Shown: positions 1-64,000 of the stretch, in pieces | Layout: every line of letters begins with the position of its first letter | Position numbering within the stretch: position 1 is the first letter of the stretch | DNA from: Mycteria americana | Taxonomy: Eukaryota; Chordata; Aves; Ciconiiformes; Ciconiidae | Assembly: GCF_035582795.1 (NCBI RefSeq) | Contig: NC_134366.1 | Span: 1,314,501 to 1,378,500, forward strand | Reading direction: 5' to 3' | Length of the DNA: 64,000 nt | Translations under genes and position numbers: made by a program | The notes under the pieces: model-generated | The model's input: only the letters and a program-made list of their open reading frames with translations | Database searches by the model: none | Told to the model about the DNA's origin: nothing

Positions 1-372
1 GGTGGCTGCTCTGGGTCTGGCCTCAGGCATTATCCTGGTCCTCCTGCTCTTCTGCCTGTACAGGGTGTTCTGCCCCAAGAACTATGGGCAGAACGGGCTC
101 TCGCACAGCAGGAGGAAGAGGGGGGACCTCCCCTGTGACGATTACGGTTACTCCCCACCCGAGACTGAGATCGTCCCCTTGGTTCTCAGGGGTCACCTCA
201 TGGTAGGTCAGAGGGGTGCAGTCCTTACAAAAAAGGCATTTTACCGACTTGCGCCACACATCTTCCGTTTTCTTTGTTTTATTTAAGTGACAGCCCTCAC
301 GAAGGACAGACCAGCTATGCAGCCTTAGCGTAATGCAGCCGTGGAGGCTAACAGCTGGGGCGAATTTTTTAT

Positions 373-412
<40 letters not shown>

Positions 413-3400
413 GTAGTGGGATATTGTAGCCTGAAGTTTCCTGTAGGACTTTTCCATTTCTTCCTGGGACTCGTTCTGAGCTTCTTGGAATTGCTGTTAT
501 TACCTTCTCTGTGTAGCCAGCTGTTGGCTTTTATTGGCTGGGCTGATCCAGCCTTCCTTGCTGGGGTAGCTCTAGATTCCTGGTATTTAATGCCTACTGG
601 ATCCTTTTTTTCCTGCTTCCCAAAAGTTAGCGCATATTTTGAGGCTGTTAAATGTTGTTTCCAGTGCTAAAAGCATCCATGGGTTTGCACAGAAGTGTGC
701 TGCTGCTCAGTTCACTCATTTTTCTTGAGGGGAAAGATGGTTCTTCCCATTCTGAGATGAAACAAAGCCCTCGGGCACCCAGTCAGATGGAGTTTGAAAC
801 ACTGTGCCACGTCTTCCAGTGAAGCTGCACCTCTGTTCCTGATCCTGTCATCTCTTTGGGCCATACTTTGTCAGGGAAAGGGAAGACAGACAGAGTCTGT
901 TCGATTTGCAGCAGTCTAGTGCAAATCTAGGACTCCGGGCAAAGATGTATACGTGTTCTCAGAGTATCCCTAGGTTGCTAAGCCAGCCACGTAGTTTTGA
1001 CATAAAATTTATCACCTATATAGTTCCTCAGTCACACGCAAGGTGATTGTCAGAATCCAGAGGCCTCGGTGGTGCTACACGCTCAGCTGTGCTTGTTCTT
1101 CCTTCCCAGGACATCGAATGTCTGGCTAGTGATGGGATGCTGCTTGTCAGCTGCTGCCTGGTGGGGCAGATCCGTGTGTGGGATGCTCAGACTGGCGACT
1201 GCCTCACCGTTATTCCCAAACCGAGGTAAGTGGTGTCTGTCCCAAGTCATTCAACCGCGGGCAGGTGCCTCCGCAGTCGCTGCTCAGCAGCTGGTGCAAA
1301 CCCCTCTGTAAGAAATCAGAATCTCCGACAGTAGAGGTGGAAGGACTGAGCTTTTATTACTGTGTTTTAGGTTGCGAAGAGACAGCAGTGGCATCTTTGA
1401 TTACCAGGAAAGCTGGGATCATAGTCCAGATGGCAAGAATGGTCTGGATGACTCTTTTGAGAACAGTCACCAGCTCAAAAGGATGCTCAGCCCTCCCCAG
1501 CCTCCGCTTTTCTGCGACCAGCCAGACCTCACGTCTCTCATTGACACAAACTTCTCCGAGCAGGTGAAGGTGGCCGAGTCAGAGACGCGGCTCCGTGCTG
1601 TCGGCAGTCGCCAGAAGGAGACCGGGTATGACTTCAGCAGCCTGGTTGGTAAAGTGTATGAAGAGCACAGCACCTCCAACTGCATGAACTTCGCTGGCCT
1701 CTCAGCCCCGCACGGACAGACTGGCTTCTGCGTGGGGAGCGGCAGTCCCCGCTCCCTGGGCTGCGGGACTGAGGAGGGAGGCTGCAGCAGCCGCAGAAGG
1801 AGCCTGGGGGACGAGTCTTTTACGGGATTTGACAAATCGTCACCGCTTCCTTCCTGGGGAGGAGACTTGGAGAGCTCTGTCTGGAGCCTGGACCTGCAAG
1901 GGAACCTGATTGTGGCTGGCCGGAGTAACGGGAAGCTGGAGGTGAGGAGCGAGGCTCACTGCCAGCCCAGGCACTGGGTCAGCTGCCAGCAGCTCTTTAA
2001 GACTGAAGAAGCTTAAAGATTGCCATGTCATTAAGTCATGTTACCGGTCGGTCATGAAATAAGGTAAAATTAATAGGAATTCTACAGGAATGATACAGGT
2101 TTTGAAGCAAATTTTAATCCGAAATTTAAATCTCCTCCAATGAGAAACTTTCAGAATTAGTTTAATTTTAATTTTCTTTTTGGAAATTAAGTCAGAATTT
2201 TTCCTTCAAAGTAAATGCAGGGGTTTTTTTAAACAAACACATTTTGAAATAGAATTTTTAATGATTTTTGACCTGTGCTCCGTGTGGGTGGCTCTCATTC
2301 TTCCCAACAAAGACACAGGCAGGCCACTCCATTGTTTTCTGTGTCCTTTAAATATGCTTTTGAGCTCAGATACCTTCTCCCGAGCAGCTGCCTTGAGACA
2401 CTGACTGAATTTTGCTGCTGAATCTTCTTTCCAGTCCACATCGCAATATTGCTTCAAAATCCGGAGCACTTCATGCTCGGAACAGGGCGGATGTGGGGCT
2501 GACCGGGGGCGAAGAGGGGTGCTGCAGAGCTGGGAACGGGGAGCGTGCAGCAGGAGCCAGTGCTGCTGCGGGGGGGGTGCGTGGTGCACCGGGGCTAGCG
2601 TTCATTGTGACCCCAGTGAGAAAGGCACGCAGATTGTGAAGTGTTGGTTAAAAGACCATTTATCGGCAGTAACGCTAGAAGGAGAAAGAGGATAGTGTGA
2701 TCTTACGTTGTGGGGAGCCCCATGGCCCATTGGACAGACCTCCCGTCAGAGCACGGCACACCGTGTGGATCGTGTCCCTGGAGAGGTCGGCCGGCACTGT
2801 GGTCCTTAGAGCTCTTAGGAGATTTTCTTCGAAGAAAAGAATTCTATTCATCATTTCTGCCATCAAACAAAAGGATGTTCACTTGAGAACTTGCTGCTTC
2901 ACTTTAAGGTAGATAGATAGAAGGATAGTGATGATTGTAATCAGCAGTGCCAAGCGGGCATTTCCTACAGGCTCCTTCATTACGATCAGACAGCTCAGGG
3001 GGCAGGGGATATATGCGGCACGGCACAGGTTAGCTGCTGCGTGGATCACCGACTCCTGGATCTGCGACGGTCAGGATCACAGCAGTAACCCTTTCTCCTT
3101 CCAGGTTTGGGATGCTATCGAGGGGACCCTCCGTAGCAGTAATGATGAAGGTCAATCCGGCATCACAGCGCTCGTCTTCCTGAACAACAGGTAATTGCGT
3201 TTGTGCTCGGTGATGTCCTGCGAGGGGAGGAGAACACGTGGTGTAAGCCAGGACCGCAGCCCTGGCCCTCCTGCCGTGGAGGTGGAACAGCTCCAGACGG
3301 CAGAGGCTCAGCTGGGAAGTCTCTTCCTTCCCACGCATCCACCTCTCAAGCTGGGCATGGTGGAGCGAGCTTCCCTAGGTCCAGGTCTGTGCCAGCAGCC

Positions 3401-6400
3401 ACTTCTTCTTCACACAGATACTCAGTCTTTCTCGTAGCTGAATATCCAGAATAATTCCAGGCTGGGAGACGGGGCCTTTGGGTCACTGGTTTCTGTGTGC
3501 TGTTATTCAAGAGGCACTGCCATCTGCCCGTTTATTCTGTGGTCTGAGCTTAATATAATTTCCCAGCCCTCTTCCTGGCAATCAGGAGTGCCTCCTCACA
3601 GGGGGAGCCTGCGTGGTTTGTGCTCTGCCTCCGAAGGTGACTGCTCTCATGGCTCCTCACCCCGTGGGAGCAGGGAACGACTTCTCCTCATGTGCCTGTG
3701 TTTCTCCCTCAGGATCGTCGCTGCCCGGTTGAATGGCTCTTTAGATTTCTTTTCGCTAGAGACACACACGTCCTTGAATCACCTGCAGTTCCGAGGTAAG
3801 CAAGCATCCGAGTGTGCACAGTTCTGAGCTCTGCTGAGCCTTTTCCTCTTCCCTTGCCTTCTTGCAGCCGACTCTTCCTCACACCCACTTCATCGGCTTT
3901 TGTAATAATGCTCTGCTCCAAACACCCTGTGCTGCAGGATGCTGAACCAGCTGCTGTGGGAATACTTTGGGAGTTCCCTATGCAGGGAGAGCGTCTCAAG
4001 GGCTGGTTTTCTCCAGTGCGTAGGTCTGGAGGCCGAGACATGCGTTCCAGGGTCAGCTCTGCCCCGTACCTCTTTCCTCTCCCACTTCTCACGTATTTTC
4101 TCCTTCAGCAAGGTCTGTTCTCACTCATTTGCACACCACGTAGCCCCGCACAACCACGATACAGCTCAGGGCCTCAGCACAACCACGACACACTGTGCCA
4201 CTTCTTCATACAGATACTCAGTCTTCGTAGTAGCTGAATATCCAGAATACTACTTTTCTGTGGTGGTACCTGCTTTGCAGCGCAGTGGCTCCTTTGGTTC
4301 TGGAGTGGCCTGGAGGGGAGAGAAGCCCTGGCCTTACTCTGGGAGAATGGTTGCATTCCTGGGGGCATGCCCTGGGATCCGCCAGCTGTAGATCTGGAAG
4401 TGGAGCAGGCTCTGCAGGAGAGGACTGGCTGTGGAAACGATATTTCCCCGTAGGGCACAGAGAGTCTTAGTCTTGCGCCCAGCTGTCTGTTCTGCCCCTC
4501 TGACCAGGGTAACCACCGTGCTCTTGGGCTTCAGGGACCTCAGTCTTGCACAAGACTTACTGCGTAGGGGCTGCTGATCTGTAGGAGGGAGTTCTGCTGC
4601 TGAGGACCCTGTTGGAGACCCTCACTCCAGTTGTTCATGAGCGCTGAGCAGCTGTAGCTTCTGTTGGTGTCAGCCAGAGTGCCGACTGTTTGGCTCTTTG
4701 GAGGAGCGGGTTCAAATTCCTTAAAGTTCAGCATCCAGGCACCCCTGATATCACACCATTTCCGGGTGATACTAGTCTTGGAGCGCAAGGCTGCGTCTGC
4801 TGCACTGAGGACTTACCTGTGTGTCTCGCCACAGGAGCCCCGAGCAGAAGCAGCATCCCGTCCTCCCCCGTGTTCAGCAGCAGCGACGTCATCATGTGTC
4901 AGCTCACCCACACCGTGTCCTGCGCCCACCAGAAGCCGATCACGGCGCTGAAGGCTGCGGCTGGACGGCTGGTCACTGGCAGCCAGGACCACACTCTGAG
5001 AGTAAGGCTTCCTCGGCTGCAGTCCGGGGCTGCTGCTGCCCTGTAAGCGGTGGGGTGTGGGTGCTTATCCGTCCTGTGGACGTTGTGGGACGTGAGCTTG
5101 TCTCGTACGTGGGCGGGGGGCAAAGCTGACGCGTGTACATGCACAAAGGTAGATGAGTGTTTGGGGCGGTGTGGTTGGAGTCCAATCCAGTGCGTTCCTG
5201 AAGCTCCCCGTGTTATATTCGTCTGCCTGGATGGGGCTCCTCGATGGAGTTAGGACACCCCTGTGAGAGGTATCTTACTAAACAGAGTGTGAGATCCTCT
5301 TGCCTTAGGGCTGGGTGACTTCATGCATAGCAAGGCGTGAATAGTCATAGAAGCATTTAGGTTGGAAAAGACCTTTGAGATCGTTGAGTCCAACCGTTAA
5401 CCCAGCGCTGCCAAGCCCACCACTACACCATGTCCCTGAGCACCTCATCCAAACGGCTTTTAAATACCTCCAGGGATGGGGACTCCACCACTGCCCTGGG
5501 CAGCCTGTGCCAGTGCTTGGCAACCCTTTTGGTGAAGAAATTGTTCCTAATATCCAGTTAATTAATTAATCCAAGCCTTCCCCTTGTCCCTTCCAGCAGC
5601 AGCTGGCCCCTTCAGCCATGCACGTTGCTTCCCTGCCCTGTCACTGCCCGACAGGCATTACCCTCTTCCCCTGCCCTCAGTAGCAGCATCCAGCGCCCTC
5701 ACTGTCCTGAATCGCCGACAGGCTCCGACTCTGCCGTGGGAGGGGGATGACAGTAAGGAAGATAAAGTGAGGTCTGTTGCTTCGTTAGCAAGAGCGATAA
5801 GGCCGAGGTAGTACCGTTCTGCAGCACGGCTGCCCTGCGGACACTCACATCTGCCTCTTCTGCCCCTGCAGGTGTTTCGGCTAGAAGACTCGTGCTGTTT
5901 GTTCACGCTGCAGGGTCACTCAGGAGCAATCACGGCTGTGTACATCGATCAGGTAAGGTGCAGCTGGCTCTGCACCGAGAAGAACGTCCTTTATCTAAGG
6001 CTGCTGAGCCACTGGTTCAGCCAGAGGGACCCAGCTGGGACCCTCTTCTGGTTGGCACACGGAGAAGTTGATGTGTGCTTCTCTGAGGGCGCAAAGGGTT
6101 CGCTGGCCGCTGTAACGGCGTGCTCAGCGTGTGCCTGACAAGCTGAACCATTATTTTCCCATCCAGCTAACTGCGAGCTCAGCAATCCCTTCCCCTGGAG
6201 GTGGTTTGTCTCCCTGCCCTGTTTGGAGCAGGAAACCCCATTCCCGCTCTACCCCTGCTGCCGGCTCAGCCGTTCTGAACCGCAGCTCTGAAGCCAGGGA
6301 GGCCTCTGACGGCAGAGCCGGGAGCAGGGGCTGAAATTGGCCCAGGAAATGCTCCCTGCCCTGAGAGTGTCTGCCCTCCTGGGGACCGGCTGTCTCCCGG

Positions 6401-7782
6401 GAGAGGCAGCGGAGGCTTAGCTGAGCTGATGCACAGTCTGCGCTGCCAGGGCTGGAGAGGTGAGCAAGGCTAACGACAGGGCCTGGCAGAGCGTGCCCTG
6501 CTCGCCAGCGAGCCCCCAGGGGGGCTTCGCCTACCAGCTCCCCTTGGAAAGAAGGAGGAGAGCCACACCTGCGCGCCTTACAGCTCCGTTTAAATGAATT
6601 CAGGTCTCCCTGCAGCTGGGAGTCCTGGTGGGCTTGGGGTTTTGTTACCTCCAGCCTGCTCGAATGCAGGTACACAGGCAGGGAGGACACCGAGCTGGCA
6701 GTTCGGCTTTCCGTCCCGCATTCCTGCGGCCTCCTACAGCCTGGGCGTGCGCCCGGAGCACTGCAAGTGCTTGCCTACGGAACTGGCCTGTGCGCTCAGC
6801 GGCTTCCCGTGTCCGTGGCACTGCGAAGCCCCGGGGTGCGATGGAACGGGCACTGTCCGCCGCCCGCTGAGGTTCCTGACCTGGTTCTGCCCGTGTCCTT
6901 GCAGACGATGGTGCTAGCGAGCGGAGGCCAGGACGGTGCCATCTGCCTTTGGGATGTGCTGACGGGGAGCAAGGTCAGCCACATGTACGCCCACCGAGGG
7001 GACGTCACGTCCCTCACCTGCACAACGTCCTGCGTCATCAGCAGCGGCTTGGACGACGTGATCAGCATCTGGGACCGCAGCTCGGGGATCAAGCTCTATT
7101 CTATCCAGCAGGTTGGTAGCTGGGGAGCAGCCAGGGAAAGCTTAAGGGTGCTTCTTTGCGTTTCTGGACCCCACCAAACCCCGCAGACCACCTCTGCTGG
7201 GCTTGGAGCGTGAAGGGAATCTCTCTTTAAACTCCACGTGCTTTGGAAAACTTTCCTGTTTGTAAATACAATGCGCAAGAGCTCAGAAAAGACCGAATCT
7301 GTTGCTTGGCCAGACTGCGCTGTCCCGGCTGCGAGGCTCTGCGGCCCCATTGCAGCACGTGTGCGCCCGCGGGGCCGGGCTGGCAGAGGGGCTGCGCCTA
7401 AACGGCCTCTTCCCAGCCACGGCGAGGGCTGGCCGCAGAAGCGGCGTGGGCAGGCTGCTGCCCTCCCTCGCGGAGGAGCTCCTGCCCGGATGCCTGCCGT
7501 GGGCTTGGCTCGCTGACGTGCTCTCATTCCACACAGGAGATGGGCTGCGGTGCCAGCCTGGGCGTGATCTCCGACAACCTGCTGGTGACAGGAGGCCAGG
7601 GCTGCGTCTCCTTCTGGGACATCGGCTACGGCGACCTGCTCCAGACCGTCTACCTGGGGAAGAGCAACGAGTCGCAGCCCGCGCGGCAGATCCTCGTGCT
7701 GGAGAACGCCGCCATCGTCTGCAACTTCGGGAGCGAGCTCAGCCTGGTCTACGTGCCCTCGGTGCTGGAGAAATTGGACTGA
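1..7782 (+). CDS. SCAP: SREBP cleavage-activating protein, C-terminal half (5' part lies left of the window)
   Basis: SCAP escorts SREBP precursors from the ER to the Golgi when sterols are low. Its C-terminal WD40 domain, on the cytosolic side, holds the SREBP regulatory domain. Coding exons by GT/AG and phase: 1-202 (entered mid-exon), 1110-1225, 1371-1941, 3105-3190, 3713-3795, 4835-5001, 5872-5952, 6905-7111, 7537-7782 (TGA at 7780-7782). They give 585 residues, about the last 45% of the ~1,280-residue human protein. The first exon encodes the last membrane helix ([18 protein letters not shown]), then a basic linker and the CDDYGY / [14 protein letters not shown] stretch. WD-type units follow: [90 protein letters not shown], ending [13 protein letters not shown]. 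The large exon 1371-1941 holds the poorly conserved Ser-rich insert. Every junction keeps frame and no lesion is seen. Identity rests on recalled human SCAP, near-identical over the WD blocks. Confidence 0.97.
377..408. repeat. (TA)n simple repeat
   Basis: About 32 bases of uninterrupted alternating TA in a SCAP intron, preceded by two T runs. Ordinary microsatellite. Confidence 0.9.
5341..5570 (-). mobile_element. CR1 LINE, 3'-end fragment
   Basis: The plus strand reads as the reverse complement of a CR1 3' end: ATAGAAGCATTTAGGTTGG, then AAAAGACCTTTGAGAT, ACGGCTTTTAAATACCTCC, GGGGACTCCACCACTGCCC and GAAGAAATTGTTCCTAATAT. The element therefore lies on the minus strand, in the SCAP intron 5002-5871. 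About 230 bp, heavily 5'-truncated, no coding part kept. CR1 is the main LINE of birds and other sauropsids. Confidence 0.88.
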
Positions 7783-8650
7783 GGAGGAGGAGGGGCAGGC
7801 GCTGGAGCCTGGGTGGAGCGAGGCAGGTGGGACGGGGCGCCCGGGCCCCTGCTGGAGCCGAGGGCAGCGTAGGCAGAGGAGGGGTGGGCCGTGGGCAGTG
7901 CCGCGCAGCTGTCCGCGGCTGAGGGGACGGGGACACCAGCTCCATCGTTGGTCCGTGCCTCTGTCGCCTTCCCTCCTCGTAAACTGGACTCTTGTCACCC
8001 AACGGTCTGCAGGGCCCCAGCCCTCCTCTTCTCCACGGTTCCTGCATCTTCTGCGCGGTCGCCGGGGCTCCCCCGAGGTGCGCGTGGTCCCGGGGCTGGT
8101 GCAGAGGGACACGCGGGGGCTGCGGGGACGGAGCGCCCGAGGCGCTGAGCTCTGCTCCGGCACCCTGCTCGGGACGGGACAGGAGACAGGGACAGCGTGT
8201 GGTGGTGGCGGCTCCCCGGCGAGACCGAAGGACGGCAGCGGGTGTGGGAGCGCGGCACAGAGCGCGGCAGTCTTGGCGCCTGTCTCGGCAGGTTCCAGCT
8301 CGTTCGCAGCCCCGGAGGCAGCGGGGCCCTGCCTGCTCCCAGCCCGCCTTTGCAGGAGGCTCTGCAGCGGCCCTGCCAGCCCGGCGCCTGCTCCCGGGGC
8401 ACGGCGAACAGCCCGGCACGCCCGGCCTGGCCCGGGAGCGGCTGCGAGTGCGAGCCCCAGGCCGGAGAGGAGCAGCCGGGGGCCGCCGGCCCTCGGGGAG
8501 CCCCTGGCACCACCGGGAAGGACGGGGCTGGCCCTCCCTGGGCACTTGGCTTGGCCTCCACGTGCCTTAGAGCGCGGGCAGGGCCCCAGCCCGCCCGGCT
8601 CGGGGCCGGCCCTGCCCCGTGTGGGCTCTGTGCTGCAGCAGTCCCTGCCC

Positions 8651-8685
8651 TATTTATTTATATGCTGTATATATTTATTTATTAT
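8651..8685 (+). promoter_or_regulatory. AU-rich element in SCAP 3' UTR
   Basis: A 35-base island with several overlapping ATTTA pentamers (TATTTATTTATATGC, then ATATTTATTTATTATG) in otherwise very GC-rich UTR. ATTTA clusters are the class bound by TTP/HuR-type proteins and can control mRNA stability. The role here is inferred. Confidence 0.5.
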
Positions 8686-9510
8686 GGCAGGAGAGCGCGG
8701 GAGCAGCAGCCCGGCAGCGCCCACGCCGGCGCACCTGCCCTCGCTCCACCAAGCCGCCATGGCAGAGCCGCCCCGGGGCTCGGCCCCCGCTGCCGCACGG
8801 TCCTGGCACGGGACCCGCTCCCGCGCGCAGCCGCCCTTCCCGGCTTTCTCCTTCGCCCGGTTTGCAGCAATAGCACCTTCCTCCTCCTCCTCCTCCTCTT
8901 CCCGCTGCGGGGCCAGAGGAGGCTTCTCTCAGGTTGGGAGCGGGCAGGCAGCCCTTGCCCCATCCTCCCTGCAGCAACGGGGGAGAAACCCCCTTGGGGC
9001 AGGGGGAGCCGGCCCGACTGACGCTGGGCGAGCCAGGAGGGCTCGGGGCCGCAGCGGGACCCACGTGCCCGGCCCCGGGCTGGCAGCACCCCCGGGCGTG
9101 GGGCTTCTCCCCCAGGAACGCCTGCCCCGCGTGCTGGGGGCTCAGCTCCCCTCCCCAATTGCACTACAGGCCCCGCTCCAGCCCCGTGCAGCGGGGGACG
9201 AGCCTCGAGTTCCCATCCCGGAGCCGGGGCCCAACCCTTCCGCTAACGCTCCCTTCCCTCAAGTGAACGCCGATGACGTCTGTTAATCGAATCCTGGTGA
9301 CTGTAGAGGCAGCGCCGTGCCGGCCCCGGAGCACGGCGGGGGGGGGCCCCAAGGCCCGGGCGCTCCCCGGGGAGCCCCGGCCCCTGCCCGCAGCCCGGCT
9401 CCCCTCCGCGCAGCGCCGTGGGTGGCCTTAGCCCAGCTGTACGCTTTGTACTGTACAGGGGACGCTTTTTGTACCAGATCGTGTTTTATAACGTGTACGA
9501 GGACACCGCC

Positions 9511-9516
9511 ATTAAA
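9511..9516 (+). terminator. polyA signal of SCAP (ATTAAA)
   Basis: ATTAAA at the end of the 3' UTR, the common variant hexamer. It is the last such signal on the plus strand before the PTPN23 3' end. Confidence 0.65.
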
Positions 9517-9656
9517 CGGAACTAACCCGAGCGTGGCCGCGCCGCTGCCAGACCCCTCCTGAACCCACCGCCCGCCCTCGCAGCCCCCCCGGGACCCCCC
9601 CGGCCCAGGGCAGGGCAGGGAGCCGGGGGCCCAGCACCGCTGCAGATCAAACTCGC

Positions 9657-9662
9657 TTTATT
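9657..9662 (-). terminator. polyA signal of PTPN23 (AATAAA)
   Basis: TTTATT on the plus strand is AATAAA on the minus strand, about 220 bp past the PTPN23 stop codon. The two opposing signals (9511 and 9657) leave a tail-to-tail gap of roughly 100-140 bp. Confidence 0.75.
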
Positions 9663-9880
9663 TTAGTAGCAAAGAGCTGAAAAAGTCAGTTCTACTTGGA
9701 GCCAAATAACCTGGCGACCACCAATGTTACACCTGTACAAAGCAGAGGGACGGGGGGCGTAGGGGAAGGCAGACCCCCCCGCTCCCCCCCCTCGGGGTAC
9801 CCAGCCGCCGGGGGAGCGGGCAGGGGCCCAGGGCTGTAGTGCTGGGGCTGGGGGAGCCGGGGGGACCCCGCCCCCCCCCC

Positions 9881-12800
9881 TCACGTCTTGTTGAGCGTCC
9901 AGAGGGGGTCGAGCATGCTGAGGGGGTCGTCGCTGGGCCGGGGCCCCCGCAGGCCCTCGCCCGTCTGCGCCTGCAGGAAGTTCTGCTTGTTCATCCGCTG
10001 CTTGCCCTTGAGGGAGGCGTCCAGGGTGAAGGCCTCGGGCGTGAGGGAGGCCAGCAGCTCCAGCGAGGAGGAGGAGGGGGCGGCGGGGGCCGCCGGCTGC
10101 CCCCCGGGGGCCTCGGGGCTCTCCACCACATGGTTGCTGCTCTCGGTGTCACCGGCTGGCTCGGGGACGGGTGGGCCCGGTGAGGGCGGCTCGGGGACGG
10201 GGGCACCGACGCCGTCCATCGCGCCCTCGGGCAGCACCGGCCGCGGCTCCGCGTCCGCGGCATCCGGCGGGGGGGCAGGATCCGGCACCCAGCTCCCCCC
10301 GGGCTCCCCGCCGGCCCCTGCCGGCTTGATGCTCAGCTTGGCGATGGTGGCCTGGATGGAGCTGATGGGCATGTCCCCCCCCAGGACCAGGTCCTGGGGG
10401 TCCTGGTGGAAGTAGAGCTGCGGGAGAGAGGCCCCGTGAGCGGCGGAGCCCCCCAGCACCCACCCAGGCACCCCCCCACGCCGCACCCACCTTGGGGGAG
10501 GCACTGTTGGTGGCCTTGGGGACGGCGGGGGCACCCACGCCGTGGCGGTGCAGCACGTGCTCGGCGTGCAGCAGGACGGCCTCGTAGCAGAACTTGAGGT
10601 GGAGCTGCAGGGGAGAAGGAGGAGGAGGAGGAAAGCAGCAGCGTGAGACCCCCGGCAGCAGCCCCACAGCCCCAGGGTGGGGGACAGCGGCCCCCAGCCC
10701 CCTACCTTCTCCTGCAGCATGTGCTTGCGCTGCTGCCGCATCCGCTTCACCAGCTGGGCCAAGTCGGGGATGCCGTTGCCGGCCTCCAGCTCCTGCATGG
10801 CTGCGTAGAGCAGGCAGAAGGCCCCGGTGCGGCCCACGCCAGAGCTGCCGAGAGACCGGGGGGGGCGGGGGGCTGTGACAGAGCCGGGGGGGGGGGGCAC
10901 CCCGCAGCCCCGGCCCCCCAGGACCCCCCCGGCCCTGCTCACCTGCAGTGCACGACAACGGGGGTGTGGAGCGGGCGCTGGTGCAGGTAGTGGCCGTGCA
11001 CCTCCTGGATGAAGCGGAGCAGGCTCCCCTTGCTGTCGGGCAGGCCCCTGGGGGGGGGGACACACACGCACTCACTGGGGGGGGTCCCGCTCAACCCCCC
11101 CAGGAGGGGTCAGTGCTGCCCCACGCACCCTCCCCGCACCGGGGCCGGACCCTGAGGTCCCCTCCCGGCAGAGACGGAGCAGCTCGGGGGTGCCGTGGGG
11201 CTCCGGCCGGCCCCCCCCACCCTCCCCAGCCGCAGCAGGACCCCCTGCCACCCCCCCGCGCCCTGTCCCCCCCGTGCCATACAGCTCCGGCCAGGAGGTG
11301 AACTGGAGGTGGATGACGGTGCGCTTGAGGCTCTGGTCGCGGTACTGCAGCGTGATCATCCTCTCCACGTGGGTGGGGGTGACCTTCAGGCTGGTGAGGA
11401 TGAGGGTGATGGGTCCCTGCACCACGGGCTGGCCCCGCTCCGGGGGGAAGTACCGCAGCACCTTCTGCTGCGGGGAGGGAAGGGGCCGCCCCGTCAGGAG
11501 CCGTGCCCCCGGCGGCCCCGTAACGCCCCACTCGGGGCGACCGCCACCCCGCGGGGCTGCCGCGGGACCCCCGGCCCCGTCCCTCCCCGGCCCCCGTCAG
11601 GGCCCGGAGCCGCCGCACGGTGACACCGGCGCGCGAGGAGGGGCGAGGGATCCCACGGTCCCGTCCCTCGGGGCCGCAGCGAGCCCCGCCCCGGGCGGCT
11701 CCGCGAGCCGCGCGCCCAGGGAAGGGTCTACCTTGTCCAGCTCCTGCTCCGACACCAGCATGACGACGACGGAGACCTTCTGCTCGTAGATCATCAGCCA
11801 GAAGTCGGCGGCGGTGCCCAGCAGCGGGGCCTGGGTGGCGATGATGGTGGGGCAGTACGGCGAGAGGTCCTCCACCCTGCTGGCGTTGATGTAGTCGTCC
11901 TTGCCCGAGCGGAGGACGACGCGGTTCCTGTCGTAGGGCATGATGTCCTGGTGCCGGTTCTTCATGGAGTAGCAGCGGGCGATGGCGATGGAGAGCTGCC
12001 GGGCGTCCCGCTCCTGGGCGTCCTGCAGCTCCTTCCAGACGGCGTCCAGCTCGGTGGTGCCACCGGGCCCCGGGCGCTCCAGCCGCTCCACCAGCCCGCG
12101 GAAGCGGTCGAGCTCCGCCAGCAGCCGCAGGACTCGCTCCGGCTTCTCGTAGGGATCGTTCTCGATCAGCTGCACCGCCTTGGGCTTCTGCCCTTCCTTG
12201 GCGTCCGCCTTGGTGGGCTGCAGCAGGGGCTGCCCGACGGCCGCCTTGGAGCCCCCGTGCTGGCTCTCGGGGCTGGAGGACAGGAGGTCGTCGGTGGAGG
12301 AGCTCTGCCGCTGGAAGGGGGCCTCGCCGGGGCCCTGGGGGAGCGGGGCCGCGCCCGGCGTCAGCGAGGGCGGGGGTCTCTGCGGCAGGCTGCCGGAGCC
12401 GGGCACCAGCACCGGGGGCTGCATGGGCAGGGCCGGCTGCGGGGAGGGGGCCGGGGAGGGGACGAGGGGGCCCTGGACCACCGCCGCGGCCTGCATCTGG
12501 CCCAGGCCGGGGCTGGGAGAGGGGGCGACCTGGCCGGCGGGGGCAGGCGGCGGGGGGCCGCGGTGGGTCACGGCGCCGGGGGGCACCTGGCTGCTGGGGG
12601 GAGCGGGGCTGGGGCAGAAGGGCAGCGCGGGGGAGCCGGCGGGCACCGGCTGCAGCCCCCCCAGCGCGGCGTGCAGGGGCTGGGGGCCGCTCTGGCCGGG
12701 GGCCCTGGGGAAGGGCAGGGCCCCCGCGTGCGGGGCGAGCCCCTGCGGGGGCAGCTTCTCCTGCCCCGGGAGCTGGTAGAGCTGCGGTGGCAGGGGGGGC

Positions 12801-15800
12801 TGCCCCCCGGGGCCGGCGAAGGGCTGCTGGGCAAAGGGGGCCTGGGGGGGCAGCGGGGGCCGGGCGGGCGGCTGGAAGGGCAGGGGGACCTGGGCTCTCC
12901 CCGGGGGCAGAAAGGGAGCCGGGGGGAACTGCTGGGGGCCCTGGGCCCGAACCGGCACCTCCACGCCGGGCTGGAGCTGCGCCGCGGGGGCGAAGGCCTG
13001 GGGGTGCTGCCCGGGAGGGAACGGGCGCCCAGGCGGCTGCCCGAAGGGCTGCAGCCCCCCCTGGGCATAGGGGAAGGGGGCAGGGGGCTCCCCCGGGCGC
13101 TGCGGGGCCAGGAAGGGGCCCGGGGGCACGGCCGGCCCCTGGCCGGGGAGCCGCAGGGGAGCGGCGCAGCTGGAGATGGGGGCCTGGACGCTGTCCACCG
13201 TGGTGGTGGCCGGCCGGGCGCCCGGGGCCGGCTCGGGGCCGCCCGCCGGTGGCTGGGCACCCACGGGGGCTGGCCCCAGGGCGGGGGGGCCGAGCGCGGG
13301 CACCCCGGGCTGGCCCAGGCCGTAGGAGGCGGCGGGAGCGGGAGCAGCGCCGGGCAGGGGGCCGTGCTGCGGGGACGAGCGCGGGGGAAGCGCGTGGGCC
13401 CCCGCGTAGCCGGGCTGCACCGGGCCCCGCAGCAGCGGGGCGGCCGGGAAGAGCTGGGGGGCGGCGGCCGGGGCCGAGCAGGGGGGGGGCCCGGCCGGCT
13501 GCGGGGCGGAGGGCTGCAGGAGCTGCACCGGAGCCCCCCCGCCGGGGGCGAAGGGGCCCGGTGCCGAGGCGGGTGCCGCCGGCAGCCGGTAGTGCCCGGG
13601 GAGGGCTGGGGGGGCCGGGAAGCGGGCCGGGGCGAAGGGCTGCAGCGGGGCGCTGGCCAGCCTGGCCGCGGGCAGGAAGGGCTCGGGGCCGGGGGGCCGC
13701 AGCCCGGCGGCCAGGCCCGGGTTGAGGGCGAGGGTGGCCAGCGCGGGGGGCGGCAAGCGGGCCAGGTGCCCGGCCAGCACGTCGGGCGGCAGGCTGCGCA
13801 GCTCCTCCGGCAGCTCCGACAGCACCAGGGAGCCCAGCGGCGGCAGGCTGCCGGCGTCCGGCGCCCCGGCTTCCAGCTCCGGCGGCTTCTTCTGCAGGGC
13901 GGGTTTGGGGGCCGTGGGCCGAGGGGGCGGCTGCTTCTTCATCTCCCTGCCGGGCGGCAGCGGGGGTCACCCGGGGCTGCCGGGCCCAAGCAAGCCCAGG
14001 CGGGTGCCGCCCACCTCCCCCTGGGGCACGGGGAGCCGCCGCGCCGAAGCCAAACCCTCCAGCCGCAGCCCCGATGACCCAGCAGCACCCAAAGGCGCTT
14101 CCCACCTCCCGGAGGGCGTCACGCCGCGCTGCGGGCAGGGGCTGGGACCCCAGCACCGGCTTTACGCCCCCTCCAGCCCACGCGCGCGTCTCCACGCCGG
14201 GCACGGCCCCACCTACTTCTCCAAGATCTGCTGCCTGTTGGCCTCGGCGGCTTGGCAGGCAGCCCGGGCCTTCTCCAGCAGTTTGGCGGCTTTCCCCTCC
14301 AGGTCGGTGTAGAAGTCCTTCCCCTCCTGCGATTTCTTCATCAGGTCCTCGTAGGCTTCGTAGGAGGCCACCAGGGTCTGAACGGTGGTGTTCCACCTGG
14401 GGAGACGGGGCGGAGGGGCTGAGCAGGGACGTAACGCCAGGCCGAAGCTGGGTGTCCCTGCTCCTGGGACCGGGGGAACCCGACCGGCGCCCACCTGGGA
14501 CGGATGCCGGGTGCAGGACAAACAGCCGGCAGGGGGGCGTGACAAGGGACAGGCTAGAGAAGCCGGCAGCGACCCCACACCTCTCCCTGGGGTGGGAGAG
14601 GGCTGTTCCCATGCACCCAGAGCCCCCCGGGGAACGCCCTTCCCCCTGCCCCGACCCCGGCCAGCCCCGCACACCACTCACTTGTGCTCCACCTCGGCCA
14701 GGGCCTTGCGCACAGCCGCGTATTTGACGTTGGCGTCCGTCAGGGCCTTCAGGACGTTCTCCTGGGCAGCCAGGTTCTGCTCCAGGTAGACCTTGATCTG
14801 GTCGTACTTCTTCAGCTGCTCCTCGAAGAGTTTCTGCCGAGAGAGGGGAGATCTGAGGGGCCGCAGGCGGCCGGGGAGGCTCAGGGGTAGGTTGGGACGG
14901 AGCAGAGCTCTTGCTGCAGCACTGACCGGGACGTGGGGGACACGAAGGGGCTTCCCCAAACACGGCGGCTGGCACCCACCTTCATCTCGGAGCGGTCGGT
15001 GGTGACCAGCGAGGTGGTGATATCGTCCTTCTGGATCATCTCGCGCAGCTGCTGCTCCAGGGACGCGCGCTGGTCCCTCATCTCCTGCACCTTGCCCAGG
15101 ATTCGCTTCAGGTTCTGCAGCACCTGCTTGTCGTCTGGGGGACGGGGAGGGCTGAGCGGCCGTGCAGGACCCCACCGAGCCCCGGCGCAGCCTCCCCGGC
15201 CCGAGCCCGCTCACGGGACGTGCTGCAGCCGAGGGGAGGGAGCCGCGGGGGTAAGCAGCCAGCCTGCGGCTTGTTCCGGCACACCGGCAGTAAAGCCAGG
15301 CATTTGCCGGGGCAGTAACCGGGTCTCTGCCCCCTCTGTCCCCACACCAGGATCCCATTTTGCACGTTTTTCAGGGGGAAAAGCCCCCAGCCCGGCTCGC
15401 AACGGACCACGCAGCCGGCCGATGCCAACGCGGCGCAAGCCCAGGCACCGGGCGAGACGAGGGGAGCCCCGGAGAGGCGGGAGGGGGAAGCAGACCTGGG
15501 GTGCGGCCCCCGGGGTGCAGCGCCGCTCACCTTCGGTCAAGGCGGGCGAGGGCAGCGCGGCCCGGACCTGCTCCAGCGGCCCGCTGAGCAGGCGGAGGTT
15601 GCCGATGTGCAGGTTCATGGCTTTGTGGAGCTCGGTGTTGGTGAAGCTGGCCTTCTCGTGCACCTCCATGTACTTGGAGCACTCCTTGCTGACCTCGGCC
15701 AGCCCCGGGGACGGCGGCGGAGGGGACCCCTGGGACGGCGGGACCTTCCCGAGCAGCTCCTGCAGCTTCCGCTCCTGAGCCTCGTCCTCCTCGAGGAGGT

Positions 15801-18800
15801 CTCGGATCTCCTTCAGAGAAGCCTCCACGTCGGTGAAGACCCCGGAGAGCACTGGAGGGGAGACACGGAGGATGGCAAAGGGCTGAACCACCGCCTGCTC
15901 CAAGCCTGGCATTGACACAGCAGCCTGAAGAATAAATCTGGCTGTGGGCGACCAGAGGCGGCAAGGACATCGCAGCCCGAGCACCTGGGTGCTGGGTTCA
16001 GGGCTTGTTCGCGCTGGGGAGACGCCCGCAACGGGCTCCAGGCAGCACCGACCCCCTTGGCTGCAGCCGCCGGCGGGGCGCCGGCTGGCCCGGCCTGCGA
16101 GGAAGCGGCGTCCCCCACGACCGGCCAACAGGAAAAATGCTTTGGGGGTAAGGAATTTATATCGGAAAAGAATTGGCGATCGGAGCGGCCGTTGCCAAGG
16201 CCAAGGCCCAGCCAGGGAGCAGCGTGCCTGCCCCCAGCGCCAGCCCAGACATCCCCAGTCCCCCCAGTACGTCCCCGTGTCCTTACCCTGCATGGACTGG
16301 ACGAGGTTCTTGACGGTGTCGGGGCGCACGCTGAGCGCGGCGCATTTCTCCATCAGGATGGGGGGGATGTGGCTGTACATGTCCAGGTTGTCCACGGTCT
16401 CGGGGTCCAGCTGCATGGAGTCCATGAACTGGCTACAGGCGAGAGAGCGAGCCCCTGAGCGGTGGCAGAGCCCCCCCAGCGAGCCAAGGGGAAGGGCTCC
16501 CCCCCATCCCAAACCGCGGCCAGCTCGGGGCGCAGCACTGCGGCATCGCCCCCGATGGCCCGAGCAAAGCTGCGGGGTGAATTTGGGGACCGGTCACTGG
16601 GACCGGAACCCACTGGGGGACGGGGTCTGCCCCAGAGCTGGGCAAACTGGGACTTGACCGTGCTCAGCGCGAGAGCAACAGGGAGCAGGGACGTCTGCGT
16701 TGCTGCCGGCACCGGGGTGGGATACGCAGCGAGGGGATGATGGGGGCACCCCTGTGCCAGGCCGCAGGGAGCCCCAGCTGCTGCCTGGGTCTCCAGCGGG
16801 GAGGAATTGGCCAGGGCCCCGTGCAGGTACGGCTCACACGTACTCCAGCACTTCGTTCTTGGCTTCGATCTTTGCCATCACGTCTCTCAGCAGTTTGGCT
16901 TTCTCCTCGCTACGACAGAGAAAAAAGAAAAAAAAAAAAAATCCTTTAGTGCTGCGACAGCAGTAGGAAAACCTCCGCTGAAAATCACAGGTGCTCCAAG
17001 ACCTGTGGGAATCGGCCGGAGCCTCATCCGTCCCCCGGCCTGCTGCCTGGGGCGCTTCGGGGCAGCAAGGACAGGAGCCAGAGACGAGGACGACTCGGGG
17101 ACGTTGGTGGCTCCCCAAGGAAGCCACCGCAGCCGTTTTGGTCCCCTCCAGCTCCCTTCAGCCTGCGGAGAGGCTGAGCTGGGGCACGGGCTCCTTGTCG
17201 AGCTCGGTGCTGGAGGTCTGTGCCCCCAGCGCCGTGACCGCTGCGGCAGGCGGCCGGCTGGGCTGTCCTGCTCCGGCAGAGCCGTGCCCGCCCGCGCCGC
17301 AGCCCGGGACGCACCTGTACAGGGAAGAGGCCTCGTGGGCAGCCATGGGCACCAGCTTGGCAAATATATCGGGGCCGGTGACAGCTGGATCCGTGGGGTT
17401 GACGGGGAGGGCCTTCACCAACGGGGCACCTGGGGGTGGAAGACACAACGCACGCCTGAAACCTCTACAGGGAACTGATTATTCCCAAGATGGGTCCTCC
17501 CACTCAACAGCTTCAATTCCTGGAGGATCCCGGGAGAGCAAAGCACCACGGCACGAAGCCCCGCTGGCCCCAAGAGTGCCAGAGCCCCACGGACCCACCG
17601 CGTGTCACTGTGTGTGTGTGTGTGTCCCTCTCCCACGAGGAGCTGGCAGGAGAGGGCACTGCCCGTCCTCACCTTTCACAGACTGCAGGGTGTCCAGCGC
17701 AGGCACAGCTTCGTGGTAGATGAAGTCATTGTCCTTTTTGGCCGAATTGTACCTAGAAACAAGAAGCGGTGACGCGTTGGCGAGGAGCAGGCAGCACCCC
17801 CGGCTCCCTGAGCTTGCTCCCGGGGGGGGTCAGGCCCTGGGTCTCTTGGGCTCGCTCCAGGGAGAGCAAAGAGCAACTTCCACGGCAGCCGCACGTCCCG
17901 AGAGCCTCAGGCAGCACGGGGTGCTTGGCGTGGCGTGTCGGGGGGCACCGGGGACACTCCCTGGGCTGCTCTGGCCACCAGGCATTTCTGACCCACAGAG
18001 AAGCAGGACAGTCACGTCCAGGGTTGCCCCGTGCACGGACTCACTTGCCACCGATCACATCCATGGTGAATCTCAGGGCTTCCTGGACGGTTTCTGGCTG
18101 GCCCTGCAGAAATGAGAGCGAGTTAGCACAGACAGGGAACGGGTATCACTGCCACAGCGGGCAACCGCAGCCCTGAGTGCTGTGGCCGCAGCCCGAGCGT
18201 GCCCGGGAGCCAGCAGCAGCCTCGCCAGCCATCTCTCCTTGTGCCCCATAAAGGAACGGAGATGCCTGCAGGCAGCCCCGAATCCTCCCTGTCCCCGTTT
18301 CACACGCGGACCCTGCCACGGGGCTGTCCTCGGCTTCCCGAGCCCCGCAGCACCGACACCAGGGGCTCCGTGGGGAGCCCGCCAACGCGGCAGGGCTGCG
18401 TGCTGCAGACCCACGGCCCTTCTGGCGCTGCCCACGTGCTCCTGAAGGATTAAAATCAAACCGATGCCCCCTAAAGCCCTGGTAGACCAAGTGGCCGGGA
18501 GATACCAGAGCCTTGGGCTTGGCTGGACGTCCCAGAGGGAAGCGAAGTGCTGCTTTGGGAAGCCAGCACAGGTTTGCCAACCCAGTCGACGGCAAAGAAA
18601 GCTTTTAAACTGACACCACCGGTTCTCATCTTCTCAGTCTGGCATCCCAGTGGATTGAGCCACTGCTCAGCACAGAAACTTTTAAAAAAAAAAATTACTG
18701 CTACCAGATGGAGCAGGGACAAACCTTTGCCAGCTTGATAGCTTCGTTGAGTTTATCCAGAGCGCTCTGGAAGTAGATGACCTGCAGAGAGACGGGGAAT

Positions 18801-21800
18801 TAGGGGTACCAGGGCTGGCACAGAAGCAGGTGCCCTCGCTTTGCACAGGAACAACACCACCAGCCCCCAAGAGCTGCAGCTTCCTTCAGCGCAGCGGGGC
18901 TTTCCAAGAACACCCGCAAACGCTTGCAGGAGGCAGGACGTGGTTGGTGACACGCTCACGTCCCCGGTGCTGCGGATACCCAGTGTCACTAGCACGACAA
19001 CCTCTTCCAGGACTCAACCCTCCCAGGGCAGGGCCACGACCCAGAGCCCGGGCCGGCCAAGATGGGCTGACATAGCTCTGCTTACCCTTTCCCCAAACTT
19101 CTGCTGCTCCTCGGCCTGTTTTCCCATGTGCAGCTGCAAGAAAACACGCATCAGAGCTCCTTAACTCAAGGGAAATCTTTGAGACGGGCAAGAAAACCCC
19201 ACAGAGCAGCCAAAGCCCGTTCGTCGGTCGCGTTGCGGTGAGCCCAGCTCCACAGCGGGTGCGAGCAGCCCAAGCTGGGGTGGGAGCAAAGGGTGGGGGG
19301 CCCCACCGCAGCCAAGCAGCCCCCTAACTTGGTCTCCCCACTTACATGGGCCACAGCAGCAAAATAATAGATTTTCATTTGAACCAGCTTCTTCCAGTCC
19401 TTCTGGATCTTGCCCAGCAGCGAGGCCGTCTCTGAGTTTTCCAGCGCCCGGCAGGCCTCTTTGTAGTAATCCACCACCTACGGAGAGAGGGACGGGTGTT
19501 TGGAAAATCCCCGGAAAGCCGGGTCCCAGGTGGAACTGAGAGCAGCAAGAGAAAGGAGGATTCACCGGCACCAGCGTTCGTGCCTACGGCCTCAGATCGC
19601 CCAGCCGGCACAGCGGAACGGCCGGAGGGGACCCTGCGGATGCGTTCCGGGTCAGAGCTGGGGACTAGTGACATCGCCATGACAGACCTACCCCACAGGG
19701 AGGGTTAGGATCATGGAAAGGTTTGGGTTGGAAGGGACCTTAAAGATCATCTAGTTCCAACCCCCTGCCATGGGCAGGGACACCTTCCACCAGAGCAGGC
19801 TGCTGAAAGCCCCGTCCAACCCGGCCTTGAACACTTCCAGGGAGGGCACAGCCAGAAATTCTCTGGGCAACCTGTTCCTGTGCCTCACCACCCTCACAGT
19901 AAAGAATTTCTTCCTCATATCTAGTCTAAATCTTCCCTCTTTCGGGTTAAAACTGTTACCACTTGTCCTGTCACTACGGTCCCTGATAGAGTCCCTCCCC
20001 ATCTCTCTTAGAAGCCCCCTTTAAGTACTGGCAGGCTGCTATAAGGTCTCCCCGGAGCCTTCTCTTCTCCAGGCTGAACAACCCCAGCTCTCTCAGCCTG
20101 TCCTCACAGCAGAGGTGTTCCAGCCCTCTGAGCATTTTTGTGGCCTCCTCTGGACCCGCTCCAACAGCTCCGTGTCTTTCCTGTGCTGAGGACCCCCGAG
20201 CTGGACGCAGCACTGCAGGGGGGTCTCCCCAGAGCGGAGCAGAGGGGCAGAATCCCCTCCCTCGACCTGCTGGCCACGCTGCGGGCGATGCACCCAGGAT
20301 GCGGTTGGCTTTCTGGGCTGCGAGCGCGCATTGCCGGCTCATGTCCAGCTTTTCATCCACCAGTACCCCCCAGTCCCTCTGCGCAGGGCTGCTCCCAATC
20401 CCTTCATCCCCAGCCTGTATCGATACCGGGGGTTGCCCCCACCCACGTGCAGGACCCTGCGCTTGGCCTTGTTGAACCTCACGAGGTTCACACGGGCCCA
20501 CTTCTCCAGCCGGTCAAGGTCTCTCTGGACGGCATCCCTTCCCTCCTGAGGATCTTACGCTCTCCTTTGAGGAGCTGGTGGTCGTGCTCACAGCCCGAGG
20601 CAACGGCAGCACCCCGTACCACTGTTTGACTGCGCTGATGCTGCGCCGGATCTGGGACACCCTCCCCGAGCTCCCGCACGGCTCCGTGCAGCGGGAGCGG
20701 GGCTGCGTTGGGGACAGCAAGCGCCGAGGCAGAAGCAGCCAGAGTTCAGCGCAGCAGAGATGGGCCAGGAGCTCACCTGGGCGCTGATCCGGGCCACGAG
20801 GAAACTCTTCCTGTTGTCCAGCATGGACTTCTCCAGGAGACACTCCTGCGCCTGGCCCTGCCGAAGACAAGAGGGGAATACTCGGTTTCCCCTACGCCGT
20901 GGGACAACCTCTGCATCCAAGGCAGCGCCAGGCCCCGACCCCTGGCAGGACCCACCAGCTACAGCCCCTTTCTTGAGGGGCCAGCGGAGCGCCGTAAACA
21001 CCAGCCCCAAGAGATGCCCCAACAGCCCGGGGACAAGCAGAGTGGCACAGCGCCTTCCCTCTTCCCCGCTGCCCCCCAAAATCTCCTTCTCTCCCGTGGG
21101 AGGGAGCCCCTCTTGCCTACAGCAGCCCGGACCCCGCAGACAACAACGCCCCGTGGGGCGCTGGGGTCCCGTCTCGCCCGGCTCCAAGCGCTCGCACTCA
21201 GCGAGGAGCACCCAGCCCTACGAACACCCCTCTCCCCGTCGAGCAGCAGCTGCCCTCGAGGCGTGCAAGGAGCCGTCCCAGTGCGACCAGTGCCTCCGCA
21301 GAGGTAGAACCCAGTTCCTACCAGCATGAGGTTGATGTTGAGGTTGAGGATCTGGTGGCTCATGTCTACGCTGTAGGAGTGGGGGAAGTGATCCCGCAGG
21401 TACGTAAACGCCCCGGCAGCGCACTGGAAATGGGTGCAGGAAACCTTCATGCCCTGAGAGGACGGGAGAACACGCGTCAGGCGTGCACAGCCCTCTCGCA
21501 CGCGTGCCAAGCCAGCCGATGTCCGTAGGCACGTGAGGAATTCGTGGAGACTCGGCCAGGCTGGAGAAGCGGCAACCTCCTTTCACGCGGCGGGGCCGGA
21601 GCGATAAACCCCAGCTCGGCAAGGGTTAGATGTTCCCCGCGCTGCTTGTGTCTCCTCCAAGAGCCCAAAAAGCAGCCGCCGCAAGCCTGGAGCGAGTCCC
21701 TGGGACTCACGGGGCTCTACATGGCTCGGTGCTTTCCCCTGGCCGTGTCAGATCTGGCCCTGCGTGCTGAGGGTGGGAGGAAGGTCAGCCCGGCCAGCAA

Positions 21801-24800
21801 GCAGGCAGAACCTTGCTGGAGCAGGACGGGCAACGACGGGGCAGGGAGGGACACAACCACGAGGGGGGTGGCCCCTCGTAACGCTCCACAGCGACGCTGG
21901 GTCACAGCAGACATCCAGAGCTGGCGCCTGACGTTGGCATGCTTGTCACCACCCAGGTTACAGAGGAGAAGTCCTCGGTGCTACCGGCTCGTGGCTGTAA
22001 ACCACACGGGAGAGAAAAGGCGCTGAGGGAGGACCCACGCGACTCTTACCTCCTCGGACACTCTCTTGTCCATGGCACCCAGCATGGAGTGCAGCGCACC
22101 TGCGGAAAGAGGACGGTGGCTCAGCGGGGCGAGCGCACCCTGCCAGCCCCCACTCACCGCTCCCGGAGACTGGGTGTCTCGTACCCAGAGAAGCCTAAAA
22201 TCTGCGGCAAATCGGCCGCGGACACCCAGCAGCACCCAGCTGGCTCTCTGTGCCAGCAGGGAAGCGCGGCGCTCAGGACACCCATCTCAGAGGGCACCCG
22301 CGTGCTGCAGCGCCCTGTGAAAAGACTGCACGAGCAAGTCGTTCAGCACAGGGAAGTCCCAGGCTGGAAACAAACCCTAAATATTAAAAAGCGAGTATCT
22401 GACACCCTCCTGGTTTAACAGACGTGTTTTTACCAACTTCAGGGAGCAGCCACCTCTCGAAAGGGGCCTGGGCACCACATCTGCTCCTGCTGCGCAGCGT
22501 GTGGCCCTGCAGCACGTGGCGTTTAAGCTAAACCTGCGCGTGGTCGGCCGGGAGAGCGTAGTCAGCTCCCGAGCAGCCGCAATGCCAGGGATGGGAGTGT
22601 TTTCAGCTGCATTAAGTGGCCAGGGGCTGAGCGTCAGCTTCCCTTTGGGGCTACCAAAAAAAAAAAAAAAAAAGTCCCACCCTGGGGGATTGTGCACGGC
22701 CGGAGAGCAAGGGAGGGGGGACGAGTGTTAGATTTGATGCTTTTACAACCGTTTTCTGAGGAGGTGGGATGCTGGATGAGCTGGACAAAGCCTGACCGTG
22801 CCAGAAAGGGCATTTGCAATGCTGCGACCCGAAGTCAGCCTCCTGGGTGCAACCTCTGACCGCGACGCAGGGCAGAGCGCGACCAGGGCGCGCTCAGACC
22901 AGGAGGAAAGGAGACTTCTGACAAAAGCCGAAGTCAACCTCTCGTGCAGCTCCGACGCTGAGCGCCCAGCCCCGCAGGCAGCACAGAGGAGGGGAAGAGG
23001 CACAACCAGGCTGAGCCACGGCTGCTGGTGGGACCAGGCGGGCCGTGCTGCTGCCCGGCCGCTCCGAGGAAAGCCGACACGGAGCTCAGAGCAAAGGCCG
23101 GGCAGAGAGGAGGGACATCCCTCGCGCGCAGGGCGGATCACGAGGGCAGCCGGTCTCCCCGGCCCTTACCCAGGTTGTAGAGGATGCACGCCTGCTCGTA
23201 TTTGATGTCCTCGTGCGTCACCGTCTTGCCCGAGAAGATCTCAGTCCTGCGAGGAGAAAAGCCTGGTTACCAGGTGTAGAAGGAGGTACTGGTGTTCCGG
23301 GGCATGGGCCACGTGCCAGGAAAAGGATTTGTCACGAGACGCGCTCCCTCAGAGGTTCGGAGAAGGGGCCCTCCTGCCTGGCGTCACCCTGTGCGTCAAA
23401 TCAAGGCGCTGGAGGTGGTGGGAGCTGGTGGGACGGCGCGTCTCCACGCGGTGGGCTTGTTTTGGCTTTGTAAGCACACAGACACCCCGTTCACACACAG
23501 CCAAGCAACTCTGCCACCCCGGGGGACCTCAGCACTGTCACTTTGCGTGGTGACGCTGTCCTGGCTCTGCCTCGCGTCTCCTCAGAGCCGACTACCGCCT
23601 CGCGTTGCCTGACGGCTCAAGCTTAGACGTCCTGCCAGATCCCCAGGCCGGGATTGCCATCTCCCGAGGGGTCCCCAGGACACCCCTGTGCCACCCAGGT
23701 ACAGCTGACGGGCTTCGGGGAGGAGCGTATTGGACGCCGGTGAAGGACGCGCGCAGGGAAAGCACCCGCTGGGAGCCGATCCTCCCATCCGCAACGCCCG
23801 AGCCCCACGCCGGAGAGAGGGTAAGGGGAAGAGGCTCCTCCTCACCACGCGATGGGGACCGCCGCCTCCTGCTCGGCGCCCATGGGGATGCGGCTCTGCA
23901 GGTAGTGGAGTTGGCCGAAGTACTTCCGCAGCGTGCTGCAGCCCTCGAAGTCCCTGGGGACGTTGACGGCGCTCTGGAGGGGAGAGAGGAGGAGGAAGAG
24001 GCTGCCCCGGCGACGGGACCGCGCTCAGGGGTAACGCGGCAGGCAGGAACAGGAGCCTGCCTGATTTGTGGCGAGATCTGCAGGCGGGAGGGGACAGCCA
24101 GAGCCGGGCATCGGCCGGCTCCCCCGGGGTGAAGCGGCCCTGCAGGAAGGAGCAAGGCCTTACGGAAAACACCAGCTAGAAAAACAGGTTGGTTTGCCTA
24201 AAAATGAGACTGGAGGGAGCCGCTTTATGGATCCAGAGCAAGCGGTTCGGGGAGAAGAGTCTCTGCTCTCCCCAGCACAGGCTCCTAAGGGTGAAATAAA
24301 CAGGAGGGGTTTGGGAGCGACTGACAAGGGGGTGTCCTGGACAGGGCACAGGACCCGCGGCTACAGCAAAGCCGCGTTGGGAGAAGGAAGGGAAGAAGAG
24401 CAGGAGACCCCGGAAAGGTTTCCCAACCTCCCGCTTCAGGGTTAAGGCCACGGGCAGAGCTCCCCAGATCCCGGGCTGGGGGTGTTTAAGCAGCCCACCC
24501 ACCTCCGTGCCTGCTGGAAGACCACCGCTGTGCTTTGGAGACGCTGGAGACCCCGGGGTGCCAGCACCACGAGTTACCCCAGCTCCACCCTGGGCACCGG
24601 GCTTACCACAAAACCTACGGCGCGGCACAAACTGGCAGCGGTCCCGGCTCGGGGTGAGTCTCCAACTGTCTCCAGCCGGTTTTACCGCCCGTATCACAGC
24701 TCCCACCTGCCCAGGGCCGAGGCCGCGTCTCTAACCTGCTCAGCAGCCCCCAAATTGATGACCCCAGTGACTAACACAACTATTTGGGTTCCGTAGCTGA

Positions 24801-27800
24801 GAGCAAAGGGCTGATATATTCCCTGCGAAGACCGCAAGCACCAGCCTGACCGGACAAAGCGATTCCTTCCACCCAACAGGGAACTCGTGTTCAACACAAA
24901 ACCCCCCAAATTCAGGGAAGCGGATACAGCAGAGCCCTAACGCCCAACCCCGCACGCTCCTTGGGAAGCCTGAATCATCTGGGGAGCCCAGGACGCAGCC
25001 CGGCTGCCGAAAGCCTCGTCCGTGGGTCACTGGTGAGGAAGAGGAGCAGCTGCGGCAGCGCTCCGGCACAGCTGCCGGTCCAGGGAGGTGGTGGGAGCCG
25101 GCAGATGTGTTCTCGAGGACGGAGCGGGCGATGAACCAGCTCCCCCGGTTCGGCTCTGGCAGGTCTCGCCGGGGCTGCAAGCGATTCGGGACGGAGCGCG
25201 GCCTACCTGCCGGAGCAGCTCCAGCTTCCGCAGCTCCTCGTTGTAGTTCTCCGGGTTCTCGCCATAGTTCTTCAGGACAAACTGGAGGGGGAAGAGAGGG
25301 GTGAGAGACGGGCCCTGTCCGACACCCAGAGCCACCTTCCCAGCCCCGGAGCTACAACCGGCAGCTCTCCAGGGAAGGCCGGGAGAAGCCCCTGCGGCAG
25401 GTTTGGCAGCGTGAAGGGGCACACGCTGGCTCAGGGCCTTGCATCTCCTGGTTCGGAGCTTATTTGCCCTCCAAAACCTCCCAAATCTTGCCCGGCTCCT
25501 GTTGAACCTCAGCTTAAAGCAAAGCCAGGGTGCAAGGTCCTGCGGAGACAACGTCAAGAGGCAAAGCCCTGGGGCGAGCCACCGATCCGGCACACGCCAG
25601 GAACCAACGGGGACCTCGGAGCTGAGGCAGAAAAGTCAGAATCGAGTGGCCGGGAGGTTCTGAGGAGTCACCAGCGAAGGGGACGGGCCGAATTGAAGTC
25701 ACTCGGGATTCACGCCCGATCCCCCCCTGTGCTTGGATGAAAGCAAAGCCCCTTGCCGACCGTCGCAGGGTGAATGTCGCACCGGCAGCTGGCCAGGAAG
25801 GCAGCTCACCATGGTGAGGCCGAAAGGGAAACCAAACGGGGCAGCACGTGCCTACGCGGAACAGCACGGCACTGTGGTCCCTGCCAGAGGCTCCTCAGTC
25901 GCCGCGGAGCGGAACTGGAGCCAGGGCTTGACCAAAAATGCTCTGGCATCCCCGAGGAAGGCGCTCGGCGACGAGCTACGTCTCCCCACGGCCGTGGAGG
26001 GAGCTGCGGGGACCACGCTCCCCAAACCTGCCTCTAGTGAGGGTTTCGAGATCCCTCGGATCACGATGCTGTCGGCAAGCGTAGCGCTTCCCGACCGCAG
26101 GCAGCTCGGGATCCTCCAAGGGTCCAGGCAGGAATTCATCCAACCTTCCCGGCAGCCGCAGGGGAGAATCGGGGACCCGCAGCCCCACTCTGCCCTGGCT
26201 CAGGCAGGCACCGGGGGTTTGATCCACCCCAGGTCGAGGGAGGCTGGGGACACGTGAAGGGCTGCCCGCACCCTCTATCACTTAGGCTCAAGGTTAACGC
26301 AGCTCAGCGCTGGAGAAATGAGGGAAGTTTCCTCTCCTCCCTCTCCGTTTTGAGCAGGGTGCCAGGTTTCTATTCCCTGTCGCTTCTTGCGAGCCAGCAA
26401 AACAGAGCGTGTTTCCATCAAACATCTGCGGGGAAGCCTGGTTCACAAAACACATTTCCACCTGCTGCCGTACACTAAAATTCCCTAAACAACCCACTTT
26501 TGATAAGCAACCATCCCCGGGGCCCAGCTTGGACCTGGAGGCCAGCGTCCCCTCTGCTGCAGCTCCCCGTGGGGTGCCGCCCCGAGGCCCACGGCATGGC
26601 CGGTTCCCCCGGCACTGGCAGGCAGGCACGGCAGGGCCGGAGCCACGCCGACGGTCGCCGCACCTTGTCCTGGCTGGCACGGCATGACTCAGCTCAGCGA
26701 TCCCACGACACCTTCCTCCTGGCACAGGGACGTCCCCATCGCGCTAACGCCGCTGCCGGGCTCCGACGGGATGCCAGCCCCCCTCAGCACCCCAAAAAAC
26801 AGCGGGGCAGGAAGGAGGTGGTGGCACTAACGCAGGAGAAACCCCCCCCATCCTCCCTCCACATCAGTAAATCATGTTTTTCATCCGTGGGCGGCACTAG
26901 AAAACACCAGTCATAGGTGGAGCTTGTTTACAGCTGCTTAATTAAGTACTTCACCTCCCTTAAGCCATCAGTTCAGTCCCTGCCGGGGCAGCAAGAGCAG
27001 GTTGTGTCCCCCGCGGCCCTCGGTGGCCGCCGGGAAGGAAGGAGCCCGTCACCTCGCACCCACCGCACTCTCAACCTTCCTCCGACGGCACCGTGAAGGG
27101 GTCGGGGCTTTTAAGGGCCTGACGATCAGCCCGGGCTGTTGGCAGTGGGAGAACCAGCTCCCCTCTCCTCGGTTCCCCTTTTTACACGAGAGCGGAGGGA
27201 AAGGAGACGCGAAGGATCGACCATCGCCGACCCGGATCTCCTAACGACACCCGCCACGGCATTAATAACGACCGCTGCCAGCGGAGGCCGGATCCGGCAG
27301 CGGGGCTCGGGGAAGGGCGGCTGCGGCGTCGGGAGCTGGGAGTCAGCACGGTCACATGCGGCGGGGACGGACTTGCCAACTCACCGCTTGCCCCCGAGGC
27401 GGCTGGGGAGGGCTCTGCCCGGGATGGGGAGCGCTCCAGGGACTCCCCTCTCCCCAGACTCTGCCCCCCGCAGCACCGCGTTAGCGGGGACCCCCTGACC
27501 CCGGCCACCGAGGAAGGTCCCGCAGCCCCGCGGAGGCGGCGAACGAGCGGGGCCAAGGCAAGGGGGGCTGACAGGGGCGCAGATGCGCTCGTGGCCTTGC
27601 TCCCGCCGTGTCAGGCAGGGCAGAGCCACCGCAGGGTGACGAGCCACCGCAGGCCCAGGCCCAGCCGGCGTGCCTCACCCCCCTCCCTGCCCCGTCGCAC
27701 CCAGGAGCCCCCCAGGGCCCTGCCTGATGCTGCCCCCAGCAGCCCTGCCCCACCTCCAGACACCCCCCCCCAACACCCTGACCCACAGCCCCCCCAGACA

Positions 27801-28502
27801 TCCCCAGCTATAACTCCCTGCCCCACCAGGACCCCCCCAAAAATCCCCAACCCTCTGCACTCCCCTTCCCTGCGCACCCCAAAGACTCCCCATACCCCAA
27901 ACACCCCCCACCGAGTCCCCCACCTCCCCCTGCCCCACACCCCACGCACTCCCCTCCCTCACAGACCCCAAACACCCTCCACAGAGCCCCTCTTCGCCCC
28001 CCAAGCACCCTCCTCCCTCATAGACCCCAAATACCCATCAGAGACACCCCCCTCCAAGCACCCCCTCCCTCACAGACCCCAAATACCCCTCACAGACATC
28101 CCCTCATGCACCCCCTCCCTCACAGACCCCAATGCCCCCTCACAGACCCCCCCCCTCACAGACACCCCCTCCCTTATAGACCCCAAAGACCCCTCACAGA
28201 CACACCCCCCCAAGCACCCCCTCCCTCACCGACCCCAAAGACCCCTCACGGAGCCCCCCTCCCCACCCCCCAAGCACTCCCCTCCCTCACAGACGCCCTC
28301 CTCCCCTTCCCCACCCCCCCCAAGCACTCCCCCTCCCTCACAGGCCCCTCCCCTGACAGGGCCCGCCCGCCCCCCCCGGGCCCCTCGCAGGCCCCAGCCT
28401 CCCCTTCCCCGGCCCCACCTTCTTGACGGCGGCGTTGAAGGCGAACTCCCCGGCCTCCTTGAGGTCGAGCCAGATCATGGGCATGCGGGGCACGGCCTCC
28501 AT
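9881..28502 (-). CDS. PTPN23: Tyrosine-protein phosphatase non-receptor type 23 (HD-PTP), complete
   Basis: HD-PTP is an ESCRT-associated Bro1 protein that sorts ubiquitinated receptors into multivesicular endosomes. Exons 5' to 3': 28502-28419, 25281-25207, 23973-23846, 23246-23170, 22099-22050, 21453-21322, 20857-20777, 19477-19346, 19133-19086, 18781-18725, 18103-18045, 17752-17673, 17429-17315, 16909-16840, 16428-16287, 15851-15531, 15134-14980, 14833-14682, 14396-14217, 13946-11732, 11467-11283, 11047-10943, 10844-10706, 10604-10491, 10417-9881. They sum to 1,810 residues with phase closing throughout; start [18 protein letters not shown], end DPLWTLNKT. Residues 1-396 are the Bro1 domain, about 397-713 the coiled-coil V domain, about 713-1330 a Pro-rich linker in one 2.2-kb exon, and about 1330-1620 the phosphatase domain (KNRHQD; WPE loop; [10 protein letters not shown] with Cys about 1547). 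Human is 1,636 residues; the excess is mostly linker. In exon 15 I chose the acceptor giving VLEYFMDSMQ, matching human length; an acceptor 6 nt upstream would add two residues. Confidence 0.97.
11732..13946 (-). CDS. PTPN23: PTPN23 exon 20: Pro-rich linker and start of the phosphatase domain
   Basis: One 2,215-bp exon encoding about 740 residues, extremely rich in Pro, Gly, Ala and Gln in its first 600. In human HD-PTP this stretch carries docking motifs for ESCRT partners (UBAP1, endofin, TSG101 type). The last ~120 residues switch to ordinary folded sequence with [20 protein letters not shown], the first phosphatase motif. GC content is so high that several long shadow frames overlap it on both strands. 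The exon seems to account for most of the ~170 residues by which this protein exceeds the human one. Confidence 0.93.
19711..20545 (-). mobile_element. CR1 LINE, 5'-truncated, with decayed reverse transcriptase C-terminus
   Basis: It fills much of the PTPN23 intron 19478-20776. The plus strand begins with the typical complement of the CR1 tail (GGTTTGGGTTGGAAGGGACC). On the minus strand one reads [20 protein letters not shown], ...[35 protein letters not shown] and [12 protein letters not shown], the C-terminal end of CR1 ORF2. These sit in more than one frame, so the copy is dead. About 835 bp. It opposes no exon and its orientation is the same as the host gene. Confidence 0.93.
25282..28418 (-). 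other. PTPN23 intron 1
   Basis: 3.1 kb between exons 1 and 2. The left 2.4 kb is unremarkable GC-rich sequence with no gene or repeat I can name; the right ~600 bp is a C-rich minisatellite listed separately. The GC-rich stretch 27240-27600 may be part of the CpG island of the gene. Confidence 0.6.
27755..28350. repeat. C-rich minisatellite in PTPN23 intron 1
   Basis: Degenerate tandem units of roughly 35-45 bp. The recurring core is CCCTCCCTCACAGACCCC followed by AAATACCC or AAAGACCC and CTCACAGACA. About 12-15 copies, almost without G on the plus strand, hence G-rich in the PTPN23 pre-mRNA. It ends less than 80 bp from the exon 1 donor (28418). Confidence 0.85.
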
Positions 28503-28900
28503 CCCGGCCTGCGCCCGCCGGAACCGCCCGCCCGCCGGAACCGCGCGCGGGGCCTCACGGGAAACCGAGTCCTCCCGGCGAGCCTCGCCCCGCCTCTTCC
28601 GGTGCCGCCGCCACGCCCCCGTGGCACCGTTCCCATGGAGACGCCCCGCCCCCCGGCGGCGTATCACCGGCGGTTCCCATGGCGACGCTTCGCCCGCCTC
28701 CCGAAGGCGGGGCCGTTCGCCGGGCGACGCCCCGCCCCGAGGCGTGGCAAGGGCTGTCGCCATGGCGACGCCTCGCTCGCTGATAGGGGGAAGACGGCTG
28801 TTCCCATGGCGACGCTCCGCCCCCCGGGGAGGGCACGGGCGGTTCCTATGGCAACGGCCGTCCCCAGCCAGGCCCGGCCCGGTGCGGGGCCGAGGCGACC
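28503..28900 (-). promoter_or_regulatory. PTPN23: CpG-island promoter of PTPN23
   Basis: Directly upstream of the start codon the sequence is CpG-dense with no TATA box. It has ETS-type cores (CTTCCGG near 28597; two CCGGAACC copies near 28515-28540) and GC-rich blocks, then the X-box array listed separately. The start site is not visible, but a promoter here follows from the gene's position. Confidence 0.6.
28629..28855. repeat. Tandem array of six X-box (RFX-type) motifs
   Basis: Six 14-bp palindrome-like motifs spaced 41-44 bp apart: GTTCCCATGGAGAC (28629), GTTCCCATGGCGAC (28673), GTTCGCCGGGCGAC (28715), GTCGCCATGGCGAC (28756, a perfect palindrome), GTTCCCATGGCGAC (28800), GTTCCTATGGCAAC (28842). 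Five fit RYYNYY-AT-RRNRAC, the X-box form recognised by RFX factors. The GC-rich spacers (CGCCCC/CGCTCCGCC type) also resemble one another, so the array looks like a ~43-bp minisatellite 130-350 bp upstream of the PTPN23 start codon. Confidence 0.8.
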
Positions 28901-29800
28901 GGGACCGGCTCCCCCCGGCTCCGGGCTCCCGGCTCCCCCCGGCCCGGTAGCCCCGCTGGGCCCCGTCCCCGTGGGGCCCCGTCCCCGTGGGGCCCTGCCC
29001 GCAGCGTCCCCGCAGGCCTCGGCCCCACAGCTGGGGGCGGGCCTGGCCCGGGCCGGAGCCTGGGGCTCCCTTGGGGCGGTGCCCCGGGGCGGGGGGCAGA
29101 GGGCGGCTGGGAGCCATTTGGGAAGCCCACCTGGGGCCAGCGGACTCCACCGATGCCCGACCGACCCCCTCATCCTCCTCCCTGGTCCTCCCCGCCTCGG
29201 CTCCCGCCCCAGACGCGGCCCCCGACCAACGACGCGTCCGGTTAAATGGCGCAAAATCAACCATCGCCCGTCGAGCGCCTGAGCTCGGGGCAGGCAGATA
29301 CCCCCCGCCACAACGGCGAAGGCTGCCGGCTCCTCGGCCACGTCCTTGCCCACCGAGAGATTAATTCAATAACCAAAAAACGTGATTTTTTTCCGAGCTG
29401 CGTCGTAGCGAGGGCTCGGGTACTTCTCAGGCGTCCTCCTGTGAATTGCCGTAGCCCGTTAGCCCCGTTCGTTAGCCCTTTTCCCTCGATCGCCTCTGGT
29501 TTCCCCCCCAATATCGCGACACGCGGTGAATAATTCCGTCGGCGGGCCCCGGCGATGCCCCGATCCCCCGTACGGGAGCACCCCCAGGTCTGTTCCAACG
29601 ACGCGGTGATGGCGGGAACAACGACGGCGGGGTTTTTCCGGTAATTCCCCGTTAATTGGATAGTTTGAGGAGCTCTGGCACAGGACGAGCTCTTCGTTAG
29701 CAGCTTCCCATGTGCCCAACGCTCCCCGAACACCCCAGGGCGGGAGCCGGCTCCTTCCACCCGCGATCCCTCCCCTTCCTCTCCGATTCATCGCTCCCCG
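28900..29800. other. Intergenic sequence upstream of PTPN23
   Basis: 28900-29240 is GC-rich CpG-island shore with short GGGGCCCCGTCCCCGT-type direct repeats. 29250-29800 is less GC-rich but still full of CpG (AACGACGCGG, TTAGCCCGTT), which suggests little loss of methylated CpG. No gene is recognised. Confidence 0.5.
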
Positions 29801-30990
29801 GGGCACGGGGACACCGGACGTCGGGGACGTTGGGACACAGGGACACCAGGAGATGGGGGCACGGGGACGTCGGGGGACAGGGACACCAGGAGATGGGGGC
29901 ATGGGGACATCAGGACACAGGGTGTTGGGGACGTTGGGACACAGGGACACCAGGAGATGGGGACATGGGGACACTGGGACACAGGGGCACTAGGAGATGG
30001 GGGCACGGGGACAGCAGGGGACAGGGACACCAGGAGATGGGGGCATGGGGATGTCGGGACACAGGGACACCAGGAGATGGGGACATGGGGACACTGGGAC
30101 ACAGGGGCACTAGGAGATGGGGGCACAGGGACAGCAGGGGACAGGGACACCAGGAGATGGGGGCATGGGGACGTCGGGACACAGGGACACCAGGAGATGG
30201 GGGCATGGGGACATCGGGACACAGGGTGTGAGGGACATTGGGACACAGGGACACCAGGAGATGGGGGCATGGGGACGTTGGGACACAGGGACACCAGGAG
30301 ATGGGGGCATGGGGACATCGGGACACAGGGTGTCAGGGACATTGGGACACAGGGACACCAGGAGATGAGGGCATGGGGACACTGGGACACAGGGACACCA
30401 GGAGATGGGGGCACGGGGACACCGGACATTGGGGACATTGGGACACAGGGACACCAGGAGATGGGGGCATGGGGACATCGGGACACAGGGACACCAGGAG
30501 ATGGGGGCATGGGGACATTGGGACACAGGGTGTGAGGGACACTGGGACACAGGGACACCAGGAGATGGGGGCATGGGGACACTGGGACACAGGGTGTCGG
30601 GGACATCGGGACACAGGGTGTCGGGGATATCAGGACCTGGGAGCACCAGACATAGTGGGTGTTGGGGACATCGGGACCTGGGGCAGAGGGACAGTGGGAC
30701 AGCGGGTATTGGGGACGTCGGGACCCAGGACACGGGGACCTTGGGACAGTGGGTGTCAGGGACGCAGGGGTGTTGGGACCCGGGGTGTCAGGGACATCAG
30801 GGCCTGGGGCACAGGGACTTCAGGACACAGGGACATAGGGACACCGAGTGTCGGGGGACATCAAGACCTGGGACACAGGGACCCCAGGACACGGAGACAT
30901 TGGGACCTGGGGACATTGGGACAAAGTGACCCCAGGGCACAGGAGCACTGGGTGTCAGGGACATGGGGACCTGGGGCGTGGGGACACCAG
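29800..30990. repeat. G-rich minisatellite between PTPN23 and MYO1G
   Basis: About 1.2 kb made of a ~10-bp theme (GGGACACAGG, GGGGACATTG) grouped into units of about 50 bp. A typical piece is ACACCAGGAGATGGGGGCAT followed by GGGGACATCGGGACACAGG. Shorter inserts with GTGTCGGGGACAT or GTGTGAGGGACA break the array into a higher-order pattern. Runs of three or more G recur with short loops, fitting the quadruplex pattern on the plus strand. Frames open across it are spurious. Confidence 0.92.
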
Positions 30991-31194
30991 GGGTCCCCGA
31001 GGACCCCAGCCCCCCGGCTGTGGGGCAGCAGCGCGGGGACGGCGCGGGCAGGGCGTGTCCGGCGCGGGGGACACGGGGGGGTCCCCAAGAGGGGGAGGTG
31101 GGGGTGGGGGTGCGGGCGAGCCCCTCGCCCCGGGGCCCCGAGCTCTGGGGGTGCTGAAAGGTCCCAGCTCCCCCCGGCGCTGCGGGGGACGGCC

Positions 31195-32065
31195 TGGCTC
31201 TTCCCACCCCACCCCACGCCCTTCCTGCCCCATCCCATCCATCTCGCCCCACCCCACCCCACAGATCCCAGCCCAGGCCGTAGATCCCAGCCCACCCCAT
31301 CCCCGAGATTCCACCCCATCCCCACCCACCCCATCCCATCTCCATCCATCCCATCCCATCCCACCCACCCTATCTCATCTCCACCCACCCTGTCCCATCT
31401 CCATCCCACCCCATCCCATCTCCACCCACCCCATCTCCATCCTATCCCATCTCCATCCCATCCCATCCCATCTCCACCCACCCCATCTCATCTCCACCCA
31501 CCCTGTCCCATCTCCACCCACCCCATCTCCATCCTATCTCCATCCCATCCCATCTCCACCCACCTCATCCCATCTCCATCCACCCCGTCCCATCTCCATC
31601 CCACCTCCACCCACCCCATCCCATCTCCACCCACCCCATCCCATCTCCATCCCATCCCATCTCCACCCACCTCATCCCATCCCATCTCCACCCACCCCAT
31701 CCCATCTCCATCCTATCTCCACCCCATCCCATCTCCACCCACCCCATCCCATCTCCATCCCATCCCATCTTCACCCACCCCACCCCATCCCATCTCCACC
31801 CACCCCATCCCATCTCCATCCTATCTCCATCCCATCCCATCTCCACCCACCTCATCCCATCCCATCTCCACCCACCCCATCCCATCTCCATCCTATCTCC
31901 ACCCCATCCCATCTCCACCCACCCCATCCCATCTCCATCCCATCCCATCTTCACCCACCCCACCCCATCCCATCTCCACCCACCCCGTCCCATCTCCATC
32001 CTATCTCCATCCCCCCCCATCTCCACCCACCCCATCCTCCACCACCCCATTCCCACCCCACGCCC
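31195..32065. repeat. (CCATC/CCACC)n-type minisatellite downstream of MYO1G
   Basis: About 870 bp composed of CCCATCCCATCTCCA and CCCACCCCATCCCATCTCC words with a ~5-bp base period and longer duplicated blocks (31640-31800 repeats at 31820-31980). Nearly G-free on the plus strand, so very G-rich on the MYO1G strand. It starts about 80 bp beyond the MYO1G polyA signal. Confidence 0.92.
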
Positions 32066-32160
32066 CGGGCTAGCAGGGTCCCAACTTGTGGGACACAGTT
32101 TCTGGGGGACCCGAAGGTCCCGGCCACGACTGGGGCGACTGCGGGGGTCTCATCCAGCTC

Positions 32161-32166
32161 TTTATT
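32161..32166 (-). terminator. polyA signal of MYO1G (AATAAA)
   Basis: TTTATT on the plus strand, 165 bp past the MYO1G stop codon. It gives a short 3' UTR of about 185 bp (roughly 32145-32330). Confidence 0.75.
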
Positions 32167-32330
32167 CTCAGGGCACACGGAGGCTTCGGCATCATGCCGG
32201 GGGGGGCCGCGGGGCGGGGGGCCGCCCGGTTGGGGGGCTCAGGGCCACGGTGGGGCGGGGGGCCCTGAGCAGAGGCCGGTGGGGCAGGGCGTGGGCGGGG
32301 GGCGGGCGGCGGAGCAGTTGCCCCCCACCC

Positions 32331-35300
32331 TCATCTCCCGGGCCAGTAAAGCACGAAGCCGTCGCGGCTCTTGCCGAAATCGGGGGCGGCCGCGTTCGGC
32401 CGCGTCTCCACCGTCAGCAGCCGCCGGCGCCCGTGGAGGCTCATCTGGATGCAGTCGGAGACCCGGACCCGCAGCTCCCGCTTGGTCCTACAAGATCCCG
32501 GCATCGGCGGGGGGGCTCGCGGGGTGCCGGGACTCCCCCCGACCCCGAGCCCCCCGACTCACGCTCGGCAGTGCTCCAGGAGGACGCCCACCAGCTCGCC
32601 CACCCGGTTGTCCCCCGCCGGCTGCGTCTTGTGCAGGCACACGGCCAGGTCCTCCTGGTTCTGGGTGTGGAAGACCACCAGCTGCGCCCGGCAGCTTGTC
32701 ACGCTCAGCCCCGTCACCTGCGGGGACGTCCGGGTGTCACCGCTGTGGCCATGGCCGTGTGAGGGGCTGGAGGGCACGGCATGGCCAGCGGGGCACGGCC
32801 AAGGCACTATGGCCAACGTACCACGGCCAGCGTGGTGGGGACAGCACGGTGTGACCAGCGTGGTGGCGACAGCACAGCACGGCCAGCGTGGTGGGGACAG
32901 CATGGCAGGGACAGCACGGCAGGGACAGCGTGGTGGGGACAGCACAGCGCGGCCAGAGTGGTGGGGACAGCGTGGTGGGGACAGCGTGGTGGGGACAGCA
33001 CAGTGGGGACAGCACAGCACGGCCAGCGTGGTGGGGACAGCATGATGGGGACAGCACGGCATGGCCAGCGTGGCGGGGACAGTGTGGTGGGGACAGCACG
33101 GCACGGCCAGAGTGGTGGGGACAGCACAGCGGGGACAGCGTGGTGGGGACAGTGTGATGGGGACAGCACAGCACAGCCAGGGTGGTGGGGCCAGCGTGGT
33201 GGGGCCAGCGTGGCGAGGACAGCATCACACCTCTGTCCCAGGGGACTTCACCGTGCCAACGCGGGTGGCCCCCGTGCGCGGCTGTGGGGACCACGGAGGG
33301 GTCTCCAACCTCCGGGTGGGAGCAGGGCAGCCAGGACACCTGGGTCCCCCCGATCCCGGCTCGCCAGGACAGGTGGTTCCCCCCCCCCCCCGCCGACCCT
33401 GGGGACACCGGTGGGGCTGGGGACACTCACGGTGCTGAGGGGCAGCGCCCGCATCACCCGGTACTGCTTGCGGGGGTCCAGCTTGTAGAGGTGCTGGTCC
33501 GTCACGAGGATGGCCCGGTCCCGGCTCTTACCGAAGCGATTGATCTGCGGGGCCGGGGCCAGGTGAGGGGACGCGCCGGGGTGGGGGGGGGGTGACACAG
33601 ACGCGGTGGCCGGGCAGGATCCCCCCCTCCCCCTGTCACCTTGCGGACGTAGCCGGAGAAGAGGACGGAGCCGAAGTGCACCTTGTCCTTGAGGGTCTGG
33701 AGGCGGCGGGCGAAGGGCAGCGCCAGCCCCGGGTTCTCGCTGGGCTGCGGGGAGCCGCGGCGTGGGGCGGGGGGTGGCACCCCGGCGCGGGGCGGGGGCG
33801 GCACCCCGGGGTGCGCCACGGGGCACCCCCAAACCCGCCGCCAGCTCTTACCGAGGAGAGGTAATCCCGCGCCCAGCTGCGCTGGCAGCCCCAGTCCTTC
33901 CGCAGCCCCTCCAGCGCCTCCATGGCGGCCACCTTGGCCCGGATCTGCCCCATCTCCGAGGGGGGGATGTTCTTGACGATCTGCCGCGCTCGCCACCTGC
34001 GGCGGGGGGACACGGCGCCGTCACGTCACCGTCCCGCGTCCACATCCCACGTCCCCGTCCCACGTCGCCATCCCACATCCGCGTCCCCGTCCCGCATCCC
34101 CATCCCACGTCCCCATCCCACGTCCCCGTCTCGCGTCCCTGCCTGCGTCCCTGTCCCCATCCCACATCCCCGTCCCACGTTCCCAACCCACGTTCCCATT
34201 CCACGTCCCCATCCCCATCCCGTGTTCCTGTTCCACATCCCCTTCCCACATCCCCATCCCTGTCCCACGTCCTCATCCCACGTCCCTGTCCCACATTCCA
34301 GTCCCGCATCCACGTCCCACGTCCACATCCCAATCCCATGTCCCCATCCCGCGTCCCTGTCCCCATCCCACGTCCCCATCCTGCGTCCCTGTCCCCATCC
34401 CACATCCCCATCCTGCGTCCCCATCCCGCGTCCCTGTCCCCATCCCGCGTCCCCATTCCGCGTCCCTGTCCCCATCCCACGTTCCTGTTCCGCGTTCCCA
34501 TCCCACGTCCCCATCCCTGTCCCGCGTCCCCGTCCCAACGCGGGAGCGCAGCGGGATCCGGGACGGTACCTGCGGAAGAGGCGCTGGCTGGCGTCCTGGA
34601 AGCGCGCCAGCACCGCCGGCGGCTCCGGCCAAACCACGCTCTTGCCAAAATCGGGGAGGGTGCGGACGGCCTGGAAGCGGCGCAGCAGCTCCCGCAGGTA
34701 CGCCTTCACCTTGTGCCGTTTGTAGTAAGCCATGATGGTGTAGGCGGCACGCAGGTAACGGCAACGCCGCCGCGCCAGGGCGCCGCGCCAGGCCTGCCGA
34801 ACGCCGACGGTCAGGGCGGGCGCTGCCCCGTGGACCCCCCCCCCCCCCCCCCAGGAGCGTGGCTGTGGCACCGGGCTGGGCGCCCGGCACCGCACCCCGG
34901 CACCGGGAGGCCCCCAAAATGCTGCTCCCCCCCAGAAAAACTCCCCGGTGCGGCCCATGCCCTGCTCCAAAGCGATGTACGGTGCTGCGCCCTGCGCCAG
35001 CGCTGCACCCTGCCCCATAGCCTGCCCCACAGCCTGCCCCATGCCGTGCTGAGCGCCATGCTGCGCCGTGTTCTCTGCCCCGTGCCCTATGCCCTGCCCC
35101 ACAGCACGCCCCACGCCATGCTTTGCCCATGCCAAGCCCGTGCTCCGCACCGTCCCGTGCCCCACACCCTGCCCCACACCTCGCCCAGCGCCGGGCACAG
35201 AGCAGCCTGCTGCCCCCCTCCAAGCCCGCCAGCGCCAGCGGCCCCCCGTGCAGGCAGAGCCCTGGCTGCCCGCTCGCCCCGCCGGCACCGCGATTACCCA

Positions 35301-38300
35301 CCCGGCACCGCGGGCACCGGGGCGTCCCCCCAACCCCGCGTCAGCCCGGCGGAGCCGAGACCAAGCCGGCTCGCGCCGCGCGTGCCCACCTTCTGCAGCA
35401 GCAGGACGATGATGGGGATGAGCTGCGCCCGCTCCTGCTCGAGGCAGAAGAGGGTGCGGGGCGTGCGGATGAAGACCTTGGTGTGGCCATAAGCCACGTC
35501 GTCCTGGAAGCCGTGCTGCTCCAGGAGGGCTTGCGTGGCCTCCCGGTCGCTGGCCATCAGGTGGTTGGGCCACGTGTACTCGCAGGTCATCTTGTACCTG
35601 GGGGGCAGAGCGGGGTGAGGGGGCACGGGGTGGGGACGGGGGTCCCGGGGGGGCGCGGGCCGTACCGCAGGAGGAAGCGGTGGTAGGGCTGGCGGTAGGC
35701 GAAGCCGGCGCGGCGCACGCGGACGTTCTCCAGCAACCCCAGGTAGGAGACCTGGTGGCGGCAGCGCTCCTCGTCAAAGAGCGTCGGCGACTTCTGGTCG
35801 TTGGGTTTGATGCAGCGCACGTAGTAGGGCTCCTGCGGGGACACGGACGGGGTGGCACCACGGTAGCAGCCGCGAGCGGCACCGAGCCCACGGGTGTCCT
35901 GGGCTGGGGGGCTGCGGGCACGCAAGGTGGGACTGCAGCAGGCGTGGGTGGCATGGGGACAGGAGGCCTCAGTGGCTTGGGGACACGCTTGGCTAGCACT
36001 GGGACATCTTGGCTGGCTTGGGGACACGACAGGTTGGCTCAAGGACATCTTGGCTGGCTGGGGACATGCCAGGATGGCATGGGGACATGCTCAGCTGGCT
36101 TGGGGACATACCAAGATGGGCTGGGGACATGCCAGCTGCCATGGGGACATACCAAGATGGGTTGGGGATGTGCCCAGCTGCCATGGGGACATACCAAGAT
36201 GGGTTGGGGACATGCCAGCTGCCATGGGGACATACCAAGATGGGTTGGGGACGTGCCCGGCTGGCATAGGGACATGTCAAGTTGGTGCACAGACACGCCA
36301 GGCTGGTGCAGGGACGTGCCAGGCTGGCACGGGGACGAGCCCGGCTGTCCCCAGTCCCCTACCTTGGAGGCGAGGTTCTCCACCAGGGCCACGATGGAGT
36401 TCTTGAAGAGCGTGCCAGCGGTCAGCGGGCGCTTGGTGACCTCGGTGATGCTCTGCTCGCCGTCGGGCCACATGGCACGCAGCACGGGGTCCGTGCTGGG
36501 GACGGCATTGGCGTGGGGCCTGGCAGCACCGGGAACCCCTCTCCCGCCCCACGGCTGTGCCACCAGCCCCCCAACTGCGTCCCCTGTGTCCCCAACCTGT
36601 TGTAGAGGAGCCGTTTGAAGTCCTGGAAGAGCGTGTCCTTGTTCTTGTCCAGGAAACCCTCCACCGAGTACCTGAGGGAGGGGGACACCACGTTGGGGGG
36701 CTCCTCCAGCCACCCTGGGGTGTCGGGGGGAGCTTCACCCTGTGGGACCAAGGCATCTGGGCAGCTCTTCCTCCCCGTGGTGGGCCAGAGTGGGCCAGTC
36801 CCATGCAGAGGTGACGTGTGGCCCTGGGGGTGGCCCTGGGGGCACCCATGGAGGCCAGGGGACTGTGGGGTTCAGTGCTCATGGACAGTGAATTCCCCGA
36901 CCCTGTCCCCACTGTCCCCAGGGTATGGCATGGCATGTCCTACACAGCCCGTCCTGCTGCACGTGGCCTCTGGGGACCTCCCAGACCCCATGGACCCCAC
37001 TGGTCCCCCATGGTCCTAAATGGCTCCACACAATCCCCCATGGGTCTTCAAAGCCCCTTGGCCAACCAAGGCCACCCCATAGTCCCCCAGGGGCCCCTAC
37101 GGCTCTCCATGGTCCCAAGTGTCTCCCCCAGTGTCCCCCATGACCTCCCAAGGTCCCTCATGGCCCCCCACAGTTCTCTGTGGCCCCACCACAACCCCAT
37201 GGACACTCATGATGTCCATAGTCCCTGATGGCCACCCACACTGCCGTGGCCCCAACTGACCCCCCGCCAGTCCCCCATGGTTCCTCACGATCCCCACAGC
37301 CTGATGGTCCCCCATGACCCCAAACCACCTCCCTCAGGCCCTCAAATCCCCTCCATGCTCCCACATGGTCCCCCACGGTTCTCCAAGACCCCATGGTCAA
37401 CCACAGACCCCCAAGAGTCCCTATAGCCCCATGGTCCCAAGTGGCCTCCCATGGTCCCCCATGCCGTCCCAAGGTCCCTCATTGACCCAAGGCCATCTGT
37501 GGTCCCCCATGGTCTTCCATGGCCCCCTGTGACCCCATGGCCACTCATGATGTCCATAGTCCCTGATGGCCACCCACACTGCCACGGCCCCAAATGACAC
37601 CCCCTCAAATCCCCCACGGTCCACCATGATCCCCACAGCCCGATGGTCCCCCATGACCCCAAACCCCCTCCCACAGTCCCTCAAACCCGCTCCATGCTCC
37701 CATGTGGCCCCCATGGTTCTTCAAGGTCCCATGGTCAACCACAGCCCCCCTATAGCCCCACGGTCCTAAGTGGCCCCCCATGACCCCCTTGGACTCCCAA
37801 GGTTCCTCATAGTCCCAAGGCCCACCATGGTCCCCTGTGGTTCTCCATGGCCCCCCCACGACCCCACAGCCACTCATGATGTCCGTAGTCCCCAACAGTC
37901 ATCCACACTCCCACGGCCCCAGCTGACAACCTCCAGTGCCCCACAGTTCCCATGATCTCTGCAGCCTGATGGTCCCCCATGACTCCAAACCACGTCCCAC
38001 AGGCCCTCAAGACCCCCACAGTCCCATGTACCCCTCCACGTTCCCACACGGTCCTCCATGATTCTCCAAGGCCTCATGGTCAACCATAGACCCCCAAGAG
38101 CCCCTATAGCATCACAGTCCCATGAGGTTCCCCATGGTCCTCCACGCCCTCCCAAAGTCGTCCATGGTTCCCCAGAGCCCCATGGCCACCCAACAACACC
38201 CATAGCCCACCATGGCCCCCCCACATCCCCCCCAACGCCCCCCTCACGTGACATCTCCAGCATAGTGCTTGATGCGGAAGTCCCGGTTGAACTCCATGGT

Positions 38301-41300
38301 CTTGTCTGTGGGGCAGAGCTGGAGAGCGGGGAGGCGTCAGCCCCCTGCCCGTGGACCCCCCCCCGCTCCCCCCCGACCCCCCCAGAAGCACCTTGCGGCT
38401 GGTGTAGTGGGGGTGGCGGCCGAGGCGGGCGTCCATGGAGGCGAGGAAGAGGGAGTCGGTGACGGTCCCCACGGCCAGGCAGGCCTCGTCCAGCAGCGCC
38501 AGGATGCCGCGGTGCGGCTGTTCCACCAGCTCCACGATGGGCTCGTTGCTGAAGTACTCGATCTGGGGGGGCAGAGGGGTGGGCACCCCAAATTGCCCCC
38601 CTGGGTGCCCTGATTCGCCCCCATGCACCCCAAATCTGGCCCTGCCAGGCGATGTCCCCCCATATCTTCCCCCTCAGGTCCCCCCAAGCCGCTCACCCTC
38701 CGCCAGGTGATGCCCCCCCCTGTGTCCCCCTGTCCCCCAGGCTCTGCCAAGTGATGCCCCCGTGCCCCGCCATGTCCCCCCGAGCCCCCTCATGCTCTAC
38801 AAAGCGATGTCCCCATGTCCCCCCCGTGACACCCATGTCCCCTCATGTCTCCCGTGTCACCCCTGTCCCCTCACGCTCTGCCAGGTGACACCCCCCCCAT
38901 GTCCCCATGCCCCTCACGCTCTGCCAGGCGATGCCCCCCATGTGTCCCCATGCCCCCCATGTCCTCCCATGCCACCCCATGTCCCTCACGCTCTGCCAGG
39001 TGATGCCCCCCATGTCCCCCCACGTCCCCATGTCCCTCACGCTCTGCCAGGCGATGCCCCCCGTCCCCCCCCACGTCCCCATGTCCCTCACGCTCTGCCA
39101 GGCGATGCCCCCCGTGTCCCCCCACGTCCCCATGTCCCTCACGCTCTGCCAGGCGATGCCCCCCGTGTCCCCCCACGTCCCCATGTCCCTCACGCTCTGC
39201 CAGGCGATGCCCCCCGTGTCCCCCCCCGTCCCCATGTCCCTCACGCTCTGCCAGGTGATGCCCCCCATGTGTCCCCACGTCCCCATGTCCCTCACGCTCT
39301 GCCAGGCGATGCCCCCCGTGTCCCCCCACGTCCCCATGTCCCTCACGCTCTGCCAGGTGATGTCCCCCGTGTCCCCCCACGTCCCCATGTCCCTCACGCT
39401 CTGCCAGGTGATGCCCCCCGTGTCCCCCCACGTCCCCATGTCCCTCACGCTCTGCCAGGCGATGCCCCCCGTGTCCCCCCACGTCCCCATGTCCCTCACG
39501 CTCTGCCAGGCGATGCCCCCCGTGTCCCCCCACGTCCCCATGTCCCTCACGCTCTGCCAGGCGATGCCCCCCGTGTCCCCCCACGTCCCCATGTCCCTCA
39601 CGCTCTGCCAGGCGATGTCCCCCGTGTCCCCCCACGTCCCCATGTCCCTCACGCTCTGCCAGGCGATGTCCCCCGTGTCCCCCCACGTCCCCATGTCCCT
39701 CACGCTCTGCCAGGTGATGCCCCCCGTGTCCCCCCACGTCCCCATGTCCCTCACGCTCTGCCAGGCGATGCCCCCCGTGTCCCCCCCCGTCCCCATGTCC
39801 CTCACGCTCTGCCAGGTGATGCCCCCCATGTGTCCCCACGTCCCCATGTCCCTCACGCTCTGCCAGGCGATGCCCCCCGTGTCCCCCCACGTCCCCATGT
39901 CCCTCACGCTCTGCCAGGTGATGTCCCCCGTGTCCCCCCACGTCCCCATGTCCCTCACGCTCTGCCAGGCGATGCCCCCCGTGTCCCCCCACGTCCCCAT
40001 GTCCCTCACGCTCTGCCAGGCGATGCCCCCCGTGTCCCCCCACGTCCCCATGTCCCTCACGCTCTGCCAGGCGATGCCCCCCGTGTCCCCCCACGTCCCC
40101 ATGTCCCTCACGCTCTGCCAGGCGATGCCCCCCGTGTCCCCCCACGTCCCCATGTCCCTCACGCTCTGCCAGGCGATGCCCCCCGTGTCCCCCCACGTCC
40201 CCATGTCCCTCACGCTCTGCCAGGCGATGTCCCCCGTGTCCCCCCACGTCCCCATGTCCCTCACGCTCTGCCAGGCGATGTCCCCCGTGTCCCCCCACGT
40301 CCCCATGTCCCTCACGCTCTGCCAGGTGATGCCCCCCGTGTCCCCCCACGTCCCCATGTCCCTCACGCTCTGCCAGGCGATGCCCCCCGTGTCCCCCCAC
40401 GTCCCCATGTCCCTCACGCTCTGCCAGGTGATGCCCTCCCGCTGGTACTCGGCCTGCTCCTGCCGCAGGATCAGCTCGATGAAGAGCTGCTGCAGCTTCT
40501 CGTTGCAGTAGTTGATGCAGAACTGCTCGAAGCTGCGGGCACAGGGTCAGGACGGCCACCGCCACCCAGTCCCGCGCCACGTCCCCTGCGCACCCTGTCC
40601 TGCCGTGTGGCCCCCTGAGCCACGTGGCCCTGCTGGGGACCTCCTGGTCCTGTCCCTCCTGGTCCTGTCCCTCCATGGGTCCCCTGTGGTCCTATCCCTG
40701 CTGGGTCCCATCCCCACCACATGTCCCTCCTGGGTCCTGTCCCCTCCACGTGTCCCTCCTGGGTCCTGTCCCCTCCACACGTCCCTTGGACATTCTCCCT
40801 CCCAAGCCCTGTCCCCTCCACGTGTCCCTCCTGGGTCCCATCCCCTCCGTGTCCCTCCTGGGTCCCGTCACCTCCCTGTGTCCCTCCCAGGTCCTGTCCC
40901 CTCCATGTGTCCCTCCCGAGTGTCCCCCCTGTCCCCTCCACACATCCTTCCCATCCCTAATCCCCCCACCACGTCCCTCCCAGGTCCTGTCCCTCCACGT
41001 GTCCCCACATCCGTCCCCCCCGACCAGGCCAGGTCACCTGTTGGTGTCGAAGATCTCGAAGCCGTAGATGTCGAGGACGCCGATGACGGTGCTCTTGCCG
41101 TGCAGGCGGGCGTCGTAGCCGCGGGCGGTGATGACGGTGTTGATGCGCCCCACGATCCAGCAGAAGAGCCGCTCGTAGATGGCCTGGGGACAGGGACAGC
41201 GTGGTGGGCACCCAAGGGTGCCGGGGGGGGACACACCCGTCACCCCATCTCCCCTCCCTACCTTGGCACAGGCGTCCCGGGCGTAGGCGGCCTCCTTGGG

Positions 41301-44300
41301 GCTGTGGCCCTTCTCGATCAGCTCCCCGCCACCGGCCGCCACGGTGCGGGTCAGGAGTGCCCGGCGCAGGCTGTCGGGCGCCGTGGCCGTCAGCTCGGCC
41401 AGCGCCGCGAGCTGTGCCGCGTCCTCCACCGCCGCCGTCTCGCCCTCCGCCACGAACCTGACGTTGCCCTGGGGCGGCCCCGCCGCGCCACGTTGGTGGA
41501 TGAATGCGGGGGGACACCCGGGAGCCCCCCGGAGAGGGGCTGGGGCATCCCAGCACTGGCCCCTCCCGCACCACAGGCCGGGCTGGGCCGTACAGGGCTG
41601 TACTGGTTTGTATTGGGCTGGGCTGGGCTGTACTAGTTTGTATTGGGCTGTGCTGGGCCGTACAGGGCTGTACTGGTTTGTATTGGGCTGTGCTGGGCTG
41701 TACTAGTTTGTATTGGGCTGGGCTGGGCCATACAGGGCTGTACTGGTTTGTATTGGGCTGTGCTGGGCCATACAGGGCTGTACCAGTTTGTATTGGGCTG
41801 GGCTGGGCCATACAGGGCTGTACCGGTTTGTATTGGGCTGTGCTGGGCCGTACAGGGCTGTACTGGTTTGTATTGGGCTGTGCTGGGCTGTACTGGTTTG
41901 TATTGGGCTGGGCTGGGCCATACAGGGCTGTACTGGTTTGTATTGGGCTGGGCTGGGCCATACAGGGCTGTACTGGTTTGTATTGGGCTGTGCTGGGCCA
42001 TACAGGGCTGTACCGGTTTGTATTGGGCTGTGCTGGGCCGTACAGGGCTGTACTGGTTTGTATTGGGCTGTGCTGGGCTGTACTGGTTTGTATTGGGCTG
42101 TGCTGGGCCGTACAGGGCTGTACTGGTTTGTACCGGGCTGTGCTGGGCTGTACTAGTTTGTATTGGGCTGTGCTGGGCCGTACAGGGCTGTACTGGTTTG
42201 TATTGGGCTGTGCTGGGCCATATAGGGCTGTACCGGTTTGTATTGGGCTGTGCTGGGCCGTACAGGGCTGTACTGGTTTGTATTGGGCTGTGCTGGGCTG
42301 TACTGGTTTGTATTGGGCTGGGCTGGGCCATACAGGGCTGTACTGGTTTGTATTGGGCTGTGCTGGGCCGTACAGGGCTGTACTGGTTTGTATTGGGCTG
42401 TGCTGGGCTGTACTAGTTTGTATTGGGCTGGGCTGGGCCATACAGGGCTGTACTGGTTTGTATTGGGCTGTGCTGGGCCGTACAGGGCTGTACTGGTTTG
42501 TATTGGGCTGTGCTGGGCCGTACAGGGCTGTACTGGTTTGTATTGGGCTGTGCTGGGCTGTACTGGTTTGTATTGGGCTGGGCTGGGCCGTACAGGGCTG
42601 TACTGGTTTGTATTGGGCTGTGCTGGGCTGTAGTGGTTTGTATTGGGCTGGGCTGGGCCATACAGGGCTGTACCGGTTTGTATTGGGCTGTGCTGGGCCG
42701 TACAGGGCTGTACTGGTTTGTATTGGGCTGTGCTGGGCTGTACTGGTTTGTATTGGGCTGGGCTGGGCCATACAGGGCTGTACTAGTTTGTATTGGGCTG
42801 GGCTGGGCCGTACAGGGCTGTACTGGTTTGTATTGGGCTGTGCTGGGCCATACAGGGCTGTACCGGTTTGTATTGGGCTGTGCTGGGCCGTACAGGGCTG
42901 TACTGGTTTGTATTGGGCTGTGCTGGGCTGTACAGGGCTGTACTGGTTTGTATTGGGCTGGGCTGGGCCATATAGGGCTGTACCGGTTTGTATTGGGCTG
43001 TGCTGGGCCGTACAGGGCTGTACTGGTTTGTATTGGGCTGTGCTGGGCTGTACTGGTTTGTATTGGGCTGGGCTGGGCCATACAGGGCTGTACTAGTTTG
43101 TATTGGGCTGGGCTGGGCCGTACAGGGCTGTACTGGTTTGTATTGGGCTGTGCTGGGCTGTACTGGTTTGTATTGGGCTGGGCTGGGCCATACAGGGCTG
43201 TACCGGTTTGTATTGGGCTGTGCTGGGCCGTACAGGGCTGTACTGGTTTGTATTGGGCTGGGCTGGGCCGTACAGGGCTGTACTGGTTTGTACCGGGCTG
43301 GGCTGGGCTGTACAGGGCTGTACTGGTTTGTATTGGGCTGGGCTGGGCCATACAGGGCTGTACTGGTTTGTACAGGGCTGTGCTAGGTTGCATTAGGCTA
43401 TACTGGTTTGTATTGGGTTGTACTGGGCTGTTCTAGGCTGTGCTGCTTTGCATTGGGCCATACTGGTTTGCATTGGGCCATACTGGTTTGCACTGGGCCA
43501 TGCTGGTTATGCTGGTTTGTGTTGGGCTGTACTGGTTTGCACTGAGCTGCACTAGTTTCTGTGGGACTGCACTGGTTTGAACTGGGCTTTACTTGTTTGT
43601 ACTGGTCTGCACTGGGTAGCATGGGGCCACTCTTATTTGCATGGGGCTGTACTGGTTTGCCCAGGGCCATACTGGTCTGCCTGGGGCCGCACTGGTGCAC
43701 AGCGGCCTTACTGGTGGTGGTGGGGGGGGCCACAGTGGTGTGTGGTAGGGGCATACTGGTCTGCCTGGGGCTGTACTGGTGTTACTGGCAGGGATCATAC
43801 TGGTGTTGGGGGGCCATACTGGTGCATGGGGACCCTACTGGTCTGCCTGGGGCTGTACTGGTGTGCAGAGACAATAGTGATATGGGGGGGCCATACTGGT
43901 TTGCCCAGGACCATACTGGTGTGCAGAGGCCATACTGGTGTAGGGGGGCCCATACTGGTCTGCCTGGGGCCATACTGGTGTGAGGGGGCTGTACTGGTGG
44001 TGGTGGGGGCCATACTGGTGTGGGGGGCTGCACTGGTCTGCCTGGGGCTATACTGGTGCTCAGGGGCCATACTGGTGTGGAGACAGCTGTACTAGTGGTG
44101 GGCGGAGGGTACTGGTGTGAGGGGACTGTACTGGTGGGGGGAGGCTGTACTGGTTTGCCCAGAACCATACTGGTGAGGGAAGAGCATACTGGTCTGCCTA
44201 GGGCCATACTGGTGTGTGGGGCCGTACTGGCGTGTGGGGCCGTACTGGCGTGTGGGGGGCTGTACTGGTGCATGGGGGGGCCATACTGGTGCGTGGGGGG

Positions 44301-47300
44301 GGCTGTACTGGAGCATGGGGGGGGCTGTACTGGTGTGTAGGGGGGCCCATACTGGTGCGTAGGGGGGGCCATACTGGTGCGCGGGGGCCCACACTGGTGC
44401 GTGGGGGGGCCCATACTGGTGCGTGGGGGGGCCATACTGGCACGTAGGGGCCCATACTGGCGCATAGGGGGCCATACTGGTGTGTAGGGGGGGCCCATAC
44501 TGGTGCGTAGGGGGGCCATACTGGCGCGTAGGGGCCCATACTGGTGTGCGGGAGCCCATACTGGCGCATAGGGGGCCATACTGGCGCATAGGGGGGCCCA
44601 TACTGGCGCGTAGGGGGCTATACTGGTGTGTAGGGGCCCATACTGGCGCGTAGGGGCCCATACTGGTGCGCGGGGGGCCATACTGGTGCGCGGGGGCCGC
44701 GGGGCGGGGCTCTCACCAGGTGCAGGATGGCGGCCAGGATGCGGCGCACGGAGCCCGTCTCCCCCGGGGAGAAGCCGATGACGGCCATGGCCTCCTCCAC
44801 CGCCCGGTACCCGGCGGCGTCGTCCCCGCAGGCCTGGGGCGGGGGGGGGGGGGGGGATGGGCGTGAGGGGCCGGGACCCCCCCGCCCCCCACCCCTCCCC
44901 CCCCCCCCATCCCCCCCCACTCACGCTGCCCTGGGTGCCCTCCCGGGTGTAGCGGTAGGCGCCGGGGTCCCGGCAGAGGCGCAGGGAGGCCAGCAGCGCC
45001 GCCGGGGCTCCCAGCAGCAGCTGCGGGGCAGGGGGGCAGCACCGGGGGGGGGGGGGGGGGTACCCCCGGCCCCCCTGGTGCCGTTCGGGTCCCCCCGCCC
45101 TGGCCCGGCCCAGCCCTGTGCCCTCCATCGCCATCCCGGCCGCCCCACCCCACCCCCCAGATCCCATCCGCCCCATAGATGTCACCCCACGGGTGAGATT
45201 CCCCACACGTAGATCCCATCCATCCCACCCCACGGGTCCCGTCCCATCCCCCCCATCCATCCCCACCCCATCCTTCTCATCCCGTCCATCCCATCCCCAC
45301 CCCACAGATCCCACCCCACAGATCCCATCCCTCCCATCCCCATCCCACCCCACAGATCCCATCCTACCCCACAGATCCCATCTGTTCCATCCCAACCTTC
45401 TCACCCCACCCATCCCATCCCCATCTCACCCATCCCATCCCAACCTTCTCACCCCATCCCCATCTCACCCCATAGATCCCATCCATCCCACCCCACAGAT
45501 CCTACCCCACAGATCCCATCCATCCCACCCCACAGATCCCATCCATCCCACCCCACAGATCCTACCCCATAGATCCCATCCATCCCACCCCACAGATCGT
45601 ACCCCATAGATCCCATCCATCCCACCCCATAGATCCTACCCCACAGATCCCATCCATCCCACCCCACAGATCCTACCCCATAGATCCCATCCATCCCACC
45701 CCACAGATCCTACCCCACAGACCCCATCCATCCCACCCCACAGATCCTACCCCACAGACCCCATCCATCCCACCCCACAGATCCTACCCCACAGATCCCA
45801 TCCATCCCACCCCACAGATCCTACCCCATAGATCCCATCCATCCCACCCCACAGATCCTACCCCACAGATCCCATCCATCCCACCCCACAGATTGTACCC
45901 CATAGATCCCATCCATCCCACCCCACAGATCCTACCCCACAGATCCCATCCACCCCACCCCACAGATCCTACCCCACAGATCCCATCCACCCCACCCCAC
46001 AGATCCTACCCCACAGATCCCATCCATCCCACCCCATCCCCTGGCTCACCTGGTAGAAGGCGTGGAAGTTCCTCTCTCCCGGCTGCTGCTGGAGGACTCG
46101 GGACTGGGAGAGGGAGCAGGGGCTGGGTGCCAGGCGGTGCCCCCGTGGGACCAGCGCCCACCCGGCCGCGCCCACCCGCGGCACCACCCGCGGCACCACC
46201 CGCACCTTCTCCAGGAGGTAGTTGTGGATGTGGCCGCCGGTGGGGTCACCCTTGAAGTCGAAGTTGATGTCCATGTACTTGCCGAAGCGGCTGGAGTTGT
46301 CGTTGCGGTTGGTCTTGGCGTTGCCGAAGGCCTCCAGGACGCAGTTGGACTTCAGCAGCACGTTCTTCACCCTGGGTGGTGTGGCACGGCACGGTACGGC
46401 ACGGCACGGCACGGTACGGCATGGCACGGCACGGCACGGCACAACCCGGCACAGCACCGGCACGCACAGAATGGCGCTGTGTCCATCACTGGTGGACACA
46501 GGACACGGCACCCCTGGGCCCCCCACACCACCCGTATGGCCATGGGGCACCCCAGGGACCCCCACACCATCCCTATGAATGTGGGGCACCCCAGGGCCTC
46601 CTCAAAGGCATGGGGTACCCCTGGTCCCCCCACACCACCCCACAGGTGTGGGGCACCCCAGGACCCACAGGACCACCCCACAGGCCCATGGGACACCCCT
46701 GGTCCCCCCACACCAACCCTACGGACATGGGGCACCCCTCGTCGCCCCACACCAACCCTATGGACGTGGGGCACCCCAGGACCTCCTCAAAGGTATGGGG
46801 CAGCCCTTGTCCCCCCACACCACCCCACAGGTGTGGGGCACCCCAGGACCCACAGGACCACCCCACAGGCCCACGGGACACCCCTGGTCCCCCCACACCA
46901 ACCCTACGGACATGGGGCACCCCTCGTCGCCCCACAGCAACACTATGGGCATGGGACACCCTGGTTCCCCCACACCACCCCACAGGTATGGGGCACCCCA
47001 GGACCCTCCAGGACCACCCCACAGGCATGGGGCACCCCTGGTCACCCCACACCAACCCTATGGGCATGGGGCACCCCTGGTTGCCCCACACCTTCTCTAT
47101 GGGTATGGGGCCTCCCAGGACCACCCCACAGGCATGGGGCACCCCTGGTTGCTCCACACCATCCCTCCGGCCATGGGGCACACCAGGGCCCCCCAGAACC
47201 ACCCCACAGGCATGGGGCACCCCAGTTGTCCCACACCTTCTCTATGGGTATGGGGCCTCCCAGGACCACCCCACAGGTGTGGGGCACCCCTCGTCCCCCC

Positions 47301-49082
47301 ACACCATCCCTATGGACATAGGGCACCCTAGGGCCTCCCAGGACCACCCCATAGGTGTGGGGCACCCCTGCTCCCCCCCCACCGTGTGTCTCCCCCCCGC
47401 CCCAGCCCTGGGCTGGCAGGTCCACGGGGTCCCTGCCCCAGCACCCATCCCTCCCGCCGCGCCGTGGGGCCGGACCCACCTCTCCACCTCGGCGCGCTGG
47501 GTGGGGTTGGTGATGGCGGCGATGTACTGCATGATGTACTTGCTGGCCTCCGTCTTCCCCGCCCCGCTCTCGCCTGGCAGGGAGGGCAGGGGTTGGGCGA
47601 GGGGCGCCCACCCAAGGGCGTCCCCCACCCACGCGCCCCCCCCAAACCGCCGCCGAGTCCCTACCCGAGATGACGATGCAGGTGTCCTTGGCGCGGCGCT
47701 TCATGGCCTTGTAGGCGGCATCGGCCAGGGCGAAGAGGTGGGGCGGGCGCTCGTAGAGCTCGCGGCCGCGGTAGCGCTCCACCGCCGACGGGCCGTACAG
47801 CGCCAGCGCCTGGTAGGGGTTCACCGCCACCACCACCTCCCCGATGTAGGTGTAGATGCGGCCCTGCGAGAACCTGCGCACAGGGGCGGCCGTGGGGCAG
47901 GCTGTGGGGCTGGGGGGGCACCCTGCGGGGTGCTGCGGGGCAGGAGGCATACCCTGCAGGGTGCTGTGCCGTGGGGTGGAGTGACACCCCGCAGGGTGCT
48001 GTGCTGTGGGGAGGGATGGCATCCTGAAAGGTGCAGCGCCGTGGGGCAGGCTGGTGCTGTACCGTGGGGCGGGGTGGCACCCTGCAGGGTGCTGAGCTAC
48101 GGGGCAGGATACACACCCTGTGGGGTGGGACGTTGCTGTGGGGCAGGGTGGCACCCTGTGCCATGGGGCGAGGTGGCACCCCAAAATGTGCAGTGCCGTG
48201 GGGGCAGGATGGTGCTGTACTGTGGGGCGGGGTGGCACCCTGCAGGGTGCTGAGCTATGGGGCAGGATGCGCACTCTGTGGGGTGCTGTGCCATGGGGTA
48301 GGGTGACACCCTGCAGGGTGCTGAGCTATGGGGCGGGATGCCATCCTGTAGGGCGCTGTGCTGTGTGGCGAGGTGGCATCCTGTGGGGTGCTGTGGGGCA
48401 GGGTGGCATCCAGGGTGGCATCCGTGGGGCCTGGGCAGGGCGCTGTGGGGCAGGGCTGGGAGCACCACGGGGCTTAGGTGCCCCAGTACAGGGCCGAGCA
48501 CCACGCTATGGGGCACCGCCGCTGCCATGGGGCTGGGCGGTGCCGTGGGGCAGCGGGAAAGCGGCTCTTCCTGTAGGCAGCACCTGCAGGCGCGGGAGCA
48601 GGCAGGAAACGCGGGGGCCCCGTGGGTCGGCGTCCCCCCCTCATGCGCACATGGGCGCACGCCAGCCCCCCAACCCGCTCCGGCGGGGGCGGCCGTGCCT
48701 CAGTTTCCCCCCACGGGCAGCGGGGCACCGCCCAGACGCTTCCTGCGGAGCCGGGGTTTGGCGCCGGGCGCTTCCGCAGCCCCCGCGGGACTCGGGGTAC
48801 CCGGCGTCCCCCATCACCGCCACGCCAGGGCCCAGGTCCCGGCTGCCGCCAGCGCCGTGCCGTCGGGGTCTCGCGGCGCGGCGCCCGCACCGCCCCGGGA
48901 ACCGCCAGCGCCCGGCTCAGCCCCGGGGGTGCTGGGGCGGCACCTCGGGGCGTCCCCGGCCTCGCTCCCCCCGCGTCCCCCTCGTACCGCAGGCGCAGGT
49001 TCTCCAGGAACTGCTCCATGGTCACTTCGTCCAGGAGGACGAAGTCGGCTTTGCCAAATTCGGGACCCTCCAGCTCCGCCAT
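32331..49082 (-). CDS. MYO1G: Unconventional myosin-Ig, complete
   Basis: MYO1G is a leukocyte class I myosin that links cortical actin to the plasma membrane. Exons 5' to 3': 49082-48988, 47873-47665, 47573-47480, 46371-46206, 46103-46050, 45020-44925, 44833-44717, 41468-41262, 41183-41038, 40532-40418, 38562-38392, 38318-38248, 36671-36597, 36495-36363, 35832-35666, 35597-35390, 34793-34570, 33996-33852, 33744-33640, 33544-33431, 32717-32563, 32487-32331. They sum to 1,007 residues; phase closes at all 21 junctions; human is 1,018. Start [20 protein letters not shown], end VLYWPGR. Motor domain: P-loop GESGAGKT about residue 102, switch I NDNSSRFG about 156, switch II DIYGFE about 384. The neck about 709-770 has an IQ-type stretch ([15 protein letters not shown]); the rest is the basic TH1 tail ([20 protein letters not shown]). 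The closest alternative is MYO1D; VTYSVEG, NIPPSEM and the CCM2 neighbour favour MYO1G. The motor motifs are intact. Confidence 0.96.
32820..33231. repeat. Minisatellite in MYO1G intron 20
   Basis: A ~10-bp theme GTGGGGACAGC alternating with ACGGCCAGC / ACAGCACAGC words, about 40 copies, G-rich on the plus strand. It lies wholly within intron 32718-33430. Confidence 0.9.
34025..34545. repeat. Minisatellite in MYO1G intron 17
   Basis: About 520 bp of the words CCCATCCCACGTCC, CCCGCGTCCCTGTCC and CCCCATCC with a period of about 6/12 bp. C-rich on the plus strand, in intron 33997-34569. Confidence 0.9.
34840..35330. repeat. Degenerate GC-rich words in MYO1G intron 16
   Basis: Intron 34794-35389 begins with a run of 18 C, then shows loosely repeated GCCCCATGCCCTG / GCCCCACACC words. 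This is a weak, decayed tandem array; no gene or RNA is seen. Confidence 0.55.
35985..36350. repeat. ~41-bp minisatellite in MYO1G intron 14
   Basis: The phrase GGGACATACCAAGATGGG recurs at 36103, 36144, 36186 and 36227, each followed by GGGGACATGCC and AGCTGCCATG. Diverged copies flank these. Period 41-42 bp, about 8 copies, in intron 35833-36362. Confidence 0.9.
37000..38235. repeat. Degenerate minisatellite in MYO1G intron 12
   Basis: Short words such as CCCCATGGTCCC and CTCCATGGCCCC tile most of intron 36672-38247. On top lies a longer period: CACTCATGATGTCC plus GTCCCTGATGGCCACCC recurs near 37205, 37545 and 37875 (steps of about 330-340 bp), so larger blocks were duplicated too. Confidence 0.85.
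38690..40435 (-). repeat. 51-bp minisatellite made from the exon 10/intron 10 junction of MYO1G
   Basis: About 28 regular 51-bp units (about 38985-40435) plus degenerate ones to 38690. On the MYO1G strand each unit contains TGGCAGAGC|GTGAGGGAC, the true exon 10 donor, preceded by a copy of the exon end GGCATC(A/G)CC and followed by intron-type GGGGACGTGGGGGGACACGG. About 18 bases per unit are exon-derived and 33 intron-derived. The true exon 10 ends at 40418, at the array's edge. Because 51 is a multiple of 3, the exon frame stays open across the whole array, repeating [17 protein letters not shown]. Variant units recur in the same order 561 bp apart. Confidence 0.95.
40640..41010. repeat. 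~30-bp minisatellite in MYO1G intron 9
   Basis: Repeated GTGTCCCTCCTGGGTCC plus TGTCCCCTCCAC words, about 10-12 degenerate copies, filling most of intron 40533-41037. Confidence 0.85.
41575..43450. repeat. 40-bp (10-bp based) minisatellite in MYO1G intron 7
   Basis: About 1.85 kb of very similar units built from four 10-bp words: GGGCTGTGCT, GGGCCGTACA, GGGCTGTACT, GGTTTGTATT. Full units are 40 bp; 30-bp units that lack one word are mixed in regularly. About 45-50 units, with few point differences (CCATA/CCGTA, CTAGT/CTGGT). Homogeneity suggests recent amplification. Frames are open across it in several phases but match no protein. Confidence 0.95.
43451..44700. repeat. CATACTGGTG minisatellite in MYO1G intron 7
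   Basis: It continues directly from the 40-bp array: GGGGCCATACTGGTGTG and GGGGCCCATACTGGCGC words of about 18-25 bp, increasingly regular toward 44700. The shared CATACTGGT/GTACTGGT word suggests both arrays grew from one seed. The array abuts exon 7 (donor at 44717). Confidence 0.92.
45125..46045. repeat. ~37-bp minisatellite in MYO1G intron 5
   Basis: CCCACAGATCCCATCCATCC and CACAGATCCTACCCCA words alternate with a period of about 37 bp, some 20 copies plus a decayed part on the left. It fills intron 45021-46049 and reaches within 5-10 bp of the exon 5 donor. Confidence 0.93.
46380..46455. repeat. (CACGG)n simple repeat
   Basis: About 14 copies of a pentamer GGCAC/GGTAC immediately next to the exon 4 acceptor (46371) in MYO1G intron 3. 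Confidence 0.9.
46560..47370. repeat. ~60-bp minisatellite in MYO1G intron 3
   Basis: Units combine GGGGCACCCCAGGACC, ACCACCCCACAGGCATG and GGTCCCCCCACACCA words. Pairs such as 46620-46760 and 46800-46945 are almost identical over ~140 bp, so block duplication is recent. About 14 units. Confidence 0.92.
47885..48430. repeat. ~50-bp minisatellite in MYO1G intron 1
   Basis: GGTGGCACCCTGCAGGGTGC followed by TGAGCTATGGGGC or TGTGCCGTGGGG, about 11 degenerate copies. On the MYO1G strand each unit carries CACCCTGCAGGG, a sequence with acceptor-like CTGCAG. The array starts just beyond the exon 2 acceptor (47873). Confidence 0.9.
48431..48987. other. Rest of MYO1G intron 1
   Basis: GC-rich unique sequence between the array and exon 1. 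No gene, RNA or further repeat is recognised. Confidence 0.6.
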
Positions 49083-49350
49083 GCCGCGCCCGCCGCGCCC
49101 CCACTTCCCCCCTCAGCCGCACCCGGCTTCCTGCACTGCCAACGATCGCCGAGGCCGCGGCGCAGGCGCGGACGGGGAGGACCCGGTGTCATCGCCACCT
49201 CCCGTGGGTGACAGCGGGGTGGGGCGCGGGGACGCCCAAATTTGTGTCACCGAACCCCCAGGGCTGAGCTTGACCATCGCCGCGCCGGCACCCAGCCCCA
49301 CGGCGAAGGGTGGGGACACCTCACCCCCCCATGCACGCAATGGGGTGCAG
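49083..49350 (-). promoter_or_regulatory. MYO1G: MYO1G promoter region
   Basis: TATA-less GC-rich sequence upstream of the MYO1G start codon. Two GGAA cores lie on the gene strand within 60 bp of the ATG: GGGGAAGTG (49102-49110) and GCAGGAAGCC (about 49124-49134). ETS/PU.1-type sites would suit a blood-cell gene. The motif reading is by eye and weak. Confidence 0.4.
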
Positions 49351-49621
49351 GGGAAAGGGGGGAGAGGGATGCGTGGGGCAGACGCCGTGGGGCTGCGTCA
49401 CCTCAGGCCACCGCGTTTTTGTCCCCCCCGTTGCGGTTACGGGGCGTCACTTCCCTCCGGTGTCGTTCCGGTGCCTGGCCGCGTCCGTTGGGGACAAAAG
49501 GACGCCAACGGTGACGGTCACCGGCGAGTGCCGAGCCCCAACGGCGTCCCCAAACCCGTCAACCGTGCGTCCCCCTCCCCTATTACCACACCGTACCAAA
49601 AACCCACCAGGAAATCGGTTA

Positions 49622-49627
49622 TTTATT
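49622..49627 (-). terminator. polyA signal of the SNHG15-like transcript (AATAAA)
   Basis: TTTATT on the plus strand, about 120 bp into the predicted last exon. Confidence 0.5.
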
Positions 49628-49814
49628 AAGATGGCGGCATCACCCGTTCTCATCCCAGTATTCCCAGTTAAAACCCTGGGTAACTGGGAACTCTGGGGAG
49701 GATAAACCAAGGATCGTCGCAGAGGGGACCCCCATACCGGTATCCAGCTGGAAAAGAAGGGGGGTAATCGTTAAGACAACGAGGATTACGGCGCTAACGA
49801 GGCGGGGAACGGCA

Positions 49815-49901
49815 CGCTGTGGCGAGGGGCGGCCGGCGGAGTCCCCAGGGACCACCAGAGGTGGTCCCCGGGGACTCCGCCGGCCGCCCCTCGCCACCGC
49901 G
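49815..49901. repeat. Long near-perfect inverted repeat (hairpin)
   Basis: Two 42-bp arms (49815-49856 and 49860-49901) with a 3-base loop AGA and only two mismatches. The arms hold GGCGAGGGGCGGCCGGCGGA and its complement. It lies in predicted intron 3 (50034-49748) of the SNHG15-like transcript, about 70 bp upstream of the exon 4 acceptor. Confidence 0.95.
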
Positions 49902-50308
49902 TCGCCGCAAATCACACGGGATATAAATTTCACGGCTCCGCTCACGGTTATCGCGGCAAACCGGCACTCACCGGTATTCCCAATTCCCAGAAATTCTTTC
50001 CAGTAACCAAAAAAAACCCCAAACCTCTCCTTACCGAGCGAGCGAGAGCGCGGTGAGCTTTTCCGGAAGTTCGCCATCCGATTTTCTCAGCCGTTGTGTG
50101 GAAAACGGGGGCGATTTAGGGGATTTTCACCTAAAATGGAACAATAACAACAACAAAAAAAAAAACCACAAAAAAACCCAACCTTTAAAGTTTACAGTCG
50201 CGACGGGGAAAAGCTGAAGCTTAATATTTAATTCGCCGACACTTTTGGCATCGCCAGATCCAGCTCGTTCGTTTACCTGGATGCTTAATTAGCGGGATTA
50301 ATTACCCG

Positions 50309-50375
50309 TGAGGGATGTCTACAGCCTCCAGCCATCCCCGGGCTGCTCTGAGAAGCACTGCGAGAATGGGGGGGG
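50309..50375 (-). other. Intronic module, copy 1 (possible snoRNA-like element)
   Basis: On the minus strand: CCATTCTCGCAGTGCTTCTC, AGAGCAGCCCGGGGATGG, then GGAGGCTGTAGACATCCC. CCATTCTCG can pair with CGGGGATGG (9 pairs with two G-U), and TGCTT with GAGCA inside. AGACATCC resembles an ACA box three bases from an RNA end. A diverged copy sits at 50712-50805. A full H/ACA fold with an H box could not be found, so the RNA call is weak. Confidence 0.3.
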
Positions 50376-50711
50376 GGGGTCACCCCAAAAATCCCCCCCT
50401 CCCCGGTGGGATTTCAGCCCTGAGAGACTCGGCTGGCGGCTAACGAGGGGACAAGGCCTCGGCGGCTGCGTTTGGCAGAGTTAATTACACCAAATTAAGC
50501 TAATTACGATGAGGGGGAGGGGGATGTGGAACAAGACAGGCCCGTTGAACTCACCTCCTCGTTCCCGACGGCTTCCCACCTCCCTCCGGATGGTCGCAGC
50601 GGGAACCTGCAACCGGAGAGAGCAAGAACGGCATCAGCCCTGCCGGAGGAGGCGGCAACCGGCTCTGCCCGAGGGTTACGGGGCTCCCCCCGGGGCACGG
50701 GGGCTGTCCGG

Positions 50712-50805
50712 GATGTCTATAACCCCTCCCCGGGGGGAGCGGGGAGAGGCCTCAAACCGTCCCGGGGCTGCTCTAGCAAGCGCTGCAGGAATGGCAGGGG
50801 CCACG
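50712..50805 (-). other. Intronic module, copy 2 (possible snoRNA-like element)
   Basis: Minus strand: CCATTCCTGCAGCGCTTGCT, AGAGCAGCCCCGGGACGG, TTTGAGGC, then a GC hairpin (CCTCTCCCCG paired with CGGGGAGGGG) and TTATAGACATCCC. It shares its order of blocks with copy 1 but has ~25 extra bases. It lies in predicted intron 1; copy 1 lies in intron 2. Confidence 0.3.
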
Positions 50806-51256
50806 CCAGGCCCCCCCACGCTGGAAGGCTTGCTGAGGGCGGGGAGACGGGGGGAACCGGGCACGGCCGGGCCCCCGGGCACGGCCGGGCCCCCGGGGAC
50901 GCGCTGCCCCCCCCTCCCGCCGCCCGGTGACCCCGCTCCCCCCCGGGATCCCCCGGGGAAGGCCCCGGGCGGGCACACGCGGCCTAGAGAGGACTACCCT
51001 TCCCAGCATGCACCGCGCCCCACGGCACCTCACAGCGGCGGCGGGGCCGAAGGGGAGGGAAGCGCCTCATCCCGCGCTGCCCCGGGAAGTTCCCGCGTCC
51101 TCTCCCGGTCCGTAGGAGCGGTCCCGGCCGCGGATGGCGGCGGATGGCGGCGGATGGGGCCGGGCCGCGCTGCCCGCCCTACCTGCCGCTGCTGCCGCCA
51201 TGACTGAGGGCGGGGCGGTGCCGGCGCGTGACGTCAGCGCGGGACGCCGCGGGGCA

Positions 51257-51270
51257 GCGCCACCTGGCGG
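51257..51270 (-). promoter_or_regulatory. CTCF-like motif
   Basis: The minus strand reads CCGCCAGGTGGCGC, fitting CCRSYAGRKGGCRS at every position. It lies in the shared promoter beside the predicted SNHG15-like start. Confidence 0.5.
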
Positions 51271-51600
51271 GGGAGGCGGTACCGGAGGGGTCAGCGCATG
51301 CGCGGGAGCGCCGCCGCGATCCAGGGCCGGGCCCAGCGCCCAGGCCCCGCTCCCCGTCGCCGCGGGCCCAGGGCGGGAGCGGCGCCGCCCGGCCGGCCCG
51401 ACCCGACCCGGCCCCGGCCCGGCCAGGCCCCGGCCAAGGGCTCGGCCGGCCCCGAGGGCCCCGCAGGCCGCTGCGGTGGGCGGGGCCACGCTGAGGGGCG
51501 AGGCCAGCGGGCGGTGGGCGGGGCCACGCCCACAAGCGGGTGAGGCCGGTGAACGGGGACGCCGCGCGCGGGGGCGGACCCTGCCCGCGGAGTGGGCGGG

Positions 51601-51745
51601 GCTAGCGGGGTGGGCGGGGCCACCTCGCCCTTCTGCACGGTCGTTCAGGTGGAGGGCGGGGCTAGCGAGGGTGGGCGGGGCCACCTCGCCTGTCTGCACG
51701 GTCGTTCAGGTGGAGGGCGGGGCTAGCGGGGGTGGGCGGGGCCGA
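51601..51745. repeat. 60-bp tandem repeat with GC boxes
   Basis: About 2.4 copies of a 60-61 bp unit beginning GCTAGCG at 51601, 51661 and 51722. Each has GTGGGCGGGGCCACC, TGCACGGTCGTTCAGG and GGAGGGCGGGGCTAGCG. Each full unit adds two GGGCGG (Sp1-type) sites to the promoter. Confidence 0.9.
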
Positions 51746-51804
51746 GCCGTCCCGGCGGAGGGGTGGGCGCATGCGCAGTGTGGCTCCCCGCCCCGCGCGG
51801 CCGG

Positions 51805-51826
51805 GGAGGACTGACGTCAGTCCTCC
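51805..51826. promoter_or_regulatory. 22-bp perfect palindrome centred on a CRE
   Basis: A full-site TGACGTCA (51812-51819) flanked symmetrically by GGAGGAC and GTCCTCC. CREB/ATF dimers bind the core. It lies about 50 bp upstream of the probable CCM2 start region. Confidence 0.7.
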
Positions 51827-51869
51827 GGGCGGAGGGCGGGGCGCGGTGCACGCCGGGAAGCCGCCGCCC

Positions 51870-51880
51870 AAGATGGCGGC
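51870..51880 (+). promoter_or_regulatory. YY1-type element at the CCM2 5' end
   Basis: AAGATGGCGGC, the YY1 site often found just downstream of TATA-less start sites. Its ATG also opens a short upstream frame (51873-51908). Confidence 0.5.
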
Positions 51881-52101
51881 AGGATTGAAAAGTTGTTGGT
51901 GGCGCTGAGGCGGCTCCGGGCGGGCCGCGGCCGGGAGCGGGAGCTGGGCGGGCCATGGCCGCCGCCGGGCAGTGAGGCCGGGCTGCTGGGCCCCGCCGCG
52001 CACTGAGGCCGGGCGAGCACGGCCGCTGCGGGGATGCCCCGGGGGGGGCCGGGGCCGCCGCCGCCGGAGACATGGAGGAGGAGGGCAAGAAAGGCAAGAA
52101 G
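51873..52101 (+). promoter_or_regulatory. Upstream ATGs in the CCM2 5' leader
   Basis: Three ATGs precede the CCM2 start. 51873-51908 is a closed 11-residue frame; 51955-51975 encodes MAAAGQ and stops. The one at 52034 is out of frame with CCM2 (offset 38 nt), has no stop before the exon 1 donor and so overlaps the main start. Whether the first is transcribed depends on the start site. Confidence 0.55.
52072..52101 (+). CDS. CCM2: CCM2 scaffold protein, exon 1 only (rest lies right of the window)
   Basis: CCM2 (malcavernin, OSM) is a PTB-domain scaffold that links KRIT1 and PDCD10 in the cerebral cavernous malformation complex and binds MEKK3. This exon encodes MEEEGKKGKK and ends at AAG|GTGAGA, exactly the first ten residues I recall for human CCM2, whose first coding exon is equally short. 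Ten residues alone would be weak, but the gene lies next to MYO1G in the orientation known from human 7p13 and starts in a CpG island. The next coding exon (human PGIVSPFKR...) is not in the window; intron 1 is at least 11.9 kb. Confidence 0.88.
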
Positions 52102-53644
52102 GTGAGAGCTGCCTGGCCTCGGGGCTCCTCGCCGCCGTGGGGCCGCCCTGGGGCGGAGGGACCGCTGGCGGGCCCTGCTGTGCCCCCGGGAGAGGGGCCC
52201 TCCCTCACCACCGGGCCTGGGGGCTGCCCTATGCCGTGGGCCCTGGCCGGCCGGGCCCGCTGTGCCCCGCGGCCCGTGGTCCTGAAGCCTTCCCAGGGGT
52301 GGCTGGAGCCTCTTTTGGCTTCTCGAGCCTTGCCTCCCCCCTGTGGTGCTTCAGGCTCACCCCTGTCCGAGCGAGCATCTCCCCGTTGATGTGCCTGCTC
52401 CGAGGGCTGGGGCTTCTCTTCCCCTACTAAAAAACTTCTCTCTGTGAACGTAGGGCTCGGGGGAGCGCTGCCATGGCCTCTGTGCTTCAGCCATGGTACG
52501 GGTCTGCTCCCACTGCTCTGCCGGTGTCCTGACACCGATCCGGGGTTGATTTACCCTTCTGCTTCCCTCACCAGGCTGTGAATGAGACGAACAGTTAATG
52601 ACGTGTCTTAAAACGCGTTCTGTATCAGCGCTGGATGGGCTTGTCCACTGATTGTGGTGCTAAACTGGGAATGCCATATGCGTGTGCATCTTCTTTCTCT
52701 ATGTATATATATATTGAGTCAACTATAGTCAGGACTACTGTGCTGTAAGCGCCTCAAAGGTCAGCGAGCTCCGTCTGCGTTGACTGCAAACGGGCTGCTC
52801 TAGTTTCTCTTGTTTAAACCTATTTTTATGTCGCGTGGGGGAGGCGAAACTCGAGCTGAAGGCTGAGGCCGGGATGCTTGCAGAGAGCAGGGGGGTTGGC
52901 TCTTTCTTTGCCAAAGAAACCCTTCCCTTGGTTTGATGACATAACTGGGGGGAAACGAGCTATTTTTAGTCGTTTTGGGGGCACCTGCAGTAACAGCGAT
53001 CTCAGAAGGTGGCAGCAGAGTCTCCTGCTGAAACGGGTTTGAAGTGATCGGAATACTCGCAGAATTAGAAATACTGAATGGGCTTTTTTTTTCTGGAGCT
53101 ATCGGACAGACGTCTCTCAGCTGGAAAGTAAAAACCACCGACGTCCTCTTGCGATGTCTGGTGACCCGTGTGCGGTGTGGCAGGATCAACAGCACAGGTA
53201 GGAAGAGAAATTATTCACCTGGATGTGCCATGTTCCTGCTTTCAAGATGAAACAACTCCAGCTGCTCGCTCCTGGGGCTGTGGATAATTGTAGAGTAACT
53301 TTAGATGTAAGGCAATGCCCGTTCTTTGCGGTAGGCAGCGACTGCAGGGCTGGAAGTGGTGCGCGACTAAAATACATAGACTAAAGTGATAGCTTGTAGA
53401 AGCGGGATTGGCTTTTGTCTCTGCTGAAAACCATTTTTCTGCTATTTGGGAAAAATCTAGGGGTTTTTTTGCCTTAGGAAACGGTGCCGTCTGGACATGC
53501 TGCTTGCTTGTGTGTGGCCGGCTTGGCTGGAGAGAAGTGTGCTGTTGTACCGGCCGGTGTAATCTGGGACCTTTTTGCTGCTGTCCAGGCGCTTTTAGCG
53601 CGAGAAGCGGCAGCCAGCTCCTGCGGTGGTGGATCCTCGGGATG

Positions 53645-54100
53645 GCTGAGGTGGCAGGGAGCTCTGGAGATGGCCTAATCCAGCCTTCTGCTGGGAGCAG
53701 ACTCTGTCCGGTTGGGTTTTGAGTATTTCCAAGGATGAAGACTCCGTAATCTACCTGGGCAACCTGTTCCGTGTTCATCCGTCACCCTAAAGAAAGTTGT
53801 TGGGGGTTTTTTTTTCTTATACTTGAGCAGGATTTGTTACGTTCCAGTTTGTGCCTCTTCCCTTGCGTCCTGTCGCTGGGAAGAGTCTGGATTCTTCTTT
53901 CCTCCCCCACCAGGTCCTTGTACATGTTGATGTCATCCCCAAACCTCCTCCTCTCCAGGCTGGATGATCCCACCTCTCCCAGCCTCTCCTTATGTGATAG
54001 ATGCTCTGATCCCTAAAACCTCTTCACAGCTGTTTCCCTGGGTCTGCTCCTGCACGTTCCAGTCTCTCGTGTACTGGTGACCCCAGAACTGGCCGCTCCA
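53645..54100 (-). mobile_element. CR1 LINE fragment, older copy
   Basis: The plus strand reads as a diverged complement of the CR1 3' region: GGGTTTTGAGTATTTCCAAG, GGGCAACCTGTTCCGTG, CTTGCGTCCTGTCGCTGGGA, CTCCTCTCCAGGCTGGATGA and CCCAGAACTGGCCGCTCCAG. More diverged than the copies at 19711 and 62398, so probably older or from another subfamily. Confidence 0.85.
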
Positions 54101-57100
54101 GTCCCCGTTCCTGCTGTGTTGTAGGTGATCCTGATGGACGAGGAGCTCACCGAGCCCTGCAGGAGTGGGGCTGCAGCTGGGGAACAGGGATGGCATCTCC
54201 TGGGCTGAGGCGTGGGCCTATGGAGTTTCCTCGGTGCAGGTTTTCCATCGTCGTGGTAGTTAATTAACCCTTGGAGCAGTCGCCTGCGGCTCTTCTGAGT
54301 TTGGGCCGCTATCAAACGGGGCTAATTTGGCTATGGAGATGGGTGTATTCATCCGCTGTGCCGCAGAGGTTCCCAGCCGCAGGGGAAAAACTCTTCTTTC
54401 CATTTTTTACACACTGTGGATCATTCCAGAAGGCAGGTGCTGGGCCCTCAGCCAGCAGCATTACGGGCTGAAACAGGGCAATTGAGTTTCTTTAGCCCTG
54501 CTCCGAAGGGGTATTAGGGCAGGTTTGGTCAGGACTAGGGAGAAAATCCCAGCCCTGCTTTGGGACTAACTCTAGCTTTAGACAGAGCATGTCCTTGTTA
54601 AACTGGAGCCCTGGAAATCCTGCCAGGAACTTGCTTTCCCCGGCTCACACCAACGAGGTTATCCCAACCGGAATGCGGCAGGACGGAGCACATCCAGCCC
54701 ACTTTTGGCTGCGGTCGCGAGAGCTGTGTCTTAAACAGCTTTGGGATAAAACACCCGTTTCTCACTAATACTGCGAGGATCGATTCGGAGCACGTTGGCT
54801 CTGGTTGTGCCGCGAGCTTCCTCGGTGCTTGCCGGTGCAGTCAGCTCGGCCGTGGGAACCTGCCCAGAGCCGGAGAGCAGTTGGGCTCACGCCTGGGAGC
54901 CTCGGGCGAGTATGGATGTTCCTGGCGTGCTCCTTCCTGGAAAGAGGAGGGGTGGAGGGAAGACGGAGGCAGATTTCTTGGCTACCTTGGCTGCTGTTTG
55001 CCTGTAGATTGGATTTTCCTGCTGGTCTCTGTCACAAAGGTTCTTACAACATCTCAAATCTGTATGACGGCTGCCAGGCTGCTGCAGGTGATCCAGCGCG
55101 AAGTGCTTGTGTGCTTTTCCCAAAGTAATTCTCTGTGGGTGGCATAAAAATTCCCAACTTTTCCAGCTGGGATATGCCCTAGATCTCTGACATCAGCTCG
55201 CTTCGCCTCTTCCCGGGGGTGAATTGAGCTGCTTCTGCGTGAAGTCTGAGGCTTCTTACAACAGCTGCTTCGGCAGTTGCCAGATCTTCCTCGTAAAGCT
55301 GATCCCGATCTGTGGCACCGAATTCTTTGTGGCTTTAAATGACGGTTAATATTGAGAATATTGGCCAGTCCAGCAATTCCTTCTTGTGCAGATCATTGGG
55401 AAACGTCTGCCAAAACTGAGCTTGTAACTCCGAAGTGTGCTTCACTCCATGCCAGAGGACTTGGGCAGCAGGGTCGTCTTCTGCGCTGGTCTTTGTGGGA
55501 GGGAATGGAAAGCCGAGAAGCTTCTGGGGGGGGGGGGAAACGAGGTGGTTATTAAATCGCTGAAATAAAGCCGGTTCTTCTTGAAGCTGGGTGAGTGCCC
55601 AGCCTTAATATACAAAATATTGAGGGGCTGAGCTTGAAGTCACAGCTTTGCAGGAGTTTCTGCTTGCAGGACAAGTCGCTTGAGCTTCCTTTGCTATCCC
55701 AAATATCCAGCTTGTTCATGCCGGAATAACTGCTGGGCTTTCCCAAGCCCCTCGCCCATCTTCCTGTCTGAGACTCTTGCTGCAGGAATGGTTCTTCCAT
55801 GACTTCACTTATTTAGGCCACTTCAGTGAACGCAGTATCTATATTTTTAGCTCGCTGGGAGGCTTTTAGGCTAATGAAAGCACGCATCTACTCAGACCCT
55901 ACACCGCTTTGCGTATGGAGCCTAGGCCGTGGGAAGAGCGTTCCTGTAGGCTGCCTGTCAGCCGTTGCTCTCGTCTGTTCCAAGATCTGATGCAGCAGCC
56001 GTGACCTGATCCCCAGCCCCTTTGGGATGAGTAAATTTCTTGGCTGTGTAAATTTTTCAGGCTGTGACTCCTTGTGATAAATCTCCAGCTATCGCTGTCT
56101 GGCGTGGTGTGTGGTCACTTCACGCCTTGCTCCGAAGCCGTGCTGAGGGTACGCCGAGGGGTGTTCAGCCCCTTTCTCTGATCTCTGTACCTGCGCAGGA
56201 GTCCGAGCTGTAATCTGAAATCCTTCTTCCAGAGTAACCGCAGAGTCTACAGTCCTAGGAGGTGCGGTGAGTGCTGCCGCCTTCCCCTCTGCTCCCGGCG
56301 TGTCCCTTGTCCCCGGGCTCACGCCGTGGCTCCTGAGCAGATGTGACTCGTGGTGGAAACGCAGCAGGAGCTGCCCAGGCGTCTGCCGTGCTCGTGAATG
56401 AGCAGGGTTGGTGCGCTGCCCTGATGGTGGGGAGCCGGTGGAGGGGGAGGAAATCGGAGGGCTGGGCTTCAATCACGGGAAGGGCTTGGCCGGGGTGAGG
56501 CCGGCTGCCCTTGTCCCTTGCCGCGGCATCGATGGGCGGTGCAGTTTGGCCTGCCGGCACCGCCGTCTGGGCGTTGGGGGAGAGCTTGGCATGCTGCAAA
56601 CCGCTGCCTCTTCCAGCCTGGCACTGGTGTGGGGGGCACCTGGTGTTCTTAAAATGGGAGCCTGGCTTCTGAGCTCCCCTCACGGACAGATCTAGCTTGA
56701 AGCGTTTGTGCTGATTAAAATAATGTGGTTCAAAGTAGAAGTAGGGTCCGGCTGTGAGAGATCCTCTCGAGACCCCTCTCGCCAAGCCTCAAGACGCATC
56801 AGGCTTCTGAAGCAGACACGGATGTCTTGTGAATTGCTGGTCGAGGCGCTGCCCTTCCTGCTCTGTGCTTTAATCCAAATGCCCGGGCACTTTGGCTGCT
56901 GTGAAGCTGGGCGAGCTCAGCCAGAACAGCATTTATGAGGCTGTCCTTGGCTCTCCTCCTCAGAGAGCAGTCTCCGGTCTTCCTCTGTAGCTAGAACATC
57001 ACTTGCTGTGTACCTTAGCTGACATTTCCAGACAACAGACTCGTCTGAAGTGGCTAATATTTGACCTTTCTGCTGCGCTGCTTTGTGCAAGCCTGGCTGG

Positions 57101-60100
57101 GGCTCATGCAGGTGAGAACAACCAAAGATTTGTGATACAGCTCTCGGACACCCTCTGGGTTTCCATTGCTCGTCCCGTTAAACCTTAATGGTCGCAGTTA
57201 CAAACCCCGGTGCTGTTTCAGACAGAGCTTGGGAAAACTCCCAAGCGCAGCTCAGCGTTTCCCTGATCGCACTTAAAATCTCTGCCTACGTTCAGCAGCT
57301 CGATAAGGAGTAAATTTGGCGTCCCCGTTCCCTCTGAAGGGATGGTCTCTGAGTTGGGAAACGGGCTTTTCGTTTTGAGAGCCGTCTCATGATCTAAGTT
57401 TTCCTAGGGAAGCCGGCTGACCCGCTAGACTGGGTTTTAGCAGTTGCTCTCCTTTGAACTGCCGGTGCTTGGCTTGCTGCGGGGCTCAGCGGGACAATCC
57501 CGTCCTTGCTGTTCTTGGCTGCTTTTGGCCTCGGCCCAGTTACGAGCAGGGAGTTGCTCTTTTTCTTTTCTCAGTGCTTCCTCCTGCCTCTGGAGGAAGC
57601 CAAAAAATCTTCTGGAATATGAGGAGCAGAGGCTGAATGGAGGTGGGATCATCCTGGGGTTAGGCTTGAAGTCCAGAGAAGGGGGAAATGTGGGGTAAAA
57701 GCTGGCTGGGGAGGAAAGGGGCAGGAGAGATGGGGCTCTGGTGTGCTGGCCTCAAACAGAGCAGGTCTTGTGCCCCACTCTGGGTGGTGGCATCTTCCTC
57801 TTGATGCTGCTGAACCTCAGCCGCTTGGCATGAAGGGTTGGATGGTTCTGGTGGACCTTGTGGTGCCACACAACTGTACTTCTCCAACTTGCAGCAAGGG
57901 GCAATTTTAGAACGATTACTTCAGAAATTAAGCTTAACTGTGCTTCTTGAGCGAGGCCTGTGAAAATTGAGACTCGCCCAGCTGAAATTCAGTGCGAGTG
58001 TCTCCTTGTAGGGTGTGTTTTAGCCTTGTCTGTGCCCTGTTTGGAGACCCTCTGCCTCGTCTGGGGCAGAATGAGGACCTGTGGTGTCAGGAGGGACTGG
58101 AGGACTCTGGAAAAATGTGTTGGTGTTGCCCTGCAGCGTGGAGCTTTGCTCCCGGAGGTCTGGGGTGCTGCTGGGGTGCTCTCCTTGCGTGGTGGGTGAC
58201 CTCTTCCAGCTTTGGGGTCTCAGCTGCTGGAGGCGATGGCAACGGTGGCATGGGACATCTCCAGCAGCCCCTCTCCTGGTCTTAGGTCCACACCTCCTGG
58301 CTGGAGGGCCGAGAGTGGCTGTAGATGGGCATGGAGCTGCGGGTGTAGGTGGGTTTGGAGCACACCTCGCACGGTGCTTGCTCAGGAGGAGCTTACCCTG
58401 AGGACGACCAGGGTTTGAGTGCTATGGCAGGGCTGTCCTTACCGCCCTGCTCGTATCTGGATGACCTTAGGACTCTCATGGTAGGTGGGATCATCCTGCG
58501 TGTTCGGTAGTCGTGTGGCTGCAGCGGTGTACTGCTGCTCCGGGCCTCGGGGCGGGCTGGGGAGGAAACACAGGCATGTCTCGAACACAATGCACGTCCC
58601 CAAAATAGGGACACTGGAAGCTTGAGAGGCCACTTGAGACCCGGCGCTTGTCTCGGTCGAACACAGGACTCCTGGGGTTCGTGCGGCCGAGGGCAGCGAC
58701 CTGTGGTGGTGAGGCTGCTGGGAGGGGCAGCCCTGCTTCCCTCCACCCCAGCTCCTGCCACGTCCTTGGCGCTGGCTCCAGGGCTCGTCTTCTGCCTGCC
58801 CGGCTTCCTACGCTGCCTGGTGTGTGCCGTGGTGGGGGCAGGACAGCCCTTTCCGCTGGTGAGCGGCCACTAGATAAGAGGGTCTGCTGTCAGGGCCGTA
58901 GTCTGCCTCGAGATGAGGGAGGCTGTCCCTAAAACCAGTAAGGGCCGTCAGCAGGCACCAGCACAGCGGCTGGGAACGGGGATACATTCCCAGTTTGCTT
59001 CGCCCCTCCGATCGGGGACGTACTGAGCCGGTGCCGTGTTTGTAGCTGACCTTTGAGGTTCACGAGCTGCTCTGCAGACCAGGCTCCCACCCTGTCCCGC
59101 AGCAGGTTCTCCGTGGCGTGCTGTTGGGCAGCAGCGTGGCTCCTCCATCCTTGGGCTGACCCTGCTGAGGATAGCGTTGCTTCCCCCACCTTGAACTGGG
59201 AGAAGCGGTGAGCAGGTCACCTCTATCAGCGTTATAAGTACATCCACCGTGCTGACTTACAGGGGTCTGCGCGTGGCATCTCCTCGGGGCTGCTGCTTGT
59301 CCAGGCTGACGGAGGCTTGGTCTGAGTTACACGGCTCCTCTGGGCCTGTGGTCACCCCATCCTGAGCACCTTCCTGGCTTTCCCAGTCTTCCCCCATCCC
59401 CGTGAGATGGGGCGGATCAGAGCTTGGCATCGGGGTGGTGATTCCAAGAAATGTGGTGTCTTCCTGGGTGGAAGCAGGCGAGAGTCTGCTGGGTACGTGA
59501 GGTGGGGAGCGTGCTGCCTGCCTTGCTCCGGATACTGCCCAGGCTCTGCCTTTGCCCAGCTGCTTGGCCGCAGACAAATCTGAAACGTTCTGTTCTTGTC
59601 CTTGTTTCTACCCTTGCATAACTGATATTTTCAGTAAATGTTTCCACCTCACAGGTGGCCCTTTTCCAGAGGACCAGGGCAGGTTCCTGGGGTCTGATGT
59701 CCATCCCACCACGAAGACAGACTTTCTGATCCTGACCGGCTCTGCCTCGGCAGGAGCTCCCAGCTCCTCCTCCCTTTTCCTGTGCATCCTTGTGTCCTCC
59801 CTGGTGCCGGCTGGCACCGGGACGTGAATAGGAGCTGTTACTGGAGGCGAATTCCCTGAGATGGGAGGCACTGGGGAGGACAAAGCTCTGCCTCAGAGTC
59901 ACAGCAGTATCCAGACTTCCAGCTGTAGGAAACACCCTCCAGCTGGCCATGACCTGTGTTAATCGGATGCCCTGTGTTGGCTGCTCTGGCTCCCAGCAGC
60001 TACTGAGGGTGTGTTTGGTTTGTATTTGCTTCCACCTGTGAAAGGATGTGCAGAAATACTTGACCAAATAGAGCACCAGCTTGGTAGTGAGGCATCTCCT

Positions 60101-62397
60101 CCGAGGCTGGGGAGATGGCTCTTCTGAAAGCTCTGGTTGATGCTCACGTGCAGCTTAAATGTGTTCGTCTTCTCCTGGGTGGTCACGGGAAGCAGAGGGA
60201 GAGCATCCTGCCTGCTGCTGCTTCTTGCTATCTAGGGGTCTCTACCCCTGCTGCTTTCCGTCTCCGTGCACGTCCCGGTTGTGGCTCCTACGGGTTTTGA
60301 GGATGGAGCAGCGTGAGGGAGTCAGGCTGGTGACCGGGGGCGTTGCTGGGGGATCGTCTCTTTGGGGAGCTCATCCAGGGCACGTGATGGTCATGGCTTG
60401 GGGCTGGGGGATGAGAGGGGTCACTTATTCGGGGTTCAGGCGTCACAACCATGGAAGCTAATGGTCCCACTCTGGACCTTCAGTCTCTGGTAGCCTTCAT
60501 TGTACACCAAACTGCTGCTTTGCTGCGGAGGCTGGCATGGGAAAGGATGGATCCTGCAGCAGCGCTTAATGTAACACAGACTTTTCCTGGGCTCGCATGC
60601 CTTTGTCGAAATAGTTTTGCTGTTGTGGGTTTTGCTCGGTACAAAATAACTCTACCATGTAATTGGGTAAATACTGGCTTTGCTGTTTGGTTAGAGAATG
60701 GCAGACAAAGCTAAAGCTTCTTAAAACTGCCTCCCTTGCACAAGGCGCTGGCTGAAGTAATGATACCAGCTTTCAAAAGTGTAGCTTGCACTCCGTAAAA
60801 CTTTCCGTGACGGAAGCCCTGACCCAACACAAGTCTGGTTCCAGCCCCAGATAAAAGCGTGAGGCATCCCTGACCCTGCAGCCCTCGTTAGCTGTGTTGT
60901 GAAGAGCAACACCGAATGCTCTGGGTTTAAGCCTCTGTCTCCCTCTTGTGTGTGTAACATCCAGAAAGCAGATAATGTGTTCTGTTTCGGAGGTGCAGCC
61001 TGTTTCTGCACTGGCGAAAGCCTGAAGCCACGCAGGAGTAGTGCTCTGGGACGAGACGGTGTCTGTTTAGCCCAGAGACCTCCTTGAACTCGAGCAGTTT
61101 CCGTATTTCCAGCACGCTGCCTCGATGCATGGGGACTCAGCAGGCTGGCTGAGCCAGCAGCCATGAAGCTCTGCCCTGTGGGATGTGTTTTGGTCTGAGG
61201 CTCATCTCCACGGACCTGTGGCGGGCTGCAGAGCCCGGTTCTCCAGGGATATGACCAGGAAACCTCCAGGTTTGCTGCAGGACCACCAGGATCACAAATC
61301 TTAAAGCGGTGGCTCTTCTGCAGAGCCCTAATCCTTTCCCCAGCCTGTGGCATCCTGCTCCCAGGACGGCGTTTCAGTCTCGCACAGGCTTAATCTCTAT
61401 TTTACTTTTCACGAAGCCATATCAGCCTCTAGCGCCTTTCGATCCTTTTGCCCTAGCATTTAGTCACAGCAAAAAGTCAATCAAGGGAGAATGTGCTCTG
61501 CAGAACCACAGAGTTTAACGTGGCTCCAGAGCTGCGCTGTGGGGGTTGCACGGAGACGTGGCCACAAAAAAGCGCTTGCCTCGTGCTGACCAAATGGGAA
61601 AAACGAGGTATGAGGTTGCGCTTATCCCAATACTCGATTGACTCTGTGCCCCGGGGCTAGCTGGGTGCTTTATCTTGACTACCGTAGGGAACAACAGTTG
61701 TATGCCACTAAATCCTGGTAGGTAGCCAGAACGTACTTGTAGGTGATGCAGATGGATTAGCATTGCTGTGAAACTTTGGAAACCTCAAGCCCCACGTTCA
61801 GCAAAGGTTTTTGGGTCTCATTTACTCTCAGCCTGCAGAAGGCGCTAAAAATACAGCAGCAAATGCCGCTTCGTAGGGAGGTGCGCTGCTACCTGGGGAG
61901 CAGCCTCCAGGACTGGGTTTCAGCTGGAGTTTGCTGGAAGCAAAGCCGTGGCTGGCCGATACCTGGGAAGTTTTCCTTCGCCCGTTTTAGGTTTGGGTAC
62001 CAACACTGCAATGGCAGCTACGGTTCGCAGTGCCCGACTGCATTCGCACCTTGCCTGAGGTCTCGTGTTCTAGTGCTGCCGACCGCTGCTGGTGGCTTCT
62101 CTGATGGTATCTCCTGTTAATCATCTCTGGCTTGTGTCCTTACAAACACCTGTAGGAGTTGTCCAGCCTGACCCGTGGAGGTATTTTCTGGCCAAAGTTA
62201 GGGTGGGAGCAAGACGTTCTCATGTAGCAGTAAGTATCCTGAGAGCTCTGTGTGACCAAGATATTGCTGAGGCTCCAGGGGTATAGAGCAGAACAGGAGC
62301 AACCTTCTCCCCAGCCAATACGCCTGGCAAAGGTGAGCGGGTTAACGCGTTTGAAACTTAGCTCTGCATCCATTTCGGTTTGTAAGTCTTCTGCTGT

Positions 62398-62830
62398 TAG
62401 AATCATAGAAAGGTTTGGGTGGGGAGGGACCTTTCCAGGTCACCCAGTCCAACCCCCTGCCATGAGCAGGGACATCTTCAACTGGATCAGGTTGCTCAGA
62501 GCCCCATCCAACCTGACCTTGAATGTGTCCAGGGTTGGGGCATCTCCCACCTCTCTGGGCAACCTGGGCCAGTGTCTCACACCCTCAGCGTAAAAAAAAC
62601 TTCTTCCTTAGATCTAGTCTGAATCTCCCCTCTTTTGGTTTAAAACCATTCCCCCTTGTCCTACCACAACAGACCCTGCTAAAAAGTCTGTCCCCGTCTC
62701 TCTTAGAAGCCCCCTTTAAGTACTGGCAAGCTGCTATAAGGTCTCCCGGGAGCCTTCTCTTCTCCAGGCTGAACAACCCCAGCTCTCTCAGCCTGTCCTC
62801 ACAGCAGAGGTGTTCCAGCCCTCTGATCAT
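62398..62830 (-). mobile_element. CR1 LINE, 3'-end fragment
   Basis: It begins on the plus strand with TAGAATCATAGAAAGGTTTG (complement of the CR1 3' terminus). The minus strand then encodes [35 protein letters not shown] and [14 protein letters not shown], the C-terminus of CR1 ORF2. It lies in CCM2 intron 1, about 430 bp, and is close in sequence to the copy at 19711, so probably the same subfamily. Confidence 0.92.
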
Positions 62831-64000
62831 GAGGTTTTGGGTGACTTTATTCCATTTCTGTTCTTTCCAAAGAAGCTTCATGATCCTCCTCACCTCCAAA
62901 TCTGAGAATGTTACCTGGTTATTGCATGTCTCCGTGCTGTGGTGTACCTGTGTCCAGAGCAGTACCTCCAGCGGAGAAGCACAAGCTTCTGACCGAGGCG
63001 GTAGATCTCAGCGAGCAGCTTGGCACTGTCAGCCGTTAGGAGAGAGGCGATGACAGGCTGACGGCATCGCAAGATGTGCTGCAGGCACTGTCCGTGGCAG
63101 CCTGGCAGATCCCCTCTGTGAGTCTGGCAGAGCTTTGGAACTGCTCAACGGGCTGAGCCAGAAGTGGGATTTAAACCAGGAGACTCTGGATGAAGAAGGA
63201 GCTTGAGGGCACTCGCTCGGTCTGCTTGCAGAGCTTGTGTACCCATTTCTGATGGGAGATGAAAGGATGGGAGTCAGGCACTCTGCACTTGCTTTATAAA
63301 GAGCGTATTTCTGCAGGCTGAAGCGTGCAGCGTGGGGCTGCCCTTTCCTCCTCGCCAGGAATCGGGAGGCTCGGTGCTGATGGGACCAGCCCAGACACTG
63401 GTGCAGGACTTCACAGGCGGTGCGGGGAGCCTGACGTATGGATTTTTGACTTCTTTTACATTCTTGATCTCAAACTACAGCTGCTTCCTGCCTTAATCTT
63501 TATTTTGATGCTTTGCTTTTAAGACACTAAGATTTCCCCAGAGGCAAGGCAGGATAACCAAAATTCACCGCATCAGCTCTGTTGGTATTTCCAAGGGAAG
63601 ATGAGCTGCTGTAAAATCACCACAGCAGCACCGGCCATCCTGGTGTCACTGACTGTCTTATGGTGCCTTAAGGATGGGTAAAAGCAGAACTAGGGCATGA
63701 AATAAATAGGATTAATTATGCTCTGTAGCGTAAGGGGAGCTCCTGTGATTTCCTTAACGCAGCTCTTGGTTCTGGGTGGCTGAACTAGGTGGTGAAATGG
63801 GAGGTCTGGGTCTGACCCGTAGCAGGCTGGAAGCAGCTGCTCTCTCAGGTGGGTCAGCCTGTGTGTTTACTGGGCAGAGAGCACTGTAAATTAAAAAAAA
63901 AAAAAAATCTGAAATAAATGAACTTTTTTGGCAGGAAAGCAGTAAAAGGATTTATGGAAACTGATGAAACTGCCAAGCTAATTGCCGAAGCCAGAGCATG

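Follow-up and report, generated by a model that had tools for sequence, protein, structure and literature searches.

A MYO1G-type gene and the donor of intron 10

The window, meaning the whole stretch of 64,000 nucleotides that was analyzed, carries a complete myosin coding region on its minus strand at 32331-49082. This region comprises 22 exons with 1,007 codons and a stop, and its product matches both Myosin_head (E 3.1e-235) and Myosin_TH1 (E 7.6e-35). Exon ends were picked to give GT-AG borders at all 21 introns and to keep the reading frame. The intact frame and the two domains fit a class I myosin of MYO1G type. The putative name MYO1G fits as well; it rests on peptides of human MYO1G, which carries the same EGITWQS motif.

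Exon 10 (40418-40532, minus strand, 115 nt) ends EGITWQS, and exon 11 (38392-38562, minus strand) starts IEYFSN. The intron 10 donor, AGC|GTGAGG (40412-40420, minus strand), places the last exon base at 40418 and the first intron base at 40417; on the minus strand the exon end reads TGGCAGAGC and the intron then begins GTGAGGGAC. The coding sequence is intact with 40418 as the sole exon 10 donor. When 40418 is joined to 38562, the product reads EGITWQSIEYFSN, and the junction is ungapped in each of four alignments with solved myosins I. These are the four aligned of 151 sequences that matched at up to E 0.001; two are entries for myosin-Ic and two for the myosin IE heavy chain, in effect two distinct proteins. 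Genes of this genome that we read as class II myosins show a one-residue gap three residues beyond the exon 10-11 junction. The initial annotation had located any residues added by splicing slippage just after the relay-helix region. Their position stands, two residues after a tryptophan common to the solved myosins I, this part of the motor being the relay region.

The best non-self match in the same genome is a distinct gene on C22 that reads as MYO1D. An intron of 715 nt in this gene matches intron 10 in both position and phase (EGIPWKH|IDYFNN, with CAT|GTGAGT as its donor). A copy of its exon edge was not found in this intron, nor was a tandem repeat found in the 1.8-kb locus, where GC content is 43%. 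Given this same-site intron and the ungapped exon 10-11 join, sequence comparison indicates that the ancestral donor is very probably the one at 40418, and its earlier designation as the true donor is upheld. Two other class I genes (L015 and L013) do not have this intron site; as judged from match ends only, their break falls just after EGI, before the tryptophan. Separately, nine same-strand myosin head exon matches on contig C16 of G000 (504689-917331) look like a tandem myosin heavy chain cluster.

Tandem copies of the exon 10/intron 10 junction

The junction TGGCAGAGC|GTG occurs exactly 31 times on the minus strand between 40418 and 38875, once as the true junction and 30 times as a copy. 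The 51-bp unit consists of the last 18-19 bases of exon 10 and 32-33 intron bases that include the donor. By blastn-short, the copied exon edge is 19 nt long at 100% and scores 38.2 bits, compared to a best score of 20.3 bits in eight intron shuffles. The copied positions are 97-115 of the 115 in exon 10, that is, through the final exon base. The proposal that the minisatellite unit is the exon 10/intron 10 junction itself is therefore correct. The copied piece lies within one intron, intron 10.

The first 28 intervals between junctions are exactly 51 bp (units at 38990-40417, minus strand), and each of these units ends in the exon 10 edge copy followed by the donor. Two irregular units follow at 38875-38989 (minus strand) and end in donors 30 and 31; the 29th interval is 72 bp and the 30th is 43 bp, and the 43-bp unit breaks the frame. 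Of the roughly 28-30 units of 51 bp described in the initial annotation, 28 have exactly this length, and the rest are irregular or decayed. Tandem Repeats Finder (TRF) places the array at 38950-40441 with a period of 51, 29.2 copies, 96% matches and 0% indels. Tandem repeats reach into exon 10 over 24 nt.

Past donor 31, about four decayed junction copies can be read from the sequence, extending to about 38638 (38638-38874, minus strand). Their copied exon ends lie near 38794, 38741, 38697 and 38638, and the GT is lost in three. The array is thus decayed at its distal edge and homogeneous in the part nearer the exon. The 28 regular units fall into eight types, the commonest of which accounts for 13, and the variant sites occupy unit positions 19-40. 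The order of the types reveals a higher-order duplication at 39194-40366 (minus strand), in which units 2-13 (CBBAAAAADAEF) are followed by units 14-24 (CBBAAACDAEF). An internal block duplication of this sort is what unequal exchange or comparable turnover leaves behind. The array is real as observed. Because the variants fall at unit positions 19-40, invariance around the donor was considered as a mark of selection, but this reading was dropped, as the variants represent few independent events.

Reading frame across the array

Joins between exons 10 and 11 are in frame and free of stops from 30 of the 31 donors, and each 51-bp step adds 17 residues. The earlier statement that slips would add multiples of 17 residues, 51 being divisible by three, agrees with this count. 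Such joins require no more than a unit length divisible by three and a single unit that contains no stop.

From 40540 to a stop at 38843, the frame of exon 10 spans 565 open codons. Counted from the GTG at 40417, the open reading frame to 38843 is 524 codons, matching the more than 520 codons given previously. The other frames over this stretch are about as open: another frame on the minus strand runs for 556 codons without a stop, and on the plus strand two frames do so for 540 and 610 codons. The long open frame is thus unremarkable by itself, and it was rejected as a sign of coding. A conserved unit peptide was also rejected as a candidate, because six of the seven distinct codon changes between units alter the residue, seven being too few for a test. 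From the sequence, there appears to be no sign of a selected or kept unit peptide.

Donor strength and choice of the 5' splice site

The initial annotation counted about 30 near-identical donors and inferred that the spliceosome must pick the first. When all donors were scored, the 31 proved identical over the nine scored bases and so have equal scores. The array donor has a weight-matrix score of 0.48, which ranks third from lowest among the 21 donors of the gene, and a U1 pairing energy of -5.9 kcal/mol, the sixth weakest of the 21; both scores are rough. The top-scoring donor-like site of intron 10 is AGG|GTGAGC (38691-38699, minus strand), a mutated array copy whose exon side ends at 38697. 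This site scores 4.74 with U1 pairing of -9.0 kcal/mol, is out of frame and is preceded by a stop. Donor strength cannot explain a choice of 40418, since that donor is weak, its 31 copies are equal and the site at 38697 is stronger.

Three of the gene's 21 donors (32563, 44925 and 40418) have the form AGC|GTGAG, in which the exon closes with a C, and the exon also ends in C at the donors of introns 12 and 20. C is rare as the last exon base of a donor.

Exon length and the placement of G-runs change along the array. Use of the first donor gives an exon of 115 nt, the second to fourth give 166, 217 and 268 nt, and later donors give exons longer than 300 nt. There are two G-runs in exon 10 (115 nt) compared to four per array unit. 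All array donors have G-runs downstream, but an exon body with hardly any of them belongs to the first donor alone. G-runs are described as enhancers when downstream of a donor and as silencers when in the exon (PMC12062376), and the downstream enhancer side is shown (PMC10334793). Equal donor strength leaves position, exon length and flanking G-runs as the features that may decide the 5' splice site. Thirty identical in-frame donors, together with a clean paralogue carrying an intron at the same site, amount to a natural experiment on 5' splice site choice.

Repeat content of the gene and the window

Tandem repeats with a period of 10 or more make up 71% of the gene's intron bases, compared to 6% in the rest of the window. 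Within the gene they occupy 9,797 of 13,728 intron nt and 113 of 3,024 exon nt. The two 4-kb bins with the highest GC content (73-75%, at 8-16 kb) hold only two short arrays, so GC content alone does not explain the gene's repeats. A search for other exon-edge arrays in the gene returned an edge copy of at least 14 nt in only one of 42 exon-intron pairs (eight shuffles per pair). The intron 12 pair beat its shuffles with a 10-nt match, located away from the exon edge. Intron 7 contains a 40-bp minisatellite of about 50 copies (window 41576-43458), but the search returned no copy of an exon edge reaching 14 nt in that intron. Elsewhere in the window, minus-strand open reading frames at 9881-16512 contain a piece of an ALIX V-domain and pieces of a protein tyrosine phosphatase; we take these to be a PTPN23-like gene.

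Origin and predicted consequences of the array

The array is probably a local minisatellite that arose from the MYO1G exon 10/intron 10 junction by the process known as exon stuttering, is non-adaptive, and leaves 40418 as the donor that is mostly used. A 51-bp segment containing the exon edge and G-rich intron with its donor would have been duplicated in tandem. The resulting array may then have been expanded and homogenized by unequal exchange, slippage or conversion, and would have no selected function. The anatomy of the array and its internal block duplication, both directly observed, speak for this origin. As counterpoints, strength alone would not favor 40418 (0.48 compared to 4.74 at 38697), and an edge array is present in just one of the 42 exon-intron pairs.

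Most mRNA would be spliced from 40418 and encode a normal motor. This donor probably wins by giving the shortest exon (115 nt), and it would also be favored by G-runs that lie mainly downstream of the weak donor, where they are helpful. For later donors, G-runs fall within the exon extension and, to judge from the published behavior of hnRNP H/F, would tend to silence. Some leak to donors 2-4 is expected, which would add 17, 34 or 51 residues, and leak to 38697 would yield a premature stop. Array length probably varies between individuals. Most likely, a non-adaptive array is tolerated here because the first donor dominates. A neutral burden, which the initial annotation offered as its alternative, is the better fit and is in line with published avian exon stuttering.

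It is a good deal less probable, though worth weighing, that the array generates isoforms in the manner of IFI6. The first several donors would then be used substantially, producing a ladder of MYO1G proteins with 0, 17, 34 or more added residues, and array length would tune the mix. Such a role is suggested by the 30 of 31 donors that are in frame and stop-free, by the modest lengths of the first four exons (115-268 nt), and by the first donor having no edge in strength, the 31 being identical over the scored bases; moreover, two downstream repeat units are used as donors in IFI6, giving three mRNAs (PMC4526556). However, the insertion site is ungapped in the four solved myosin I alignments, and the one-residue class II gap three residues on implies that the neighborhood tolerates little. 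The codon changes between units mostly alter the residue (six of seven), and an in-frame length with an open frame is cheap, as other frames are open too. The isoform-generating role put forward in the initial annotation thus found no support, either for isoforms being made or for their mattering, and the unit peptide shows no sign of being kept.

A more elaborate version, in which the array serves a leukocyte myosin as a splicing rheostat of variable length, is doubtful. Array length would set the amount of slippage to later donors, which would place 17-residue blocks near the relay loop, or to the premature stop by way of 38697, and MYO1G dose or motor properties could differ between birds as a result.

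An assembly artefact, in the sense of a real array assembled with the wrong number of copies or a false block duplication, seems improbable. The units are nearly identical, including a block duplication of 11-12 units, and 2,500 of the contig's first 6,000 bases are Ns, which stand for either a gap or sequence that was withheld, but the window has no Ns, and the unit variants are ordered and end in a decayed distal edge. In addition, one chicken intron set of this kind (PHF8) was verified by raw nanopore reads (PMC12954441).

That the array is itself exon, with the frame to 38843 translated as a long coding extension, can be dismissed almost entirely, for despite its 524 stop-free codons the frame ends in a stop, the best intron donor (38697) lies past that stop and out of frame, and the join across the array yields an ordinary motor.

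Comparison with known systems

Repeats that supply splice signals at exon borders occur in several other settings. Turri et al. in 1995 reportedly described a minisatellite with multiple splice donor sites in human IFI6 (6-16). The unit of that minisatellite is 12 nt. Like it, the present array is a minisatellite whose units bring splice donors to an exon border. It differs in gene and species, and while use of downstream donors is documented for IFI6 (PMC4526556), the donors here are known from sequence only. Repeats in human segmental-duplication genes are likewise variable, lie at exon-intron borders, alter gene structure and may give alternative transcripts; in contrast to this locus, they are internal repeats of recently duplicated genes, and the authors read them as novel intron formation (PMC2812944).

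The "mirages" of amphioxus are likewise close in kind: exon-intron borders duplicated in tandem in the manner of a minisatellite, variable in length and in many cases carrying splice signals (PMC3087553). They show concerted evolution with diverged edges, and RT-PCR suggests that regular splicing is undisturbed. Their Adh3 units of 10-72 bp bracket the 51 bp observed here. Unlike the units here, those of the amphioxus globin genes are larger (150-160 bp) and few, with six and three in two BflGb6 haplotypes, and the genes are those of an invertebrate.

The exon stuttering to which we assign the array was described for chicken dot chromosomes by Hron et al. (2026). As given in the main text (PMC12954441), the edge of an exon, along with the splice donor or acceptor there, is copied in tandem into the adjacent intron, in 1-44 copies with copied exon parts of 20-187 bp, and length varied between individuals in 183 of 192 introns. 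The intron 10 array shares with these cases a donor-bearing exon edge copied in the adjacent intron, an intact exon and a copy number within 1-44, as well as a GC-rich gene with repeat-filled introns and a clean paralogue elsewhere in the genome. In the same account, 190 of 236 stuttering introns are on dot chromosomes and 36 of 236 on macrochromosomes; the present gene is not on a dot chromosome, a location that is typical but not required, and instead lies at 1.31-1.38 Mb of C2, a contig of 175,112,271 bases. Its units are also unusually regular and in frame compared to the published cases. MYO1G is not named in the main text of that paper, the gene list of which sits in the supplement, and no such array is evident in the titles or abstract openings of 10 of the 25 openly licensed PMC papers matched for MYO1G and chicken.

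The copied exon part here, 18-19 nt and 38.2 bits, is under both limits of the published screen, which were at least 20 nt and 42.1 bits and mark detection, not definition (PMC12954441, main text). That screen would therefore pass over this array, which suggests that screens demanding at least 20 copied exon bases undercount exon stuttering. By these comparisons, the array is a genuine if unusually regular case of a known kind, and it extends avian exon stuttering, so far reported mostly from dot chromosomes, to a gene located close to one end of a 175-Mb contig.
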